In this document: in pieces, positions 1 to 64,000 of the stretch
How the letters are laid out: each line of letters starts with the position of its first letter
How positions within the stretch are numbered: the first letter of the stretch is position 1
Assembly: GCF_001941845.1 (NCBI RefSeq)
Contig: NZ_CP018870.1
Span: 1,116,001 to 1,180,000, forward strand
DNA length: 64,000 nt
Reading direction: 5' to 3'
Source of the DNA: Streptomyces sp. TN58
Lineage (GTDB): Bacteria; Actinomycetota; Actinomycetes; Streptomycetales; Streptomycetaceae
Position numbers and translations under genes: made by a program
The notes under the pieces: generated by a model
Told to the model about the DNA's origin: nothing
Database searches by the model: none
The model's input: only the letters and a program-made list of their open reading frames with translations

Positions 1-618
1 CCCCTGGTCCGCGCGGGTCTGCGCGCCGTTCTGGACGCCCAGCCCGACATCGAGGTGGTGGGTGAAGCCGCCGACGGCGCCTCCGTGATCCCGCTCGTAC
101 GGCAGCTGCGGCCGGACGTCGTGGCCATGGACGTGCGGATGCCGCTGCTCGACGGGATCGAGGCCACCCGCGCGGTGCTGCGGACCGTGGACTCCCCGCC
201 GAAGATCCTCGTGGTGACCACCTTCGAGAACGACGAGTACGTCTACCAGGCGCTGCGGGCCGGAGCGGACGGCTTCCTCCTGAAGCGGGCCAAGCCTTCG
301 GAGATCGTCCACGCCGTACGGCTGGTGGCGGAGGGCGAGACGCTGCTCTTCCCGGCGGCCGTACGGGCGCTGGCGGCGGAGTACGGCAACCGGCAGGCGC
401 GGGCGGTGCTGGAGCGGGCCGCCCTGACCGAGCGGGAGGAGGCGGTCCTGCGGCTCATGGCGCGGGGACTCACCAACGTGGAGATCGCGTCCGAGCTCAT
501 CGTCGGGACGGAAACGGTGAAGTCGCATGTCAGTGCCATCCTGGCGAAGCTGGGGGCGCGGGACCGGACCCAGGCGGTGATCACGGCGTACGAGTCGGGC
601 TTCGTCTCCCCCGCCTGA
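1..618 (+). CDS. LuxR-family response regulator (5' end outside window)
   Basis: Two-component response regulator that binds DNA when phosphorylated. The frame is open from base 1 and reads into the receiver domain, so the true start and the first acidic residues lie upstream. The phosphoacceptor is the Asp in MDVRMP. The switch Thr is in VVTTFEND and the conserved Lys is in LLKRAKP. A LuxR-type helix-turn-helix (LTEREEAVLRLMARGLTN, then TVKSHV) fills the last 65 residues. This is the NarL/FixJ architecture. Its sensor kinase is probably just upstream, outside the window. The target genes cannot be inferred. Confidence 0.95.
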   Translation, partial: PLVRAGLRAVLDAQPDIEVVGEAADGASVIPLVRQLRPDVVAMDVRMPLLDGIEATRAVLRTVDSPPKILVVTTFENDEYVYQALRAGADGFLLKRAKPSEIVHAVRLVAEGETLLFPAAVRALAAEYGNRQARAVLERAALTEREEAVLRLMARGLTNVEIASELIVGTETVKSHVSAILAKLGARDRTQAVITAYESGFVSPA

Positions 619-677
619 GGGGAAGGCCGGCTCCGGCCGATGGGGGGCTGCTTCTCGCAGCCTCACCCGGGGCGCAG

Positions 678-712
678 TACGATCCGGCTGACAAGCTCGC
701 TAGCTGGCTAGC
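678..712 (+). promoter_or_regulatory. Possible promoter and palindromic operator of the ROK gene
   Basis: A good -10 box TACGAT lies at 678-683, with only a weak -35. About 16 bases on, at 699-712, is the symmetric sequence GCTAGCTGGCTAGC. It would lie in the leader just before the ribosome site GGGAGGA (714-720). A palindrome there suits autoregulation by the ROK protein, but this is inference. Confidence 0.35.
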
Positions 713-726
713 TGGGAGGACACACG

Positions 727-1884
727 TTGGGGCAGCTGACCGGCGGGGACCCCTCTCTGCTCCGGCGGATCAATTCCGCGGTGGTGCTGCGTGCACTGCG
801 TACGGCCGGCTCGCCGAGCCTCACCGACCTCACACGGCTGACCGGGCTCTCCCGGCCGACCGTCGAAGGGGTCGTGGAGGGACTGATCGGGACCGGGCTC
901 GTCGTCGAGGCCGAGGCCGAGGAGGGCGCGCGGCGCCAGGGCCGTCCGGCCAGACGGTTCCGGTTCCGGGCCGAGGCGGGGCACCTGCTCGGCATCGAGA
1001 TCGGCTCGCACCGCGTCGCGGTCCTGCTGTCCGGGCTGGACGGGCGCATCATCGGCGCCGGCACCAAGGAGGTCGCAGAGACGGCCTCCGCCGACGAGCG
1101 ACTGGAGCGGGTACGCGCGGCCGTGGCCGATCTGCTGCGCCGCGCCGGCGTGCCGCGGGACTCCCTGCGCGCGGTCGGGGTCGGCAGTCCCGGGATCGTG
1201 GAGGCGGACGGCACGGTACGCCTCGGCACCGCCCTGCCCGGCTGGACCGGGCTGCCGCTCGGGGACCGGCTGCGGCGCTCGTTCCGCTGCCCGGTGCAGG
1301 TGGAGAACGACGCCAACGCGGCGGCGGTCGCCGAGCACTGGAAGGGGGCCGCGCGGGACACCGGAGACATGGTGTTCGTGATGGCGGGTCTCAGTCCGGG
1401 CGCGGGCTCGCTCATCGGCGGCCGGCTGCACCGGGGCTTCGGCGGGGCGGCCGGGGAGATCGGAGCCCTGCACCTGCTGGGCCGCGAAGCCACGCCCGAG
1501 CGGCTGCTGTCGACGACGGGCGAGCCTCTGCACCCGCTGGACGAGCCGGCCGTCGCCGAGGTGTTCGCGAAGGCCAAGCGGGGCGACGAGCGGGCCGTCG
1601 CCGCGGTCGAGCGGTTCCTGCAGCGTCTCGTCCACGACGTGGCGGCGCTGGTCCTGGCGATGGATCCGGAGCTGGTGGTCGTCGGCGGCTGGGCGGCCGG
1701 CCTGGACGGCGTCCTGGATCCCCTGCGCCGTGAGCTTGAGCGGTACTGCCTGCGCCCGCCGCGTGTGTCCCTGTCGCTGCTCGGCGAGGCCGCGGTGGCG
1801 ACCGGTGCCCTCCGGCTCGCGCTCGACCACGTCGAGGAGGAGCTCTTCGCGGTGGAGAAGACGGTCACGGCCCGCCCCCACTGA
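727..1884 (+). CDS. ROK-family transcriptional regulator
   Basis: NagC/XylR-type regulator of 385 residues. The TTG start at 727 follows GGGAGGA at a good distance. An N-terminal winged helix-turn-helix (about 15-60, SLTDLTRLTGLSRPTVEG) precedes a ROK sugar-kinase-like domain with LLGIEIGSHRVAV and the ENDANAAA segment near residue 194. The usual ROK zinc motif CxCGxxGCxE is absent: the matching stretch reads GALHLLGREATPERLL. It is therefore more likely a sugar-responsive regulator than an active kinase. It stands alone between the response regulator and the convergent GntR gene, and the ligand is unknown. Confidence 0.9.
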   Translation: MGQLTGGDPSLLRRINSAVVLRALRTAGSPSLTDLTRLTGLSRPTVEGVVEGLIGTGLVVEAEAEEGARRQGRPARRFRFRAEAGHLLGIEIGSHRVAVLLSGLDGRIIGAGTKEVAETASADERLERVRAAVADLLRRAGVPRDSLRAVGVGSPGIVEADGTVRLGTALPGWTGLPLGDRLRRSFRCPVQVENDANAAAVAEHWKGAARDTGDMVFVMAGLSPGAGSLIGGRLHRGFGGAAGEIGALHLLGREATPERLLSTTGEPLHPLDEPAVAEVFAKAKRGDERAVAAVERFLQRLVHDVAALVLAMDPELVVVGGWAAGLDGVLDPLRRELERYCLRPPRVSLSLLGEAAVATGALRLALDHVEEELFAVEKTVTARPH

Positions 1885-1946
1885 CACCGGTCACCGGCAC
1901 CGGGCACCGCGCAGTAGGCGGCCCGGCGGCCCCGGCACCCCGAAAG

Positions 1947-2000
1947 GCCGGACGGCCGTGGTGCGGCCCGCACACGCGGGCCGCACCACGGCCGTCCGGC
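1947..2000. terminator. Bidirectional terminator between ROK and GntR genes
   Basis: Perfect 24-bp inverted repeat (1947-1970 with 1977-2000) around a 6-base loop. It lies between two convergent stop codons, so it can end transcription from both sides. Confidence 0.85.
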
Positions 2001-2011
2001 TCGGTCGGGTG

Positions 2012-2779
2012 TCAGGAGGCGACGGGCTCGTGCGTGATCTCGACGCCGCCGGAGTCACCGAAGGTGAGGCGGCAGGTGTCGGCGCGGTAGGTGGCCACCG
2101 AGACCGCGGCGGTACCCGCGGCGGTGAAGTACCGCGTGGTGACCAGGAGCACCGGCGCGCCGGGCAGCCGGTCCAGTTCCTTGGCGTCGTCGGCGCGGGC
2201 GGAGCCGAGCTCCACCGACCGGTCCTGGCCGTCGAGGACCAGCCGCTGCAGCTCCCGCAGGACGGCACGCGCACGGGCGGGGCCCGACGGGGCTTCGATG
2301 GCGGGCAGTCCGGGCACCGAGGCGACCGGCACGTACAGCAGCTCGGCGGCGACGGCCTGACCGTTCGTCATCCTGGTCCGGCGCACGGTGTGCACCGGCT
2401 GGTCGGCGGCGAACGCCCCACCGGGGCCGAGCAGCTTCACCACGGCGGCAGACGGCAGGGACTCCGACGCGTCCTGCGGCTCCCAACCGTCCGCGGCCTC
2501 CCCGGGCCAGCTGTGCCGGGCGCTGCCGACGGCCACCCCGACACGCGGCGGGGCGACGGTCGTGCCGACGCCGCGGCGGCGCTGCAGCCGGCCTTCGAGC
2601 TCCAGCTGCTCCAGCGCCTGCCGCAGGGTCGCGCGGGCGACTCCGAAACGGGCTGCGAGTTCACGTTCGTTGGGCAGGACCTCGCCGACGGCGAAGTCCT
2701 GGTCGAGCGCCTCGCTGAGGACGGTCTTGAGGTGCCAGTACTTCGGCTCCGGCACCGTTTCGAGCTGCGTGGTCCCCAC
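2012..2779 (-). CDS. GntR/HutC-family transcriptional regulator (DasR-like)
   Basis: Regulator of 255 residues. The GTG at 2779 is chosen because AGGAGGA lies 6 bases before it on the minus strand; the longer open frame to 2905 has no such site. The N-terminal GntR winged helix (about 15-75) contains LPNERELAARFGVARATLRQAL and the wing GRLQRRRGVGTTV. A UTRA effector domain follows. This matches the DasR/NagR/YvoA subgroup, which binds phosphorylated amino sugars. Its promoter carries a palindrome with the TGGTC/GACCA half-sites of the DasR-responsive element, so autoregulation is likely. Whether this is DasR itself or a paralogue cannot be decided; no dasABC genes are nearby. Confidence 0.88.
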   Translation of the reverse strand: MGTTQLETVPEPKYWHLKTVLSEALDQDFAVGEVLPNERELAARFGVARATLRQALEQLELEGRLQRRRGVGTTVAPPRVGVAVGSARHSWPGEAADGWEPQDASESLPSAAVVKLLGPGGAFAADQPVHTVRRTRMTNGQAVAAELLYVPVASVPGLPAIEAPSGPARARAVLRELQRLVLDGQDRSVELGSARADDAKELDRLPGAPVLLVTTRYFTAAGTAAVSVATYRADTCRLTFGDSGGVEITHEPVAS

Positions 2780-2870
2780 CCTGACTCCTCCTGCCCTCGC
2801 CGCACTCGCCGTGTGTTCCGGCGGCAGTTCCGCGCCCTTGTTTATTAAAGGTTCCTGCACTATCCCTGCG

Positions 2871-2899
2871 ACGATAGGACGGTGCACCCCCTTGGTCAA
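2871..2899 (-). promoter_or_regulatory. Promoter of the GntR gene
   Basis: On the minus strand, -35 TTGACC (2894-2899) and -10 TATCGT (2871-2876) are separated by exactly 17 bases. The -35 sits inside the palindrome at 2892-2905. Confidence 0.7.
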
Positions 2900-2905
2900 G
2901 ACCAA
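2892..2905. promoter_or_regulatory. dre-like operator palindrome
   Basis: TTGGTCAAGACCAA is a perfect palindrome apart from its AA centre. The half-sites TGGTC and GACCA are those of the published DasR-responsive element. It overlaps the -35 of the GntR promoter, so a bound repressor would block polymerase. It also lies upstream of the divergent hydrolase gene. Confidence 0.65.
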
Positions 2906-3072
2906 TGCTCGTCCCTTTGCCGGGCAGACCGGGCATATGTATCAAGCCGTTCACGGGATGTTCTCGTATGCGCCGAAGGCTTGTAGCCAAGGGCTACCCG
3001 ACGGTAATCATGGCGGTGGGCACTCCTGACAGCCTGTCTCGCAGCAGTCACGTCCAACCGATGAGGAGCAGC

Positions 3073-3948
3073 ATGACCGCCACGGTCTCCTTCACGATCA
3101 CTTCGCCGCTCGGCCCCCGGACGACGACCGTCGCCTACGAGCGCAAGGGCTCGGGCGAACCGCTCCTCCTGCTGCACGGCATCGGCCATCACCTCCAGGC
3201 CTGGCATCCGGTGACCGACATACTGGCCGCCGAGCACGACGTGATCGCCGTCGACCTGCCCGGCTTCGGCGCCTCGGAGCCGCTGCCCCAGGGCGTCCCG
3301 TACTCCCTGGACACCGTGGCACCGGCGCTCGGAGCGCTGTGCACGGCCCTCGGCGTCGAGCGCCCGCACGTCGCGGGCAATTCCCTCGGCGGCCTGCTCG
3401 CCCTCGAAATGGGCCGGAGCGGCCTCGTCCGCTCCGTCACAGCCCTCTCCCCCGCCGGGTTCTGGACCGAAGCCGAACGCCGCTACGCCTTCGCCGTCCT
3501 TCTGGCGATGCGGGCCGGCGCCGGGGCCCTGCCCCTTCCCGCCGTCCGCCGGCTCTCGCGCACCGCCGTCGGCCGGGCCGCGCTGACCGGCACCATCTAC
3601 GCCCGCCCGGGCCGCCGTTCGCCGGAGGCCGTGGTCGCCGAGACCCTCGCCCTGCGCCATGCCGGAGGATTCGAGGACACCCTGGCCGCGGGTGGTTCCG
3701 TACGCTTCACCGACGACGTACCGGGGTTGCCGGTCACCATCGCGTGGGGCACCCGCGACCGGCTGCTCCTGCGCCGCCAGGGCATACGGGCCAAGCACAC
3801 CCTCCCCGGCGCACGGCTGGTCCGCCTCCCGGGCTGCGGCCACGTCCCGATGAGCGACGACCCGGCCCTCGTCGCCCGGGTGGTACTGGACACGGCACGC
3901 AGCGCCGAGCCGGCCCCGCCGCGTGAGAAGGAGTACGCGACCGAGTGA
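3073..3948 (+). CDS. Alpha/beta-fold hydrolase
   Basis: Hydrolase of 291 residues, substrate unknown. The ATG at 3073 follows GAGGAG with normal spacing. The order of motifs is that of the alpha/beta hydrolase family: oxyanion loop LLLLHGIGHHLQAWHPV, nucleophile elbow GNSLGG (catalytic Ser), acid in WGTRDR, and catalytic His in GCGHVPMSD. There is no signal peptide, so it is cytoplasmic. It is divergent from the GntR regulator across about 290 bases holding the dre-like site, and may share its control. Esterase, lipase, C-C hydrolase and haloperoxidase-like activities are all possible. Confidence 0.9.
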   Translation: MTATVSFTITSPLGPRTTTVAYERKGSGEPLLLLHGIGHHLQAWHPVTDILAAEHDVIAVDLPGFGASEPLPQGVPYSLDTVAPALGALCTALGVERPHVAGNSLGGLLALEMGRSGLVRSVTALSPAGFWTEAERRYAFAVLLAMRAGAGALPLPAVRRLSRTAVGRAALTGTIYARPGRRSPEAVVAETLALRHAGGFEDTLAAGGSVRFTDDVPGLPVTIAWGTRDRLLLRRQGIRAKHTLPGARLVRLPGCGHVPMSDDPALVARVVLDTARSAEPAPPREKEYATE

Positions 3949-4084
3949 GCGACCGCATCGGACCGGCGAGCGGCGGCCGGACAGCCCGCCCCGAGAACCA
4001 GGCGAAATCGGCCAGATGGACACTTAACCAGTCGGTCACAGTTCGTTCGTGATCACGCAACACCCTTGCGCCACAGTGGCGTGC

Positions 4085-5536
4085 ATGACTGACCGTGCCC
4101 ACGCCCCCGCCCAGCGTCCCCAGCACCACCAGCGCCACCACTGGCGCCGCGACGTCGTCGAACTCGCCGCACTGTTCTGCGCCGTCGCGGTCGCCGACGC
4201 CATCGCCAATCTCGTCGTACACGGCCCCCGGGGCCCGGTCCTGCTGGTCGCCTCGGCCATCGCGCTGCTGGTGACCGCCGCCTTCCACACCTGGTGGGCG
4301 CGGCGCCACAGCCATGCGCCACCGCCCAGCACACCGCCGTCCAGCACGCCGCCGCCCGGCACGCCGCCGCCCGGCGAACCGGCCCCGTCGGCGGCGCCCG
4401 CCGCGACCACCCTGTGGCGGATGCGCACGACCGTACGGGACCAGCCCGGCTCCCTGGCCGTCCTCTGCACCGCCCTCGCCCGCCACGGCGTGGACATCCT
4501 CACCCTCCAGACGCACCCGCTGCCCGAGGGCGGCACCGTGGACGAGTTCCTGCTGCGCGCCCCGCAGCAGCTCCCCTCCGCCGATCTCACCCGTGCCGTC
4601 TCCCAGGCCGGGGGCCACAGCACATGGATCGAGCGCGCCGACGCCCACGACCTCGTCGACACCCCGACGCGGCTGCTCGGCCTGGCCACGCGCACGGCGC
4701 TGGACGCCGCCGAACTCCCCCTCGCCCTGCGCCAGCTGCTCGGCCGCTGCACGATCCACTCGATCCCGGCGACCACGCTCTCCGGCCGCCCCAACGCGGG
4801 CGCGGAGGCCCCCGTCGAGGGCGTACTGGAGGACACCGTCATGCGGCTGCGCGATCCCGCGGGCGGCGCGATCACCATCGAGCGGCCCTACCTGCCCTTC
4901 ACCCCGACCGAGTTCGCCCGGGCCCGCGCCCTGGTCGAGCTCGACGCCCGGCTCGGCCCGCGCGTCCCGCGCAGCCAGGACGTGCTGACCCTCCCCGAGG
5001 GCAACGAGATCACCGTGCGCCGAGCCGACGGATCCGACCTGGCCGCGGCCCGCGCCATGCACGACCGCTGCTCGGAGCGCACCCTCGGGCTGCGCTACCA
5101 CGGGCCCGTCTCCGACGCCGACCGCTACCTCGGCCACCTGCTCAGCCCGCGCTTCGGCCGTACCCTCGCCGCCACCACCGCGTCCGGGAAGCTCGTGGCC
5201 CTCGGCCACCTGCTGTGGGACGGCGACGAGACCGAGGTCGCGCTGCTCATCGAGGACGACTGGCAGCGCCGCGGCATCGGCACCGAGCTGCTCGGCCGGC
5301 TCGTCGCCATGGCCGTCGAGGCCGGGTGCGACAGTGTGTACGCCGTCACCCGAGCAGCCAACACCGGCATGGTCGCGGCCATGCGCGGCCTCGGCCTCCC
5401 CCTCGACTACCAGATCGAGGAGGGCACCCTGGTGATCACGGCCCGGTTGGAAGCGGCACCCCCCGGCACGCGTCGTGCGTACGGGGTTCCCCTCGCCCTG
5501 CCGTACGACTCCCCGACTCCGCGCGGCCGCCACTGA
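4085..5536 (+). CDS. Membrane-anchored ACT-GNAT acetyltransferase
   Basis: Protein of about 483 residues with an unusual domain order. The N-terminus is His-rich, followed by a hydrophobic segment (LAALFCAVAVADAIANLV, then LLVASAIALLVTAAF) likely to span the membrane. A Pro-rich linker follows. Next is an ACT-like domain (MRTTVRDQPGSLAVLCTAL) and, after a middle region, a C-terminal GNAT domain with the acetyl-CoA motif WQRRGIGTELLGRL. The start is uncertain: 4085 (MTDRAHAP) and an in-frame GTG at 4049 are both possible and neither has a clear ribosome site. The ACT domain suggests amino-acid control of acetylation, as in some actinobacterial acetyltransferases; the substrate is unknown. Confidence 0.82.
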   Translation: MTDRAHAPAQRPQHHQRHHWRRDVVELAALFCAVAVADAIANLVVHGPRGPVLLVASAIALLVTAAFHTWWARRHSHAPPPSTPPSSTPPPGTPPPGEPAPSAAPAATTLWRMRTTVRDQPGSLAVLCTALARHGVDILTLQTHPLPEGGTVDEFLLRAPQQLPSADLTRAVSQAGGHSTWIERADAHDLVDTPTRLLGLATRTALDAAELPLALRQLLGRCTIHSIPATTLSGRPNAGAEAPVEGVLEDTVMRLRDPAGGAITIERPYLPFTPTEFARARALVELDARLGPRVPRSQDVLTLPEGNEITVRRADGSDLAAARAMHDRCSERTLGLRYHGPVSDADRYLGHLLSPRFGRTLAATTASGKLVALGHLLWDGDETEVALLIEDDWQRRGIGTELLGRLVAMAVEAGCDSVYAVTRAANTGMVAAMRGLGLPLDYQIEEGTLVITARLEAAPPGTRRAYGVPLALPYDSPTPRGRH

Positions 5537-5770
5537 ACCGGCCTGCGGAGGCAGGCGCCCCCGTCTCCGTACGGGGCGCCTGCGTCCGGATCCGGCCAAA
5601 CTCCGGGCCGCACCGCCGAGCAGACGACCCACCCCCGGTCCTGAAATCGCTTGTAGGCACGGCCTGTTGACCACATCCGGGTGCGGCCGGCAGCCGCGCT
5701 CCGGCCCATGTCAGGAGGCTGACGACAATGGGTGATGACGGGAGGACGCCTCACATACGAAGATGGCCGC

Positions 5771-7474
5771 ATGTCAGAGACCCTCCACACCGGCAGCGTC
5801 CCCCGGCTGCCCCGCCAGGTGGCCGACGAGTACGTCGACGGCCTCATCGCCCTCGACCCCATCACCGGTACCTACCTGGGTGTAGCCGAGAGCTCCGCCA
5901 AGCTCCCGGACTTCTCCCCGGCGGGCCGCGCCGCCGTCGCCGAACTCTCCCGCACGACCCTCGCGCGCCTCGACGCCGCGGAGGCCCTGCCCGGAGCCGA
6001 CTCCGACGCCGAGCGCCGCTGCGGCCGTCTGCTCCGTGAACGGCTCACCGCCGAGCTCGCCGTGCACGAGGCCGACGAGGAGCTGTGCGCGGTCAGCAAC
6101 ATCCACAGCCCGGTGCACTCGGTCCGCGAGGTCTTCTCCCTGACCCCGGCCGACACCGACGAGGAATGGGCGGCGATCGCCGAGCGGCTGCGCGCCGTCC
6201 CGGACGCCTTCGCCGGCTACCGCGAGAGCCTTCAGCTCGGCCTGGACCGCGGTCTGTACGGCGGTCCGCGCGCCACCGAGACCATGATCGGCCAGCTGAC
6301 CACCTGGGCGGGCCAGGACGGCACCGCCGCGGCCTTCTTCGAGGACTTCGCCTCGAACGGCCCGCAGTTGCTGCGTGCCGAGCTGGACGCGGCGGCCGCC
6401 GGCGCGACCGCCGCCGTCGTGGAACTGCGCGACTGGATGCGCGCGGTCTACGCCCCCGCCGTCGAGGGCCGCCCGGACACGGTGGGCCGCGAGCGGTACG
6501 CCCGCTGGTCCCGGTACTTCAACGGCACCGACCTGGACCTCGACGAGGCCTACGCGTACGGCTGGTCGGAATACCACCGGCTGCTCGCCGAGATGAAGAC
6601 CGAGGCGGCCAAGATCCTGCCGGGTGCCGGCCCCTGGGAGGCGCTGAAGCACCTGGACGAGCACGGCACCCACATCGAAGGGGTGGACGAGGTCCAGGCC
6701 TGGCTGCAGGGCATCATGGACGAGGCCATCGAGAACCTGGACGGCACCCACTTCGAACTCGCCGAGCGGGTCCGCAAGGTGGAGTCCCGCATCGCCCCTC
6801 CGGGCGGCGCCGCGGCCCCGTACTACACCTCCCCCTCGGAGGACTTCTCCCGACCCGGACGCACCTGGCTGCCCACCATGGGGCAGACCCGCTTCCCGGT
6901 CTACGACCTGGTCTCCACCTGGTACCACGAGGGCGTGCCCGGCCACCACCTCCAGCTGGCGCAGTGGACGCATGTGGCGGACCAGCTCTCCCGCTACCAG
7001 GCCACCGTCGGCTGGGTCAGCGCCAACTGCGAGGGCTGGGCCCTGTACGCGGAGCGGCTGATGGACGAGCTGGGCTACCTCAAGGACGCCGAGCAGCGAC
7101 TGGGTTACCTGGACTGCCAGATGATGCGCGCCGCGCGGGTCATCGTGGACATCGGCATGCACCTGGGCCTGGAGATCCCGGCGGATTCGCCCTTCCACCC
7201 GGGTGAGCGGTGGACGGTGGACCTCGCGCAGGAGTTCTTCGGCCTGCACAGCGGCCGGCCGGCGGAGTTCGTGGAGAGCGAGGTGACCCGGTACCTGTCG
7301 ATGCCGGGGCAGGCGATCGGATACAAGCTGGGGGAGCGGACCTGGCTGCTGGGCCGGGACAACGCGCGCGCCGCGCACGGCGACTCCTTCGACCTGAAGG
7401 CGTGGCACATGGCTGCGCTGTCGCAGGGTTCGCTGGGTCTGGACGACCTGCTGGACGAGCTGTCGAAGCTCTGA
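5771..7474 (+). CDS. DUF885 family protein (zinc metallopeptidase-like)
   Basis: Protein of 567 residues. It carries the DUF885 hallmark HEGVPGHHLQL near residue 386, an HExxxGHH metal-site-like motif, and downstream EGWALYAERLMDEL near residue 420, whose Glu is a likely further ligand. The family has been proposed to be peptidase-like, but few members are characterised. No signal peptide is seen. The start at 5771 (MSETLHTG) matches the usual family N-terminus. An in-frame GTG at 5732, 13 bases after AGGAGG, would add 13 residues and is a real alternative. Confidence 0.88.
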   Translation: MSETLHTGSVPRLPRQVADEYVDGLIALDPITGTYLGVAESSAKLPDFSPAGRAAVAELSRTTLARLDAAEALPGADSDAERRCGRLLRERLTAELAVHEADEELCAVSNIHSPVHSVREVFSLTPADTDEEWAAIAERLRAVPDAFAGYRESLQLGLDRGLYGGPRATETMIGQLTTWAGQDGTAAAFFEDFASNGPQLLRAELDAAAAGATAAVVELRDWMRAVYAPAVEGRPDTVGRERYARWSRYFNGTDLDLDEAYAYGWSEYHRLLAEMKTEAAKILPGAGPWEALKHLDEHGTHIEGVDEVQAWLQGIMDEAIENLDGTHFELAERVRKVESRIAPPGGAAAPYYTSPSEDFSRPGRTWLPTMGQTRFPVYDLVSTWYHEGVPGHHLQLAQWTHVADQLSRYQATVGWVSANCEGWALYAERLMDELGYLKDAEQRLGYLDCQMMRAARVIVDIGMHLGLEIPADSPFHPGERWTVDLAQEFFGLHSGRPAEFVESEVTRYLSMPGQAIGYKLGERTWLLGRDNARAAHGDSFDLKAWHMAALSQGSLGLDDLLDELSKL

Positions 7475-7526
7475 CGCCCGGTCCGCGCGCGGCCGCCTCG
7501 CGGTCCCGCGCGCGGCGGGCGCCGGG

Positions 7527-7561
7527 CGGGCCGCCCGTCCCCTCGCGGAGCGGGCGGCCCG
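7527..7561. terminator. Hairpin between DUF885 and rhodanese genes
   Basis: CGGGCCGCCCG (7527-7537) pairs with CGGGCGGCCCG (7551-7561) around a 13-base loop between two convergent stops. Confidence 0.6.
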
Positions 7562-7578
7562 GCCGTGTGCCGGGCGCG

Positions 7579-8094
7579 TCAACAGCCGCAGTCGTCCGAG
7601 CCGGTCGGCGCGGTCAGCGGGTCGGCCTCGGCGCGCTGCTGCGTGCCCTGCCAGGTCTCGACCTCGAAGCCCTCGCGGATCCAGTACTCGATGCCGCCGA
7701 GCATCTCCTTGACCTGGAAGCCCAGTTCGGCCAGGGCGAGGGCGGAGCGGGTGCCGCCGTTGCAGCCGGGGCCCCAGCAGTACGTCACGACGGGGATGTT
7801 CCTGTCCAGGAGCCGTTCGGCCTGCTCGGGAATGAGGGCGGTGGGCAGGTGGACCGCGCCGGGCACGTGCGCCTGGTCCCAGGCGGGCGTGGAGCGGGAG
7901 TCGACGAGCTGGAAGCCCAGCTCGGCGCCCGACTCGCGGTGGGCCCGGAAGGCGCTCGCGACGTCCGAGACGTCGGCGTGGAAGGCCAGGCTTGCGGCGA
8001 AGTACGCGGCGGCCGCGGCCGGGGAGGCCGGGGGCACCCGGAGTACGGGGTTGTCGGCGGCCGGGACGGAAGAGGCGTTCTGTGTCGTCGTCAT
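7579..8094 (-). CDS. Rhodanese-like domain protein
   Basis: Single rhodanese-fold domain of 171 residues. FQLVDSRSTPAWDQAHVPGAVHLPTA is the classic entry motif. The active-site loop follows VVTYCWGPGCNGGTR, with the catalytic Cys in CWGPGC. The tail ends in DDCGC. Such proteins transfer sulfane sulfur or act as thiol carriers; the target is unknown. It is divergent from an AsnC/Lrp regulator that probably controls it: the 94 bases between them contain GATC-rich symmetric sequence (GATCTGTTGATC). A -10-like TAGATT lies 12 bases before the ATG on the minus strand, so the mRNA may be leaderless. Confidence 0.9.
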   Translation of the reverse strand: MTTTQNASSVPAADNPVLRVPPASPAAAAAYFAASLAFHADVSDVASAFRAHRESGAELGFQLVDSRSTPAWDQAHVPGAVHLPTALIPEQAERLLDRNIPVVTYCWGPGCNGGTRSALALAELGFQVKEMLGGIEYWIREGFEVETWQGTQQRAEADPLTAPTGSDDCGC

Positions 8095-8152
8095 GGTGGG
8101 AAATCTACGATCTGTTGATCTTCCTCGGAAGTGACTTTCCCCGGCCTTCCCC

Positions 8153-8182
8153 TTGTTCTGCCGGGGAATCCCCTGCTAGACC
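8153..8182 (+). promoter_or_regulatory. Likely promoter of the AsnC gene, leaderless
   Basis: -35 TTGTTC (8153-8158) and -10 TAGACC (8177-8182) are 18 bases apart. The ATG follows 6 bases after the -10, and there is no Shine-Dalgarno sequence, consistent with a leaderless transcript. Confidence 0.45.
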
Positions 8183-8188
8183 TGCCGC

Positions 8189-8635
8189 ATGACCGATTAT
8201 TCCCCTGATGCCACCGACTGGCGGATCCTCGGCGCCCTCCAGCGGGACGGCCGCGCCAGCTTCACCGACCTCGCCCGCTCCGTCTCCATGTCCGCGAGCG
8301 CCGTCACCGAGCGCGTGCGCAGGCTGGAGGAGGCGGGGATCATCACCGGCTACACGGCCGTCGTCGACCCGGACAAGCTCGGCAAGTCGATCCTCGCCCT
8401 GGTGCGGCTGCGCTATCCGCACGGCAACTACAAGCCGTTCCACGACTTCCTGGAGGCCACCCCGGAGATCCTGGAGGCGCATCACGTCACGGGCGACGAC
8501 TGCTTCGTCCTGAAGGTCGCCACGCGCTCGATGGGACACCTGGAGGAGGTCACCGGCCGGATCGCGGGGCTCGGCCCGGTGACGACGAGCATCGTCTACT
8601 CCTCGCCGCTGCCCCGCCGCCCGCTCAGTCCGTGA
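8189..8635 (+). CDS. Lrp/AsnC-family transcriptional regulator
   Basis: Regulator of 148 residues. The N-terminal helix-turn-helix reads DWRILGALQRDGRASFTDLARSV. It is followed by SASAVTERVRRLEEAGIITGY, the AsnC signature. The C-terminal RAM effector-binding domain includes HHVTGDDCFVLKV. The neighbouring divergent rhodanese gene is the most likely target, perhaps in response to a sulfur-containing amino acid; that is inference. Its last 11 bases overlap the convergent 3' end of sbcC. Confidence 0.92.
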   Translation: MTDYSPDATDWRILGALQRDGRASFTDLARSVSMSASAVTERVRRLEEAGIITGYTAVVDPDKLGKSILALVRLRYPHGNYKPFHDFLEATPEILEAHHVTGDDCFVLKVATRSMGHLEEVTGRIAGLGPVTTSIVYSSPLPRRPLSP

Positions 8636-11600
8636 CGGCCGCCGTGCGGTGGCGCACGACGGAGCCGCCGCGCTGCTTGACGATCTCCAGCTGGGCCTGG
8701 ACGCGGGTCCGCAGGTCGGCGACGTGGCTGACGATGCCGACGCTCCGGTCCCGCTCACGCAGCGAGTCCAGGACGTCGAGGACCTCGTCCAGCGCCTGGT
8801 CGTCGAGGCTGCCGAAACCCTCGTCGATGAAGAGGGTGTCCAGGCGCGTACCGCCCGCCTCGTCGGTGACCACGTCGGCGAGGCCCAGCGCGAGGGCGAG
8901 CGAGGCGAAGAAGGTCTCGCCGCCCGACAGGGTCGCGGTGTCCCGCTCGACGCCCGTCCACGCGTCGACCACGTGCAGACCGAGGCCGGAGCGCCCCCGC
9001 CCGCCCGCCCTCGCGTCGGAGTGCACCAGGGTGTAGCGGCCGCCGGACATGCGCAGCAGCCGTACGGTCGCGGCGGCGGCCACCTGCTCCAGCCGGGCTG
9101 CCAGTACGTAGGCCTCCAGGCGCATCTTGCGCTCGTTGTCGGCGGAGGTGCCGGCGGTCAGTGCGGCCAGCCGGGCCACCCGGTCGTAGGCCTCGCGCAG
9201 CGGGCCGAGCGCGCGCAGTTCCTGCTCCATCTGCCGGGAGAGCCGGTCCAGTTCGGCGCAGCGGACCCGGGCCGCGTCACAGGCGGAGCCTGCCGTACGG
9301 AGCTTCGCCGCGGCCCGGGCCGCGTAGGCCTCTGCGGCTTCGGGCGCGGCAGGGGGCAGTGCAGCGGCCTCGGCGGCGTCGGTCTCGCCGAGGCGGTCCG
9401 CCAGCAGGGCCTCCTCAGCCTGCCAGGCGTCCGCACGGTGCTGGAGCGCGGTGCGTTCGTACTCGGGGAGGACGGCGCCTGCGGCGGCCTCGACGGTGTC
9501 GAAACCGGCCTTGAAGGCGGCGTCGGCGAGCTGGGCGTCGGCCTCCTTCAGGCGGGCGGCGGCCGTCTCCGCGCGGCGCAGGCAGACGGCGGCCCCGGCG
9601 ACCGTCCTGACCCGGTCCTCCAGGATCCGGGCGCGGGCCGCGACGGTGGGCGCGCCCCGCCGCACCAAGGTGAGTTCGGCCTCCAGGGAGGCCTGTTCAC
9701 GCTCCAGGGCCTCGCGGCGGGAGGCCCTGGCAGCGGCCCTGGTCTCGGCTTCGAGCCGGTCGGCGCTGCGCGCGGCGTGTTCCCGCTCGGCCCGGGCCAG
9801 CTGTTCACGGGCGGCGTGCAGGCCGGCGGCGGCGGCGTGGGCGGCGGCGTGCCGGGTGGTCAGGTCGGCGGTCAGGGACAGTAGTTCGGCGGTGGTGGAC
9901 TCGCCCGCGGCGGCCGCGGCCTCGGCGCGGGCCTCCCGGGCGGCGGCGAGCCGGCGTTCGACGGCGGCCCGGGCCTCCTCCGCCTGTTCGAAGACGGCGT
10001 GGGCGGCGTCCTCGGCGGCCCGGTCCACATGGCCGGGGGCGGGGCGGGCCGGAGCCGGGTGTTCCGCGGATCCGCAGACGCCGCAGGCCTCTCCGGCCAC
10101 CAGGGCTTCGGCGAGTTCGGCGGCGATGCCGCGCAGCCGGGCCTCCTTGAGCTCCAGCCAGCGTTCACGCGCGCCGGCCGACTCCTCGCGCAGGTCGAGC
10201 AGTTCGCCCTCGGCGCGTTCGGCGTCGGCGGCGAACTCGTCCCGCCTGCGGGCGGCGTTCAGGTTCATCCTGGCCGGTTCCAGCCGACCCGCGAGCTGCT
10301 CGGCCAGGGTGGCGGCCTGCTGGGCGGCGTCCACCCGCTCCTGGAGGGCGGTACGGGTCTCCTCCCAGCGCCCCAGCCACTCGGCGGCCTCCTGGTGCTG
10401 CTCCTCGGCGGCCCGGGACTCCCGTTCCAGGTCGGCCCGTTCGCGGCCGATGTCGGCGCTGCGCTGCTCGACGCGGTGGGCGGCGCCGAGCGCGCCGAGT
10501 TCCTCGCGCAGCTGCTGCTCGACGGCGGCCAGCTGTTCGGTGCCCGCCTCCCGCAGCGGGGGCGGCAGTTCCGCCCGCGCCGCCGCCTCGGCGTGCGCGG
10601 CGGCGAGGTGCGCCGCGGAGGCCGCGCCGCGCAGCTCCAGGGCGGGGGCCACCAGCGCTCCGCGCCGGGCCCCGTCCAGGAGGTCGCGTACCCGGGCGCG
10701 TTCCGGCTCCGCCTTGGCGAGCAGGGCGGCCCTGCGGACGGTCTCGGCGTGCCGGCGCTGGAGCCGGTCGAGTTCCCTCGCGTCCTCGGCGGCCCGGCGG
10801 GCGGCGGCGTGCCGGCTCTCGACGGCGGCGAGCGCGTACTCGGCGACGTCGAGCCGTTCGCGGGCGGAGCAGCGGGCGACGGCCGCCCAGGCGCGGACCG
10901 CCTGCGCCAGCCCCGGGTCTCCCGGCTGGTGTCCGGGGAGCGGCCAGGCCCGCAGGTCGGGGCTGTCCCCGGCGGCCTGGGCGAGCCGCTGGGCGGTGTG
11001 GAGCACCTTCTCGTCGCCGGCCCGGACCCTGGCCTCCGCTGCCCGGCGGCGTTCCCCGAGCAGCGCCTCGACGGCGGCGAAGCGGCGGGTGTCGAAGAGC
11101 CGGCCGAGGAGTCGGCCGCGGGCCGCCTCGTCGGCGCGCAGGAACCGCGCGAACTCCCCCTGCGGCAGCAGCACGACCTGGCAGAACTGCTCACGGCTCA
11201 TGCCGAGCAGCTGCTCGATCTCCTCGCCGATCTCCTGGTGGGAGCGGCTGAGGGCCTCCCAGCCCTCGCCGGTGTGCTCGCGCAGGAAGCTCTGGGCCTT
11301 GTCCTTGGTGGTGCCCGTGCCGCGCTTCTTCGGACGCTCCTGTTCGGGACGGCGGGTGATCTCCAGGCGGCGGCCGCCCGCGGTGAGTTCGAGGGTGACC
11401 TCGGTGGGGGTGCCGGCGGTGGCGTGGTCGCTGCGCAGGCTGGTGCCGGGGGCCTGGCGGGGGCCGGGCACCGATCCGTAGAGGGCGTAGCAGACGGCGT
11501 CGAGTACGGAGGTCTTCCCGGCTCCCGTGGGGCCGTGCAGCAGGAAGATCCCGGCGCCGGACAGGGCGTCGAAGTCGATCTCCTGGGGCTCGGCGAACGG

Positions 11601-11636
11601 TCCGAAGGCGGTGACGGCCAGCCTGTGCAGCCTCAT
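8625..11636 (-). CDS. sbcC: Exonuclease subunit SbcC (SMC/Rad50-like ATPase)
   Basis: Large subunit of the SbcCD nuclease, which opens hairpins and processes double-strand ends. It has 1003 residues. Walker A GPTGAGKTS lies near residue 35. Long Ala/Glu/Arg-rich coiled coils flank the zinc hook CGVC near residue 517. The ABC signature LSGGETFFASLALALGLAD is near 902 and Walker B LDTLFIDEGFGSLDD near 935. The start at 11636 is fixed by an ATGA overlap with the stop of sbcD, so the two are translationally coupled. A longer open frame upstream only runs through sbcD. Its 3' end overlaps the convergent AsnC gene by 11 bases. Confidence 0.96.
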   Translation of the reverse strand: MRLHRLAVTAFGPFAEPQEIDFDALSGAGIFLLHGPTGAGKTSVLDAVCYALYGSVPGPRQAPGTSLRSDHATAGTPTEVTLELTAGGRRLEITRRPEQERPKKRGTGTTKDKAQSFLREHTGEGWEALSRSHQEIGEEIEQLLGMSREQFCQVVLLPQGEFARFLRADEAARGRLLGRLFDTRRFAAVEALLGERRRAAEARVRAGDEKVLHTAQRLAQAAGDSPDLRAWPLPGHQPGDPGLAQAVRAWAAVARCSARERLDVAEYALAAVESRHAAARRAAEDARELDRLQRRHAETVRRAALLAKAEPERARVRDLLDGARRGALVAPALELRGAASAAHLAAAHAEAAARAELPPPLREAGTEQLAAVEQQLREELGALGAAHRVEQRSADIGRERADLERESRAAEEQHQEAAEWLGRWEETRTALQERVDAAQQAATLAEQLAGRLEPARMNLNAARRRDEFAADAERAEGELLDLREESAGARERWLELKEARLRGIAAELAEALVAGEACGVCGSAEHPAPARPAPGHVDRAAEDAAHAVFEQAEEARAAVERRLAAAREARAEAAAAAGESTTAELLSLTADLTTRHAAAHAAAAGLHAAREQLARAEREHAARSADRLEAETRAAARASRREALEREQASLEAELTLVRRGAPTVAARARILEDRVRTVAGAAVCLRRAETAAARLKEADAQLADAAFKAGFDTVEAAAGAVLPEYERTALQHRADAWQAEEALLADRLGETDAAEAAALPPAAPEAAEAYAARAAAKLRTAGSACDAARVRCAELDRLSRQMEQELRALGPLREAYDRVARLAALTAGTSADNERKMRLEAYVLAARLEQVAAAATVRLLRMSGGRYTLVHSDARAGGRGRSGLGLHVVDAWTGVERDTATLSGGETFFASLALALGLADVVTDEAGGTRLDTLFIDEGFGSLDDQALDEVLDVLDSLRERDRSVGIVSHVADLRTRVQAQLEIVKQRGGSVVRHRTAAVTD

Positions 11637-12802
11637 CGGCGGTTCTCCCGGCAGCTGTCGTCGGCGCGTACGTCGTCGAAGGCGCCTTGCAGGACGGCCC
11701 GTTCGGCTTCGTCGGGGAGGCCTCCGCCGCGTACGTGGGCGACGAAGTCCTCGGCGATCTGCTGGTCGGTGCGGCCGCGCAGGCGCTGTGCGTAGGAGGC
11801 GCCGGTCTCCTCGCGGCGGCCCTCGGGGTCGAAGGTGAGGGTGAGGGTGTGCGGGAAGCGTGCGGCGAGGCGGGCCATGGGGTCGTCGGGGCGGACCGGG
11901 TCGGTGAGGGTGGCCTCCACCCAGGAGTCCTCGTGCACGGCGTACGCGGGGTCGTCGAGGAGGTCGTCGATCCGTCCGCGCAGCCTCGCGAGGGGGCGCG
12001 GTACGGGGGTGTCGACGCGCTCGGCGCGGCTGATCTCTCCCGCTGGGCCGAGTTCGATCAGCCACATGGTCTTGCGGTGGTCGGCTTCGGAGAAGGAGTA
12101 GGCCAGCGGGGAACCTGAGTAGCGGACCCGTTCGTTGATCGTCTGGCAGCCGTGGAGGTGGCCGAGGGCGGCGTAGTCCACCCCGTCGAAGACGGAGGCC
12201 GGCACGGCTTCGACGCCGCCGACGCTGATGTCGCGCTCGCTGTCGCTGGCCTGCCCGCCGGTGACGAAGGCGTGTGCCAGGACCACGGAGCGGGTGCCGT
12301 GCGGGCGGGTGGCGAGGTCGGCCCGGATCCGGTCCATGGCCGCGCCCAGGACCGCCTCGTGGCTGACCTTCGGCGTGCTGAACTGGTCCTTGACCAGGGC
12401 CGGCTCCAGGTACGGCAGCCCGTAGAGGGCCACGTCGCCGTGGGCGTCGGCGAGCACGACCGGATCGGCGCAGCCGGCCGGGTCGGTCCGCAGGTGGATC
12501 CCGGCGCGGCCGATCAGCCCGGCGCCGACCCCGAGGCGGCGCGCGGAGTCGTGGTTGCCGGAGATCATGACGGTGGGCACGCCGAGGTCGGCGAGCCGGT
12601 GCAGGGCCCGGTCGTACAGCTCGACCGCCGGCAGCGGGGGCACGGCGCGGTCGTAGACGTCGCCGGCGACGAGGACGGCGTCGACCTCGTGGGTGCGGAC
12701 CGTCTCGACGAGGTGGTCCACGAAGGCCGCCTGGGCGCCGAGCAGGTTCACCCGGTGGAAGGCCCGGCCGAGGTGCCAGTCGGAGGTGTGCAGGAACTTC
12801 AC
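11633..12802 (-). CDS. sbcD: Exonuclease subunit SbcD (Mre11-like nuclease)
   Basis: Catalytic subunit of SbcCD, 389 residues. It shows the calcineurin-like metallophosphoesterase motifs in order: SDWHLG (7-12), GDVYDR (about 47), GNHD (about 82), LAHAF (about 176) and GHLHG (about 212). These residues hold the two catalytic metal ions. The C-terminal part is the capping and DNA-binding region. It is the first gene of the sbcD-sbcC pair and ends in a four-base overlap with sbcC. Confidence 0.96.
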   Translation of the reverse strand: MKFLHTSDWHLGRAFHRVNLLGAQAAFVDHLVETVRTHEVDAVLVAGDVYDRAVPPLPAVELYDRALHRLADLGVPTVMISGNHDSARRLGVGAGLIGRAGIHLRTDPAGCADPVVLADAHGDVALYGLPYLEPALVKDQFSTPKVSHEAVLGAAMDRIRADLATRPHGTRSVVLAHAFVTGGQASDSERDISVGGVEAVPASVFDGVDYAALGHLHGCQTINERVRYSGSPLAYSFSEADHRKTMWLIELGPAGEISRAERVDTPVPRPLARLRGRIDDLLDDPAYAVHEDSWVEATLTDPVRPDDPMARLAARFPHTLTLTFDPEGRREETGASYAQRLRGRTDQQIAEDFVAHVRGGGLPDEAERAVLQGAFDDVRADDSCRENRR

Positions 12803-12886
12803 TGGCCGGCCCCGCCGCGCATGCCGTCTCCCCCTGGTCGTCTCCGGTCGCTGGACCCCACTACGCTAACCCGTCCCCGGGGGCGC

Positions 12887-13513
12887 TCAGGGCGCGTACG
12901 TCTCACCGCCCAGGGTGAGCCGGGCCGTACCGGCCGTGCTGTCGGCCAGCCAGGCCTCGAAGGCGGGCAGGTCCGCCTCGGGTAGGGCGACCTCGATCTC
13001 CACGGCGGCCCCGTAACGCAGGTCCACCACGGTGCGGCCGGTGGAGCGCAGGTCGTTCTGCGTCTTGCCGGCCCGCTGGTGGTCGACGGTGACGGTGGCC
13101 AGGCGGTAGCGCCGCCGGGTGACGGTTCCGAGTTCGTCGAGGGCCTCGCCGACGACTCCGCCGTAGGCGCGGATCAGCCCTCCGGCGCCGAGCTTCACGC
13201 CGCCGTAGTAGCGGGTGACGACGGCCACGGCGTAGCGGACGTCCCGGCGCATGAGCATCTGCAGCATGGGCACCCCGGCGGTGCCTCCGGGCTCCCCGTC
13301 GTCGCTGGCCTTCTGGACGGCGGCGTCGGCGCCGATGACGTAGGCGTAGCAGTTGTGCGTGGCGGTGGGGTGCTCCTTGCGGATGCGCGCGACGAAGTCC
13401 TGCGCCTCCTGCTCGGTCGCGGCGGGCGCGAGGGAACACAGGAAGCGCGAGCGGTTGATCTCCGACTCGTGCGCGCCCTCACGGGCCACCGTCACGTACT
13501 GGTCTGCCTTCAC
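12887..13513 (-). CDS. YigZ/IMPACT family protein
   Basis: Protein of 208 residues of the UPF0029/IMPACT family. The diagnostic core is ATHNCYAYVIG, then SDDGEPGGTAGVPML and VVTRYYGGVKLGAGGLIRAYGG. A C-terminal ferredoxin-like domain follows. Members resemble the translation regulator IMPACT and E. coli YigZ; their bacterial role is not settled. The gene stands alone, 84 bases upstream of sbcD on the same strand. Confidence 0.93.
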   Translation of the reverse strand: MKADQYVTVAREGAHESEINRSRFLCSLAPAATEQEAQDFVARIRKEHPTATHNCYAYVIGADAAVQKASDDGEPGGTAGVPMLQMLMRRDVRYAVAVVTRYYGGVKLGAGGLIRAYGGVVGEALDELGTVTRRRYRLATVTVDHQRAGKTQNDLRSTGRTVVDLRYGAAVEIEVALPEADLPAFEAWLADSTAGTARLTLGGETYAP

Positions 13514-13624
13514 CGCTCCACCCTAGTCCGCGTCCGCGAGGGGAATCCGGCGCGGGGTGTTTCGGTTGACGCGGCTGAGCGTAAGCGGCAGACGACGGAA
13601 CGAAGCATCATCAGGAGGCGGCGC

Positions 13625-14029
13625 GTGTACGGCGATCCGGCAACCATCCGCAAGATCCTCACCGAGCTCGGTGACACCTGGGCCGTGGTGGGCCTGTCGA
13701 ACAACAGGGACCGGGCCGCCTACGGCGTGGCCCGCGTGCTCCAGCGGTTCGGCAAGCGCGTGGTCCCCGTACATCCCAAGGCCGAGACCGTGCACGGGGA
13801 GCCTGGGTACACCTCGCTGGAGGCGATCCCGTTCAAGGTGGACGTGGTGGACGTCTTCGTGAACAGCCACCTGGCCGGGGCGGTCGCCGACCAGGCGGTC
13901 GCCGTCGGCGCCGAGGCGGTCTGGTTCCAGCTCGGCGTGGTCGACGAGGCCGCCTACGAGCGGACCCGTGAGGCCGGGCTGGCAATGGTCATGGACCGCT
14001 GCCCGGCGATCGAGATCCCCGCGCTGTAG
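13625..14029 (+). CDS. CoA-binding domain protein
   Basis: Small Rossmann-fold protein of 134 residues of the CoA_binding type. Motifs are WAVVGLSNNRDRAAYGVARVL, then VVPVHPKAE, VDVFVNSHLAG and VWFQLGVVDEAAYE. The GTG at 13625 follows AGGAGG (13613-13618) by six bases. An upstream open frame exists but has no initiation signal. Stand-alone proteins of this type resemble the CoA-binding part of succinyl-CoA synthetase; their function is unknown. Confidence 0.9.
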   Translation: MYGDPATIRKILTELGDTWAVVGLSNNRDRAAYGVARVLQRFGKRVVPVHPKAETVHGEPGYTSLEAIPFKVDVVDVFVNSHLAGAVADQAVAVGAEAVWFQLGVVDEAAYERTREAGLAMVMDRCPAIEIPAL

Positions 14030-14060
14030 CGGCGGCCCGGCCCCGAGGTGGGGCTGGGGG

Positions 14061-14909
14061 CTACTTGTCGGCCTCGGCGCGGCCGGCCTCCGCGAGCCCG
14101 GCCTTCACCAGGTCGGGCTCCACCAGGTCGGCCTGCACGAGTGGGGCCCCTGCCCGTTCGACCTCGGCCGGCTCGGCCTCCGTGAGCGCGGCCAGCCCCC
14201 GCAGCTGCTCCGGCGTCATGCCGTCCGGGATCGGCACGGGCGCCGGGGTCCGCAGCGGCGGCTGCCACCCCGTCTCCGGGGTCCAGCGCCGTACGATGCG
14301 CGCCGGCGCCCCCGCCACCACGGCATGGTCGGGGACCTCGCCCCGCACGACGGAACCCGCGGCCACCACCACGTTGCGGCCCAGCCGCGCCCCCGGCAGG
14401 ATCACCGCGCCCGTGCCGAGCCAGCATCCGGGGCCGATCTCCACCGGGGCGCTGCGCGGCCACTGCCGGCCGATGGGCTCGTGCGGGTCGTCGTAGCTGT
14501 GGTTGGTGGACGTGATGTAGACACCGGGTCCGCAGAAGGTGTTCGAGCCGATCTCGATGCGGGCGTCGGCGATGACGTGGCTGTCCCGCCCGATGACGAC
14601 CCCGTCCCCGAGCACCAGCATCGGCTCCGCGCCGAGGTCGAGGCCCGGCATCATCCCGGCGGTGAGGGTGACCTGCTCGCCGATGATGCAGTGCCCGCCG
14701 AGCCGGATCCACCGCTCGCCGAAGACCGTGCCCTGCGGGAAGGCGAGCCGGGTGCCGTCCCCGATCGCGCCGAAGCGCAGCCGGCCCGGGGCCTGCGCGG
14801 TCACCGCGCCGGCCTGCTGCATCCAGCGCCAGCCGGTGTGGACCACACGGCTCGCCAGCCGGCGGCGCAGGACCGCCACGGATGAGAACGTGTTCTTTTT
14901 CTTGGGCAC
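14061..14909 (-). CDS. Left-handed beta-helix acyltransferase
   Basis: LacA/NodL/CysE-type acyltransferase of 282 residues. Hexapeptide repeats run from about residue 75 to 205 (for example VLGDGVVIGRDSHVIADARIEI, then GTGAVILPGARLGRNVVVAAG), and the catalytic-type His lies in TSTNHSYDD. The family transfers acetyl groups from acetyl-CoA to sugars or similar acceptors. After VAGAPARIVRRW there is an unusual extension ending in an internally repetitive acidic stretch (QADLVEPDLVKAGLAEAG). The N-terminus is basic (MPKKKN). The acceptor is unknown. Confidence 0.88.
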   Translation of the reverse strand: MPKKKNTFSSVAVLRRRLASRVVHTGWRWMQQAGAVTAQAPGRLRFGAIGDGTRLAFPQGTVFGERWIRLGGHCIIGEQVTLTAGMMPGLDLGAEPMLVLGDGVVIGRDSHVIADARIEIGSNTFCGPGVYITSTNHSYDDPHEPIGRQWPRSAPVEIGPGCWLGTGAVILPGARLGRNVVVAAGSVVRGEVPDHAVVAGAPARIVRRWTPETGWQPPLRTPAPVPIPDGMTPEQLRGLAALTEAEPAEVERAGAPLVQADLVEPDLVKAGLAEAGRAEADK

Positions 14910-15047
14910 CCGGCCACGGTAGTGCGCCCGGCGGCGGCCGTCCGGACCACGGCCCTGTGATCTTCACCCCATCGCCGGAACGGCGGGCGGCGTGGCCTAC
15001 CGTGCTGTTGGCGCGGCAACCGGACGACCGACCAGAGGGAAGCGAAC

Positions 15048-15587
15048 ATGACGCATCAGACGGCCCAGGCACTCGTTGCGGGTGTCGGTGGCAAGCACCC
15101 GGACATCGACCCCACCGCGTTCACCGCGCCCACCTCGGTCGTGGTCGGTGAGGTCACCGTCGCCGCCGGCGCGAGCGTCTGGTACTCGGCGGTGCTGCGC
15201 GCCGACTGCGGGCCGATCACGCTCGGCGCCGACAGCAACGTGCAGGACAACTGCACGCTCCACGTCGACCCCGGCTTCCCCCTGTCCGTCGGCGAGCGCG
15301 TCTCCATCGGCCACAACGCCGTCGTGCACGGCTGCACCGTCGAGGACGACTGCCTCATCGGCATGGGCGCCACCGTCCTGAACGGCGCGGTGATCGGCGC
15401 CGGTTCCCTCGTGGCCGCGCAGGCGCTGGTCCCGCAGGGCATGGTGGTCCCGCCCGGCTCACTGGTCGCGGGCGTCCCCGCGAAGGTCCGGCGCGAGCTC
15501 ACCGACGAGGAGCGCGAGGGCATCAGGGTCAACGCCCAGATGTACGCGGAGCTGGCGAAGCAGCACCGCGCCTCGGTCACGCCCTGA
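15048..15587 (+). CDS. Gamma-type carbonic anhydrase family protein
   Basis: Left-handed beta-helix protein of 179 residues. It has the gamma-carbonic-anhydrase pattern: SVWYSAVLRADCGPI, QDNCTLHVD, GHNAVVHGCTV and GMGATVLNGAVIG. The His residues of LHVD, GHNAVVHG and nearby turns would hold the metal ion at the trimer interface. GAGGGA-type ribosome site precedes the ATG. Many members have no measured carbonic anhydrase activity (YrdA, PaaY), so activity is not certain. It stands alone, divergent from the acyltransferase. Confidence 0.9.
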   Translation: MTHQTAQALVAGVGGKHPDIDPTAFTAPTSVVVGEVTVAAGASVWYSAVLRADCGPITLGADSNVQDNCTLHVDPGFPLSVGERVSIGHNAVVHGCTVEDDCLIGMGATVLNGAVIGAGSLVAAQALVPQGMVVPPGSLVAGVPAKVRRELTDEEREGIRVNAQMYAELAKQHRASVTP

Positions 15588-15620
15588 TTCCCGGCGCCGG
15601 TCCCGGCGGCCAGGAGCGTG

Positions 15621-15670
15621 CGGGCGGCGTGGGCCGCCCGGCGCCGTCCGCTCCGGCGCCGTCCGCTCCG
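15621..15670. terminator. Hairpin followed by a 15-bp tandem repeat
   Basis: An 8-bp stem CGGGCGGC/GCCGCCCG (15621-15640) lies between the convergent beta-helix and DedA genes. It is followed by two perfect copies of GCGCCGTCCGCTCCG at 15641-15655 and 15656-15670. The hairpin is a plausible terminator; the repeat has no known role. Confidence 0.5.
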
Positions 15671-15676
15671 GCCCCG

Positions 15677-16348
15677 TCACTCACCGACCGTGGCGTGGGC
15701 CGCCGGCTGCGCGGGGATCCCCCCGCCGGCCGCGCCGACGGCCTCCGCCGCCTTCTTCATCCGGCTGCGCACCACCAGCGTCACGACGATCCCGAACACC
15801 ACCGCGAGACCCAGGGCCAGCCAGGAGAACCGCTTCAGCCAGGGCTCCGCGACGATGCCGACCGAGTAGATGACGGCGGTGGTTCCGCCCGCCCAGAGGA
15901 TTCCGCCGAGGACGTTGGCGACGAGGAACCGCCAGTACGGCATGTGCAGCACGCCCGCGAGGGGCCCCGCGAAGATCCGCAGCAGCGCCACGAACCGGCC
16001 GAAGAAGACGGCCCACATGCCCCACTTCTCGAAGGAGCGCTCCGCCAGTGCGACCTGCTGGGGACCGAAGTGCTTGGGGAAGCGCCGGCCCAGCCGCTCC
16101 AGCAGCGGCTTGCCGCCCCGGCGTCCGATGGCGTAGCCGATCGAGTCGCCCACGATCGCGCCGGTGATCGCGCACAGCCCCAGGACGACGGGGTCGATCT
16201 CCCCGTGCTGCGAGGCCAGCAGTGCCGAGCTCACCAGGATGATCTCGCCCGGCAGCGGGATGCCAAGGCTCTCCAGGCCGATGACCAGGCCCACCAGGAG
16301 ATAGATGCTGACCGCCGGAATCGTCTCCAGCCATTCCTGGATGTGCAC
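15677..16348 (-). CDS. DedA family membrane protein
   Basis: Polytopic inner-membrane protein of 223 residues. It has the DedA hallmarks ESLGIPLPGEIIL near the N-terminus, GDSIGYAIGRRGG, and FGRFVALLRIFAGPLAGVLHMPYWRF, the Arg-rich re-entrant motif. DedA proteins are undecaprenyl-phosphate or phospholipid translocases that help cell-envelope homeostasis. The cytoplasmic tail is short and basic. A TVP38 protein of the same superfamily and uppP lie about 11 kb downstream. Confidence 0.93.
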   Translation of the reverse strand: MHIQEWLETIPAVSIYLLVGLVIGLESLGIPLPGEIILVSSALLASQHGEIDPVVLGLCAITGAIVGDSIGYAIGRRGGKPLLERLGRRFPKHFGPQQVALAERSFEKWGMWAVFFGRFVALLRIFAGPLAGVLHMPYWRFLVANVLGGILWAGGTTAVIYSVGIVAEPWLKRFSWLALGLAVVFGIVVTLVVRSRMKKAAEAVGAAGGGIPAQPAAHATVGE

Positions 16349-16406
16349 CGGTGCGTCCTTCCGAGTCGTCCCCGGCGCGCCCCCTGTGACACGCCGAACG
16401 GGCAGC

Positions 16407-18941
16407 CTATCGGCTCGCCGGAGCGGCCTTTGACCTCAGAGGCAGTTCGCGCGAGGAACGCCCCGCGAAGACCTCGCGGCGGCCGGAGCCCAGTACCCAG
16501 GTGTGGCGCTCCGGGTCCCACGAGGACAGCGCACGGGCGTCGACGTCGATCGTGACGCGCTGCGCCGCGCCGGGCGGCAGGGTGATCCGCCGGTAGCCGG
16601 CGAGGGCGCGCACCGGCTGGTCGAGCCGGAGCTCCTCGGACGGCCCCACGTACACCTGGGCGACGTCCGTGCCCTTGCGCCGGCCGGTGTTGCGGACGGT
16701 GAACTCCACGCGCAGCCCGCCGTGCCACGCGCGGACCGAAAGCTTCTCGTACCGCCACGTCGTGTACGACAGGCCGTGCCCGAAGGGGAAGAGCGGTGTC
16801 GCCCGCTCGGCGTCGTACCAGCGGTGGCCGACGTGCACACCCTCGGAGTACTCCTGCCGGCCGCCCACCCCCGGGTAGCGCGCGGGGTCCGCCCCGACCG
16901 GCGTCGTCCGCCCGTCGGCCGGAAAGGTCTGGGTGAGGCGGCCGCCGGGGTCGACGTCGCCGAAGAGGACGTCGGCGGTGGCCCCGGCGCCCTCCTGCCC
17001 CGGGTAGTACATCTGGAGGACCGCTCCGGTACGCGAGAGCCACGGCATGGTCGTGGCGGAGGGGGTGTTGAGCACGACCGTCGTACGCGGGTTGGCGGCG
17101 GTGACCGCCTCGATCAGCCGTTCCTGCCCGCCGGGGAGCGCCAGCGAGGTCCGGTCCCGGCCCTCGGTGGAGTCCTCGTAGGCGAACAGGACCACGCTGC
17201 GGGCGGCCTTCGCCGTGTGCACCGCCTCGGCGAGGTCCGCGGCCCGGATCGCCCCCGTGGTGTGCCGCAGGCGCAGCCGCTGGCCCTTGTCCCCGCCGGA
17301 GGCGGTGACGGCGAGCCGGTGGGTGCCCGCCTTGAGGGCGAGGGTCCGGCGGCGCACGGCCATCCCGTCGGGTGCGGTGCCGAGCAGTCCGCCCGCGTAG
17401 TGCTCGGCCACGCCCGCCTCGACGGGGAACAGCTCCTCCCCGTCGAGGCGTACGCCGGGCCGCTCGCCGGTGTAGTGCACCAGCAGGGTCCACTCGTCGT
17501 CGGCCGCGAGGTGGAAGGTGCCTTCGTGGGTCCAGACGCGGCCGGGCCCGACCTCGCGGTGCTCCAGATCGGCGGCGGGGGTCAGCAGCTTCGCCGGGAG
17601 CGGCCGCCCGTACAGGTCCTCGCCGAGGGCGTGGCGCACGGTCGAGCCGTTCCCGGCCCTGCGGCGGATGGCGGTGAGCGGGGCGTCCGCGCCGTCGGGG
17701 ACGACCTGCGAGCTGCCCCCGCCGCCGACGAACGGCACCTGGGCGGTCGGACCGATGACCGCGATGGAGCGGGCCGCGGGTCCGGTCAGCGGCAGGGTGC
17801 CGTGCTCGTTGCGCAGCAGCACCGCACCGGCCGTGGCCACCTTGCGGGCGACCCTGGCGCCGGCCGCGGCGTCGCGCGGGGGCCGGGCGGGCTGCCGGGC
17901 GGCCAGCAGTCCGAAACGGTCCATGGTGGAGAGGATCCGGTGCACGGCCTGGTCGACGGCCGCCTCCGTCACGGAACCGCCGCGCACCGCCTCGCGCAGC
18001 GGCCCGCCGAAGTGGGTTCCGGCGGGCATCTCCATGTCGAGGCCGGCGCGGATGGCGGCGACGGTGCTGTGGGCCGCGCCCCAGTCGGAGACCACCCAGC
18101 CGTCGAACCCCCAGCTTCTGCGGAGGAGTTCGTCGAGCAGGGGTCCGCTTTCGCAGGCGTGGATTCCGTTGACCTTGTTGGAGGAGCCCAGCACGGCGCC
18201 GGCGCCGGCGGCCACGGCTGCCTCGAAGCCGCGCAGCTCCGTCTCGCGCAGGGTCTGCTCGCCGACGGACACGTCGACGGTGTCGCGGCCGCGTTCCTGG
18301 TTGTTGAGGGCGAAGTGCTTGACGGCGGCGATGAGGCCCTCGTCCTGGATCCCCCGTACCACCTCGCCGACCAGGTCGGCGGTCAGCCGCGGGTCCTCGG
18401 AGAAGGTCTCGAAGTTCCGGCCGGCGTGAGGGGTTCGGATGAGGTTGGCCATGGGGGCCAGCACGACGTCCTGGCCGAGGGCCCGGCCTTCGCGGCCGAT
18501 GACCTGCCCGTACTCGCGGGCCAGCGACGGGTCGAAGGCCGAGGCGAGTAGCACCGGCGCGGGAAGTGCGGTGGCCGGCCGCGAGACCCGTACGCCGGCG
18601 GACCCGTCGGTGAAGCGCAGGGCGGGGATGCCCAGGCGCGGTACGCCGGGCACATGGCCGGCGTGGCCGGCGGGGGCCGGGTCGGGGGCGCCGTGCAGCA
18701 GGGCGGTCTTCTCTTCCAGGGTGAGCTGCTCCAGCAGGGCGTCGATCCGGGCGGCGCCGCCCGTGCCGGTCCCGGTGCCGCTGCGGGCGGGTGGGCCCGC
18801 GGCGCCGGCGGCGGGTACGGCCGGGCCCGCGCCGGGCGGTGGCAGGGCCGGGGCGCAGCCGCCGGCGCCGAGGGCCGCGGCCATCCCGCCCGCCGTTGCG
18901 AACAGCCGCATCGCCGAACGCCTGGACACGTCCTCGCTCAT
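16407..18941 (-). CDS. Glycoside hydrolase family 3 beta-glycosidase, exported
   Basis: Protein of 844 residues. The ATG at 18941 follows AGGGAG. The N-terminus has twin arginines (RRSAMRLFATAGG) and a Cys after LGAGG, so it may be a Tat-exported lipoprotein. A Gly/Pro/Thr-rich linker leads to the GH3 (alpha/beta)8 domain with NFETFSEDP, KHFALNNQE and the nucleophile Asp in VVSDWGAAHS near residue 282. A PA14-like insertion (about 440-570, THEGTFHLAADDEW) splits the second alpha/beta domain. A fibronectin III-like domain ends the protein. PA14-containing GH3 enzymes include beta-glucosidases; the exact sugar is unknown. No transporter is adjacent. Confidence 0.9.
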   Translation of the reverse strand: MSEDVSRRSAMRLFATAGGMAAALGAGGCAPALPPPGAGPAVPAAGAAGPPARSGTGTGTGGAARIDALLEQLTLEEKTALLHGAPDPAPAGHAGHVPGVPRLGIPALRFTDGSAGVRVSRPATALPAPVLLASAFDPSLAREYGQVIGREGRALGQDVVLAPMANLIRTPHAGRNFETFSEDPRLTADLVGEVVRGIQDEGLIAAVKHFALNNQERGRDTVDVSVGEQTLRETELRGFEAAVAAGAGAVLGSSNKVNGIHACESGPLLDELLRRSWGFDGWVVSDWGAAHSTVAAIRAGLDMEMPAGTHFGGPLREAVRGGSVTEAAVDQAVHRILSTMDRFGLLAARQPARPPRDAAAGARVARKVATAGAVLLRNEHGTLPLTGPAARSIAVIGPTAQVPFVGGGGSSQVVPDGADAPLTAIRRRAGNGSTVRHALGEDLYGRPLPAKLLTPAADLEHREVGPGRVWTHEGTFHLAADDEWTLLVHYTGERPGVRLDGEELFPVEAGVAEHYAGGLLGTAPDGMAVRRRTLALKAGTHRLAVTASGGDKGQRLRLRHTTGAIRAADLAEAVHTAKAARSVVLFAYEDSTEGRDRTSLALPGGQERLIEAVTAANPRTTVVLNTPSATTMPWLSRTGAVLQMYYPGQEGAGATADVLFGDVDPGGRLTQTFPADGRTTPVGADPARYPGVGGRQEYSEGVHVGHRWYDAERATPLFPFGHGLSYTTWRYEKLSVRAWHGGLRVEFTVRNTGRRKGTDVAQVYVGPSEELRLDQPVRALAGYRRITLPPGAAQRVTIDVDARALSSWDPERHTWVLGSGRREVFAGRSSRELPLRSKAAPASR

Positions 18942-19056
18942 GCTGGCTCCCTGCGGCACGGGTCGGCGGGAGCGGCCCGCACCGGACCGCTCCCGGGCCA
19001 CTGTGCTCCGGGTGTCCGCGGGCCCGGTCGAGACGCGCCACCGCGGGCGCCCAGGT

Positions 19057-19257
19057 TCAGCCCTCCGGCAGTGGCGGCAGGCTGTCGGTGGTGCGCCGGG
19101 GCTCGTCCTGGCTCTGGATGCGCGCCTCGGTGCGGTGTCCGCGCGCGATGTAGTCCCGTACGACGGCCTCGACCGCGTCCTGCGGCGAGCCGACTCCGGC
19201 GAGCACCATCACCTCCACCACGAGTTCGGCGTCGAGGCTGATGCTGACCTTGGCCAT
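19057..19257 (-). CDS. VapB-type ribbon-helix-helix-like small protein, no toxin partner
   Basis: Protein of 66 residues starting MAKVSISLDAELVVEVM. The ATG at 19257 follows GGAGGGGG. The beta-strand then helix pattern, with VGSPQDAVEAVVRDYIA, matches the DUF2191/VapB antitoxin group that binds DNA as a dimer. No PIN-domain toxin is adjacent: the next gene downstream is the GH3 enzyme and upstream are repeats. It may be an orphan antitoxin or a small regulator. Confidence 0.75.
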   Translation of the reverse strand: MAKVSISLDAELVVEVMVLAGVGSPQDAVEAVVRDYIARGHRTEARIQSQDEPRRTTDSLPPLPEG

Positions 19258-19376
19258 GGGGTACCCCCTCCGTTGTCGTGGCAGGACTCTAGTCCGGTGA
19301 CCGCCGGGGTTCAGGGGCGAGTGAGCCGAAGGGGCGCGCCGGGGAGTGAGGGCGAGCGCGCGGAGGAAACCGCGAG

Positions 19377-19608
19377 GAACGAGCGGTTTACGAACACGCA
19401 CGCCCTCACGAGCTGGCAAAAGGCGCCCCGGAGGCGAACCGAGCCCGCGAAAAAAGGGGAACGAGCGGTTTACGAGCACGCACGCCCTCACGAGCCGGCA
19501 AAAGGCGCCCCGGAGGCGAACCGAGCCCCCAGCAAGAGGCGGCGAGTGAGCCGAAGGGGCGCCCTCACGAGCCGGCAAAAGGCTTCGCCCCCGAGGCGAA
19601 CCGAGCCC
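19377..19608. repeat. Intergenic direct repeats, period 82
   Basis: In the 368-base gap 19258-19625 a unit of about 70 bases begins at 19377 and recurs nearly unchanged at 19459 (period 82). A third, partial copy runs from 19561 to 19608. Each unit starts GAACGAGCGGTTTACGA, contains GCACGCCCTCACGAGC and ends GCGAACCGAGCCC. A shorter motif GCGAGTGAGCCGAAGGGGCG also occurs twice, near 19318 and 19542. No coding function is supported. Confidence 0.8.
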
Positions 19609-19625
19609 AAAAGGCGGGGCGGGCG

Positions 19626-20078
19626 TCAGGCGTTCGGGCGGAGGGTCCAGATGACGGTCATTTCGCCGGTGACGGCCTCGTCCTCGCGCTGGATGGCGAT
19701 GGTGACGGGGAACTCGGGGCGGCCGCCGGCGTCGAGTTCGGCGACGACCTCCGCGGCCGGGCGGCCGAGCGTGGCGGTGGCGGTGACGACGCCCTTGGCG
19801 AGCTTCTTGTAGCCGATCTCGGCCTTCACGGCGAGGGGTACGGCCCGGGAGAGCTGGTCGCCGAAGGCGGCCAGGACGATGGCGCCGCTCGCGGACTCGG
19901 CGAGGGTGAACATGGCGCCGGCGTGCGGGCCGCCGACGTGGTTGTGGTAGTCGGGCTGGTCGGGGAGCCGGACGACCGCGCGCTCGGGGGTGGTCTCCAG
20001 GAATTCGAGGTTCAGGGTCCGGGCCATCGGCACGGTCGCGGCGAGCAGTTCGCCCACGTTCATCTGGTCTGCGCTCAT
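19626..20078 (-). CDS. DUF4442 hotdog-fold thioesterase-like protein
   Basis: Protein of 150 residues with a single hotdog domain. The motif NHVGGPHAGAMFTLAESASG forms the central helix and active-site region typical of PaaI/DUF4442 thioesterases. These hydrolyse acyl-CoA thioesters, but the substrate here is unknown. It is alone on the minus strand, with the repeat cluster just past its stop. Confidence 0.85.
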   Translation of the reverse strand: MSADQMNVGELLAATVPMARTLNLEFLETTPERAVVRLPDQPDYHNHVGGPHAGAMFTLAESASGAIVLAAFGDQLSRAVPLAVKAEIGYKKLAKGVVTATATLGRPAAEVVAELDAGGRPEFPVTIAIQREDEAVTGEMTVIWTLRPNA

Positions 20079-20174
20079 GGACCGCGATGTTACCCGCGAG
20101 TAGAGATGGTTGGCCAGAGCTCTCCGGGGGGCGGCCGTGGCTCCTGTCGGTGGCTCCCACTATCGTTACCGGCC

Positions 20175-21215
20175 ATGTGGCCAGGACAGCAGCAGCCGCC
20201 CGGGGGCGATCAGAACCCCCAGGACGCGCATCAGAACCCGTACGCGCAGCCGCCGGGACAGCCGGCGCAGCCGAATCCGTACCAGCAGCAGCCCGGTTAC
20301 GGATACCCGCAGCAGCAGCCCGGCTACCAGCAGCAACCGGGGTACCAGCAGCCGCCGACGGTTCCGGGCCAGCCCTGGGCCCAGCCCCAGCCGCCGCAGG
20401 CACCCCAGGCGTCCGGCAGCAGCCCCTACTCGACCAAGACCGTGGCCATCGTCGCGGCCGCCGCGGTCGTCGTGGCGGCCGCCGCGACCGGCGCGTACGT
20501 CCTGACCCGGGACGACAAGGGCACCGAGGCCAACGGCAAGCCGCCGGCCGCGACCTCCCCGGCCCCCGAGACGCCCGCCCCGGCCGGCAGCAGCCCGAAC
20601 CCGCGGGCCGGCGGCGCCATGCAGCCCGTCATCCCGGGCTGGAAGGTCGTCACCAACACGAAGTACAACGTCGCCTACGACGTCCCCCCGGAGTGGAACG
20701 TCAACGACCCCGGCGTCTCGCTCTTCTACGACGACGAAGTCAAGAACGACGGCAAGCCGGTCATCACGATGTCCGGCACCGCCACCCTCAAGCAGGAGTG
20801 GTGCACGGTCGACAAGGACGCCGACGGCAACCTTGAGAAGTTCTCGATCGCGGACGCCGGCGTCAAGGGAGCCCAGGGCGCCAAGGACACCGCCCAGGCG
20901 GCGACCGACAACACCGGCACGTGGGTGTGGGCGGGCTTCGCGCAGAAGGAGCCGAAGGGGACGGTCAAGGTGACCGAGCCCAAGGAGTTCACGACCTCCT
21001 CCGGGATCAAGGGCCACATGGTGGTCGCCACCGCGCCGAACGTGAAGAAGGAGCACAAGTGCTCCACCGACGGCAAGGCGGTCGGCTTCGCCTTCAAGAA
21101 CGCCGTCGGTGACTTCGCCAGCTTCGCGCTGGTCACCGCGGCCGGCGTGAAGGAAGAGGTCCCGACCGAGATCACCGACAAGATCCTCAGCTCCATCCGG
21201 CTCAGCACCGGATGA
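20175..21215 (+). CDS. Gln/Pro-rich membrane-anchored extracytoplasmic protein
   Basis: Protein of 346 residues that starts MWPGQQQPP. Residues 1-90 are a low-complexity Pro/Gln/Tyr region with repeated PYQQQPGY-type units. One transmembrane helix follows (VAIVAAAAVVVAAAATGAYVL), then a Pro/Ala linker and an exported globular domain from about residue 150 (GWKVVTNTKYNVAYDVPPEW). The type II topology is common among actinobacterial envelope proteins. The ATG lies 8 bases after TATCGT, so the mRNA may be leaderless. No enzymatic motif is seen. Confidence 0.85.
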   Translation: MWPGQQQPPGGDQNPQDAHQNPYAQPPGQPAQPNPYQQQPGYGYPQQQPGYQQQPGYQQPPTVPGQPWAQPQPPQAPQASGSSPYSTKTVAIVAAAAVVVAAAATGAYVLTRDDKGTEANGKPPAATSPAPETPAPAGSSPNPRAGGAMQPVIPGWKVVTNTKYNVAYDVPPEWNVNDPGVSLFYDDEVKNDGKPVITMSGTATLKQEWCTVDKDADGNLEKFSIADAGVKGAQGAKDTAQAATDNTGTWVWAGFAQKEPKGTVKVTEPKEFTTSSGIKGHMVVATAPNVKKEHKCSTDGKAVGFAFKNAVGDFASFALVTAAGVKEEVPTEITDKILSSIRLSTG

Positions 21216-21292
21216 TCTCCGGCTGAACCCGTCCCCGCCCCGGCGTCGGGAATCCGTTTGGATTCTCGGCCCGGGGCGGGGATAGTCCGGGG

Positions 21293-22630
21293 GTGAGTTC
21301 TCCCTCCGACGCCCCGCGCCGTACGCCCGAGCCCCGCCGCACCCGCAGCCGGCCTGAGTGGGCCGGCCGCAACTACACCCTGCTCACGGGTGCCGCGGTG
21401 GTCACCAACCTCGGCAGCCACGGGGCGCTCATCGCCTCCGCCTTCGCGGTCCTGGAGGCCGGCGGCTCCGGTGGTGACGTGGGCCTGGTCGCGGCCGCCC
21501 GCACCCTGCCGCTCGTCGTCTTCCTGCTCGTCGGCGGCGCCGTCGCCGACCGGCTGCCGCGCCATCGCGTGATGGTCGCCGCCAACGCCCTGAACTGCGT
21601 CTCGCAGGGGCTGTTCGCGCTGCTCGTCCTCACCGGCGACCCGCAGCTGTGGCAGATGATGCTGCTGACCGCCCTGTGCGGCACCGGTACGGCCTTCTTC
21701 AACCCCGCCGCCGAGGGCATGCTGCTGTCCACCGTCTCCGGCGAGCACGCCAACCGCGCCTTCGCCCTCTTCCGCATGGCCATGAACGGCGCCGGCATCG
21801 GCGGAGCCGCCCTCGGCGGGGCGATGATCGCCGCGATGGGCCCGGGCTGGGTGCTGGCCGTCGACGCCGCGGCGTTCGCGATCGCCGGGGCGCTGCGCGC
21901 CTTCCTCGACGTCAGCCGTGCGCCGGACCGGGCCAAGGGCGGCGGGCTGCTGGCCGACCTGCGCGAAGGCTGGGTGGAGTTCCACACCCGGCCCTGGCTG
22001 TGGAGCATCGTGCTCCAGTTCTCCGTCGTCGTCGCCGTCGTCGGAGCCGCGGAGGCAGTCTACGGTCCGCTGGTCGCCCGGGACCGGCTGGGCGGACCGG
22101 CGCCCTGGGGCCTGGCCCTGGCACTGTTCGGCATCGGCACCATCGCCGGCGCCGTGCTGATGATGGTGTGGAAACCGCGGCGGCTGCTGCTCGTCGGCAC
22201 TCTGTGCGTGTTCCCGCTGGCGCTGCCGTCGGCGGGTCTGGCGGTACCCCTGCCGGTGTGGGGCCTGTGCGCGGTGATGTTCGTCAGCGGGGCCGCGATC
22301 GAGGTCTTCGGCGTGAACTGGATGACGACCATGCACCAGGAGATCCCGGAGGAGAAGTTCTCCCGGGTCTCCGCCTACGACTGGTTCGGCTCGGTCTCGA
22401 TGCTCCCGCTGGCCACGGCCCTGGCCGGCCCGGTCGAGTCCGCCTTCGGCCGCACCGAGGCCCTGTGGGGCTGCGCGAGCCTGGTGGTCCTGGTCACCGC
22501 TCTCGTCCTGCTGGTCCCGGACGTGCGCCGGATGACGCGCAAGCCGTCCGTCCACAAGGGCGGCGGCCCGATCTCCGACAAGGACGCGCCCGCGTCCTCG
22601 ACCTCGGCGTCCAGCCTCACCCCAGGCTGA
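21293..22630 (+). CDS. MFS transporter
   Basis: Major facilitator of 445 residues with about 12 predicted helices. The first helix region is NYTLLTGAAVVTNLGSHGALIASAFAVLE. The loop between helices 2 and 3 carries GGAVADRLPRHRVMV, the MFS motif A variant. The domain resembles the DHA3-type drug exporters. It begins with GTG and ends in a cytoplasmic tail. Its last 14 bases overlap the convergent spermine-synthase-like gene. The substrate is unknown. Confidence 0.9.
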   Translation: MSSPSDAPRRTPEPRRTRSRPEWAGRNYTLLTGAAVVTNLGSHGALIASAFAVLEAGGSGGDVGLVAAARTLPLVVFLLVGGAVADRLPRHRVMVAANALNCVSQGLFALLVLTGDPQLWQMMLLTALCGTGTAFFNPAAEGMLLSTVSGEHANRAFALFRMAMNGAGIGGAALGGAMIAAMGPGWVLAVDAAAFAIAGALRAFLDVSRAPDRAKGGGLLADLREGWVEFHTRPWLWSIVLQFSVVVAVVGAAEAVYGPLVARDRLGGPAPWGLALALFGIGTIAGAVLMMVWKPRRLLLVGTLCVFPLALPSAGLAVPLPVWGLCAVMFVSGAAIEVFGVNWMTTMHQEIPEEKFSRVSAYDWFGSVSMLPLATALAGPVESAFGRTEALWGCASLVVLVTALVLLVPDVRRMTRKPSVHKGGGPISDKDAPASSTSASSLTPG

Positions 22631-23465
22631 AGGCGCCCTCCGGCGGAGCGGGCGAGGGAGCGGCGTCCGCGTCGGAGACGACTGCCGCACCTCTGACCAG
22701 GCGGGCCAGGCCGTCGCCGTACTCGACCCGGGCGGGAAAGGCGTCGGACGCGCACCGCCGGGCCAGGGCCACCACGTCCAGCGGGGTGTCGGAGGCCAGC
22801 AGCACGGCGTTGCCGAAGCGCCGTCCGCGGAGCACCGACGGCTCGGCGACGAGCGCGAGCTCCGCGAAGAGCGCGGCGAAGTTGGCCAGTTGGCTCCGCA
22901 GGAAGTCGAACGGCGCCCCGTCCGCCAGGTTCGCCGCGTACAGCCCGCCGGGCCGCAGCACCCGTGCGGCCTCCCGCGCGTACTCCAGCGAGGTCAGCTG
23001 CGCCGGCACCCGGGAGCCGCCGAACACGTCGGCCACCACCACGTCCGCGCTCTCCGCGGGCGCGGCCTCCAGCCAGGCCCGGGCGTCGGCGGTGTGCAGG
23101 GTGATCCCCGATCCCTCCGGCAGCGGCAGGTGCCCCGTGACCAGCTCCACCAGGCCGGCGTCGAACTCGACCACCGCCTGCCGGGACCCGGGCCGGGTGG
23201 CCGCGGCGTAGCGGGGCAGGGTGAGCGCGCCTCCGCCCAGGTGCACGAGGTCCAGGGGCAGCCCCGGGTCCGCCGCGCAGTCCAGGACGTGCGCGAGGCG
23301 GCGTACATACTCGAACTCCAGGTGCTGCGGATCGTCCAGGTCCACATGGGACTGCGGGGCGCCGTCGACGGTGAGCAGCCAGGCCCGTTCCCCGTCGATG
23401 TCCGGCATCAGCTTGGCGGTGCCCTGTACCACGTCCCGTATCACCGGGATCCGTTCGTCGCTCAC
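22617..23465 (-). CDS. Spermine/spermidine synthase-like methyltransferase-fold protein
   Basis: Protein of 282 residues with a class I SAM-binding fold of the polyamine aminopropyltransferase type. DLVHLGGGALTLPRY is the nucleotide-binding Gly loop. VVEFDAGLVEL carries the acidic residue that binds the ribose. VVADVFGGSRVPAQLTS is the catalytic loop region, in which spermidine synthases usually have D-x-x-D. Stand-alone actinobacterial members often lack the N-terminal domain and may not make polyamines, so the function is uncertain. Confidence 0.85.
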   Translation of the reverse strand: MSDERIPVIRDVVQGTAKLMPDIDGERAWLLTVDGAPQSHVDLDDPQHLEFEYVRRLAHVLDCAADPGLPLDLVHLGGGALTLPRYAAATRPGSRQAVVEFDAGLVELVTGHLPLPEGSGITLHTADARAWLEAAPAESADVVVADVFGGSRVPAQLTSLEYAREAARVLRPGGLYAANLADGAPFDFLRSQLANFAALFAELALVAEPSVLRGRRFGNAVLLASDTPLDVVALARRCASDAFPARVEYGDGLARLVRGAAVVSDADAAPSPAPPEGAFSLG

Positions 23466-23502
23466 CGCCCCATTGTCCGCCAGAGGCCGGCGTCCCGGCC
23501 CT

Positions 23503-24360
23503 TCAGGCCGCCCGGCCCGACCAGACGGCCGCCGCCTCGGCCGCGTGCTCCGGGGCCTGCGCCAGGCCGGCGCGGGCTGCCGGGTCGCGCCGTGCCGGGT
23601 CCAGGACGTTGCGCCCGAAAGCCTCGCGGGCCGTGGCCGAGGGGGTGATGAGCAGCACCTGGGCCCCCGCCTCGCGCAGCCGGGCCGCCTGCGCGGCCGG
23701 TGCCGGGACGAGTCCGGAGCCGAGAGCGATCGGGGCGATGATCACCACGCGTGCGTACCCGGCGGCGAGGTCGGCGTTGGTGGCGGAGCGCACGCCCCCG
23801 TCGATGAAGCGGCGCTCTCCCACCGTCACCGGGGGCCATACGCCGGGCACCGCACAGCTCGCCGCGACCGCGTCGACCAGCCCGCAGCCGCTCTCGTGGT
23901 CGAAGGCCCTCAGCTCACCGCTGAGCGCGTCGACCGCGGTGACGACGAGCCTGCGCTGCGGCCACTCGTCGGAGGCCAGCCGGGCCGCCAGCACCTTGCG
24001 GCGTTCCGCCTCGGGGCCGGTGTCGGCGGCCAGGGCCATGGCTCCCAACCGCCGGCGGTAGGCGGCCGGGTCGCGGCGCGAGCGCGCCATCGCCAGCGCG
24101 TAGCGGGCGATGACGCCGGCGCCCAGCTTGGCGGCGGCCTCCCCGGCGGCGTCGCCCAGCTGCCGCTCGTACAGCTCCTGCGCGCTGAACCGTCCCGAGG
24201 TGAGCTGGGCGCCGACCACCGATCCGGCCGAGGTGCCGACGACGAGGTCGGCGGTGGTGAGGTCCACGCCCGCGCGGGCGAGCCCGTAGATGATCCCGCA
24301 CTCCCAGCCGACGCCGGTCAGTCCGCCGCCGCCGAGCACCAGTGCCGTGTCGCCGCCCAT
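23503..24360 (-). CDS. Patatin-like phospholipase
   Basis: Protein of 285 residues with the patatin catalytic dyad. The oxyanion Gly-rich loop is ALVLGGGGLTGVGWECGI, the nucleophile Ser is in GTSAGS, and the Asp is in FIDGGVRSATNADLA. Patatins are acyl hydrolases acting on phospholipids or neutral lipids. No signal peptide is seen. It lies 91 bases beyond the EF-Tu stop on the same strand, separated by a terminator-like hairpin. Confidence 0.92.
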   Translation of the reverse strand: MGGDTALVLGGGGLTGVGWECGIIYGLARAGVDLTTADLVVGTSAGSVVGAQLTSGRFSAQELYERQLGDAAGEAAAKLGAGVIARYALAMARSRRDPAAYRRRLGAMALAADTGPEAERRKVLAARLASDEWPQRRLVVTAVDALSGELRAFDHESGCGLVDAVAASCAVPGVWPPVTVGERRFIDGGVRSATNADLAAGYARVVIIAPIALGSGLVPAPAAQAARLREAGAQVLLITPSATAREAFGRNVLDPARRDPAARAGLAQAPEHAAEAAAVWSGRAA

Positions 24361-24386
24361 CCCGCCCGCTCCCCCTGTCGTCCCTG

Positions 24387-24433
24387 CCTGTGGTGACGGC
24401 AGTCTGGCGCAGCCGTCCCGCCGTCACCACAGG
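24387..24433 (-). terminator. Terminator after the EF-Tu gene
   Basis: CCTGTGGTGACGGC (24387-24400) pairs perfectly with GCCGTCACCACAGG (24420-24433) across a 19-base loop, just beyond the EF-Tu stop. Confidence 0.7.
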
Positions 24434-24451
24434 GGGGTCCCGATCCGGCGG

Positions 24452-25633
24452 TCAGCCCAGGACGGCTGTCACCGTCCCGGCGCCGACGGTCCGCCCGCCC
24501 TCACGGATCGCGAAGCCGAGACCCGTCTCCAGCGGGACGTCCCGTCCGAGCTCGACGGTCATCGTGACCGTCTCGCCGGGCCGGGCGACGCCCGCGAGCC
24601 CCAGGTCCACGTCCCCCACCACGTCGGCGGTGCGGATGTAGAACTGCGGCCGGTAGCCGGTGGCGACCGGGGTCGTACGGCCGCCCTCGCGCCCCGAGAG
24701 CACGTACACCTGCGCGCTGAAGCGGCGCTTGGGCTCCACGCTGCCGGGGGCGGCCACCACGTGCCCTCGGCGCACGCCGTCGCGCGGCACGCCGCGCAGC
24801 AGCAGCGCGACGTTGTCGCCGGCCTCGGCGGACTCCATCGGCTTGCCGAAGGTCTCCAGGCCGGTGACGACCGTGTCGAGCGGCTCGCCGTCCCCGCCCA
24901 GGACGGCGACGCGGTCGCCGAGGCGTACGCTGCCGCGCTCGACGGCGCCGGTCACGACCGTGCCGCGCCCGGTGATGGTGAGGACGTTCTCCACGGGCAG
25001 CAGGAACGGCGCCTCGGTGTAGCGCACCGGCGTGGGCACGTACGTGTCCACCGCGTCCAGCAGGGCCTCGATGGCCCCGGTCCACCGGGGGTCGCCCTCC
25101 AGCGCCCCGAGCCCGGAGACCCGTACGACGGGCGCGCCGTCGCCGCCGTAGCCGTGCGCGGTGAGCAGTTCGCGGACCTCCAGCTCGACCAGGTCGGTCA
25201 GCTCGGGGTCCCCGGCGTCGGCCTTGTTGAGCGCGACCACGATGTGGTCGACGCCGACCTGGCGGGCGAGGAGCACGTGCTCGGCGGTCTGTGGCATGAC
25301 CCCGTCGAGCGCGGAGACGACGAGGATGGCGCCGTCGAGCTGCGCGGCCCCCGTGACCATGTTCTTGACGTAGTCGGCGTGGCCGGGCATGTCGACGTGG
25401 GCGTAGTGGCGGGTGTCGGTCTCGTACTCCACGTGAGTGAGGTTGATGGTGATGCCGCGGCGGGCCTCCTCGGGGGCCCGGTCGATGCGGTCGAAGGGCA
25501 TGAAGGAGGCGCCGCCGCGCTCGGCGAGGACTTTGGTGATGGCGGCGGTGAGGGTGGTCTTGCCGTGGTCGACGTGACCCATGGTGCCGATGTTGAGGTG
25601 CGGCTTGGTCCGCACGAAGGCCGTCTTGGCCAT
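24452..25633 (-). CDS. tuf3: Divergent elongation factor Tu (EF-Tu3 type)
   Basis: Translation GTPase of 393 residues, collinear with EF-Tu. GTP motifs are G1 [10 protein letters not shown]2 [15 protein letters not shown]3 DMPGHADYV and G4 NKAD. The G5 position has SGLGALEGD in place of the usual SALKALEG. It differs at many conserved sites and stands alone, far from the str operon context of tuf1. This fits the divergent tuf3 genes of Streptomyces, which in S. coelicolor are expressed under stringent conditions. The 264 bases upstream hold GAAGAG before the ATG but no other gene. Confidence 0.9.
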
Positions 25634-25759
25634 GATCTCTTCCCGTTGCTCGAAGCGTGTACGGGACCCCTGAACCGAGCCGACCCTCCCCCTGCGGGGT
25701 CCGCCGGACGATCCGGGAAGGGTCAGCTTCGTGCGCCGTCGAATGCGGCGAAGACGGGT

Positions 25760-25802
25760 GCGTCCGCGAATGCGGCAGCCTTCGGCGCGTCCGCGACTGC
25801 GG
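25760..25802. repeat. Short direct repeat upstream of the EF-Tu gene
   Basis: GCGTCCGCGAATGCGG at 25760-25775 recurs with one change at 25787-25802 (27-base spacing); a partial third copy lies near 25740. It is in the 264-base gap between the EF-Tu and AlkD-like genes. No role is known. Confidence 0.45.
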
Positions 25803-25897
25803 ACGGCGCTGCGGGGAAGGCGTACCGGGACATGTCCACGATGGTGCCGGACGGTCCTGTGTCCGTCGAATGAATTACCGGCCGAACCGGCGGCCGC

Positions 25898-26614
25898 TCA
25901 GAGGTTCTTGAGTGCTTCGCGCACGGACAGCGGGGACAGCACCGCGCGTTCGGCGTCGACGAAGGCTCGCACCGCGTCGGGGTCGGTCTTGGCGTACTCG
26001 CGCAGGGCCCAGCCGATGGCCTTGCGGAGGAAGAAGTCCGGGTGGGCGGCCTGGCGGCGGCAGTAGGCGAAGAGCCGGGCGGTGTCGGTGGCGTCCTTGT
26101 AGCGGAGCTGGTGCAGGAGGGCGGTGCGGGCGAGCCACAGGTCCTCGCCGCCGACCCATTCGTCCATCACCGGGGCGAGGCCGGGGTCCGCGGCCACCAG
26201 CGGGCCGACGGTGTGCGCGGCGAGCAGGTCGACGGTGTCCCACCAGGGGGCGGTGGTGATCAGGTGCCGGACGACGGGCAGGAGCGTGCGGGTGCAGCGG
26301 CCGACGTGGCGGCGGAGGTAGTCCACCGCGAAGTAGTGGTACTCCCGCTCGGGAAGCCGCCAGCAGCGCAGGGCGAGTGCCGCGCAGTCCGCTTCCGACG
26401 GCCGCGGGGTGTTCTCGGTCACCGCCTTCGACAGCTCCCGGCGCAGCGGTGTGGGGATGCCGAGGAAGGGGGCGGCGTGCTTCATGTACGCGGCCATGGC
26501 CTCGGCCCGCCCGGGATCGGCCGCAGGCGCGTACGTCGCGGTCAGCCGCTCCAGCAGGAGGTCCGCGAGGGCGCTGCGGGGAACCCCGGGGGGCCCTTCG
26601 CCGTTCGACAGCAT
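25898..26614 (-). CDS. AlkD-like DNA alkylation repair protein
   Basis: Protein of 238 residues of the HEAT-like AlkC/AlkD fold. Characteristic segments are YMKHAAPFLGIPTPLRREL near residue 45, WWDTVDLLAAHTVG near 125 and FFLRKAIGWALREYAKTDPDAVRAFV near 195, the most conserved stretch of the family. AlkD is a DNA glycosylase that removes bulky or charged alkyl purines without base flipping. It is monocistronic. Confidence 0.9.
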   Translation of the reverse strand: MLSNGEGPPGVPRSALADLLLERLTATYAPAADPGRAEAMAAYMKHAAPFLGIPTPLRRELSKAVTENTPRPSEADCAALALRCWRLPEREYHYFAVDYLRRHVGRCTRTLLPVVRHLITTAPWWDTVDLLAAHTVGPLVAADPGLAPVMDEWVGGEDLWLARTALLHQLRYKDATDTARLFAYCRRQAAHPDFFLRKAIGWALREYAKTDPDAVRAFVDAERAVLSPLSVREALKNL

Positions 26615-26651
26615 GAGGCCCAGATTACGGCGCGATGCCGCCCGGCTCGGC

Positions 26652-26657
26652 TAGTCT
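26652..26657 (+). promoter_or_regulatory. Possible -10 of the TVP38 gene, leaderless
   Basis: TAGTCT lies 6 bases before the ATG at 26664, and no Shine-Dalgarno site is present. No convincing -35 is visible. Confidence 0.3.
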
Positions 26658-26663
26658 CCCGGG

Positions 26664-27404
26664 ATGCCCCTCCTCCTCGCGCCGTGGACCCGGCTGGCGC
26701 TGCTCGTCGTGCTGCTCGCCGCGGCCGGCGTGTGCGTGCTGGTCTACGAACCCCAGCGGATCCTCTCGGAGGGCTGGCCCCCCGGCCTCCCGGTGGGCGC
26801 GGCCGTCCTGGCGTTCGCAGCCGTGTACGGCGTGTGCTCGGCGGCGTTCGTGCCGCGCCCCCTGCTGAACCTGGCCGCGGGAGCCGTCTTCGGCACGCAG
26901 TTCGGCCTCGTCGCGGCGGTCGGCGGCACCGTGCTGGGCGCCGGCATCGCCTTCGGGCTGGGCCGGGTCATGGGGCAGGAGGCTCTGCGCCCGTTCCTGC
27001 GGGGGCGGCTGCTGGAGGCGGCCGACGGCCAGCTCAGCCGGCACGGATTCCGCTCGATGCTCGCGGTACGGCTCTTCCCCGGAGTCCCCTTCGTCGTGGC
27101 CAACTACGGCGCGGCGGTGTCCCGCTGCGGATGGGCGCCCTTCCTGCTGGCGACGGCGCTCGGCGTCATCCCGAACACCACGGCGTACGTGATAGCCGGG
27201 GCCAGCGCCTCCTCCCCCGGCTCCCCCGCCTTCCTCGTCTCGCTGGGCTTCATCGTGGTCTCCGTGGTCGCCGCCGCGGTCGTCGGATGGCGCAAAAGGC
27301 ACCGCCTGGCACCCGGTCGGACCGCCGGACCGGCGTACGAACCGGCGTGCGAACCGGCGTACCGGAGTCCGCCTGTGGTCAGCGGGGCCCCTCACGGGCC
27401 CTAG
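26664..27404 (+). CDS. TVP38/TMEM64 family membrane protein
   Basis: Polytopic membrane protein of 246 residues in the VTT/DedA superfamily. Motifs include VPRPLLNLAAGAVFGTQFGLVAAVGGTVLGAG, then FGLGRVMGQEALRPF and LAVRLFPGVPFVVANYGAAVSR. The last is the re-entrant F-P-x-x-P-F type loop. The superfamily includes lipid scramblases and undecaprenyl-phosphate transporters. The short C-terminal tail has a repeated PAYEPACEPAY stretch. It lies just upstream of uppP on the same strand, which hints at a shared envelope-lipid role. Confidence 0.88.
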   Translation: MPLLLAPWTRLALLVVLLAAAGVCVLVYEPQRILSEGWPPGLPVGAAVLAFAAVYGVCSAAFVPRPLLNLAAGAVFGTQFGLVAAVGGTVLGAGIAFGLGRVMGQEALRPFLRGRLLEAADGQLSRHGFRSMLAVRLFPGVPFVVANYGAAVSRCGWAPFLLATALGVIPNTTAYVIAGASASSPGSPAFLVSLGFIVVSVVAAAVVGWRKRHRLAPGRTAGPAYEPACEPAYRSPPVVSGAPHGP

Positions 27405-27452
27405 CATCGGGAGCGAACTGCCCGACGATCACAAGGACGAGCGCACCCCGAC

Positions 27453-28331
27453 ATGAGCTGGTTCGAATCCCTAATCCTCGGTCTCGTCCAGGGGCTTACG
27501 GAGTTCCTCCCGATCTCCTCCAGCGCCCACCTACGGCTGACCGCGGCATTCGCCGGCTGGCACGACCCAGGAGCGGCCTTCACCGCCATCACGCAGATCG
27601 GCACCGAGGCCGCCGTTCTGATCTACTTCCGCAAGGACATCGCGCGGATCGTCTCCACCTGGTTCCGCTCCCTGTACACCAAGGCCCTGCGCTCCGAACA
27701 GGACGCCAAGATGGGCTGGCTGGTGATCGTCGGCTCGCTCCCGATCGGCATCCTCGGCCTCGTGTTCAAGGACGCGATCGTCGGCCCGGCCCGCGACCTG
27801 CGGCTGACGGCCACCACCCTCATCGTGATGGGCATCGTGCTGGGCGTCGCCGACCGGCTGGCCGCCCGCGACGAGGAGGGCGGCCGGCACCGGGCGGTCC
27901 GGGAGCGCAAGACGCTCCAGCAGCTGGGCGTCAAGGACGGGCTGATCTTCGGCCTCTGCCAGGCGATGGCCCTGATCCCGGGTGTCTCGCGCTCCGGCGC
28001 GACGATCTCCGGCGGCCTGCTGCTGGGCTTCACCCGCGAGGCGGCCGCCCGGTACTCCTTCCTCCTGGCCATCCCGGCCGTGCTGGCCTCGGGCGCTTTC
28101 GAGATCAAGGACGTGATCGAGGAGCCGGGCCACATCTCCTGGGGCCCGACGGTCTTCGCGACGCTCATCGCCTTCTTCGTCGGCTACGCCGTGATCGCGT
28201 GGTTCATGAAGTTCATCACCACGAAGTCCTTCATGCCGTTCGTGGTCTACCGCGTCGTGCTGGGCGTCGTGCTGTTCGTGCTGATCGGTACGGACGTGCT
28301 GAGCCCGCACGCCGGTGAGTCCGGCGGCTGA
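27453..28331 (+). CDS. uppP: Undecaprenyl-diphosphatase
   Basis: Integral membrane enzyme of 292 residues that removes a phosphate from undecaprenyl pyrophosphate to recycle the lipid carrier for cell-wall synthesis; it also confers bacitracin resistance. The two family motifs are present: QGLTEFLPISSSAH (13-26, with catalytic Glu) and PGVSRSGATISGG (about 175-188, catalytic Ser/Arg). Eight helices are predicted. The 3' end matters for context: its last 48 coding bases are repeated, with five changes, at 31726-31773. The present 3' end may therefore have been supplied by an inserted element. Confidence 0.96.
   Translation: MSWFESLILGLVQGLTEFLPISSSAHLRLTAAFAGWHDPGAAFTAITQIGTEAAVLIYFRKDIARIVSTWFRSLYTKALRSEQDAKMGWLVIVGSLPIGILGLVFKDAIVGPARDLRLTATTLIVMGIVLGVADRLAARDEEGGRHRAVRERKTLQQLGVKDGLIFGLCQAMALIPGVSRSGATISGGLLLGFTREAAARYSFLLAIPAVLASGAFEIKDVIEEPGHISWGPTVFATLIAFFVGYAVIAWFMKFITTKSFMPFVVYRVVLGVVLFVLIGTDVLSPHAGESGG
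28277..28324 (+). repeat. Left copy of the uppP 3'-end repeat (putative attachment site)
   Basis: 48 bases within the end of uppP. The first 18 (CGTGCTGATCGGTACGGA) are identical to the right copy at 31726; 43 of 48 match overall. Confidence 0.65.
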
Positions 28332-28396
28332 ACCAGGGCCGCACAGGTGGCCCCATCGAGCATTTCCCAGCGCCTGATGGCGGCACCACGCCATGC

Positions 28397-29130
28397 TCAT
28401 CTCCCACTTGTCTTCCACTCCTCCCCCACCGGGGAGCCGGGATACGCCCCACTGGGACGTGTGCGTCCGCAAGGTAGGGGATGACGCGGAAGGGCCCGCA
28501 CTGCCGTGCGCCCTTCCGTACAGGGGGTGGAGCGGGTCAGCTGGGGTTTCGTGTCCGGCCTGTGCCGGACCTTCGCCACGAGGAAGCGCAGCCGCTCATC
28601 CACCGTGTCCCAGGCATCGCCGGTGAGGTCGTCCACTGCGGCGGCGGCCGTGAGGATGAGCAGGCCGAGGCACGCCTTCGCGTCCTCCCACGTGTGCGTG
28701 ATCTCGACCGCCTCACCGCTCGGGCCGGTGCCCGGCGCGCCGTACACGGCGGTGGCGGTGGCGCCCATGTCGCCGCTGATCGCAAGGACCTGGAGGAGCC
28801 GGATGTCCCCGGCCGCCGTGATCTCCTCCTCCACGCGGGCCTGGAGCTGCTGCTCCACCACGGTCGCGCCATCCCCGCTCACGCTGGCCCGGGCGACCAT
28901 GGCCGTCACGATGACGTCCGCGAGCTCCTTCGCCACGTCCCCCAGTCGTGGGACGCACCTTTGCGCGGGTTTGCGCCGAGCGCCCCGTGAAGGGCCTCCG
29001 CGACCTCCCCCGGTGCCTCAGAAATCTTGAGCACATGCAGGGGCCGCGCGTCCTCCACCGACGTCGGGGCCGCGTCCGCGTCGAACCACTTCCGCAGCCG
29101 CGTCACGTAGTCCCAGGTGTCAACCTTCAC
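28397..29130 (-). pseudogene. MazG-like pyrophosphohydrolase-related gene, frameshifted
   Basis: The GTG at 29130 follows GAGGAGG and opens a MazG-like reading frame: WDYVTRLRKWFDADA, then LKISEAPGEVAEALHGALGANPRKG (the E-x-x-E metal-binding helix). At a run of five G (28939-28943 on the opposite strand) the frame is lost. One more G would continue it exactly as DWGDVAKELADVIVTAMVA, which holds the second acidic motif of the family. The downstream half stays open to 28397. Such proteins hydrolyse nucleoside triphosphates or similar. The gene is either truly broken or carries a sequencing error. A hairpin CGGAAGGGC/GCCCTTCCG at 28487-28518 lies in the tail. Confidence 0.65.
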
Positions 29131-29162
29131 GCCGTCCTCCTCGGGTGGACTCTGCAACAGGG

Positions 29163-29845
29163 TCAGAACAGCGCCGGCGCCGTGAGCTCCGCGGCGGCCG
29201 GATCGGTCACGTCCAGCGGCGCCCCGGCGGTGAGCGCCAGGGCGACCGTGAGGGCGGAGTGGTCCCTGAGCCGGCCGTCGTCGGTCCGCGGCTACGTACC
29301 GACAGTCTGCCAAGCACCCGCGAGGGGCCGGAGACGTGGGCGAGGGCGGCGAGGACGTCGTGCGCGAGGTGGTGCTGGACCTCGGTGACCTGCCGGGGCC
29401 GGTGGTGGCCGAACAGGGCGGGAGCGAGGAGGTCGGTGATCAGCTCGGCGTCCGTGCAGGTGGTCTGCTCTTGCCAGTGGTGGGCGACGGTGACCTCCAC
29501 CCGGGACAGGTGCAGGAGGTAGAGGGCGCAGGCAGCGGTGGCCGAGCCGGCGTCGGCGGCGTTCGGGAACCAGAACTGGGCGTCCTCCATGCAGATGCAG
29601 CCGGACAGGCGCAGGGCTCGCGAACTGTGAGGCTGAGGGCCGGCTGTGGCGCAAGGCATCCGCGTCCGCGGCGATCGGGGTGAACTCCGAGCTGTCGACC
29701 AGGTCCCGAGCGAGCGGTCGAGGGCGCGGGCGGTGCGCACGTGGCAGGTCGCGTCCAGTGCCAGCTGACGCTCCGCACGGCTCGGTAGAGCCCGGGAACC
29801 AGCCGCGGCACCGCCGTACGCCAGGCCACCACTTGCGGCCCCTAT
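29163..29845 (-). pseudogene. Unrecognised degenerate gene, several frameshifts
   Basis: A coding remnant just upstream of the MazG-like gene, on the same strand. Good protein-like stretches occur in alternating frames: VVAWRTAVPRLVPGLYRA, then ERQLALDATCHVRTARALD, then MEDAQFWFPNAADAGSATAA with HHLAHDVLAALAHVSG, and finally TDDGRLRDHSALTVALALTA up to the stop at 29163. At least one base seems lost near 29285-29297. The stop is 32 bases before the MazG-like start, so they were probably one operon. The family was not recognised. Confidence 0.45.
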
Positions 29846-30138
29846 TCCCTGTGAGGAAAGGACGGGGCTACGACTGCGACCTCGACGACATCGCGAGCCT
29901 GGTGTCGGCCGACCTCGACCCGACGCTCATGCTGACGTGCACCACTCCGCCGAAGCAGCTCGTCCATAGAGCACGTCGTCCGGATCCACACCGAGATGAA
30001 CACCGGCCTCCGGCTCGTCTGGCTCACACGGGCCGAGTGAGAGGTCCGGTCGCTCGACTATGCTGACACCAGCGTTGCGCCCGTGTCCGCGATCCGGGAT
30101 GAGGGCCCCTGATTTCTTCGAGGCGCCTGGAGGAAGCC
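29846..30138. other. Gap without a supported gene, possible relic
   Basis: About 290 bases between the degenerate genes and the Uma2 gene. On the plus strand a short stretch (GYDCDLDDIASLVSADLDPTL, then IEHVVRIHTEMNTGLRLVW in another frame) looks like the broken end of a gene, not recognised. The Uma2 ribosome site GGAGGA lies at the right edge. Confidence 0.3.
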
Positions 30139-30711
30139 GTGACCGCCGAACTCCCCGACTGGATGATCCCGCCCAGGATCAGCGGCTGGGAAGCCGATGA
30201 CCTCGACGGCCTCGCCCAGGCACCGCGGCACACCGAACTCATCGACGGAGCCCTGATCTTCATGATGTCGCCGCAGCGGTCCTGGCACGCCCGGCTGGTG
30301 GAGAACCTGACCTTCGCCCTGCGCCAGGCCGCCCCCGTCGGATTCGACGCCGAGCGTGAGATGACCGTCCGGCTCGACAAGAAGAGCCGCCCCGAGCCCG
30401 ACATCCTGATCACGACCGCCCCGTACGACCCCGACCGGACTTGGTACGCGCCCGAGGACGTCGCCCTGGTCATCGAGGTCGTCTCGGAGGAGTCGGCGGA
30501 CCGCGACCGCTCCCTGAAGCCCTTCAAGTACGCACAGGCCAGGATCCCCCACTTCTGGCGCGTCGAGGACGAGGCCGGCGCCCCCACCGTCCACACCTAC
30601 GAACTCGACGTCATGACCAGCAGCTACGTGGCCACCGGCATCCACCGCAACCGGTTGAAGGTCTCCGTCCCCATCCCCCTCGACATCGACCTCGACAGCC
30701 TCGTGCCCTGA
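30139..30711 (+). CDS. Uma2/DUF820 family endonuclease-like protein
   Basis: Protein of 190 residues with a PD-(D/E)xK nuclease fold. The key pattern is RHTELIDGALIFMMSP, then the catalytic Asp in RPEPDILI and the E-V-x-S of VALVIEVVSEES, followed by DRDRSLKPFKYAQARIPHFWRV. The GTG at 30139 follows GGAGGA. Uma2 proteins are very abundant in Streptomyces and cyanobacteria, yet their role is unknown. This is the only clearly intact enzyme gene in the segment between the two uppP repeats. Confidence 0.88.
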   Translation: MTAELPDWMIPPRISGWEADDLDGLAQAPRHTELIDGALIFMMSPQRSWHARLVENLTFALRQAAPVGFDAEREMTVRLDKKSRPEPDILITTAPYDPDRTWYAPEDVALVIEVVSEESADRDRSLKPFKYAQARIPHFWRVEDEAGAPTVHTYELDVMTSSYVATGIHRNRLKVSVPIPLDIDLDSLVP

Positions 30712-30948
30712 CTCTCTGCCGGACGCCGGGCCACGGCTTCGCGAGATGGAGGAGTGAGCCGCCTCACGCCCACCGAGGGCGAGGGTGAACGGTTCACGCA
30801 GCTCGTACCGGCCGGTGACGTCCCCGAGCAGGTGTCGGCGGTCGGGTCGGCGGGCGGCGGGGGTGAAGTCGACGCGGTCGAGGCGGGTCCAGACGATGTC
30901 GGCGCTACGGGGTTCTGTGCTGCTTCGCCGGCCAAAGGGACGTCGACG
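30712..30948. other. Gap with possible coding relic
   Basis: On the minus strand one frame reads SADIVWTRLDRVDFTPAA and then HLLGDVTGRYELREPFTLAL, which looks like natural protein, but no start, stop or family can be given. No other element is seen. Confidence 0.25.
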
Positions 30949-31398
30949 CTACTTCGCGCACTTGGTCTTGAAGCCGTCCAACAGAGCCTTGCCGGCATCG
31001 GAGTTGTCACGCACGTACGCGCTACCGCTGATGCTGATCGAGGTGTTGCTGGTCGAGATCGGCTCGCTGCCGGTCCGCCTGTTGCGGGTGTCGTCTCCGG
31101 CGACCGTCCATATGATCTGGGACTGATCCTTGTTGAACTCGCCGGTGCTGGTCACGCCCGGCTTCTCGTAGACACCATCGCAGCCGTACTCATGATGCGA
31201 GACGCTGTTGCCCTTGACGACCAGCTGGCCGAGTTTGGACGTGCCGTTGACGTCCTTGACGTAGTAGGTACCGTCGAGCTTGCCGGCGCTGTCGCTGCTT
31301 CCGCTGCAGGCGGTGAGTATGAGTGAGCCCGCGGCCAGGGCCGCGATGGACACGGTCATCCTGGCCCGCGTCCTACGTGCAGTGCTGGTGATCCTCAT
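30949..31398 (-). CDS. Small lipoprotein
   Basis: Protein of 149 residues. A basic N-terminus and hydrophobic segment end in the lipobox LILTACSGSS, so the mature protein would be lipid-anchored at the Cys near residue 31. The mature part is polar, with several Gly/Ser/Thr strands and three further Cys (YGCDGVY near the middle, TKCAK at the end) that could form a disulfide. The 5' flank around 31440 is distinctly less GC-rich, so the gene may be acquired. No function is recognised. Confidence 0.8.
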   Translation of the reverse strand: MRITSTARRTRARMTVSIAALAAGSLILTACSGSSDSAGKLDGTYYVKDVNGTSKLGQLVVKGNSVSHHEYGCDGVYEKPGVTSTGEFNKDQSQIIWTVAGDDTRNRRTGSEPISTSNTSISISGSAYVRDNSDAGKALLDGFKTKCAK

Positions 31399-31725
31399 GG
31401 CGTTTCCCTTCGTTCGTTATGGAAGTCGGTTCGAGACAGAAGGCCAGTCAAAATAACCTACGCATAGGCGACTTTGGCGGACCGGGACCGTCTGTCAGGT
31501 GCCTTATCGGAGGCTGTCGAGCCGATGCTCACTCAGCGCTGGCGCGAACTCGGCCTGATTGAGCGCGTTTTCGCCGTCCTGGATGCGCCACTGCAGACGC
31601 TGCACGGGCGGGGCGTCTGGGCTGTTCCTCGTGGTGTGCCGACCTGACCCTGAGGCGGCCGGCCCGCTCATCGACAGCGATGTGCGACAGCAGCACCGCG
31701 GGGGTCGTGTCGAGCACAAGGGCAT

Positions 31726-31773
31726 CGTGCTGATCGGTACGGATGTGCTGAGCTCGCACGCGGGCGATTCCGG
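31726..31773 (+). repeat. Right copy of the uppP 3'-end repeat
   Basis: Matches 28277-28324 at 43 of 48 positions, still in a frame reading VLIGTDVLSSHAGDSG beside VLIGTDVLSPHAGESG in uppP. Four of the five changes fall at third codon positions. It lies 38 bases before a strong terminator, where the original end of uppP would be expected. Confidence 0.7.
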
Positions 31774-31810
31774 TTCCTGGCGAGACCCCGTTCCACCACT
31801 TCGCGTGAAT

Positions 31811-31846
31811 CGGAGGCCGTCCGGGAACGTTCCCGGACGGCCTCCG
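31811..31846 (+). terminator. Perfect palindromic terminator
   Basis: An uninterrupted 18-bp inverted repeat centred on GGGAAC/GTTCCC (31811-31846). It lies just past the right uppP repeat and probably ended the original uppP transcript. Confidence 0.75.
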
Positions 31847-31894
31847 CGTCGTTCTTCACGAAGAGGCTGAAAGGCGAGAAACAGGGGGTGTCCC

Positions 31895-32071
31895 ATGGGT
31901 CGAGTGGTGTTGGAGCGTTTTCCGGCCGGAAGTCCGCGGGGGAGCTGGCCCGCCGAGGAGTACGCGGCGCAGCGGATGCGCGAGGGCGTGCCGGCCGAGG
32001 TGGTCATGGATCTGGCGAGCGACGCGTTCCTCGTCGTGGTCAGGCAGCGGGAGGCGCGTTCCGGTCACTGA
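31895..32071 (+). CDS. Small conserved-looking protein, 58 residues
   Basis: ATG at 31895 with AGGGGGTG at the right distance and stop at 32069-32071. The product starts MGRVVLERFPAGSPRGSWP and continues EEYAAQRMREGVPAEVVMDL before a hydrophobic AFLVVV stretch. It has strong Streptomyces codon bias and I believe similar short proteins occur in other streptomycetes, but no domain name or function can be given. It is probably the gene that originally followed uppP. Confidence 0.7.
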   Translation: MGRVVLERFPAGSPRGSWPAEEYAAQRMREGVPAEVVMDLASDAFLVVVRQREARSGH

Positions 32072-32141
32072 CGGGCCGCGCGGGCGATCCCGTCGCCGCA
32101 CACCCCTTGGCCTCGGGGCCGCCCAGCCCCACACTGACCCG

Positions 32142-32609
32142 ATGACTCAGCGTGTGGATCTCGCGACGGTGATGGACCGGCTGGCGATCGACGACGTGGT
32201 CACGGGCTACGCGGTGGCCGTGGACGACGGCGACTGGGCCGCCTATCGGGCCCTTTTCGCCGCCGGCGGGCGGGCCGACTACAGCTCGGCCGGCGGCATC
32301 GAGGGTCCGGCGGAGCAGGTGGCGGACTGGCTCTCCGAGACCATGAGGCTCTTCCCCGTGCGCCAGCACCTGATCGTCAACCGGCTGATCCGGCTGGAGG
32401 ACGCCGGCGGCTCGCCCGGTGACAGCGCCGAGGTCCGCGCCGACTTCCTCAATCCGATGCGGCTGGCGGGGCCGGAGGCCGGCGACGCGGCCGGCTCCCC
32501 CGACTTCGTCGCCGCCGGGCGCTACACCTTCGCCCTGGCCCGCACCCGGGACGGCTGGCGGCTCACCCGGGTGACCGTGCACGAGAAGTGGCGGCACACG
32601 GCCTTCTGA
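32142..32609 (+). CDS. SnoaL-like (NTF2-fold) protein
   Basis: Protein of 155 residues with the SnoaL_4-type NTF2 fold. AIDDVVTGYAVAVDDGDWAAYRALFAAGG is the typical first helix and strand, and the protein ends with DGWRLTRVTVHEKWRH. The family includes polyketide cyclases and ring-hydroxylating dioxygenase beta-like proteins. The catalytic role here is not known. It lies 69 bases before lnt on the same strand. Confidence 0.82.
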   Translation: MTQRVDLATVMDRLAIDDVVTGYAVAVDDGDWAAYRALFAAGGRADYSSAGGIEGPAEQVADWLSETMRLFPVRQHLIVNRLIRLEDAGGSPGDSAEVRADFLNPMRLAGPEAGDAAGSPDFVAAGRYTFALARTRDGWRLTRVTVHEKWRHTAF

Positions 32610-32677
32610 CCCGCTCCACCCGCCCTGCCGGAGAGGCGGCACCGCCCGGCACTGCCCACACTGGAAGCGGAGGCGCC

Positions 32678-34243
32678 ATGGTCCCGATGCAGAGCGGGTG
32701 GTCGCGCCGGTGGCGGGCGCCCGCGGCGCTCGCGGCCGGCGCCCTGCCCGCGCTCGCCTTCCCCGCCCCGGCCCTGTGGTGGTTCGCCTACGCCGCCCTG
32801 GTGCCGTGGATGCTGCTGCTGAGGTCGGCCCCGACGGGTCGGCGGGCGGCCCTGGAGGGCTGGCTCGGCGGCGCCGGCTACATCCTGGCCGTGCACCACT
32901 GGCTGCTGCCGAGCCTGCACGTGTTCCTGCTCCCGGTGGCGGCGCTGGTGGGCCTGCTGTGGATCCCCTGGGCGCTGCTGGTGCGCGCCCTGCTCGGCGG
33001 GCGCCCCTCCGCGGGCCGGTCCGCCTGCGCCCTGGTCGTCGTACCGGCGGGGTGGCTGCTGTCGGAGGTGGTCCGGTCCTGGCAGGGTCTGGGCGGGCCG
33101 TGGGGCCTGCTGGGCGCCAGCCAGTGGCAGGTGCCGCTGGCGCTGCGGCTGGCCTCGGTGGGCGGGGTGTGGCTGGTCAGCCTGCTGGTGGTGGCGGTCA
33201 ACTGCGCCCTGGTGCTGCTGATCGCCGTGCCGCGGGCGCGGGTCCCGGCTGTGGCCGGGCTCACGGGCTGCGCGCTGCTGACGGGCGTGGTGTGGGTGTG
33301 GGCGGCCCGGCCCGCGGAGTCGGGCGGGCTGCGCGTGGCCGTCGTACAGCCGGGGCTGGTGCCGGACGGACCGGACAGCGCGGAGCGGCGGTTCGCGGCC
33401 GGGGAGCGGCTCACGCGGCCGCTGGCGGGGCAGGACGTGGACCTCGTGGTGTGGGGCGAGAGCAGTGTCGGCGAGGACCTGTCGGCCCGTCCGGACCTGG
33501 CGCGGCGGCTGGCCGCGCTGTCGGCGGAGGTCGGGGCGCCACTGCTGGTGAACGTGGACGCGCGCCGCGCGGACCGCCCGGGCATATACAAGAGCGCCGT
33601 CCTGGTCGGTCCCGCCGGCCCCACGGGTGACCGGTACGACAAGATGCGGCTGGTGCCGTTCGGTGAGTACGTACCGGCCCGGACGCTGCTCGGATGGGCC
33701 ACCTCGGTCGGGAGAGCGGCCGGCGAGGACCGTATGCGCGGGGACACGCCGGTCGTCATGGACCTGCCCGGGCGGCCCGGCGGGCACGCCGGTGTCCGGG
33801 TGGGCCCGCTGGTCTGCTTCGAGTCGGCCTTCCCCGACATGAGCAGGCGCCTCACCCTCGACGGGGCCTCGGTGCTCGTCGCCCAGTCGGCGACCTCCAC
33901 CTTCCAGGACAGCTGGGCCCCGGCCCAGCACGCGTCCCTGGCGGCTCTGCGGGCAGCGGAGAACGGCCGTCCGATGGTGCACGCCACCCTCACCGGGGTC
34001 AGCGTGGTGCACGGCCCGTCGGGTGAGCGGATCGGCCCCGCGCTGGCCACGTCGGCGCGGACCGCGCAGGTGTACGAGGTGCCGCTGGCGCGGGGCTCGA
34101 CCGTCTTCGTGCGTTTCGGTGCCTGGCCGGTGACCGCGGCCCTCGCCGTACTGGCCGCCTGGTGTGCGGTGGTGGGGGTGCGGTCGTTCAGGAGGCCTGC
34201 TCCAGAGCCGAGTTCACCACCGTCTCGCACAGCTCGTGGGTGA
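32678..34243 (+). CDS. lnt: Apolipoprotein N-acyltransferase
   Basis: Membrane enzyme of 521 residues that N-acylates the terminal Cys of lipoproteins. The ATG at 32678 follows GGAGG. Seven or eight hydrophobic helices precede a nitrilase-like periplasmic domain with the catalytic triad: Glu in WGESS (about 260), Lys in YDKMRLVPFGEYVPAR (about 320) and Cys in LVCFESAFPD (about 379). A final helix anchors the C-terminus. Streptomyces often carry two Lnt-like proteins; this may be either. The last 56 bases overlap the 3' end of the convergent Gfo/Idh gene. Confidence 0.93.
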   Translation: MVPMQSGWSRRWRAPAALAAGALPALAFPAPALWWFAYAALVPWMLLLRSAPTGRRAALEGWLGGAGYILAVHHWLLPSLHVFLLPVAALVGLLWIPWALLVRALLGGRPSAGRSACALVVVPAGWLLSEVVRSWQGLGGPWGLLGASQWQVPLALRLASVGGVWLVSLLVVAVNCALVLLIAVPRARVPAVAGLTGCALLTGVVWVWAARPAESGGLRVAVVQPGLVPDGPDSAERRFAAGERLTRPLAGQDVDLVVWGESSVGEDLSARPDLARRLAALSAEVGAPLLVNVDARRADRPGIYKSAVLVGPAGPTGDRYDKMRLVPFGEYVPARTLLGWATSVGRAAGEDRMRGDTPVVMDLPGRPGGHAGVRVGPLVCFESAFPDMSRRLTLDGASVLVAQSATSTFQDSWAPAQHASLAALRAAENGRPMVHATLTGVSVVHGPSGERIGPALATSARTAQVYEVPLARGSTVFVRFGAWPVTAALAVLAAWCAVVGVRSFRRPAPEPSSPPSRTARG

Positions 34244-35093
34244 GCAGCGCGTCCCGCGCGCTGAGGGTCCGGCCCGCCGCGACCGCCTCCAGGAAGTGGT
34301 CCACGACCTGTTCGATGCCGCGCTGCCGGGCGACGGACACCCAGTCCCCGCGGCGGCGCACGGTGGGCTGGCCCTTGTGGTCGATGACCTCGGCGAGGTT
34401 GACGACCTGCCGCTTGGTGTCCTTGCCGGACACCTCCAGGACCTCCTCGTTGGAGCCGGAGAGGCGGTTCATGATGCCGAGCGCGCTGAACCCGGGGCCG
34501 GAGAGGTGCAGCACCACCTGGTGCATCAGCCCGTCGCGCACCACGGCGCGGACGTCGGTGCGGTCGGCCTCCCGGGGCAGCAGGAAGCGCAGGGTGTCGA
34601 CGACGTGGATGAAGTCGTCGAGGACCAGCGTGCGCGGGTCCTCGGGCAGGCCGACCCGGTTCTTCTGCATGACGATCAGGTCGCGCGGGTGGTCGGCGCA
34701 CTGCGTGTACGCGGGGGCGTAGCGGCGGTTGAAGCCGACGGCGAGGGAGACCTCGCGCTTCTCGGCCAGTTCCACCAGCCGCCGTGACGCGGCGAACTCG
34801 TAGGCGAGCGGCTTGTCCACGTAGGTGGGTACGCCGGCTTCCAGCAGCCGCGTGAGGATCTCCGGGTGGGCTCCGGTCGGGGCGTGCACGAAGGCCGCGT
34901 CCAGGTCCTGGGCGAGCAGGGCGTCGAGATCGGCGTGGCGCCGCGCGGCCGGGACGTGGTGGGTGTCGCCGACCCGCGCCAGGGTGGCGGGGGTGCGCGT
35001 CTGCAGGTGCAGTTCCACGTCCGCGCGGGTGGTGAGGACGGGCAGGTACGCCTTCTGCGCGATGTCGCCGAGTCCGATGCAGCCGACCTTCAC
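34188..35093 (-). CDS. Gfo/Idh/MocA family oxidoreductase
   Basis: NAD(P)-dependent oxidoreductase of 301 residues. The GTG at 35093 is chosen because GGAGG lies 5 bases before it; the longer frame starts with a TTG that overlaps that site. The Rossmann loop is VGCIGLGDIAQKAYLPVL. YVDKPLAYEF holds the catalytic-type EKP/DKP Lys, followed by VGFNRRYAPAY. The family acts on sugars or their derivatives; the substrate is unknown. The long convergent overlap with lnt is notable. Confidence 0.9.
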   Translation of the reverse strand: MKVGCIGLGDIAQKAYLPVLTTRADVELHLQTRTPATLARVGDTHHVPAARRHADLDALLAQDLDAAFVHAPTGAHPEILTRLLEAGVPTYVDKPLAYEFAASRRLVELAEKREVSLAVGFNRRYAPAYTQCADHPRDLIVMQKNRVGLPEDPRTLVLDDFIHVVDTLRFLLPREADRTDVRAVVRDGLMHQVVLHLSGPGFSALGIMNRLSGSNEEVLEVSGKDTKRQVVNLAEVIDHKGQPTVRRRGDWVSVARQRGIEQVVDHFLEAVAAGRTLSARDALLTHELCETVVNSALEQAS

Positions 35094-35177
35094 CGGGGCC
35101 TCCAAGTTCGGTCCTTGTGGGATCCTGGCAGCTTAATCGCTGGTGGTCGGGGGCCCGCTTCGCCCAGGATGATCGCC

Positions 35178-35702
35178 ATGACCACCAGTTCAGGATCACA
35201 TCGCGACGAGCCCTCCACCACCGCCGACGAGCGGGAGATGCTGGACGGCTGGCTCGACTACCACCGCGCCACCCTCCTGTGGAAGTGCGAGGGGCTGAAG
35301 GACGAACAGCTGCGCAGGACCCCGCTCCCGCCTTCCGAGTTGAGCCTCCTGGGCCTCGTACGGCACATGGCGGAGGTGGAGCGGTACTGGTTCCGGGAGA
35401 TCATGCTGGGCGAGGAACTGCCCGAGCTGTACGTCACGGAAGAGGACCGGGACGGCGACTTCCACTTCACCGAGGCGGCCACCTGGGCCGAGACCGAGCA
35501 GGTGTGGCGGGCAGAGGTGGAACTGGCCCGCAGCGCGGCCGCGGGCCGCTCGCTCGACCTGCGCTCGGAGGCCGCGAACCACCACCGCGGCGAGGTGTTC
35601 AGTCTGCGCTGGGTCTACACCCACATGATCGAGGAGTACGCGCGCCACAACGGGCACGCGGACCTGCTGCGCGAGCAGATAGACGGCGCCACCGGCGACT
35701 GA
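35178..35702 (+). CDS. DinB/DUF664 family protein
   Basis: Four-helix-bundle protein of 174 residues of the DinB/DUF664 type. It contains MLDGWLDYHRATLLWKCEGL, then LSLLGLVRHMAEVERYWF, with the first metal-binding His (RHMAEVE), and VYTHMIEEYARHNGHADLLRE with the other two. The family includes mycothiol- and bacillithiol-dependent transferases. The start at 35178 is preceded by a -10-like sequence (AGGATGAT) and no ribosome site, so it may be leaderless. An ATG at 35169 is an alternative. Confidence 0.9.
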   Translation: MTTSSGSHRDEPSTTADEREMLDGWLDYHRATLLWKCEGLKDEQLRRTPLPPSELSLLGLVRHMAEVERYWFREIMLGEELPELYVTEEDRDGDFHFTEAATWAETEQVWRAEVELARSAAAGRSLDLRSEAANHHRGEVFSLRWVYTHMIEEYARHNGHADLLREQIDGATGD

Positions 35703-35713
35703 GCCGTCCCGTG

Positions 35714-35740
35714 GCGGGGGCCCGGGGTCCAGGCCCCCGC
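35714..35740 (+). terminator. Hairpin after the DinB gene
   Basis: GCGGGGGCC (35714-35722) pairs with GGCCCCCGC (35732-35740) over a 9-base loop, 11 bases after the stop. Confidence 0.65.
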
Positions 35741-35843
35741 GGGGGCCGGCGATCCGCCGGTCACCCCGCCGCCCGTCACCCGTGCGGGGTGAATATGGGC
35801 TCCGGGTTTTCACAACGGGGTCCTCGCACAGCAGAGTTGCCGG

Positions 35844-36380
35844 GTGCATCCAACGCGAACCACGACAAAGCTGCTGCTCGGAGTCGCCTGCGCCGTTTCG
35901 GCGGTCTCCGGCTGTGTCCATGTGAGCCCCGGACCCGTGCAGCCCGCGGCGGCCCCCGCCGCCGGGGTCCCGCCCCGGCACGAGCCGCGCGGTGGTCCGG
36001 GGACCGCCCCTGTGGTGGTCCGGGCTCCCGCCCTGGAGGCGCTGGAGGCCGTGGAGGCGGCCCCCGAACAGGCCGCGCCGCCGTCGGCGGCCCCTGCCGG
36101 GCGGGCCGCCGGCGACTCCGCACGGAGCGCCCCGGGCGGGGCCGTGACGGCCGCTCCGCCCGTCCCCGACATCCCGGAGCCCCGACGGGCCGGCCAGCCC
36201 GCCCCGGGGCGTCCCGACGGCCCCCGGCGGCACGCCCGGCCCGACGCGGAGGCGGAGCGCGAGCTGATGCGCAAACTGCCGGTGCGGCCGGCCGACGTCT
36301 GCGCGCTGGGCCGGCGCCACGGCCGGTGGCATCCCGACAGCCCCGAGGCCCGGATCTGCGCGGGGGTCCACGGCGGCTGA
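35844..36380 (+). CDS. Ala/Pro-rich lipoprotein
   Basis: Protein of 178 residues. The signal LLLGVACAVSAVSGCVH ends in a lipobox, so the Cys near residue 24 is probably acylated. A long Ala/Pro/Gly-rich and disordered region follows. The C-terminal 40 residues are more conserved-looking (RELMRKLPVRPADVCALGRRHGRWHPDSPEARICAG), with two Cys that could form a disulfide. No domain is recognised, but the same kind of short C-terminal motif is seen in streptomycete lipoproteins. It is monocistronic. Confidence 0.78.
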   Translation: MHPTRTTTKLLLGVACAVSAVSGCVHVSPGPVQPAAAPAAGVPPRHEPRGGPGTAPVVVRAPALEALEAVEAAPEQAAPPSAAPAGRAAGDSARSAPGGAVTAAPPVPDIPEPRRAGQPAPGRPDGPRRHARPDAEAERELMRKLPVRPADVCALGRRHGRWHPDSPEARICAGVHGG

Positions 36381-36431
36381 GACGCCCGGAGCTCGCACTC
36401 TTGCCCGGGCCGCCGGCGCCGCGTGCCCCTG

Positions 36432-36452
36432 CCCTCTGCCCTCTGCCCTCTG
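36432..36452. repeat. Microsatellite CCCTCTG x3
   Basis: Three perfect copies of CCCTCTG, ending at the base before the stop codon of the next gene. Confidence 0.7.
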
Positions 36453-36995
36453 CTACGACTGTTCGGGGAAGGGCCCCGGCCGGGTGCCCGGGTCCTCGGC
36501 GAGGCGCCGCTCCAGCCGTGCGATGGCGGCCCGTACGCCGTGGCCGTAGCCGTCGTCGGCCAGTGCCCCGGCGGCCGCGCGGGCCCGCGCCAGGTGGACC
36601 CGGGCGGCCTCCGGCCGCTGGAGCTTGAGGTAGTCGGCGGCCAGACTGAGGTGCAGGGAGGGGTAGAACACGCGCATCGCGGGACCCGGCTCCCGCACCG
36701 CCGGCCGCCCGTGGCCCGGACCCTCGTCACCGCCTCCCTGGCCGTCGCCCAGGGCGTCGGCGGCGGTCAGGGCCCGCAGGTCCCACGCCAGCTCGTCGGC
36801 GGGGTCGTCCTGGGCGTCGGCCATGTAGTGGGCGAGGGTGCACCGGTGCAGGCGGTCCCCCTCCTCGCCGATCTCCTGCCAGATCTCGCCGAGCCGGTTG
36901 CGGGCTTCCTCGCGGTCACCCGCGTGCAGCAGGATGACCGCCTGGCCGATCCTCGTCATGACGGCGTCCTCCGACGCCTCCTGCTGCTCGGTCAC
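36453..36995 (-). CDS. Helical tetratricopeptide-like protein
   Basis: Protein of 180 residues. The GTG at 36995 follows GGAGG. The sequence is helix-rich: AVMTRIGQAVILLHAGDREEARNRLGEIWQEIG, then LSLAADYLKLQRPEAARVHLARARAAAGAL. These two-helix units have TPR-like spacing, and the middle is loose and Gly-rich. No enzymatic motif is visible and a protein-protein role is likely. It lies about 95 bases upstream of the ung stop side on the same strand. Confidence 0.8.
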   Translation of the reverse strand: MTEQQEASEDAVMTRIGQAVILLHAGDREEARNRLGEIWQEIGEEGDRLHRCTLAHYMADAQDDPADELAWDLRALTAADALGDGQGGGDEGPGHGRPAVREPGPAMRVFYPSLHLSLAADYLKLQRPEAARVHLARARAAAGALADDGYGHGVRAAIARLERRLAEDPGTRPGPFPEQS

Positions 36996-37089
36996 GGCGC
37001 CTCCGGCTTGCTCCGCCGGACCTGTTCCGGTCCGGTCGTCACGACGCTATCCGGAGGTTCCGGTGAAGGCGCCGAGGCGCGGTGGGAGG

Positions 37090-37767
37090 TCAGCCGAGGT
37101 CCGGGATCCGCCAGTCGATCGGCTCATGGCCCTGGGCCGCGACGGCCTCGTTGATCTGCGTGAAGGGCCTGGACCCGAAGAACTTCCTGGCCGACAGCGG
37201 CGAGGGGTGGGCGCCCTTGACGATCACGTGCCGCTCTTCGTCGATGAGCGGGATCTTCTTCTGGGCGTAGGCGCCCCACAGGACGAAGACGGCCGGGTCG
37301 GGGCGGTCGGAGACCGCGCGGATCACGGCGTCGGTGAACTTCTCCCAGCCCTTGCCCTTGTGCGAGTTCGGCTCGGCCTCGCGGACGGTGAGCACCGCGT
37401 TGAGCAGCAGGACGCCCTGCCGGGCCCACGGCATCAGGTACCCGTTGTCCGGGACCTCCAGGCCGAGCTCCTCCTTCATCTCCTTGTAGATGTTGCGCAG
37501 CGAGGGCGGGGTCTTGACCCCGGGCTGCACGGAGAAGCACAGGCCGTGGCCCTGGCCGGCGCCGTGGTAGGGGTCCTGGCCCAGGACGAGGACCTTCACC
37601 TGGTCGAAGGGCGTGGCGTCCAGTGCGGCGAAGACCTGCTCCCGGGGCGGGTAGACCGGCCCGTTGGCCCGCTCCTTCTCGACGAACTCGGTGAGTTCCC
37701 TGAAGTAGGGCTGGTCCAGCTCCCCGCCGAGGACGGGGAGCCAGGACTCGGGCAGCATCTGGGTCAC
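37090..37767 (-). CDS. ung: Uracil-DNA glycosylase
   Basis: Family 1 uracil-DNA glycosylase of 225 residues, which removes uracil from DNA. The GTG at 37767 is used because GGAGG lies 8 bases before it and the length then fits the family. The catalytic water-activating loop GQDPYHGAGQGHGLCFSV is near residue 64 (Asp in QDPYHG). The Leu/His loop GAHPSPLSA is near 187. The ung gene is monocistronic here. Confidence 0.96.
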   Translation of the reverse strand: MTQMLPESWLPVLGGELDQPYFRELTEFVEKERANGPVYPPREQVFAALDATPFDQVKVLVLGQDPYHGAGQGHGLCFSVQPGVKTPPSLRNIYKEMKEELGLEVPDNGYLMPWARQGVLLLNAVLTVREAEPNSHKGKGWEKFTDAVIRAVSDRPDPAVFVLWGAYAQKKIPLIDEERHVIVKGAHPSPLSARKFFGSRPFTQINEAVAAQGHEPIDWRIPDLG

Positions 37768-37875
37768 GGCGACAACCTCCGGTACAAGTTCGTGCAAGTG
37801 CAACTGCTCAGAACCTACCGGGGGCCACTGACAACGCGTCGGCCGCCCGGGACGACCGCCCGGGCGGGACCGCGG

Positions 37876-39459
37876 CTACCAGCTGGTCTTGCGGTACAGC
37901 TCCCACATCTGCATGGCGGTCTGCGGGTCGAGGGCCCGCTCGGCGCCCGCGATGTCCTCGCGTGCGGCGACGTACAGCTTGCCCTGCCACAGGGGCAGCA
38001 GCCGGACGTCCTCGGCGAAGATCTGCTGGGCCTTCTCGAACTGCTGGACCCCGCTGGAGCGGTCGCCGTCGCGGCGGGACTTGGGGAGCAGCTCGGTCAG
38101 GATCTCGTTCTGCTCGTACGGCGTGCCGACCGCGTTCTCCTTGCCGACGAACGGCGCGATGAAGTTGTCGGGGTCCGGGAAGTCGGGGAACCAGCCTCGG
38201 CCGAAGACCGGGTACTCCTGGCTCTTGTAGCCCTCCTGGAAGGTCTTCCAGGGCTGGCTGCGCAGGGTGATGTTGAACAGGCCGCTCTCGTCGAGCTGGC
38301 GCTTGATCTCGGTGAACTCCTCGGCGGTGGAGGAGCCGTAACGGTCGGTGGTGTACCAGAAGGTCAGCTCGACCGGCTGGTTGATGCCGGCCTCCTTGAG
38401 GATCTTCTTGGCCTTGCCGGCGTCCGCGGCGCCGTACTTGTCGTAGAACGGCGTCTTGTGGCCGACGACGCCCTTGGGAACCATCGAGTACAGCGGCTCG
38501 GCGGTGCCCTGGTAGACCTTGGAGACGAGGGTGCCGCGGTCGATGAGCTGGGCGATGGCCTGGCGGACGGCGAGCTTGTTGACCGCCGGGTCCTTCGGGT
38601 TGAAGACGAGGTAGCGGATCTCGGCGCCGACGTTCTCGACGACCTGGACGCCCAGCTGGTGCGCGGCGGGGCTCTGCAGGTCGGTGACCTGCGGGGCCGA
38701 CAGGCCTCGGTAGGTGGCGTCAAGTTCCTTGGCCTTCAGGGCGGCGACCATCTTCTCGGAGTCCGCGAAGTAGCGGATGGTCACGGCCTTGTTCTGGCGC
38801 TTCGCGAAGCCGGAGTAGGTCTTGTTCTCGCTCAGGACGGCCTCGCCGCCCTCCTTGTACGAGTCCAGCACGTAGGGGCCCGAGCCGGTGATCTTTCCGT
38901 CCTCGCGCACCTTGTCGGCCGGGTAGTCCTTGGGCGCCACCAGCGAGGCGGCCGGGGAGCCGAGGACGTACGGGAAGGTGGCGTCCGAGGTCTTCAGGTG
39001 GAAGACGACGGTCAGCGCGTCCGGGGTCTCGATCTTGTCGAGGCTGCCGAAGAGGTCCTTCGGGCCGACCTTGGAGCCGATCGTCCGGATCCGGTCGAGC
39101 GAGTGCTTGACGGCCTTGGCGTCGAGGGGCTCGCCGTTGGAGAACTTCAGGCCCTTGCGCAGGGTGCACCGGTACGCCTGGCTCGCACCGTCCGTGAACT
39201 CGCAGTTCTGGGCGGCGTCCGGCTGGGGCTTGGTGGAGCCCGTGGGGAAGGCCAGAAGGGTCTGGTAGACGTTCCGGTACAGCTCCCAGGAGCCGTCCCA
39301 CGCCGCGGCGGGGTCGAGGGTGCTCGGCGCGCTCGTGGTCCCGACGACGATCCGCTTCGCCTCGTCGCCGTCGTCATCCGACAGCAGGCCGCAACCGGCG
39401 AGCAGGGATATGGACGCAAGGGCCGCAGTGATCTGCAGGCATCTGGTCCGGTTGAACAC
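37876..39459 (-). CDS. ABC transporter substrate-binding lipoprotein (oligopeptide type)
   Basis: Extracellular solute-binding protein of family 5, 527 residues. The GTG at 39459 follows GAGGAG by 7 bases; the GTG two codons earlier is too close. The signal peptide ends with the lipobox SLLAGCG. Family 5 hallmarks are IVVGTTSAPSTLDPAAA, then KGLKFSNGEPLDAKAVKHSLDR and VRQAIAQLIDRG. The usual ligands are oligopeptides or nickel chelates. No permease or ATPase genes are adjacent, so it is an orphan binding protein. The 152 bases upstream hold an inverted repeat CACGAA...TTCGTG and a terminator from the SDR gene. Confidence 0.93.
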   Translation of the reverse strand: MFNRTRCLQITAALASISLLAGCGLLSDDDGDEAKRIVVGTTSAPSTLDPAAAWDGSWELYRNVYQTLLAFPTGSTKPQPDAAQNCEFTDGASQAYRCTLRKGLKFSNGEPLDAKAVKHSLDRIRTIGSKVGPKDLFGSLDKIETPDALTVVFHLKTSDATFPYVLGSPAASLVAPKDYPADKVREDGKITGSGPYVLDSYKEGGEAVLSENKTYSGFAKRQNKAVTIRYFADSEKMVAALKAKELDATYRGLSAPQVTDLQSPAAHQLGVQVVENVGAEIRYLVFNPKDPAVNKLAVRQAIAQLIDRGTLVSKVYQGTAEPLYSMVPKGVVGHKTPFYDKYGAADAGKAKKILKEAGINQPVELTFWYTTDRYGSSTAEEFTEIKRQLDESGLFNITLRSQPWKTFQEGYKSQEYPVFGRGWFPDFPDPDNFIAPFVGKENAVGTPYEQNEILTELLPKSRRDGDRSSGVQQFEKAQQIFAEDVRLLPLWQGKLYVAAREDIAGAERALDPQTAMQMWELYRKTSW

Positions 39460-39572
39460 GTGCACGCTCCTCGATCAGCCAGGGGTGCGGCAGACCCTAC
39501 CGCAGTGCCCCACGAATCCAATGGGTTGGTTTCGTGAGGCACTTGACCGGTTCCGTGCACATTCGATACCTA

Positions 39573-39595
39573 TTTACCTCCCTTTCGGAGGCAAA
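39573..39595 (-). terminator. Terminator after the SDR gene
   Basis: CCTCC/GGAGG (39577-39591) with flanking TTT/AAA on either side, followed on the minus strand by an A/T-rich run. Confidence 0.4.
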
Positions 39596-39611
39596 TACGT
39601 CCGATTATCGG

Positions 39612-40373
39612 TCAGTGCACTCCGGCATTGAGGAACATCCCACCGTCGACGACCAGAGTTTGCCCGGTGATCCATTCCGCTTGTGCAGATGTAAGAAAGG
39701 CCGCGGCCCCTCCGATGTCCTCCGGGAGCCCGAGCCGGCCCAGCGGATAGGCCGCCGCCGCCTCCTGCTCCCGGCCCTCGTAGAGCGCCTGGGCGAACTT
39801 GGTCTTGACCACCGCCGGGGCGATGGCGTTCACCCGGACCCCGGGCGCCATCTCGTGCGCGAGCTGGAGCGTGAGGTTGACCATGGCGGCCTTGCTCATC
39901 CCGTACGCGCCGATGAAGGGCGAGGCGGAGACACCGGCGATCGAGGCGATGTTCACGATCGCGCCGCCGTTCTCCTTCTGCCAGGCGTGCCAGGTCCGCT
40001 GGGCGAAGCCGAGTGCCGAGATCACGTTGGTCTCGAAGACCTTCCGCGCGACCCCGAGGTCCAGGTCCGCGATCGGTCCGAAGACCGGATTGGTGCCGGC
40101 GTTGTTCACCAGGAAGTCGACCCGGCCGAACGCCTCCATCGCGCGCTCGACGGCGAGGGCCTGGTGGGCCTCGTCGTGCGCCTTCCCGGCCACCCCGATC
40201 ACCCGGTCCGCTCCCAGGCGCTCCACGGCCTCCTTGAGGGCCTCCTCGTTGCGCCCGGTGATGCAGAGCCGGTCGCCGCGGGCGACCAGTGCCTCGGCGA
40301 TGCCGTAGCCGATGCCCCGGCTCGCTCCGGTGATCAGCGCGACCTTGCCGCTGTCGGTACCGCTGTACGTCAT
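39612..40373 (-). CDS. Short-chain dehydrogenase/reductase
   Basis: Classical SDR of 253 residues. NAD(P) loop VALITGASRGIGYGIA (about 12-26), NNAGTN, the catalytic Ser in IASIAG, and Tyr-Lys in YGMSKAA are all in order. C-terminal GLPEDIGGAAAFLTSAQAEWITGQTLVVDGG is the standard end. It lies 29 bases beyond the stop of a second 253-residue SDR and is probably in one operon with it. The substrate is unknown. Confidence 0.93.
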   Translation of the reverse strand: MTYSGTDSGKVALITGASRGIGYGIAEALVARGDRLCITGRNEEALKEAVERLGADRVIGVAGKAHDEAHQALAVERAMEAFGRVDFLVNNAGTNPVFGPIADLDLGVARKVFETNVISALGFAQRTWHAWQKENGGAIVNIASIAGVSASPFIGAYGMSKAAMVNLTLQLAHEMAPGVRVNAIAPAVVKTKFAQALYEGREQEAAAAYPLGRLGLPEDIGGAAAFLTSAQAEWITGQTLVVDGGMFLNAGVH

Positions 40374-40402
40374 GGCGTACGCCCTGCCTCTCGTGGTCGG
40401 GT

Positions 40403-41164
40403 TCAGTTGAGGGGGCCGCCGGCCACGTACATGACCTGGCCGGAGACGAAGCCCGCGGCCTCGCCGGTGAAGAACGCGATGGCGTTGGCGATGTCGTCCG
40501 GACGGCCGACCCGCTGGACGGGGATCTGGGTGGCCGCGGCGGTCTGGAAGTCCTCGAAGCCCATTCCGACGCGGGCGGCCGTCTGGGCGGTCATCTCGGT
40601 GACGATGAATCCGGGGGCGACGGCGTTGGCGGTGACGCCGAACTTGCCGAGCTCGATGGCCAGGGTCTTGGTGAAGCCCTGCAGGCCGGCCTTGGCCGCC
40701 GAGTAGTTGACCTGGCCGCGGTTGCCGAGCGCCGAGCTGCTGGAGAGGTTGACGATGCGGCCGAACTTGGCCTCCACCATGTACTTCTGACACGCCTTCG
40801 ACATCAGGAAGGCGCCGCGCAGGTGGACGTTCATGACCGTGTCCCAGTCGGTCTCGCTCATCTTGAAGAGCAGATTGTCGCGCAGCACACCGGCGTTGTT
40901 GACCAGGATGGTGGGGGCGCCGAGTTCGGCGGCGACGCGCTCGACGGCCGCCTCCACCTGGGCGCCGTCCGAGACGTCGCAGCCGACCGCCAGGGCCCGC
41001 CCGCCGGCCGCCGTGATGGCCTCCACGGTGTCCTTGCAGGCCGCCTCGTCGAGGTCGAGTACGGCGACGGCGCGGCCCTCGGCCGCCAGGCGTACGGCGG
41101 TGGCCGCGCCGATGCCCCGGGCCGCCCCGGTCACGATCGCGACGCGCTGCTCGGTGGTGGACAT
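40403..41164 (-). CDS. FabG-like 3-oxoacyl-ACP reductase family SDR
   Basis: Classical SDR of 253 residues, closely like FabG. Motifs are VAIVTGAARGIGAATA, NNAGVLRD, the catalytic Ser in NLSSSS and Tyr-Lys in YSAAKAGL, and a C-terminal VGRPDDIANAIAFFTGEAAGFVSGQVMYVAGG. GAGGAG precedes the ATG at 41164. It is upstream of the second SDR, likely an operon. FabG-like SDRs are too many in Streptomyces to assign a pathway from this alone. Confidence 0.93.
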   Translation of the reverse strand: MSTTEQRVAIVTGAARGIGAATAVRLAAEGRAVAVLDLDEAACKDTVEAITAAGGRALAVGCDVSDGAQVEAAVERVAAELGAPTILVNNAGVLRDNLLFKMSETDWDTVMNVHLRGAFLMSKACQKYMVEAKFGRIVNLSSSSALGNRGQVNYSAAKAGLQGFTKTLAIELGKFGVTANAVAPGFIVTEMTAQTAARVGMGFEDFQTAAATQIPVQRVGRPDDIANAIAFFTGEAAGFVSGQVMYVAGGPLN

Positions 41165-41293
41165 GCTGGTTCTCCTCGCCCTAGAGAGGCGGCGCCCGGA
41201 GGTGAGCAACCGCTTAGTAGCTTCAGCTGAGGAGACGCTAGGAGCCCTGGCACCCCGTGTCAACGGCGACCGGCCCGGCCCGGTGCCCGGCCG

Positions 41294-41677
41294 TCAGCGC
41301 ACCAGCAGGTCCAGCAGGCGCTCCACCTCCGCCGCGGGGTCGGCTGTCAGGCCCGTGTGCACCGGCCCCGGCTGCACCACGGTGCTACGCGGGGCGATCA
41401 GCCAGCGGAAGCGCCGCCCCGCGTCGTCACCCGCGGCCTGCCCCGCCGCTTCTCCGCCGCCGCACACGCCCTCGACCCCGCGCAGCGCGGCCCGTACGCC
41501 GGCCACGTCGGCCCCGGGGTCCAGCGCGAGGAGTTTCGCCTCGTCGAGGTGGGTGCGCGCGGCGACGTAGGAATGCGCCCGGCAGTAGACGATCACACCG
41601 GCGTTGAAGCACTCGCCGCGTTCCATCCGGGGCACCACGCGCACCAGCGCGTACTCGAACACATCCCGCTTGCTCAC
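41294..41677 (-). CDS. DUF3037 domain protein
   Basis: Protein of 127 residues: VFEYALVRVVPRMERGECFNAGVIVYCRAHSYVAARTHLDEAKLLAL is the DUF3037 core. The GTG at 41677 overlaps the stop of the HipA-like gene by four bases (GTGA), so the two are translationally coupled and must act together. DUF3037 proteins have no established function, but they often lie beside HipA-like kinases. Whether it regulates or serves the kinase is inference. Confidence 0.88.
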   Translation of the reverse strand: MSKRDVFEYALVRVVPRMERGECFNAGVIVYCRAHSYVAARTHLDEAKLLALDPGADVAGVRAALRGVEGVCGGGEAAGQAAGDDAGRRFRWLIAPRSTVVQPGPVHTGLTADPAAEVERLLDLLVR

Positions 41678-42522
41678 TCGTCGCCGCTCTTCTTCGTGTG
41701 GGTCTTGTGGGGCCATTCCGGCAGGTGGTCGGTGAGCCACCCGGGAGGCCCGGCCGGTGCCTTCACCTCGGCCTCCAGCGAGATCCTCTCGTGGATCGTG
41801 GCCGCGCGCGGCAGCAGCGCCTCCACGTAGGCCCGGCGCAGCGCGTCGGCGGAGTCGAAGCCCGGCTCGTCCACCAGCCACTCGTCCGGCACCTCGGCGG
41901 TGACCTCGGTGAGCAGTTCCTCGGTGACCAGGGGGGCGAGTGCGGCGGCCGCGCCCGCGATGTCCGGGCCCGCGGGGGCCAGGACGTGGTCGGACGCGTT
42001 GTACGGCTTGGCGGCGGCGGCCTGCGCCGTGGGCCAGTTGTGGTGCCAGATCATGGTGGCGCCGTGGTCGATGAGCCAGAGGTCCCCGTGCCAGACCAGC
42101 ATGTTGGGGTTGCGCCACGACCGGTCGACGTTGTTGACCAGGGCGTCGAACCAGATCACGCGCCCTGCCTCGGCCGGGTCCACCCGGTAGGCGAGCGGGT
42201 CGAAGCCGATGGAGCCGGGCAGGTAGTCCATGCCGAGGTTGAGGCCGCCGCTGGCCTTGAGCAGTTCCTGGACCTCCTGGTCGGGCTCGGCGAGCCCGAT
42301 CACGGGGTCGAGCTGCATCTGCACCAGCGTGGGGACCCTGAGCCCCAGCCGCTGTGCCAGGCGGCCGCAGACGACCTCGGCGACCAGGGTCTTGCGGCCC
42401 TGCCCGGCTCCGGTGAATTTCATGACGTACGTTCCGCAGTCGTCGGCCTCGACGATTCCGGGCAGCGAGCCGCCCTCACGCAAGGGCGTGACATAGCGAG
42501 TCGCTACGACCTCTCCCAACAC
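41674..42522 (-). CDS. HipA-family protein kinase-like
   Basis: Protein of 282 residues of the HipA-family kinase group that lacks the usual HipA N-terminal domain. YVMKFTGAGQGRKTLVAEVVCG forms the nucleotide-binding strand with the Lys; DQEVQELLKASGG follows. WFDALVNNVDRSWRNPNMLVW holds the catalytic Asp and Asn, and LWLIDHGA is the metal-binding D-x-G equivalent. HipA kinases phosphorylate targets such as glutamyl-tRNA synthetase and halt growth. There is no HipB-type antitoxin. Instead a coupled DUF3037 gene follows. The true function is unknown. Confidence 0.85.
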   Translation of the reverse strand: MLGEVVATRYVTPLREGGSLPGIVEADDCGTYVMKFTGAGQGRKTLVAEVVCGRLAQRLGLRVPTLVQMQLDPVIGLAEPDQEVQELLKASGGLNLGMDYLPGSIGFDPLAYRVDPAEAGRVIWFDALVNNVDRSWRNPNMLVWHGDLWLIDHGATMIWHHNWPTAQAAAAKPYNASDHVLAPAGPDIAGAAAALAPLVTEELLTEVTAEVPDEWLVDEPGFDSADALRRAYVEALLPRAATIHERISLEAEVKAPAGPPGWLTDHLPEWPHKTHTKKSGDE

Positions 42523-42590
42523 TTTCCCAGGCCACCCATCTCTTCAGCCTTGCAATCCACGGAACATTTGCCTGAGGCGCAGATCGCCGG

Positions 42591-42974
42591 TCAACGGCGC
42601 CGGGGAGAATCCGGGGAGTTTCGGCCGGCGCGCCGGCTTCCCCGCTCCACCAGCAGACCGCCGATGGTGCCGCGCCCCTTGCCGCCGGCCTCCGGCATGA
42701 AGCGAGCATCATAACCGAGGGTGATCGTTGGCGAGGAGTGTCCGAGCCGCCGGGCCAGGGTCACGACGGACTCTCCGGCTTTCGGCATGATCGAGGCACA
42801 GGTATGCCGAGCACGTGGAAACCGCCCTTCGGGGCCGCCGCCCTGCGTGCGGGCCGTGGCGGTGACCAGCAGGCGCCGTCGTCGTTGACCCGGGGCATGG
42901 TGGAGGCGAGTAAGGGCGCGTCGTGTTCGTCGCCGACTTCTCTTGTCCCGGCCAGTGGGTCGCGGGGCGTTCAT
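42591..42974 (-). pseudogene. Degenerate C-terminal fragment of a tyrosine recombinase
   Basis: The tail reads RHTCASIMPKAGESVVTLARRLGHSSPTITLGYDARFMPEAGGKG, clearly the end of a phage-type integrase. The catalytic HxxR is damaged (the His is gone). LGH is retained, but the nucleophile Tyr of the GYYAHF-type motif is replaced by Asp. There is no upstream catalytic domain. It is a dead remnant and marks past integration just upstream of the HipA-like gene. Confidence 0.75.
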
Positions 42975-43155
42975 GGGCGTACACGCCCACGCGGACGGGA
43001 CCGGTGTGGGTGAGGACTGGTGCGCGTATCTGATCGTGAACCTGTCGGTTTGCGCAGGCGTTCACCATCCTCCGCCCCAGCAGGACATGACGGACATGTC
43101 GTTCCGTGTGAAGCATCTGAGCGTGTACCGGCCCTGACCAACCGAGAAAGGCCGG

Positions 43156-43183
43156 AGGCCGGCCCCGGGCGTGGGGCCGGCCT
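43156..43183. terminator. Hairpin in the relic region
   Basis: AGGCCGGCCCC (43156-43166) pairs perfectly with GGGGCCGGCCT (43173-43183) across a 6-base loop. Confidence 0.6.
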
Positions 43184-43229
43184 GCGATGAGTACCGCCGG
43201 GACACCGTTCAGGCAGCTTCGCCGACCAC

Positions 43230-43680
43230 TTATTCCAGGACGTCTTCCATGGTGACGAAGCCCAGGACGGTGCCCTTGCTGCCGATGACGGCCGCGAGGT
43301 TGGGGGGCGGCCGCACGCGTCGCGGTCGTGGTGTCGCCAGCGGAGTGTCAAGGCTGAACTTCGTGACCGCGTGCAGGGCGCTGCGCGGGAACGGCGCCGT
43401 GCAGTCAATGAGGCCGAGGCTTGGCGTGCGGACCGAGCTGGGGGTGGCCGGCTCGAAGGACAAGGGCGACCTCGACCTGCTGACGGAAGCCCCCTGCCGC
43501 TCCAGGAGGCGATCCTGGACGTTCGGGCGTTGTCCCGCTGACGATGAGGTTGGCAGCTTCGTTCCATACGCAGAGGAGCTGGTCGCCGTCGGGGCCCGCG
43601 ACGAAGCCGCAGGCGAGGTCGTCGCCGTACTGTCCGGCGTCGAAGAGAAGCACGTCGCGAACCTTCGCGCTAGCGAAGTA
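43230..43680 (-). pseudogene. Relic region: CBS-domain transporter end and unrecognised fragment
   Basis: At 43230-43301 a frame reads NLAAVIGSKGTVLGFVTMEDVLE, the second CBS domain of a CorC/HlyC-type transporter, followed by a stop. Upstream at 43405-43653 another frame (MLLFDAGQYGDDLACGFVAGPDGDQLL) looks like a separate broken gene. Neither has a full domain set, so both are remnants. Confidence 0.5.
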
Positions 43681-43700
43681 GTTGCGGTGTGAAGCCGGTA

Positions 43701-43733
43701 CGGGGTGGCTGCCGTGTGTCGGCAGCCACCCCG
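43701..43733 (-). terminator. Terminator after the PKD protein gene
   Basis: CGGGGTGGCTGCCG (43701-43714) pairs with CGGCAGCCACCCCG (43720-43733) over TGTGT, 12 bases beyond the stop on the minus strand. Confidence 0.8.
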
Positions 43734-43744
43734 CAACACCTGCG

Positions 43745-45385
43745 TCAGTCGGTGCCGTAGTGGCCGAACTGGTCGATGATCAGGTCGATGTTCTCCCAGC
43801 CCTGGTTCCAGAAGGCGATCGTGCCACCTTCGGCCGGGTGGGCTTGGACGAGGTTGGCGACGGTTTTGCCGGCGGTCCAGTTCAGGTTGGATGCCACGGG
43901 TCGCGCGGGCGGGGTGGCGGTGCCGTTTTCGTACTGTTCCGTGGTGTTGGGGTCGGGTGCTACGGACAGGAAGCCGCTGCCGGTGGTGTTGGTGACGGTG
44001 GTGTTCAGGATGTATGCCTCGACGCCGGGGCGACTCTTCTGGTGGAGGTAGTCGCGGGCGGGGAGGGGCTTGCCGTCTCTCCGGCTGTCGAACTGCCGGG
44101 TGGGGATGCCCAGAGGAGGTACGTAGGCGGCGTTGCTGTCGGGGGTGTAGTAGCCGTTGACGTCGATGACGACGTCGGTGGGCTGCCAGGAGCCATTGCG
44201 GACCATGATCCGGCCGTCGGGGCCGATCGGGACGATGACCGAGTTGGCGACGGTCTGGCCGGTGGTGAAGTTTAGGTTGGACGCGGTCGGCGCGGCCTGT
44301 CCGCTGGGGTGGACGGTCAGGTGTCCGGCCTCGCGCGGGTTGGTGACCGTCAGGTTGAGGGAGACGGCGGTGGCACCCTTCGGCACCCCGCCCACCCCGG
44401 CGATCTGCACACCGAGGGAACTCTGACCTGCTACCTGGCCCTTGGGTGCACCCTTGCCTTCGCGGGTATCGACGAACCGGGTCGGGGTGAGGGCTTTGTA
44501 GCCGCTGGCGGGGGTGGGGGTGAAGTAGCCGGTGACGTCGGCGATGAGGTCGACGGAACCGAAGCCGATGTTGTCCAGGTTGACGCGGCCGTCGCTGCCT
44601 ACGGGCATGACCACCAGGTTGGGCACGGTCTCACCTGCGGCATAGTTGACGCTGGACGTATCGGGCATGGGCTTGCCAGAGCCGGCGGCGATGATGTGGC
44701 CGCTGTCTGTGGTGTTGGTGACGGTCAGATTGAGGACCACGGCGGTGACGTTGTCGGGTATGGATCCCTGGCCTGTGACCTTGACAGACGTATACCAGTT
44801 CGCGGGGACCTTACCCTTGGTGACGCCAATGCCGTTGCGGGTGTCCAGGAGTCTCAGGGGTGTGTGAGGGGTGAAGTCCGAGCCCTTCGTCCTCACGGCG
44901 ACTTTGTTGGTGGTTTGTGTGTTGCTTGCTGGGTCGGTCGCGGTGACGGTGATGGTGTAGTCGCCGACTTCGGCGTAGGAGTGCTCGCTTTCCAGCGGCC
45001 TTTCGGTTGTGGTCGTGACCGTGTCGGTGATGCCGTCACCCCAGGAGATGGTCACGTTGAAGGGGCCTTCGACGCCCTTGAAGGTCGAGTACAGGAACAT
45101 GCCGTGCGCGGAGGTGCCCCAGCTGTCCAGCCTGACGGAAAGGGCGCTGCTGTCGGCGGCGGCCGCTGTCCGGTTCTTGGCGCCTGGTGCCGACGTGCGG
45201 ACGGTGCGGTCCTCGGAGCTGGTGAAGACCTCGGCTCCGGAGGCCTCGGCGGCGGTCGGGTCATCGTCAGGAGCGGTTGCCTTGTGGGGGTCGGGTGCTG
45301 CCGGCTGGGCCTGGGCCATGCCGGGTATGAGTCCGACGCCGGCTGCGAGAGCAGCGGCGGTGATGACGAGTCGGCGCTTGCGCAC
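43745..45385 (-). CDS. Secreted protein with PKD domain and three repeated beta modules
   Basis: Exported protein of 546 residues. The GTG at 45385 follows GAAGGAG. A signal peptide (RKRRLVITAAALAAGVGLIPGMAQA) ends near residue 27. An Ala/Thr linker and a PKD-like domain (about 85-165, ISWGDGITDTV and HSYAEVGDYTITVTATD) follow. Then come three repeats of about 120 residues, each opening LLDTRNGIG-like or FVDTREGKG-like and closing IADVTGYFTP or VIDVNGYYTP. Repeats of this type occur in secreted Streptomyces cell-wall or adhesion-related proteins. No catalytic site is seen. It is the first of three large exported proteins and may be a surface adhesin. Confidence 0.85.
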   Translation of the reverse strand: MRKRRLVITAAALAAGVGLIPGMAQAQPAAPDPHKATAPDDDPTAAEASGAEVFTSSEDRTVRTSAPGAKNRTAAAADSSALSVRLDSWGTSAHGMFLYSTFKGVEGPFNVTISWGDGITDTVTTTTERPLESEHSYAEVGDYTITVTATDPASNTQTTNKVAVRTKGSDFTPHTPLRLLDTRNGIGVTKGKVPANWYTSVKVTGQGSIPDNVTAVVLNLTVTNTTDSGHIIAAGSGKPMPDTSSVNYAAGETVPNLVVMPVGSDGRVNLDNIGFGSVDLIADVTGYFTPTPASGYKALTPTRFVDTREGKGAPKGQVAGQSSLGVQIAGVGGVPKGATAVSLNLTVTNPREAGHLTVHPSGQAAPTASNLNFTTGQTVANSVIVPIGPDGRIMVRNGSWQPTDVVIDVNGYYTPDSNAAYVPPLGIPTRQFDSRRDGKPLPARDYLHQKSRPGVEAYILNTTVTNTTGSGFLSVAPDPNTTEQYENGTATPPARPVASNLNWTAGKTVANLVQAHPAEGGTIAFWNQGWENIDLIIDQFGHYGTD

Positions 45386-45450
45386 GGGGCTCCTTCGTCT
45401 CAGATGATTGCTTGAACAGGCCGCCAAGGCGCGTGGCCTGCGGCAGAGTG

Positions 45451-45485
45451 CGGGCCCGCCACCCCGCGTCGGGGTGGCGGGCCCG
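45451..45485 (-). terminator. Terminator after the large multidomain protein gene
   Basis: CGGGCCCGCCACCCCG (45451-45466) pairs perfectly with CGGGGTGGCGGGCCCG (45470-45485) over a 3-base loop. Confidence 0.8.
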
Positions 45486-45503
45486 TGCTGTGCTGGTGTG
45501 CGG

Positions 45504-48500
45504 TTACGGGTTGGAAATGTTCGCTACCGGGACGGGCAGTGGCAGTGGGGCGGTGCCGAGACTGGGGATGGTCCAGGTCTGGGCGGGTGAGCCGTTGCAG
45601 TCGAAGAGCCAGAGCTGTCGGCCGGGCGTTGTGTCATTGTTGCCCAGGTCGATGCAGCGCCCGGAGACGGGGTTGTGGATCGCGCCGTTGGCGCGGGGCA
45701 GGAACTGCTGGCTCTTGGCACTCGCGTCACACGTGCGCAGTTCGATCAGTGTGGTGTTCGCGGTGCCGGCTGCGGCGGCGTTGAGGCACTTGCCGTGGAT
45801 CTGGATCGTGCCGTCGTTGCGGATCTGGAACTGCTGGGCGTTCGTGCCGTTGCAGACAGCGATCTGGATCTTGTTGCCGTCGGTGTCGCGGTCGTAGTCG
45901 TTGTCGACGCAATTGGCTGCCGCGCCGGCCAGGTGGATGGGGCTGGATGCGTCGGGGGCGGTGACCGGTGCGGCGTAGGGGTAGACGGCGAGGTTGCTGA
46001 TGCCGCCGACGAACCCGCTGTCCGTCACATGGGCGGGCTGGCCGTCCTTCTTATAGCGACCCATGACAAGCGGACCGGTGGGGATCTGGCTGGTGCTCGC
46101 GGTGTGGTGGCCCGTGCTGGCGAGAGTGCCATTGACGTAGAGACGCATCATGCCGGTCGTGGCGTCGTAGACGGCGGAGATGCGCGTCCACTGGCCGGGG
46201 ATGAAGCGGACCGCGCTGTTGACGGCGAGGTCGGCCCAGTCGTACATCAGGCCGTCGGTGTCACCGCGGGCGATGGCGAAGCGCCAAGCCTGACCGTTGG
46301 GGTCGGCGTAGAGGAGGAAGGCACTGCTGCGAGTGCCGTCCTGGCTGGCGACGATGCCACCATTGGCCGTTGCCGCCTTCGCCCAGGTGGTGATGGTAAA
46401 GCTGCTGCGCGTGTCGACGGCCTTGGTGGTGCTGGTGATGCTGGAGGCCTTGCCCGTGAACGCCGCGTGGGTGGTCTCGTGACCTGCAATGGGTTCCTTG
46501 GCGAAGGTGACCCCTGCGGAGGTGGCAGGGTTGCTGCCGGCGGGGGCCGTGGCGGCATCGAAACCGACCTCGTCACGAGCCTTGCTACCAGTCAGGCCGG
46601 TGAGACCCCACTTGGCTGAGGGACCGTTCAGGTCGCCTAAGGTGACGGGTGAGGTGTCGATGCCGGTGACGGTGGGATTCGGGTTCCCCCCGTCAGGGCG
46701 GGTCCCTGTGCCGTGAAAGGAGACGAGCTGCTGATTGGTGTTGACAGCCCACAGGTCGGGGATGCGGTCTTCGCTGATGTCTCCGTTGGAGCCGATACGA
46801 GGGTAGGTCTTCGGATCGATCTTGCCCGTGATCAGGCCTGCGGTCGGATCGGTGAACCCGGTCAGGTCGGTGGCGCTCTTGACGGTGAAGGCGTGCAGGG
46901 TGCCGCCGTCGGTCTTGGAGCGGGCCCACAGGGTCGGGAAGGCCGTGCCCTGGGCGCGACCCGGGGCGATCAGGTCGTAGCCGTCCCACTTGGTGTCGTT
47001 CCCCGACAACAGGATCGCCTGCGGTGCGAACACCTTATTGACACCGGAGGGGGTGGCGAGCCACAGGCGTCCGTTCTCGACGAACAGCAGGGACGTCTGA
47101 GGCAGAGTTACACCGGATTCACCGGTGACTCCGCCGACTGCCGCGATCTGTGTCACCTTGGACCAGTCGGTGCCATAGCCATTGGTGGCGCAGGGAATGA
47201 CTGTTGTCTTGTCTGACTTCAGGCAGCTGGTGGGCTTGGTGATGCCGGTGGCTGCCTGGCCGTCGAACCAGCCGCCGTTGCCGTCATTGTCGTAGACGTA
47301 CAGGTGCGGGCTGCCGCTCTGGTGGGCGAAGAGGTCGTCGACGCTCTTGTAGCCGAGGCTGCCGCGGTGGCTGATCTGGATTGCGTTCCAGTTCCCGCTG
47401 TTGCCGGGCGCGGTGACCATCTTGGCGCGGGGCGCGCCGTAGGGGTCTTCGCCGCCGCCGATCTTGCGAAGATCACCTGCACCGCCGGGCAGCAGGATGT
47501 CAGGCTTGTGGTCTCCGTTGATGTCACCGAAGACGGACGAGCCGGCGTCGGGGTTGGAAGGTGCGTAGTAGCTGTAGACGAACGGCTGGGACATGTTGCC
47601 CGCGTTGTCCTGGGTCTGCAGGTAGACGTAGTTGGTGCCCCAGCGGGGCGGCGTGATGCTGATGTCGGCCTTGCCGCCCGTCAGCTTGACGATGCCCGCT
47701 GCGGTGTCGGTGCACTTCCAGCCGGTGGCGGCCGCCTTGACCGGGTCGGTAGTCCACCGCGCGCAGGCCAGACCGGAGGTCCGGCCGCCGCCAATGGGGG
47801 CGGGGTCGGTGCCGGTGAGCGTGAAGGTGCCGGGTTGTCCTGCGCGCTTGGGGTGGGCGCCGATGGTGCCGGAGGCGGGGAAGTCGGTGGAGGTGATGGT
47901 CGCGGTCGGCGGGGTGCGGTCGACGCGGAAGAAGCACATTTCGGTGTTGGCGCTGGTGAGCGTGCCGTCTGTGGTGCGGGCCTGCCAGCCGTACTGGTGT
48001 CCGTCGGTCAGCGGCCCGATGTCGACGGTGACGGCGCCGTAGCTGCTCTGCCATCCGGTCTCGGCGTACTTGGTCTCACCGTTCTTGTCGTCGTCCCAGT
48101 ACTGGAACGCCGTCCAGAGCTGCTGGCCGGTGGCCGAGTAGGTGGAGGTCGTCAGGGTGATGTTGTTGTTGGCGCCGACCCAGCCGGGGTTGTCCCACGG
48201 GTTGGTGGTGCCGGGGGTGCGGCAGTCGGCGTAGGAGGCGGTGTCGGCGAAGCCGGGCGTGGGTGCCGCGCGGGGCCACCAGACGGTGGGCTGGATGTCG
48301 TACTCGACCACGATGTGCGGGGTGTTGGTGAACCGCTGACGGTAGTACTTGTTGTACTCGTCGTCGGGCGCGAGGCCGAGGGTGATGGTGGGCCACTTGT
48401 TCGCGACCGCGGTCTTCACCAGGTCCTTGACGCCGAACTGGATGTCGCCCGACCCGGACATGCTCACGGTGCCGATCTTGCCGCAGCCGCCCATGCGCGA

Positions 48501-49889
48501 GTTCTTGTCACAGGGCTGGCGGTTCCAGCTGGTCGGGTTGCCGATGTAGCCGGTGGAGTACAGGCCCATCGGGGTGACCGTGCTGGGGCTGGAGGAGGAC
48601 ACGACATCCGCGTAGAACGTCGCGTTGATGACCTCGGCACCGTGGAGACGGGAGTCCACGCCGATCTGGAAGTAGGCGCGCGAGCGGCCCTCCCTGTCAC
48701 ACGGCGGGTTGCCCACGATGTAGCCGCAGTAGCCGGCGGCCGGCTTGTCCTGGCCGTACTGGGTGCCGTTGAACTCGTTCGTGTCCGGGAACGCCTCCTG
48801 GACTTGTGCCCAGGCCTGGTTGGCATTGTCGAGGGTCGGGTTCCAGCCCGGGTCGATGTACCACGGACCGGTGCCCTGGCCGAGGAGCGTTGCGTCGGGG
48901 ACGAGCTGGATGCCCTTGGCGTCCACGGTCGTGGCGATGCTCTGGACGCTGGCCCCGGTGCCGGGACCGTCGGTGCTCGACGGCGTCACGGAGGTCTCGG
49001 TCAGCGCGGACCGGGCGGCTTGGGTCTGCGCCGACTTCATAAGCGGGGCAGGCGCGGGGGCCGCCGAGCCGGCCGAGTCCCACATGAGCGGGGTCGGGGC
49101 CGAGAAGCGGGTCTTGCCCTGGCCGTCGGCGGCCTTCAGGTTGCCGGCACTGTCCGCGCTCACCGTCAGGCCGTCGGCCTCGACCGCGAGTTGCAGTTTC
49201 TTGACGGCGGGGTTCGCCGCGGCCTCCGGGGTGCGCACGATCAGGACCTGGCGCCAACCGCCGAGCGTGGTGGCGCTGAGCTCTAGGTCCACGCCCGGCA
49301 GGACGGAGGCGTACAAGGCGCTGTCGCCGTTGAGCGTCGGCTTCGGCAACGGGAAGGGCGCCTTGAGGGACAGCTTCTTGCCGTCCGTCGTGGTCATCGT
49401 GGCCATCGGGCCCGTGCCGCCGCCGGAGAGGCTGAGTGCGGATGGAACGGCCGCCGGGGAGACGGTGCCGTCGGCGTTGGCGCGAAGCGTGGCGTCGACG
49501 CCCTTCCACGTGCCCGAGGCGGTCTTGACGCGCTGCGGCACGGGCGAGGTGTCGGTGCTGAGCGATCCGGTCGACGTGGCGAAGGTCTGCGCATTGGCCG
49601 TCGTCAGGTAGTCGATGAGCACCGGCTTGCCGCTGCTCTTGGCCTGTGCTTTCGCGGCGTCAACAGCCGCTGTCAGGGCTGCGTTGGGGTTCGTGCCGGG
49701 GACGGGCCACGCGCTGTCGGCGGGGCCATGTCCGCGGGTGTCTTCGGCGTAGGCAGGCGGGCCTGCGAGCAGTGTGCCACCAAGGGCAAGCAACACGGCC
49801 CCGGCAACGGGGAGCGTGAGCGAGTCGGCGGCTCGCCGTCTGCGTCGGACCCCGGGGCCGGAATGGGATGAACGGATGGCTGGCCTCAT
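45504..49889 (-). CDS. Large secreted multidomain protein with FG-GAP, LamG and ricin-type lectin domains
   Basis: Exported protein of about 1461 residues. The ATG at 49889 follows GAGGACC; a GTG at 49937 is an alternative. A signal peptide (LTLPVAGAVLLALGGTLLAGPPAYA) is followed by a long region containing WYIDPGWNPTLDNANQAW, resembling the N-terminal DNRLRE-type segment found with RHS proteins. Ig-like repeats come next (VDRTPPTATITSTDFPASG). Then an FG-GAP-like repeat (FGDINGDHKPDILLPGG), a LamG/concanavalin domain (FTITTWAKAATANGG, then LYVNGTLASTGHHTAS), and a C-terminal ricin-B lectin with Q-x-W motifs. No catalytic site is seen. It is divergent from the RHS toxin gene and looks like a carbohydrate-binding surface partner. 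Confidence 0.85.
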   Translation of the reverse strand: MRPAIRSSHSGPGVRRRRRAADSLTLPVAGAVLLALGGTLLAGPPAYAEDTRGHGPADSAWPVPGTNPNAALTAAVDAAKAQAKSSGKPVLIDYLTTANAQTFATSTGSLSTDTSPVPQRVKTASGTWKGVDATLRANADGTVSPAAVPSALSLSGGGTGPMATMTTTDGKKLSLKAPFPLPKPTLNGDSALYASVLPGVDLELSATTLGGWRQVLIVRTPEAAANPAVKKLQLAVEADGLTVSADSAGNLKAADGQGKTRFSAPTPLMWDSAGSAAPAPAPLMKSAQTQAARSALTETSVTPSSTDGPGTGASVQSIATTVDAKGIQLVPDATLLGQGTGPWYIDPGWNPTLDNANQAWAQVQEAFPDTNEFNGTQYGQDKPAAGYCGYIVGNPPCDREGRSRAYFQIGVDSRLHGAEVINATFYADVVSSSSPSTVTPMGLYSTGYIGNPTSWNRQPCDKNSRMGGCGKIGTVSMSGSGDIQFGVKDLVKTAVANKWPTITLGLAPDDEYNKYYRQRFTNTPHIVVEYDIQPTVWWPRAAPTPGFADTASYADCRTPGTTNPWDNPGWVGANNNITLTTSTYSATGQQLWTAFQYWDDDKNGETKYAETGWQSSYGAVTVDIGPLTDGHQYGWQARTTDGTLTSANTEMCFFRVDRTPPTATITSTDFPASGTIGAHPKRAGQPGTFTLTGTDPAPIGGGRTSGLACARWTTDPVKAAATGWKCTDTAAGIVKLTGGKADISITPPRWGTNYVYLQTQDNAGNMSQPFVYSYYAPSNPDAGSSVFGDINGDHKPDILLPGGAGDLRKIGGGEDPYGAPRAKMVTAPGNSGNWNAIQISHRGSLGYKSVDDLFAHQSGSPHLYVYDNDGNGGWFDGQAATGITKPTSCLKSDKTTVIPCATNGYGTDWSKVTQIAAVGGVTGESGVTLPQTSLLFVENGRLWLATPSGVNKVFAPQAILLSGNDTKWDGYDLIAPGRAQGTAFPTLWARSKTDGGTLHAFTVKSATDLTGFTDPTAGLITGKIDPKTYPRIGSNGDISEDRIPDLWAVNTNQQLVSFHGTGTRPDGGNPNPTVTGIDTSPVTLGDLNGPSAKWGLTGLTGSKARDEVGFDAATAPAGSNPATSAGVTFAKEPIAGHETTHAAFTGKASSITSTTKAVDTRSSFTITTWAKAATANGGIVASQDGTRSSAFLLYADPNGQAWRFAIARGDTDGLMYDWADLAVNSAVRFIPGQWTRISAVYDATTGMMRLYVNGTLASTGHHTASTSQIPTGPLVMGRYKKDGQPAHVTDSGFVGGISNLAVYPYAAPVTAPDASSPIHLAGAAANCVDNDYDRDTDGNKIQIAVCNGTNAQQFQIRNDGTIQIHGKCLNAAAAGTANTTLIELRTCDASAKSQQFLPRANGAIHNPVSGRCIDLGNNDTTPGRQLWLFDCNGSPAQTWTIPSLGTAPLPLPVPVANISNP

Positions 49890-50097
49890 GGGCGAGGGTC
49901 CTCGCTGTCGGCAGAAATGAACAGAAGTCAGGCGCACATTTGCCTGCCGTTTGCGACGTTGCCAAAGCGTTGAAGATCAAGATGTCCGGATAGCGGCGCG
50001 ACGTGACACCTTGTCCGGCGAGTGACATCCCCCACCTGAGAAAATCCTTAAAGATCGCTTACCTTTTACACGAAACCTTCATAGGGTGCGGCTGATT

Positions 50098-50113
50098 CGG
50101 ACACAACTGTCCG
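50098..50113. promoter_or_regulatory. Inverted repeat before the RHS gene
   Basis: CGGACA-CAAC-TGTCCG lies 35 bases before the TTG start, in the 258-base gap between two divergent exported-protein genes. The gap is less GC-rich than its surroundings, as expected for a shared promoter region. No confident -35/-10 pair could be chosen. Confidence 0.35.
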
Positions 50114-50147
50114 CTTCGTCCGTGTTCTTTCTCTGTGGGGGATCCTG

Positions 50148-53100
50148 TTGTTCCATCGGGGTGGCTTCGCCGTGCGCTCACAGCGCAGGCGGGCGAGAGT
50201 CGCGGTGGTCGCCGCACTCGCTGTCGTCGTATCAGGGCTAGGGCTTCCAGCAGCCCAAGCAGCCAACAAACCGCCGAAGGTGTGGGTGCCGCCGAAAACG
50301 GCCCTGCCCAACGCGAAGGCAGTCAAGGGCTCCAGCGCCAAGACCGCCGCCAAGGAGACCTCCACCGGCAAGGCGTGGAAGCCCGCCAAGGCGAAGACCC
50401 CCAGCGGTTCCAACCGGGTTGAGATCAGCAGGCCGCCGGCCGGCCGTCCCGCCGACCCGTCGAAGACCCGCCAGGCAGGCGAGCTGCCGGTGGAAAGACG
50501 GCGAACCGCTCCACGCCCCTGTCCGAACTCGCCACCTCTGCGGCCCCGCCCACCACGGGCAGCGTCAACGTCGAGGTCAAGGACGCCAAGACCACCAGCG
50601 CCGCCGGCGTGAACGGCGCACTGATCGCCCTCACCGAGCCCGTCGGCGCCGCCGCATCGGGCAAGGTCGAGCTCGCAGTCGACGCCTCCACCTGGGCCAA
50701 GAACGCCGGCGCCAACTGGGGGGCCCGCGCCCGACTGGTCCAGCTGCCCGCCTGCGCCCTGACCACACCGGGCGCACCGGGCTGCACCAGCCGCAAGCCC
50801 CTCCCCGCACACCGCGACGCGTCCGGCCGTCTCGTCGCCGAGATCGACATGCCCAAGCGGCCCGCGGCGCAGACGCCCGGGCTGACGGGGCAGAGCGACG
50901 CCAAGGCGGCTCTCGCAGCGGCACCGCAGATGCTGGCGCCGCAGAACGTCCCTGTGGGCGTGGAGCCGGGTCCGTCGAGCAACCTCGGCGACTACTCCGC
51001 GACACCGCTTCTGCCGTCGGCCTCCTGGCAGGCCGGGGCGAACGCCGGCAACTTCACCTACGGCTACACCGCCGAGATCCCGTCCGCGATCGCTGGCGCC
51101 GCACCGAGCCTGACGCTCGGCTACGACTCCGCCTCCATCGACGGGCGCACCGCGTCGACGAACGCGCAGGCCGGTCTGATCGGTGAGGGCTGGGACTGGC
51201 ATCCCGGCGCCATCTCCCGCTCGTACAAGGGCTGCAAGGACGCGGGCATCGCGAACTCGGGTGACGAGTGCTGGGCCGGCGACATCCTCTCCCTGTCGAT
51301 GGCGGGCCACGCGGGCCAGATCGTCCGCGACGACACCACCTGCGAGTACCGCCTGCAGGGTGACGACGGTACGAAGATCGAGCGTCTGACCGGCCAGCGG
51401 AACCCGGCCTGGAAGGGCGAGGCCTTCAAGGTCACCACGACCGACGGCACCCAGTACTACTTCGGCTCCAACCGCCTGCCCGGCGGCGACGGCACCGACC
51501 CGCAGGCCGACTCCGTCTCCACCGTCCCCGTGTACTTCAACAGCGGCCAGGACAAATGCCTCGGTGCTGCCACCCCGGCCAACGGCACCTGGCAGCAGCT
51601 GGGCTGGCAGTGGAACCTCGACTTCGTCGTCGACCCGCACCAGAACCTGACTTCCTACCGCTACGGCCAGGAGCACAACTACTACGCACGTGGCGGCGGC
51701 CAGAACAACGGCACCGGCACCCCCACCCTCTACCAGCGGGCTTCCTACCCGACCTGGATCGGCTACGGCCAGCGCCTGCCCGACCAGATCACCGCCAAGG
51801 GCAAGGCCAACACCGCAGCGCAGATCAAGCTGGGTATCGAGGACCGCTGCTTCGAGGGAGCCACCGCCTGCGACCCGGCCAAGCGCAAGACCTCCCCTGG
51901 AGCGTGGGGTGACACTCCGGTCGACCAGGAGTGCGCGGCCACCGGTCAGTGCCTGAACCTGTCGCCGACCTTCTTCTCCACCAAGCGTCTGGCGAAGATC
52001 GAGACCGAGGTCCTCGGCACTGGCGGCTACCGCAACATCGACACCTACAACCTCAAGCAGCGCCTGGAGCCCTCCGGCGACGGCTCCGCGCCGACGCTGT
52101 GGCTGGAGTCCATCCAGCGCAGCGCGACCAACGCCCGGCCCAAGCTGGACGTGCCGCCCGTAACCTTCGGCAAGCCGGCGAAGATCCCCAACCGGGTCGA
52201 CGGGCCGGTCAAGCGCCCCAACGGCACCGAAGCCACCACCTCCCCCTTCCACCGGCCGCGGATCCAGGAGATCACCACCGAGACCGGTGGCCGGATCAAC
52301 GTCGTCTACAAGGCCCCGGAGTGCTCCCGTGTGAAGGGCACCATGCCCGCCGCCGCGGACAACAACACGATGGCGTGCATGCCGGTCAAGTGGTACCTGC
52401 CCGACCAGTCCTTCCCCGATCCGGTCGACGACTGGTTCCACAAGGTCGTCGTCCAGTCCGTCACCCAGCAGGACATGGTCGCCGGCCAGACCACCGTCGT
52501 CACCGACTACGAATACGGCGGCGGCATCGCCTGGCACCGCAACGACTCCGAGTTCACCGATTCCAAGACCCGCACCTGGGACCAGTTCCGCGGCTACGCC
52601 ACCGTCACCACGCGCACCGGCAACGGCAACAGCGCAGAAGCACCGCGCACCAAGTCCGTCGCCACCTTCCTGCGCGGCATGGACGGCGACGTCCTCGCCA
52701 ACGGCACCAAGCGCACCGTGAACGTGCCGGATGCCCACGGCGGCACCATCAAGGACGAGGAACACCTCTCCGGCTTCGTCCGCCAGACCCAGACCTACGA
52801 CCGCGACGGCGGCACCGTCATCGCCGACGAGGTATCCACCCCCTGGACCCGAGAAAAGCCCACCGCCACCCGCGCCCAGTCCGGCGGCATGCCCCCCATC
52901 ACCGCCCGCGTGATGAACACCGGCAAGGTCACCAGCCGCGCCAAACTCGCCGACGGCACCACCTGGCGCGTCAGCGAACGCACCTCCACCTACGACGACA
53001 CCGCCTTCTCAAGGCCCCTGCAGGTCGACGACAAGAGCGACCTCTCCCGCCCCGACCAGCGCCTGTGCACCACCTTCACCTACGCCGCCGGGGCCGGTGG

Positions 53101-56100
53101 TGCGCTGACGGAGCTCGCCTCCCGAACCCTGGTTCTCAAGGGCGCCAGCGGCTGCGCGCAGACGCCCACAGCCGCGAACACGGTCGGTGACACGCGCGCC
53201 TACTTCGACGGCAAACCCCTCGGACAGACGGGCACGACCGCCGACCAGACCGGCACCGAGGTCCTGGAGAAGTACGACGCCTCCGGTCAGCCGGTCTACC
53301 GGCTGAACATCACCTCCACCTACGACGTCTACGGACGCCTGACCACCAGCACCAATCAGCTCCGCAAGGACGCCGCCCACCCGGACGGCGCTGTCAACAA
53401 GACCGAGTACAAGTCCCTGCCCAACGCTCTGCCGTACGAGGTCACCCACACCAACCCCCTCGGCTGGAAGACCACCACCACCCTCGACACCGGCCGCGCG
53501 CTGCCGATGAAGACCACCGACGAAAACGGCCACGTCGCCGAACGCGGCTACGACTCCCTCGGCCGGGTCGTCACCATCTGGCAGCCGGGGCAGGACCGGA
53601 CCGTCGATCCGCCGGTCCGCAAGTTCTCATACAGCATGAACGGCGCCAACGCGCCCACGACCGTTCTGAGCCAGACGCTCATGAACGACAACTCGTACAT
53701 CAACAGCTACACCATCTACGACGGCCTCGGCCGCGTCCGCCAGACCCAGGCCCACACCCCTTCCGGCGCCTACGGCCGGATGATCACCGACGCCCTGTTC
53801 GACTCGCACGGCCGCCAGGTCAAGACCAGCGCGCCGTACTACAACGACCAGGCTGCCCCCGGTGGCGCCCTGTTCCTGCCCAACGGCGGAGTCAACCCCG
53901 ACAGCAAGATCCCGGCGCAGACCGTCTCCGTCTTCGACGGCCTCGGCCGCCCCACCGCCTCCGTCTTCCAGTCCTACGGCATCGAGCAGTGGCGCTCGAA
54001 AACCGAATACCCCGGGGCCGACGAGGTCCGCTCGATCCCGCCCGCAGGTGGCTACGCCACGACACGCATCAGCAACGGCACCACCTCGCTCCTGCGCCAG
54101 TACAAGAGCAACACCCCCACTGGTGACTACGACGAGACCCTGTACGAGGTCAACACCCAGGGCCAGGAACTGCGGCGCAAGGACTCCGCGGGCAACGAGT
54201 GGACCTTCGCCTACGACCTCCTCGGTCGCACGGTGAAGACCACCGACCCGGACTCGGGCACGGCCGAGACGGTTTACGACGACGCCAAGAACCTCGTCAC
54301 CGTCACCGACGCCCGCGGCAAGAGCGCGACCACCGTCAGCGACCTCCTCGGCCGCACCGTTGCGACGTACGAGGGCAAGGTCGTCGACCCGACCAAGCAG
54401 GTCGGCGGCTTCACCTACGACACCCTGCCCAAGGCCCTCGGCAAGCCGGCCACCACCACCCGCTACGTGGGCGGCAAGTCCGGCGCCGAGTACAAGACCG
54501 AAGTCACCGGCTACGACAACGGCTACCGGCCTCTCGGCACCAAGGTCACCATCCCCGCCAACGAAAAGCAGCTCGCCGGCACCTACGAAACGAAGAACAC
54601 CTACGACAAGTACGGGCAGCTGCAGACGACCGACCTGCCGGCCATCACCGCTGCCGGCCTGGCCGCTGAAACGCTGACGTTCAACTACAACATCGCGGGC
54701 AGCTTCACTTCCCTCGACGGCACGATCAACTCGGTGATCACGCCGTACGTCGTGAACATGCGCTACGACCCCTACGGCCGTGCCATCCGCACCACCATCG
54801 GCGGCACCGGCAAGCAGGTCGTCTCGACGATCGACTACGACCAGGCCACCGGCCGGCCCGTCCGCTCCACCCTGGACAAGCAGACCGCAACGCGGGCCAG
54901 CGTCGACGCCGTCGACTACACCTACAACCGGGTCGGGCAGCTGACCTCGATCAGCAACACCCAGGACGGCGCGAGCCGGGACCTGCAGTGCTTCACCCAC
55001 GACTACCTCGGCCGTCTCACCCAGGCGTGGACCGACACCGGTACCACCACGACGGCGCCGCAGCCGAGCGTCCGTGGTATCGGCGGCTGCGGCAACAGCA
55101 CCGCACCCGCCTTCGACGGTGCGGGTAAGCCGAGCGTGGGTGGTCCGGCCCCGTACTGGCATCAGTACGAGTACGACAAGATCGGCAACCGCACCAAGCT
55201 GGTGAAGAAGGACGTCACCGGCAACTCGGCCAAGGACACGACGGTCACCCAGACCTTCGGCACCGGCCCCAACGCCCCGTCCTCGGACCCGAAGACCGGT
55301 GGCGGCACCGGCGGCCCGCACGCCCTGATGAAGTCCACCGAGACCAGCGCGACCGGCACCAAGGTCACCTCCTACACCTACGACGCGGGCGGCAACACCG
55401 CCTCCATCACCAGCACACCGGGCACCAAGACCCTGACCTGGAACGACCAGGGCAAGCTCGACAAGATCACCGGAACCGGTGAGAGCGCCGGCACCAGCTA
55501 CCTCTACGACACCGGCGGCAACCAGCTCATCCGCCGCGATCCGGGCAAGACCACGCTCAACCTCGGCACCGACCAGATCACCCTGGACACCGCCACCGGC
55601 AAGGTCTCCAACGTCCGCACCTACGGCGCCCCCGGCGGCCTGTCCATCACCCGCACCACCACCGCGGGAACGTCCAACCTCACCTACCAGTCCTCCGACC
55701 ACCACGGCACCAACGGCGTCCAGTTCAACGCCGCCGACCTCAACCACGTCCGTCGCCCCGCCGACCCCTTCGGCAACGAACGCGGCACCCAGCCCGCGCC
55801 CGGTACCTGGGCGGGCGACAAGGGCTTCGTCGGCGGCACCAAGGAACAAGCCACCGGCTTCACCCTCCTCGGCGCCCGCGAATACGACCCGGCCACCGGC
55901 CGCTTCATCAGCCCCGACCCGATCATCGACCCCGGCAACCCACAGCAGTGGAACGCCTACGCCTACGCCAACAACGACCCCATCAACGCATCCGACCCCG
56001 ACGGCCTGAAGGCCTTCTGCGACAACTTCTCCTCCTGCGCCGCAAACACCCACACCGGAACAATCAGTAACGCCGCCGCATCCACGGCGGCCCACGGAAG

Positions 56101-57448
56101 CGGCGGTAGCAGCGGTTCGAGCGAGACCTCGAAGGCGCTGACCCAGGCCAACGGGGAGCTGAACAAGGCCAAGAAGCGCCGCGACGCCCTCAAGCACGCC
56201 GTCATCGACCTGGTCATGGACCTCATCGGTTACAACGACGCCCGTGACTGCTTCACCAAGGGCGACGTCATGGCCTGCATCAGCACCGCCCTCAACGCCG
56301 TCCCCGCCGGGAAGATCGCCAAGGCCCTCAAGGTCGGGATTGAGGCCTACAAGATCTACAAACAGCTCAACAAGGCCTACTCCGCCGTCGACGCCGCCGA
56401 ATCCAAGGTCAAGCGGGCCATGGAAGCCTTCACCAAGGCCAAGAAGGCCGAGGACGAAGCGTCCACAGCAGCAGCCCAAGCACGCAAATCAGCCGATGAA
56501 AAGGCATCGACAGAGACAGCAAGCGACAGCGCCGGCACGCAGTCCAAGGCAGACAGAGGCGACACCGACGCCGAGACGAGCGGCGGGGGGGCGGACGCGC
56601 GCTCCGGCGACTCAGGAGCAGCACCGGGGTGCACCAAGCAGAACAGCTTCCCCACCGGCACTCGCGTTCAGATGGCCGACGGGACGAGCAAGGCCATCGA
56701 GGACGTCGAGGTAGGCGACAAGGTCCTCGCCACCGACCCTCAGACTGGTGAGACCGCATCCAAGACGGTCACGGCGACCATCATCACCCCGGACGACAAG
56801 GAGTTCACCGACCTCACCCTCACCGACGACGCCAACCCCCGGGGCCCGCCGGCCACCCTCACCTCCACCTCCCACCACCCGCACTGGAGCGAAACCCGCC
56901 GCCAGTGGCTCGACGCCGGCAAATTCGCCCCGGGTGAGCAGCTCCGCAAGCCCGAGGGCACGACCCTCACGGTCCAAAACACCCGCAACTACCCCAACTC
57001 CGTCACCACCCACAACCTCACGGTCGACGACTTCCACACGTACTATGTGCTGGCAGAGGCTACGCCGGTCCTCGTTCACAATTGCGATCTCAGCTACGGC
57101 GAAGCCTCAGAGAAGGCGAACCAGGCGCTGGCCGCTGAGCTCGACAAAATGCATTCAACGATGTCTCGCTCCAAGATTCGTGAATTTGCAATGGGGTCCG
57201 CCGCTGTCGACCGGAAAACTGGGAACGTAGCAGTCGGCATGAAGAAGACCGGAGATGGCGCCTTCTGCGCGGAGGACATTTGTCGAGCCGATCTTGTCGC
57301 CAGAGGCGCGAATCCGGAAGACATCGTCTATAGCGTGCCGCTTCGCCCATTGAAGCGCACCCCTGCCCCTGTGTGTACGCGTTGCGAAAGTCGAACTACT
57401 CGTGATCAGTTCGCTCCTGGAACTGAATGGGAGAGTGATCTAGGGTGA
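50148..57448 (+). CDS. RHS-repeat polymorphic toxin with HINT and deaminase-type tip, frameshifted near 50490
   Basis: Gene for about 2433 residues if the frame is repaired. The TTG at 50148 follows GGGGGA. A Sec signal (VAVVAALAVVVSGLGLPAAQA) leads a Lys/Ala-rich stretch. Near 50489-50493 (GGTGG) one base is missing: adding a G joins GELPV to GKTANRSTPLSELA and the frame stays open to 57448. The middle holds many YD-type RHS repeats, then the RHS core ending TGFTLLGAREYDPATGRFISPDP. After a helical spacer, a HINT domain begins at a Cys (56630, SFPTGTRVQMADG) and ends VLVHNC (57083). The last 121 residues are the toxin: FCAEDIC (57266) and PVCTRC (57374, 57383) match the zinc/Glu motifs of YwqJ-type deaminases. 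Spliced or cleaved release is probable; the toxin's substrate is unknown. The neighbour is the immunity gene. Confidence 0.87.
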
Positions 57449-58002
57449 AATCGTCCGAAGAGTGGAATTGGGAATCCCTCACGACCCTGAGTATTCCTTC
57501 GAACCAGCTTCGACAGCATCTTGGGCGACTGCTCGGGAGTGATGCAGAGGAGCGCAACCGTGCAGGCGGGCTGCTCTACTGCGAGGTCGCTAATCAAGGG
57601 CAGCTGTACAGTGCCGCTGCCCCGTGCGTCGACATCATCGCGGAGCACGTAGGGTGCGGAGGGGGCCTTAATTCAGACTCCGTAGCCTTGCTTGAATCGA
57701 TCCTCAACGCCAGGTCTCGTGGACTCCAAGCGCTAGTTGACGGAGTCTCAGTGGATGTTGCCGAGTATTGCAGAAGAAGAATCCTTGATATCCTTCCGGA
57801 GATTCTCCAGAAGGCTGATGGGGAGGACTTTGAGCTGTTCCGAGAGGTCTGCTTTCTGATTCCTCAGCTCGCCGATTCGTCGAATGAGGTTGTTAAGTTC
57901 CTCAGTAATTCGATCTCGCGATTCGAAGGTGAATTTCGACGCGTCTCCAGTGAGGCCTTGGAAGAGGCTGAGGAAGTTCTACGCGACGGGCATATGTCCT
58001 AA
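57445..58002 (+). CDS. Putative immunity protein for the RHS deaminase toxin
   Basis: Protein of 185 residues. The GTG at 57445 overlaps the toxin stop by four bases (GTGA), so it is coupled to it. The base composition is clearly less GC-rich than the neighbours, as is the toxin tip, which suggests that the two came in together. The sequence is almost all helical (LRQHLGRLLGSDAEERNRAGGLLYCEV, then LLESILNARSRGLQALVDG), resembling HEAT-like immunity proteins. No family is recognised, so the role rests on position. A terminator follows it. Confidence 0.75.
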   Translation: MKSSEEWNWESLTTLSIPSNQLRQHLGRLLGSDAEERNRAGGLLYCEVANQGQLYSAAAPCVDIIAEHVGCGGGLNSDSVALLESILNARSRGLQALVDGVSVDVAEYCRRRILDILPEILQKADGEDFELFREVCFLIPQLADSSNEVVKFLSNSISRFEGEFRRVSSEALEEAEEVLRDGHMS

Positions 58003-58016
58003 TAGTGGCAGCAAGC

Positions 58017-58053
58017 GATAAGCCCCGCCAGGCATGTCCTGGCGGGGCTTATC
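58017..58053. terminator. Bidirectional terminator between the immunity gene and integrase
   Basis: A perfect 16-bp inverted repeat (GATAAGCCCCGCCAGG at 58017-58032 with its complement at 58038-58053) over CATGT. It separates two convergent genes. Confidence 0.88.
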
Positions 58054-58071
58054 CGTGGGGTGACGGCAGTA

Positions 58072-58089
58072 GCTGACGGCAACGTCAGC
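58072..58089. other. Inverted repeat next to the integrase 3' end (possible att region)
   Basis: GCTGACG-GCAA-CGTCAGC overlaps the integrase stop codon, beside a direct repeat TGACGGCAGTAGC/TGACGGCAACG. The attachment site of such elements usually lies at this end of int. No tRNA gene is nearby, so the site is not proven. Confidence 0.35.
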
Positions 58090-59392
58090 GGATGGGGAGA
58101 GCGCAGGGCGCCGGGTTGTCACCATCATCGGGTTGGTTGGTGGTCACGGCGGGGTTGTGGAGTGTGCGGCCGAGGAGGTCAATGGCGTCACGTTGGAGGC
58201 GGAGTCGGACGTGAGCGTAGACCGTGGCGGTGACGCCGATGTGGGCGTGACCGAGGAGTTCCTTGATCACGACGAGTTCCACGCCCTGCTCGATGAGGAG
58301 GGTGGCGGTTGAGTGCCTGAGGTCGTGGAAGCGGATACAGCGGAGCCCTGCCCGATTGAGGAGGGCTCGAAAGCTGCGATTGAGGTTCGCCGGGTCGATC
58401 GGCCCTCCTGCCGGCGTGCTGAAGACGAGGCCGTTGTCCCTCCAGCCGTCCGCTGCTACCTCTCGTTCTCGTTCCTGTGCCTCGCGGTGTTCCTTCAATG
58501 AGTGGATGCACTCGCTGGGGAGGGCGATGCGGCGTTCGGACGCGCGGGTCTTGGTGGGCAGGGCGGTCAGTCCGCCGGTCTGGGTCCGCTGAAGGGTGCG
58601 GCGAATGCTGGCAGTGCCTGTCTGGAGGTCGAGGTCTTCCCACTGGAGTCCGAGGAGTTCGCCCTTGCGGAGTCCAGTGCGGAGGGCGAGTTCGTACAGC
58701 GCGAACAGTCGGTCATTGCGGACAGCAGCGAGAAACTGGCGGGCTTCATCTGCCGTGAGCGGTTCGAACCGACGGGGGCGCGGCGTCCCCGTACGGACGT
58801 TGCGGGCGACATTGCGCGTGATCTCCTCCTCGCGGACGGCGTGCTCCAGAGCGGACTTGAGGACGGAGTGGGTGTACGCCAGCGTCAGCGGGGAGAGCCG
58901 CTTGGAGCAGCACGCTCCGGCGGCGCAGCAACGGGGCTGATCACGGCCGGCATCGATGCTGCGGGCGCAGCACTGGCAGGTGGTGCGGACCTGGTTGAGC
59001 CAGGTACGGACGTCTTTGGCGGTGAGCTTGGCGAGCTTCTTCTTACCCAGGCCGGGGACGAGGTACTGGCTGACGCACGCGGTGTAGCGGGTGTGGGTAT
59101 TCTCGCGGAGCTGGTGGACGGCGACTGCCTCCAGCCAGTACGTCAGGTACGCGCTGACGCTACCCTGCGCGGAGGGTATGGGGACGCCGCGGTTGCTGGT
59201 TGCGATCTTCTCGGTGAGCTTGGCGAGTGCGTCCTTGCGGGTGGTGCCGTAGACGCGGATGCGTTTGCGGGTGTTGCCCGGGGCGAGGACGTAGCCGGCG
59301 GCTTCCCAGCGTCCGTCCTTGCGCTGGTAGACGGTCCCGTCGCCGTTGGCGCGGACGCGGCGGGAGGGAGTGGCGTCGCGGGGTGTGGTCAT
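58085..59392 (-). CDS. int: Tyrosine recombinase integrase of the integrative element
   Basis: Phage-type integrase of 435 residues that inserts and excises the element. The ATG at 59392 shares its A with the stop of the excisionase gene. The arm-binding region is NGDGTVYQRKDGRWEAAGY; a SAM-like core-binding domain follows, with a Cys-rich insertion (CQCCARS and CCAAGACCSK). Catalytic residues are Arg in RTGLRKGELLGL (about 237), His/Arg in HDLRH (about 355), His in LGHAHIG (about 380) and Tyr in VYAHVR (about 390). All are intact, so it should be active. Such integrases belong to pSAM2-type AICEs. Confidence 0.95.
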   Translation of the reverse strand: MTTPRDATPSRRVRANGDGTVYQRKDGRWEAAGYVLAPGNTRKRIRVYGTTRKDALAKLTEKIATSNRGVPIPSAQGSVSAYLTYWLEAVAVHQLRENTHTRYTACVSQYLVPGLGKKKLAKLTAKDVRTWLNQVRTTCQCCARSIDAGRDQPRCCAAGACCSKRLSPLTLAYTHSVLKSALEHAVREEEITRNVARNVRTGTPRPRRFEPLTADEARQFLAAVRNDRLFALYELALRTGLRKGELLGLQWEDLDLQTGTASIRRTLQRTQTGGLTALPTKTRASERRIALPSECIHSLKEHREAQEREREVAADGWRDNGLVFSTPAGGPIDPANLNRSFRALLNRAGLRCIRFHDLRHSTATLLIEQGVELVVIKELLGHAHIGVTATVYAHVRLRLQRDAIDLLGRTLHNPAVTTNQPDDGDNPAPCALPIR

Positions 59393-59619
59393 CAGGCGGC
59401 GGCTTCCTGGTCGAGGCGGGTGCGGATGAAGTCGGTGAGGGCGTGAGTGGGGATGCGGCGGGCGCGGCCAAGGGTGATCGAGGCAAGCTGCTGAGTCCGG
59501 AGCAGGTCGTAGACGGCTGAGCGGCCGAGCTGGAGGCGGGCCATGACCTGGGGCACGGTCAGCAGTTCTTGCGACGCGCTCGGCGCCTGACGGGGTGCGG
59601 TGGGTGAGTACGAGGTCAT
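59392..59619 (-). CDS. xis: Excisionase-like helix-turn-helix protein
   Basis: Protein of 75 residues with an MerR/Xis-type DNA-binding domain: ELLTVPQVMARLQLGRSAVYDLLRTQQLASITLGRARRIPTHALTDFI. It should bend DNA and direct excision together with Int. Its start overlaps the repSA stop by four bases (ATGA) and its stop overlaps int by one, giving one coupled unit. Confidence 0.9.
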   Translation of the reverse strand: MTSYSPTAPRQAPSASQELLTVPQVMARLQLGRSAVYDLLRTQQLASITLGRARRIPTHALTDFIRTRLDQEAAA

Positions 59620-61064
59620 CGGCAGCCCTCTTCCGATACGAATTGCCGTTCCAGTTGCCTGCGGTGCCAGACGGCAGCAGCGAGGAGTCCGGCGCCGGGG
59701 CTGTAGCCCGAGCCGTGGTAGGCCCAGTGGCCGACGACGAGGGTTGTCGTCGGGTCGAGGTCGGGCAGGCCGGTTTGGGCACGAGCCTGCTCAGTGCGCC
59801 AGGTGCGGCGGGCGTCGCGGAGCGCGCCGAGGGTGACGGAGTAGCAGCGGGACTTGGTGGAGAAGTGGCCACGGAAGCCGAGCATGTGCGCCCACTTCCA
59901 GAGCTTGAGGGCGGCGAACTCCGGCAGCTTGCCGAGCTCCCAGCAGGTGCGGATCATCTGCCGCACGTGGCGTGCGACAGCGAGTCGGGGCAGGGGGCGG
60001 GCCTGTCCGGTGCCACTACAGGCGGTGCACGGGAGCGGGGTTCCGTGCGGCAGGAGGGTGGCGCCGCGTCCCTGGCAGGGGCGGCAGAACAGGGCGCGGT
60101 CGAGGGTGCCGGAGGCGTCGGCGGACTTGGTGGCGTACTTGGCCACGTAGGCGGCGACGGCCTGGTCGGTCAGTTCGTCGTCGGTGCCGAAGGCGGCGAT
60201 CTCGCGTACGTCGAGCTGTTCGCCCCAGGCGAGTTCGCGTTCCCCGATCGCGTCCGACACGACGGTTACACGGACGCGGGCGGCAGCAGCCCGGATGGCA
60301 TCGGCGAGCAAGGTGACGGTCGCGGACGGCGGTGGGGGCTGGGTGCTGCCGTCCGGTCCGTCGAGCCGGATGATGGCGTGGAAGTGGACCAGGCCGCGCT
60401 TCTGGTACTCGGCGACCTTGGCGAAGGAGACCCGCAGGACGGCGCGGGCGGCCTTCTGGGTGAGGCCGAGCCGGGCGGCGATCTCGCGGCGCAGGTAGAT
60501 CGCGAAGCGGGCCCACAATGCGGAGGCGTGGGCGTTGAACAGGACCGCGCCCGCGTAGTCGTAGGTCTTCGGGTTCAGGGGTGTGCCGAGCAGGGCATCC
60601 GTCGGCTCGTGGAGCTTGCCGCAGTGGCAGGGGCGGGGCCCGCCATTCGTGCTGGTGGGGCGGTTGTGGACGGGGCCGAACGAAGGGGCGGTGAGCGTGG
60701 CGAAGACGCGGGGGTGGGTGCGGACCGTGTCGGGGACGGTCTTGCCACCGGTCAGGCCGGCGCGGATGAGGTGGTAGGTGTCGGCGGCGTAGATGCGGGA
60801 GCAGGCCGGGCAGCGGGAGGAGCGGCGGTTGCCGCACGTGGTGAGCAGGGTGCCCGTGGGTTCGTCGGAAGTGGTGCACGAGCGCAGTACCTCACCGTTC
60901 GTCGTGTCGACGGTGGTGGTGTGGCCGGTCAGGCGTACGGGCTCGGTGCAGCCGCCGAGGCGTTCGATCTGCTGCTGTGCGCGGTCGAAGTCGGGCTCGT
61001 TGACGAGGTGGAGCAGGTCCCGTACGGCGGGGCTTGCCACGTGGCGCAGGTCCAGGGTGACCAT
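59616..61064 (-). CDS. repSA: RepSA-type rolling-circle replication initiator
   Basis: Replication initiator of 482 residues like RepSA of pSAM2. Zinc-binding Cys clusters (RCPACSRIY, then PCHCGK and CRPCQGRG with PCTACSGTG) suggest a metal-dependent fold. The metal-binding HUH-type motif is VHFHAIIRLDG near residue 226. The nicking Tyr probably lies in AAYVAKYATKS. It allows the excised element to replicate as a plasmid. It lies upstream of xis and int. Confidence 0.93.
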   Translation of the reverse strand: MVTLDLRHVASPAVRDLLHLVNEPDFDRAQQQIERLGGCTEPVRLTGHTTTVDTTNGEVLRSCTTSDEPTGTLLTTCGNRRSSRCPACSRIYAADTYHLIRAGLTGGKTVPDTVRTHPRVFATLTAPSFGPVHNRPTSTNGGPRPCHCGKLHEPTDALLGTPLNPKTYDYAGAVLFNAHASALWARFAIYLRREIAARLGLTQKAARAVLRVSFAKVAEYQKRGLVHFHAIIRLDGPDGSTQPPPPSATVTLLADAIRAAAARVRVTVVSDAIGERELAWGEQLDVREIAAFGTDDELTDQAVAAYVAKYATKSADASGTLDRALFCRPCQGRGATLLPHGTPLPCTACSGTGQARPLPRLAVARHVRQMIRTCWELGKLPEFAALKLWKWAHMLGFRGHFSTKSRCYSVTLGALRDARRTWRTEQARAQTGLPDLDPTTTLVVGHWAYHGSGYSPGAGLLAAAVWHRRQLERQFVSEEGCR

Positions 61065-61096
61065 GTCGGGGCGATTCCCTTCTGTCGGGGTGGGTG

Positions 61097-61147
61097 GCCC
61101 CGAGCAGCCGCCGTCCTGGCAAGGGGCGTATTGGTGCTGCTCGGGGC
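61097..61147. repeat. Inverted repeat upstream of repSA
   Basis: GCCCCGAGCAGC (61097-61108) pairs with GCTGCTCGGGGC (61136-61147) across a 27-base loop in the 147-base gap between repSA and the next gene. It could be a terminator, an attenuator or a binding site for a repressor. Confidence 0.5.
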
Positions 61148-61211
61148 ATGACGAACCGGGCCCATCGGTGGGCGTGGGGTTCAGGCGGGTGATCCGGCCT
61201 ACGGCCGGGGC

Positions 61212-61994
61212 TCAGAGCTGAGCGAGCGCGGCGGTGGCCACCGGCAGGGCGACGCCCATGCGCGTTGCCAGCTGGGCGGCGGTGATCGACGCTCCGTGGT
61301 CCGCGTCGTGGTTGTCCGCGATGTGCCGGGCTGCGTCGAGCAGTGCGGCGGGCAGGGACGGACGGGAGCCGCTTACGGCCGTCTTGGAAGCCGAGGCCGG
61401 GGCCGGTGTGGGTGCCTCGGTCACCGAGGGCACGACGGCCGGGGCCGTGGCGACGGGGAGCGGCTCAAGGGCCGGGGTGACGGGAGCGCTGGTGGCCGGT
61501 GCAGGAGCGGGTGCAGGGTCGGGCTCCGGCTCACTGACGGGGGCAAAGGTGGGGATGGACGCGGTGGTGGCCTCCACGTGCGAGGTGGGGTGGGTGGCGG
61601 TGTGGAACTGGGCCAGGAAGGCCGGGCCGACGCGGCCCCAGCCGAGGAGCAGGAGCGGGGCGACGGTGTCCAGGCAGGCCCGGCCGTAGTGACCGGTGAG
61701 CAGCGGTTCGGCGGTGTTCAGGGCGAGGGTGAGTACGCCGCACAGGTGCAGCAGGCGGGTGCCGGCCTTCAACTCGTGCGCGGGGACGCCGTGCAGGGCC
61801 AGGAACCGCAGTGCGACCAGGAGCCCGACGACGGACAGGTCCACCATGGGGGCGATCAGCGGCGCGATCGGGCGGGGAACGCCGAGCCGCGACGCGAGCG
61901 CCCAGACGTTGCCGAAGGAGAAGACGAAGGCCAGGGCCGCGATCACGGCCATGACGGCGGTCACGGTGTGGCGGGTGAATCGTTCCTCCGCCAT
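61212..61994 (-). CDS. DUF2637/Spd-type membrane protein
   Basis: Protein of 260 residues. Four hydrophobic helices occupy residues 1-120 (VTAVMAVIAALAFVFSFGNVWALASRLGV, then LIAPMVDLSVVGLLVALRFLAL, LHLCGVLTLALN and VAPLLLLGWGRVG), the DUF2637 pattern. A Pro/Ala/Val linker and a C-terminal helical region follow (AAQLATRMGVALPVATAALAQL). Such proteins in pSAM2 and other AICEs belong to the spread (spd) group that moves DNA between cells. It lies between the transfer ATPase and repSA genes. Confidence 0.88.
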   Translation of the reverse strand: MAEERFTRHTVTAVMAVIAALAFVFSFGNVWALASRLGVPRPIAPLIAPMVDLSVVGLLVALRFLALHGVPAHELKAGTRLLHLCGVLTLALNTAEPLLTGHYGRACLDTVAPLLLLGWGRVGPAFLAQFHTATHPTSHVEATTASIPTFAPVSEPEPDPAPAPAPATSAPVTPALEPLPVATAPAVVPSVTEAPTPAPASASKTAVSGSRPSLPAALLDAARHIADNHDADHGASITAAQLATRMGVALPVATAALAQL

Positions 61995-62033
61995 GTGCGG
62001 GGCCTCCTCTCAGACGCGGGATTTCAGGGGCGC

Positions 62034-63461
62034 TCAGGGCTTGGACAAAGGGACGGGGCCGTCCGACTCGTCGTCGCCGGAGGCGGTCCGGCCGATGGCG
62101 TCGAGGAGAGCGTCCAGGCACAGGGCGGGGTCAACGGTCAGGTGGGAAGTGGCTTCCGCGACGCGGGCCGCGTCGTAGTCGGAGACGTACGGGGTGCGGA
62201 TGCGGGTGTAGCCGGGGCGACCCTGCATCGCCATGACGGCGACGCCGACGCAGGCGGGGTCCTGCAAGGTGACCGGGCTGGCGTCGGGCCAGTTGCGTAT
62301 GTCGTCACCCAGCGCGGCCACCGCGGCTTCCACCGTCTTCTGCGCGAACGACAACCCGACCGGGCACACGTCGCGGATGAACGTCGGAAGGGCGTCACCA
62401 GTGGTCTTCTGGCTGATCAGGATCACCAGCATCCCGACACTGCGGCCCTTCTTGACCAGGTCCTCCACCAGCCGGGCATTCTCCGCCGTCAGCGCGGCCA
62501 GGCGCTTGGTCTCGGTATCGCTGCCCTTGTACTCGCGGAAGAACGTGTGCGCCTCATCGATGATCAGGACAACGAGAGGCCACTGCGGTGAGGGGCCGAC
62601 GTGCCACATGTTCTTCACGCCCAGCACGTCACGGATGGTCGAAGAACGCCGCTTGCGCAGCTCCACCATGCGCTTGAACAACGCGTTCGCTTCGTCCAGG
62701 TCGTCACCGCAGAACGCGAACATCCGCTTGACCAGGTCGGCGTAGTCGCCCTCCGAGGCCCTCGATACCTTCCCGTCCGCACCTGCGATCTGTACGGCAG
62801 CCGACGGCGCGAAGTCGCAGACGAACTTGTTGATCCCTGAGGTCTTGCCCGAGCCGGGAGTGCCGGCCACGGTCACCCCGGGCACGTTGGCCAGGGAGAC
62901 GCACACCTGGGCGGCGTACTCGTCCACGCCCAACTCCCAGCGAGTCAGGTCCGTGAGCGGGCGGCAGGTGGGCCGGTGCTCAGTCGGCGTGGTCAAGGGG
63001 TCGGAGCGCACGCCCCGGATCACCACCCGGCCCGGGCCGTCCGGCAGGACGGAGACCCGCGTGCACCGCCAGGCGTCCGCCAGGAACCGCGCCGCCTTCT
63101 GGTACTCCTCCAGCCCGACCTGCGGCAGGGTCTTGGCCCGTACGATCACGCCGAATCGGTCGGGCTTGACCTTGATCCGGGGCGTCAGCACCCGGGGCGC
63201 TGGGGCGGGACCGTCCTTAGACGCGGTGATCTGGGCCAGCAGGCCCGGCGTCTTGTCGGTGACCGTCAGCCCGGCCATCCGCGCCAGCCGCACCCAGCCC
63301 CAGCGCACCCGTACGGCCTGCCGCATGCTGACCCGCGTGCCCTTGTCAGCCAGCACGTAGCGCACGACGGTCAGCAGCAGGCACGCACCCGTGAGCACTG
63401 CCGCGATCAGCAGCACCTGCGGCGCGTGGTCGGTCAGGTTCCCCAGGTCGAGGCCGGTCAC
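62034..63461 (-). CDS. FtsK/SpoIIIE-type conjugal transfer ATPase (TraSA-like)
   Basis: Protein of 475 residues. One or two N-terminal helices (VLLIAAVLTGACLLLTVV) precede the motor domain. Walker A GTPGSGKTS is near residue 203 and Walker B LVVLIIDEAHTFFRE near 298; AENARLVEDLVKKGRSVGMLVILISQKTTGDALPTFIRD is the typical downstream motif. In Streptomyces elements this single DNA translocase moves double-stranded DNA between hyphae. The GTG at 63461 overlaps the previous gene by four bases. Confidence 0.93.
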   Translation of the reverse strand: MTGLDLGNLTDHAPQVLLIAAVLTGACLLLTVVRYVLADKGTRVSMRQAVRVRWGWVRLARMAGLTVTDKTPGLLAQITASKDGPAPAPRVLTPRIKVKPDRFGVIVRAKTLPQVGLEEYQKAARFLADAWRCTRVSVLPDGPGRVVIRGVRSDPLTTPTEHRPTCRPLTDLTRWELGVDEYAAQVCVSLANVPGVTVAGTPGSGKTSGINKFVCDFAPSAAVQIAGADGKVSRASEGDYADLVKRMFAFCGDDLDEANALFKRMVELRKRRSSTIRDVLGVKNMWHVGPSPQWPLVVLIIDEAHTFFREYKGSDTETKRLAALTAENARLVEDLVKKGRSVGMLVILISQKTTGDALPTFIRDVCPVGLSFAQKTVEAAVAALGDDIRNWPDASPVTLQDPACVGVAVMAMQGRPGYTRIRTPYVSDYDAARVAEATSHLTVDPALCLDALLDAIGRTASGDDESDGPVPLSKP

Positions 63462-63811
63462 AGGGCCGCCTCCACCACGACCAGCTCAAGGCGGGCGGCG
63501 CGGTAGGCGACGCCGTCGGAGAGCTGCCCGTTGAAGATCCGCGCCCACGGGGTCGCGAACAGGTCCACCGGCCGCACCATCGCACCCGGCTTGAGCCCGG
63601 CCGCCAGGCCCGACTGCGGGACCGTGATCTTGAGGACCTCGGCCCGGCCGTCTTCCATGAGCATCACGGTCACGGTGTACAGCGACTCGCCGGTCTCGCG
63701 GTCGGTGGCGACCTCTCCGGTCTGCTGGTCCTTGATCTTCAGTACCGGCTCGGTGCCCGCGATGCACACCGCCGACGGCAGCAGGGCGACACGGATTCGG
63801 GTCATGGCCAT
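63458..63811 (-). CDS. SCO3933-family-like element protein
   Basis: Protein of 117 residues. TGEVATDRETGESLYTVTVMLMEDGRAEVLKITVPQSGL, followed by LFATPWARIFNGQLSDG, is the pattern of short proteins found just before the transfer ATPase in AICEs (SCO3933-type). The function is not known. The start at 63811 (MAMTRIRV) is the likely one; the frame is open further up but without a ribosome site. It overlaps the ATPase gene by four bases. Confidence 0.85.
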   Translation of the reverse strand: MAMTRIRVALLPSAVCIAGTEPVLKIKDQQTGEVATDRETGESLYTVTVMLMEDGRAEVLKITVPQSGLAAGLKPGAMVRPVDLFATPWARIFNGQLSDGVAYRAARLELVVVEAAL

Positions 63812-63857
63812 GCCATCACATCCTCGTTCGATGGAGCCGCTTGATCGACTCGCCATG

Positions 63858-63887
63858 AGCATAAGGAGATGATCGCTGAACTTGCAA
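63858..63887 (-). promoter_or_regulatory. Promoter of the element's transfer/replication operon
   Basis: On the minus strand -35 TTGCAA (63882-63887) and -10 TATGCT (63858-63863) are 18 bases apart, about 45 bases upstream of the first gene of the operon. It is the only clear consensus promoter found in the element. Confidence 0.6.
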
Positions 63888-64000
63888 GCCCGATTAGGTT
63901 GTGACTTCGATGAGGTGGGTGGGCAGTCAGGCGGGAAGCCCAGGTATCTGCCCGTAGCGGTCCACCGGGCAGGCGATACGGTGGGGTCATGACCCTGCCC

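What the first reader, a model, noticed from the sequence alone, without database searches (positions are those of the whole stretch)
50148..58002. RHS-HINT-deaminase polymorphic toxin with an unrecognised immunity gene
A Sec-exported RHS carrier ends in a HINT domain (56630-57085) and a 121-residue tip with CAE and CxxC motifs of YwqJ-type deaminases. An overlapping low-GC gene follows at once. All parts of a contact-dependent weapon are present. The tip's exact substrate (nucleotide, DNA, RNA) is unknown.
Basis: partly seen in the sequence, partly recalled or inferred. Interest (0 to 1): 0.78.

Follow-up and report, generated by a model that had tools for sequence, protein, structure and literature searches.

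The report
Mobile element swaps toxin warheads
The toxin tip and its partner gene at this Streptomyces locus arrived on a small mobile element inserted precisely inside the toxin's carrier gene, giving the carrier a new warhead and pushing the old one aside, which suggests how such bacterial weapons can change type.

Summary
The RHS-HINT carrier, a deaminase-fold tip (57083-57448) and an overlapping 185-aa partner gene (57445-58002) are really there. A 22-bp repeat (21 identical) marks both ends; the left copy is the HINT codons HTYYVLA. Behind the right copy lies a displaced, DddA-like tip with a partner gene. In 150 Streptomyces genomes, integrases at least 68% identical to this one have a HINT end within 5 kb in 38 of 44 matches (three of six misses lack sequence there), every one with the same DNA core; more distant integrases in 0 of 42, but 38 of those have tRNA genes there. 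One element, identical over the 8,677 bp between its cores, occurs in two plasmids whose carriers are about 87% identical. So an integrase clade appears to exchange toxin tips in frame. Recombination, toxicity and protection are untested.

The parts
45504..49937 (-). Divergently oriented lectin-domain protein beside the RHS gene (possible accessory gene, function unknown)
   Evidence: ORF; NCBIfam lectin models; relative in the same place in G039, 67% identical over 1491 aligned positions; ricin-type lectin genes are annotated in that place beside two related carriers
50148..50612 (+). Signal-peptide-like start of the carrier, in a different reading frame from the RHS ORF
   Evidence: relative of its first 115 residues in G039
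50609..57448 (+). RHS carrier ORF ending in HINT and tip
56630..57085 (+). HINT domain coding region
   Evidence: PF07591
57035..57056 (+). Left att core, codons HTYYVLA; second copy at window coordinate 67295-67316, outside the window
57035..64000 (.). Part of the integrative element inside the window; it ends at window coordinate 67294
57083..57448 (+). Deaminase-fold toxin tip (121 aa)
57445..58002 (+). Partner, presumed immunity gene (185 aa, modelled as all helical)
58023..58047 (+). Inverted repeat after the partner gene, terminator-like
   Evidence: sequence; not scored with a terminator program
58085..59395 (-). Tyrosine integrase (436 aa; ORF open to 59872, start taken from the annotated relative)
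   Evidence: PF00589 E 2.7e-28
59392..59619 (-). Excisionase-like HTH protein
   Evidence: PF12728 E 9e-09; TIGR01764 E 1.1e-05, below cut-off
59616..61064 (-). RepSA replication initiator
   Evidence: PF20199 E 6.6e-154
61212..61994 (-). DUF2637 protein
   Evidence: PF10935 E 1.2e-05
62034..63461 (-). FtsK-like protein, presumed TraB transfer protein
   Evidence: PF01580 E 3.7e-05, 23.7 bits against a cut-off of 24; a neighbour in the related element of S. goshikiensis is annotated as FtsK
63989..64000 (+). Start of a GntR regulator that runs out of the window (to 64861)
   Evidence: PF00392 E 3.3e-37

Best explanation
A pSAM2-type actinomycete integrative element is inserted in the RHS toxin gene at the codons of the last conserved motif of the HINT domain (HTYYVLA). 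Next to its att core the element carries a replacement 3' end for the toxin gene: the last 17 HINT codons, a deaminase-fold tip and its partner (presumed immunity) gene, followed by integrase, excisionase-like, RepSA and transfer genes. Integration fuses the new tip in frame to the carrier and pushes the old tip and old partner gene behind the far end of the element. Shown by sequence: two matching att cores, tip and partner between them, a displaced tip in the same phase behind the second core, in-frame fusion, many different tips beside one integrase clade, an identical element in two different carriers. Inferred: that this integrase performs the reaction, that the carrier delivers the tip, that the tip kills by deamination, that the 185-aa protein protects, and that excision would re-fuse the old tip.
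For: Second copy of the 22-bp core (1 mismatch) 10,260 bp away, and no other place in the 7.6-Mb genome with up to 3 mismatches. Behind it an orphan tip in phase and a partner gene. Between the copies the gene set of a pSAM2-type element. HINT end beside 38 of 44 close integrases against 0 of 42 distant ones; tRNA genes 0 of 44 against 38 of 42. All 29 HINT-labelled integrases fall in one clade of 34 rows (support 100/100) with no tRNA-labelled row. Core at DNA level in 58 of 59 distinct sites, with the codon TAT, which is 0 of 83 Tyr codons in this carrier and 102 of 1534 in 28 carriers. 76 of 77 core sites are open for 80 codons or more in the HINT phase, against 15 and 2 in the other phases. 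Two plasmids: identical over the 8,677 bp between the cores plus 15 bp before the first and 17 bp into the second, in carriers about 87% identical, with different sequence beyond. Second set from named plasmids: 11 of 12 close integrases, 0 of 2 distant ones.
Against: No excised circle or empty site was seen; a displaced tip searched for in plasmids was found only where already known. A second core beyond the integrase 5' end was found in 23 of 44 stretches; others are short, decayed or lack it. Three close integrases without a HINT end by the pattern used have sequence there (G143 with a variant end, G022:C168 and G091), as has the S. mirabilis plasmid. The core also occurs in RHS genes without any integrase trace in the stretch fetched (7 of 11 core-bearing control loci). 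In the tree the HINT label needs 4 changes, because unlabelled rows lie in the clade. The 44 matches come from 28 genomes and some are pieces or neighbouring units of one array, so they are not independent. The carrier in this strain looks broken near its start.
Confidence: 0.87

Rival explanations
1. Ordinary chromosomal RHS toxin: tip and partner belong to the RHS gene and the integrative element merely landed downstream of them.
For: The tip is in frame with the carrier; an integrase next to a gene often means only a nearby att site.
Against: The att core lies upstream of the tip, inside HINT, and the second core lies 10 kb away with another tip behind it. In two plasmids tip, partner and element move as one identical block bounded by the cores.
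Confidence: 0.04
2. Tips are exchanged by homologous recombination between conserved HINT sequences, as proposed for orphan tips of other Rhs and T6SS loci; the integrase is a passenger.
For: Such displacement is the usual proposal for Rhs and T6SS loci (PMC5361080 and PMC5727410, passages seen). In S. megasporus the same tip (75-76%) sits on another carrier whose HINT end lacks the exact motif.
Against: The core is held at the DNA level against codon usage. The shared block begins 15 bp before the core. Close integrases, and no distant ones, sit beside HINT ends. Right ends of elements share an inverted-repeat arm before the core.
Confidence: 0.08
3. The integrase targets the HINT codons, but the carried tip is only a repair end that keeps the host gene intact, like tRNA-restoring elements; swapping the toxin has no selected role.
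For: Same layout as the tRNA-associated relatives, with the integrase reading towards the att side.
Against: A repair end should stay constant. Here 56 distinct tips form 48 sequence clusters and match nuclease, Fic, ADP-ribosyltransferase and deaminase families; short genes follow the RHS gene in several annotated records. This rival changes the reason, not the mechanism.
Confidence: 0.2

Closest known systems
Actinomycete integrative and conjugative elements (AICEs, pSAM2 type)
   Same: Tyrosine integrase, excisionase-like HTH protein, RepSA, DUF2637 and FtsK-like genes, flanking direct repeats, stacking at one site. Stacking and protein-coding targets are reported for Streptomyces AICEs (PMC9513070, passages seen: 36 tRNA, 14 protein-coding, 1 intergenic sites).
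   Different: The site is inside a toxin gene and the element brings a new toxin tip and partner gene in frame. The word Rhs does not occur in the main text of that paper; its site table is a supplement that I could not read, so such sites could be among its 14.
C-terminal displacement of Rhs and T6SS effectors with orphan tip or immunity arrays
   Same: New tip fused to the carrier, old tips and partner genes stacked behind.
   Different: There recombination is ascribed to homology; PMC5361080 states that no evidence showed an integrase at work (passage seen). PMC5727410 notes integrase-like genes near Rhs loci of bee gut bacteria and leaves their role open (passage seen).
Aux3 and GIVchS12 mobile T6SS modules of Vibrio cholerae
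   Same: Effector-immunity genes moved by an integrase at att sites (PMC7721734, passages seen).
   Different: As read in those passages, whole modules are inserted; replacing the tip of a toxin gene in frame is not described there.
[quoted passage not shown]
   Same: Tyrosine recombinase beside arrays of orphan immunity genes (PMC12247911, passages seen).
   Different: As described there it is a defensive array; here tip and partner come together and are fused to a carrier.
YwqJ-like and DddA-like deaminase toxins (PF14431, PF14428)
   Same: Deaminase fold, C-A-E and C-x-x-C motifs, RHS carriage.
   Different: The window's tip matches neither profile in the scans run, only PF00383 at E 0.056.

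Membership tests
YwqJ-like deaminase (PF14431) | Match to the Pfam profile above its cut-off (25.9 bits) | tested here: not met
   No match for tip or four relatives with the limit at E 10; the same profile finds another protein of this genome with 97.4 bits
Cytidine-deaminase-like fold | Fold of the superfamily | tested here: met
Cytidine-deaminase-like fold | Zinc motif C/H-A-E and C-x-x-C | tested here: met
   C62, A63, E64, C98, C101 invariant in six rows, the window's included
Cytidine-deaminase-like fold | Deaminase activity | not testable with these tools
   needs an enzyme assay
RHS polymorphic toxin system | RHS core and pre-toxin HINT domain | tested here: met
RHS polymorphic toxin system | Same carrier with other tips in relatives | tested here: met
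   G039 carrier 81%, G046 71%, G015 49% identical, with other tips
RHS polymorphic toxin system | Adjacent cognate immunity gene | tested here: inconclusive
   Pair recurs with the same overlap in S. megasporus; partner without an intact tip in G301 and G373; protection untested
RHS polymorphic toxin system | Secretion signal in frame with the carrier | tested here: not met
   The piece at 50148 is in another frame; may be a sequencing error
pSAM2-type integrative element (AICE) | Tyrosine integrase and excisionase-like gene | tested here: met
pSAM2-type integrative element (AICE) | RepSA-type replication initiator | tested here: met
   PF20199 E 6.6e-154
pSAM2-type integrative element (AICE) | FtsK-like TraB translocase | tested here: inconclusive
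   PF01580 23.7 bits against a cut-off of 24; TraB model weak
pSAM2-type integrative element (AICE) | Flanking att direct repeats | tested here: met
pSAM2-type integrative element (AICE) | Excision to a circle, replication, conjugation | not testable with these tools
   needs PCR and mating tests

The most novel reading that the evidence does not exclude
A clade of tyrosine integrases has specialised on a short DNA core hidden in the codons of the HINT domain of RHS toxin genes, and its elements travel as warhead cassettes: integration gives a core-bearing RHS carrier a new toxin and matching immunity in frame, older warheads pile up silently behind it, and excision would re-arm the carrier with the previous one. 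That would be a dedicated, reversible and horizontally mobile toxin-switching system.
Probability: 0.7. Interest if true: 0.92.

Novelty: new variant of a known kind. Interest (0 to 1): 0.86.

Why it matters
How polymorphic toxins change their tips is open: a study of Vibrio effector arrays states that no evidence showed an integrase inserting effector-immunity pairs (PMC5361080, passage seen). Here the recombinase clade, the att core and the element ends are defined by sequence, so the question becomes directly testable with a harmless reporter. It would explain stacks of orphan tips and partner genes in Streptomyces, tie conjugative elements to bacterial warfare, and suggest an addiction logic: a cell that loses the element would lose protection from its sisters (inference). 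It also gives a search rule for new toxin-immunity pairs: look beside these integrases.

Tried and rejected
YwqJ membership of the tip: rejected by profile. A common immunity family for the deaminase tips: hhalign of the partner alignment with the displaced partner (probability 11.7, E 0.0025) and with the G044 partner (1.7, E 0.03) is inconclusive; HEAT-like repeats are only hinted at (PF13646, best E 0.0011, 1 of 5 members). Plasmid records with tip and partner: no match. Viral contigs with the partner: none confirmed. The genome-contig scan with the tip found one locus, S. megasporus. Phylum samples: tip family in 2 of 376 genomes, own included; partner in 4 of 396 at E 0.001, own included, the other three partial. 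So the tip is rare. In the genus sample 23 of 392 genomes matched the tip at E 0.01 and 36 of 392 the partner, but most are near the threshold; by eye I kept as relatives G043, G044, G033 and G324 for the tip, and G043, G301 and G373 for the partner. RHS loci were too short to show the integrase, so that control was repeated with longer stretches; one of those (L255) still has only about 1 kb beyond the site. Solved structures by sequence: chance-level only. PADLOC: nothing useful. Empty site (HINT joined to a displaced tip without the element): a tip displaced in NBC_01006 was found only in the two plasmids already known; RHS-borne relatives of the window's displaced tip in G062 and G041 are only 35% and 32% identical. 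My first HINT-end pattern was too strict (16 of 44); the looser one gave 38 of 44 with the 42 controls still at 0. The VIA-align list shows no toxin deaminase of the YwqJ or DddA kind, which proves nothing. Three viral contigs with the core carry RHS genes, one with integrase fragments, not followed up. Ten paper searches listed no title or abstract start reporting integrase-driven exchange of RHS tips; one search listed 15 of 210, and the library lacks most subscription journals. Five papers were seen as passages only, none in full.
Full report
What was checked. The window is G000:C1:1116001-1180000 of a 7,585,034-base single-contig genome. The RHS ORF runs from 50609 to 57448. Pfam finds RHS repeats and a PT-HINT domain at residues 2020-2158, NCBIfam the RHS core. 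The 121-residue tip carries C-A-E and C-T-R-C. A 185-aa gene begins inside the tip's stop codon.

Two corrections. First, the signal-peptide-like start at 50148 is not in frame with the RHS ORF: the RHS frame is closed by a stop near 50420 and has no start codon before 50609. In the closest carrier relative found, G039, both parts match within one open frame of 2475 aa. Whether the break is real or a sequencing error cannot be told here. Second, the tip does not match the YwqJ profile, although that profile finds another protein of the same genome with 97.4 bits.

The pair. In a sample of 392 Streptomyces genomes, own included, close copies of tip and partner occur together and overlapping in one other, G043 (tip 76%, partner 65%). 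The partner stands without an intact tip in G301 (80%, two copies, each about 91 kb from an end of its contig, beside a 23-residue tip remnant) and in G373 (51%; a short tip-like tail seen by eye). Distant tips, 28-31% identical, are in G044, G033 and G324.

The unexpected part. In G044 three cassettes stand in a row, each a HINT end followed by a tip and an integrase copy or remnant, and the DNA similarity of the HINT end to the window starts at exactly 57035 in all three. In the window's own genome the bases 57035-57056 recur at window coordinate 67295, 3.3 kb past the window's end. A whole-genome search allowing 3 mismatches finds these two places only, and none for the pattern read backwards. 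Behind the second copy comes another tip in the same phase (153 aa from the core on), weakly DddA-like (PF14428 E 7.5e-4, below its cut-off), and then a 249-aa gene. Between the copies lie tip, partner, integrase, an excisionase-like protein, RepSA, a DUF2637 protein, an FtsK-like protein, a GntR regulator and an HTH protein: the gene set of a pSAM2-type element, 10,260 bp long.

Test 1, neighbours of the integrase. In 150 Streptomyces genomes the integrase has 87 matches at E 1e-70. Leaving out the own copy, 44 have 68% identity or more (28 genomes; some are pieces or neighbouring units of one array and so not independent) and 42 have 52% or less (35 genomes; counts). A HINT end within 5 kb beyond the integrase 3' end, on the converging strand, is found in 38 of 44 against 0 of 42 (Fisher p 1.9e-18, which treats the matches as independent). 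Of the six misses three have at most 3 bases on that side, one (G143) has a variant end, and two (G022:C168, G091) are unexplained. tRNA genes lie in the same 5 kb in 0 of 44 against 38 of 42. A tree of 75 integrases (rows under 300 aa left out) puts all 29 HINT-labelled rows in one clade of 34 (support 100/100) without any tRNA-labelled row; five unlabelled rows lie in it too. A second HINT-end site beyond the integrase 5' end, on the same strand, was found in 23 of 44 stretches, some of them too short to hold it, and on the opposite strand in 0 of 44.

Test 2, DNA or protein? All 38 left sites read CAYACGTACTATGTR. Of 59 distinct sites, own ones included, 58 have that core. The second tyrosine codon of the core is TAT, which makes 0 of 83 Tyr codons in this carrier and 102 of 1534 in 28 pooled carrier stretches. 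HINT ends without the core exist: among 18 RHS loci with a HINT end and no intact close integrase in the stretch fetched, 11 have the core (4 with integrase remnants) and 7 do not (0 with remnants); 5 further loci showed no HINT end by the pattern. With three integrase-bearing carriers of the same list this makes 7 of 14 against 0 of 7, p 0.047: weak support, and it shows that the core also occurs without any trace of an integrase.

Test 3, phase. Looking for the core as DNA in the fetched element loci, without regard to frame, 76 of 77 distinct sites are open for at least 80 codons in the HINT phase, against 15 and 2 in the other phases. Tips in use and displaced tips thus keep the phase that an exchange needs.

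Test 4, boundaries. Plasmids NZ_CP108250.1 (Streptomyces sp. NBC_00069) and NZ_CP108701.1 (NBC_01006) carry RHS genes about 87% identical. The 8,677 bp from the start of the first core to the start of the second are identical, with only 15 identical bases before the first and 17 from the start of the second; the next 500 bases compared without gaps agree at 27%, as chance would give. Behind the second core the two have different tips. The one that follows directly in NBC_01006 is found one unit further back in NBC_00069 (94% identical over 1,012 aligned positions). This fits one recent element entering two carriers with older insertions stacked behind.

Test 5, a second set. PLSDB holds 16 plasmid records with related integrases, 15 of them listed. 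I fetched 14 (H12, with the organism name and length of H11, and the unlisted one were left out). Of 12 with 68% identity or more, 11 have the exact core at a converging HINT end within 5 kb; the S. mirabilis record does not. The two records at 45% and 37% have none, but in one of them (L286) the stretch ends some 200 bases after the integrase match.

Variety. 56 distinct tips fall into 48 clusters at E 1e-5. I scanned 51 of the 56; Pfam recognises among them EndoU, Fic, GIY-YIG, AHH and WHH nuclease, ADP-ribosyltransferase-like, RNase A-like and DddA-like families. By eye, tips with the Fic-like stretch HMFNNGNKRT are fused to HINT in G010 and G034 and orphaned in G080, and GIY-YIG-like tips are fused in G044 and orphaned in G025. 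Right ends of elements share a short inverted-repeat arm (such as GACCTGCGAAAAAGCAGGT) shortly before the core, and the last 45 bp of the window's right end recur unchanged in NBC_00069 and G083.

Reading. The best account is site-specific exchange of the toxin's 3' end by an integrative element. Shown is the anatomy and its repetition; inferred are the enzymology and the weapon function. That an integrase might help Rhs genes move was raised for bee gut bacteria (PMC5727410), and whole effector modules move by integrase in Vibrio (PMC7721734). I found no report of an integrase clade that targets HINT codons and swaps the tip (searches; open-access papers only, listings and passages seen). Because both parents, integrative elements and tip displacement, are known, I call it a new variant of a known kind. 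Motif names such as the Fic motif and the zinc motif are recalled, not taken from a call.

Noticed in passing
50148-50612 against 50609-57448: The signal-peptide-like start of the carrier is in a different reading frame from the RHS ORF; it is one frame in the relative G039. Real damage or sequencing error cannot be told apart.
   Followed up: partly
L158:4296-5578 (window coordinates 67295-68577, outside the window): Displaced DddA-like tip without HINT or carrier, followed by a 249-aa gene, right behind the element.
   Followed up: partly
window coordinates about 68861-69184 (outside the window): Weak, interrupted HINT-like stretch (tblastn E 0.015), possibly an older decayed insertion.
   Followed up: no
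45504-49937: Large divergent lectin-domain gene that also lies beside related RHS carriers; its role is unknown.
   Followed up: no
G000:C1:2966057-2966434 (L065): The same genome has a clear YwqJ-deaminase match elsewhere (97.4 bits), in a short open frame.
   Followed up: no
L028, L029 (G301:C1): Partner gene with a tip remnant in two copies about 91 kb from either end of the contig, probably in terminal inverted repeats.
   Followed up: partly
L277 (NZ_CP108578.1): S. goshikiensis NBC_01191 plasmid: three elements with integrase genes stacked behind one RHS gene, each core followed by a different tip.
   Followed up: partly
L274 (IMGVR_UViG_2929746306_000001): A contig filed as viral holds an RHS gene with the core and fragments of this integrase; such elements may be misfiled as phages.
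   Followed up: no
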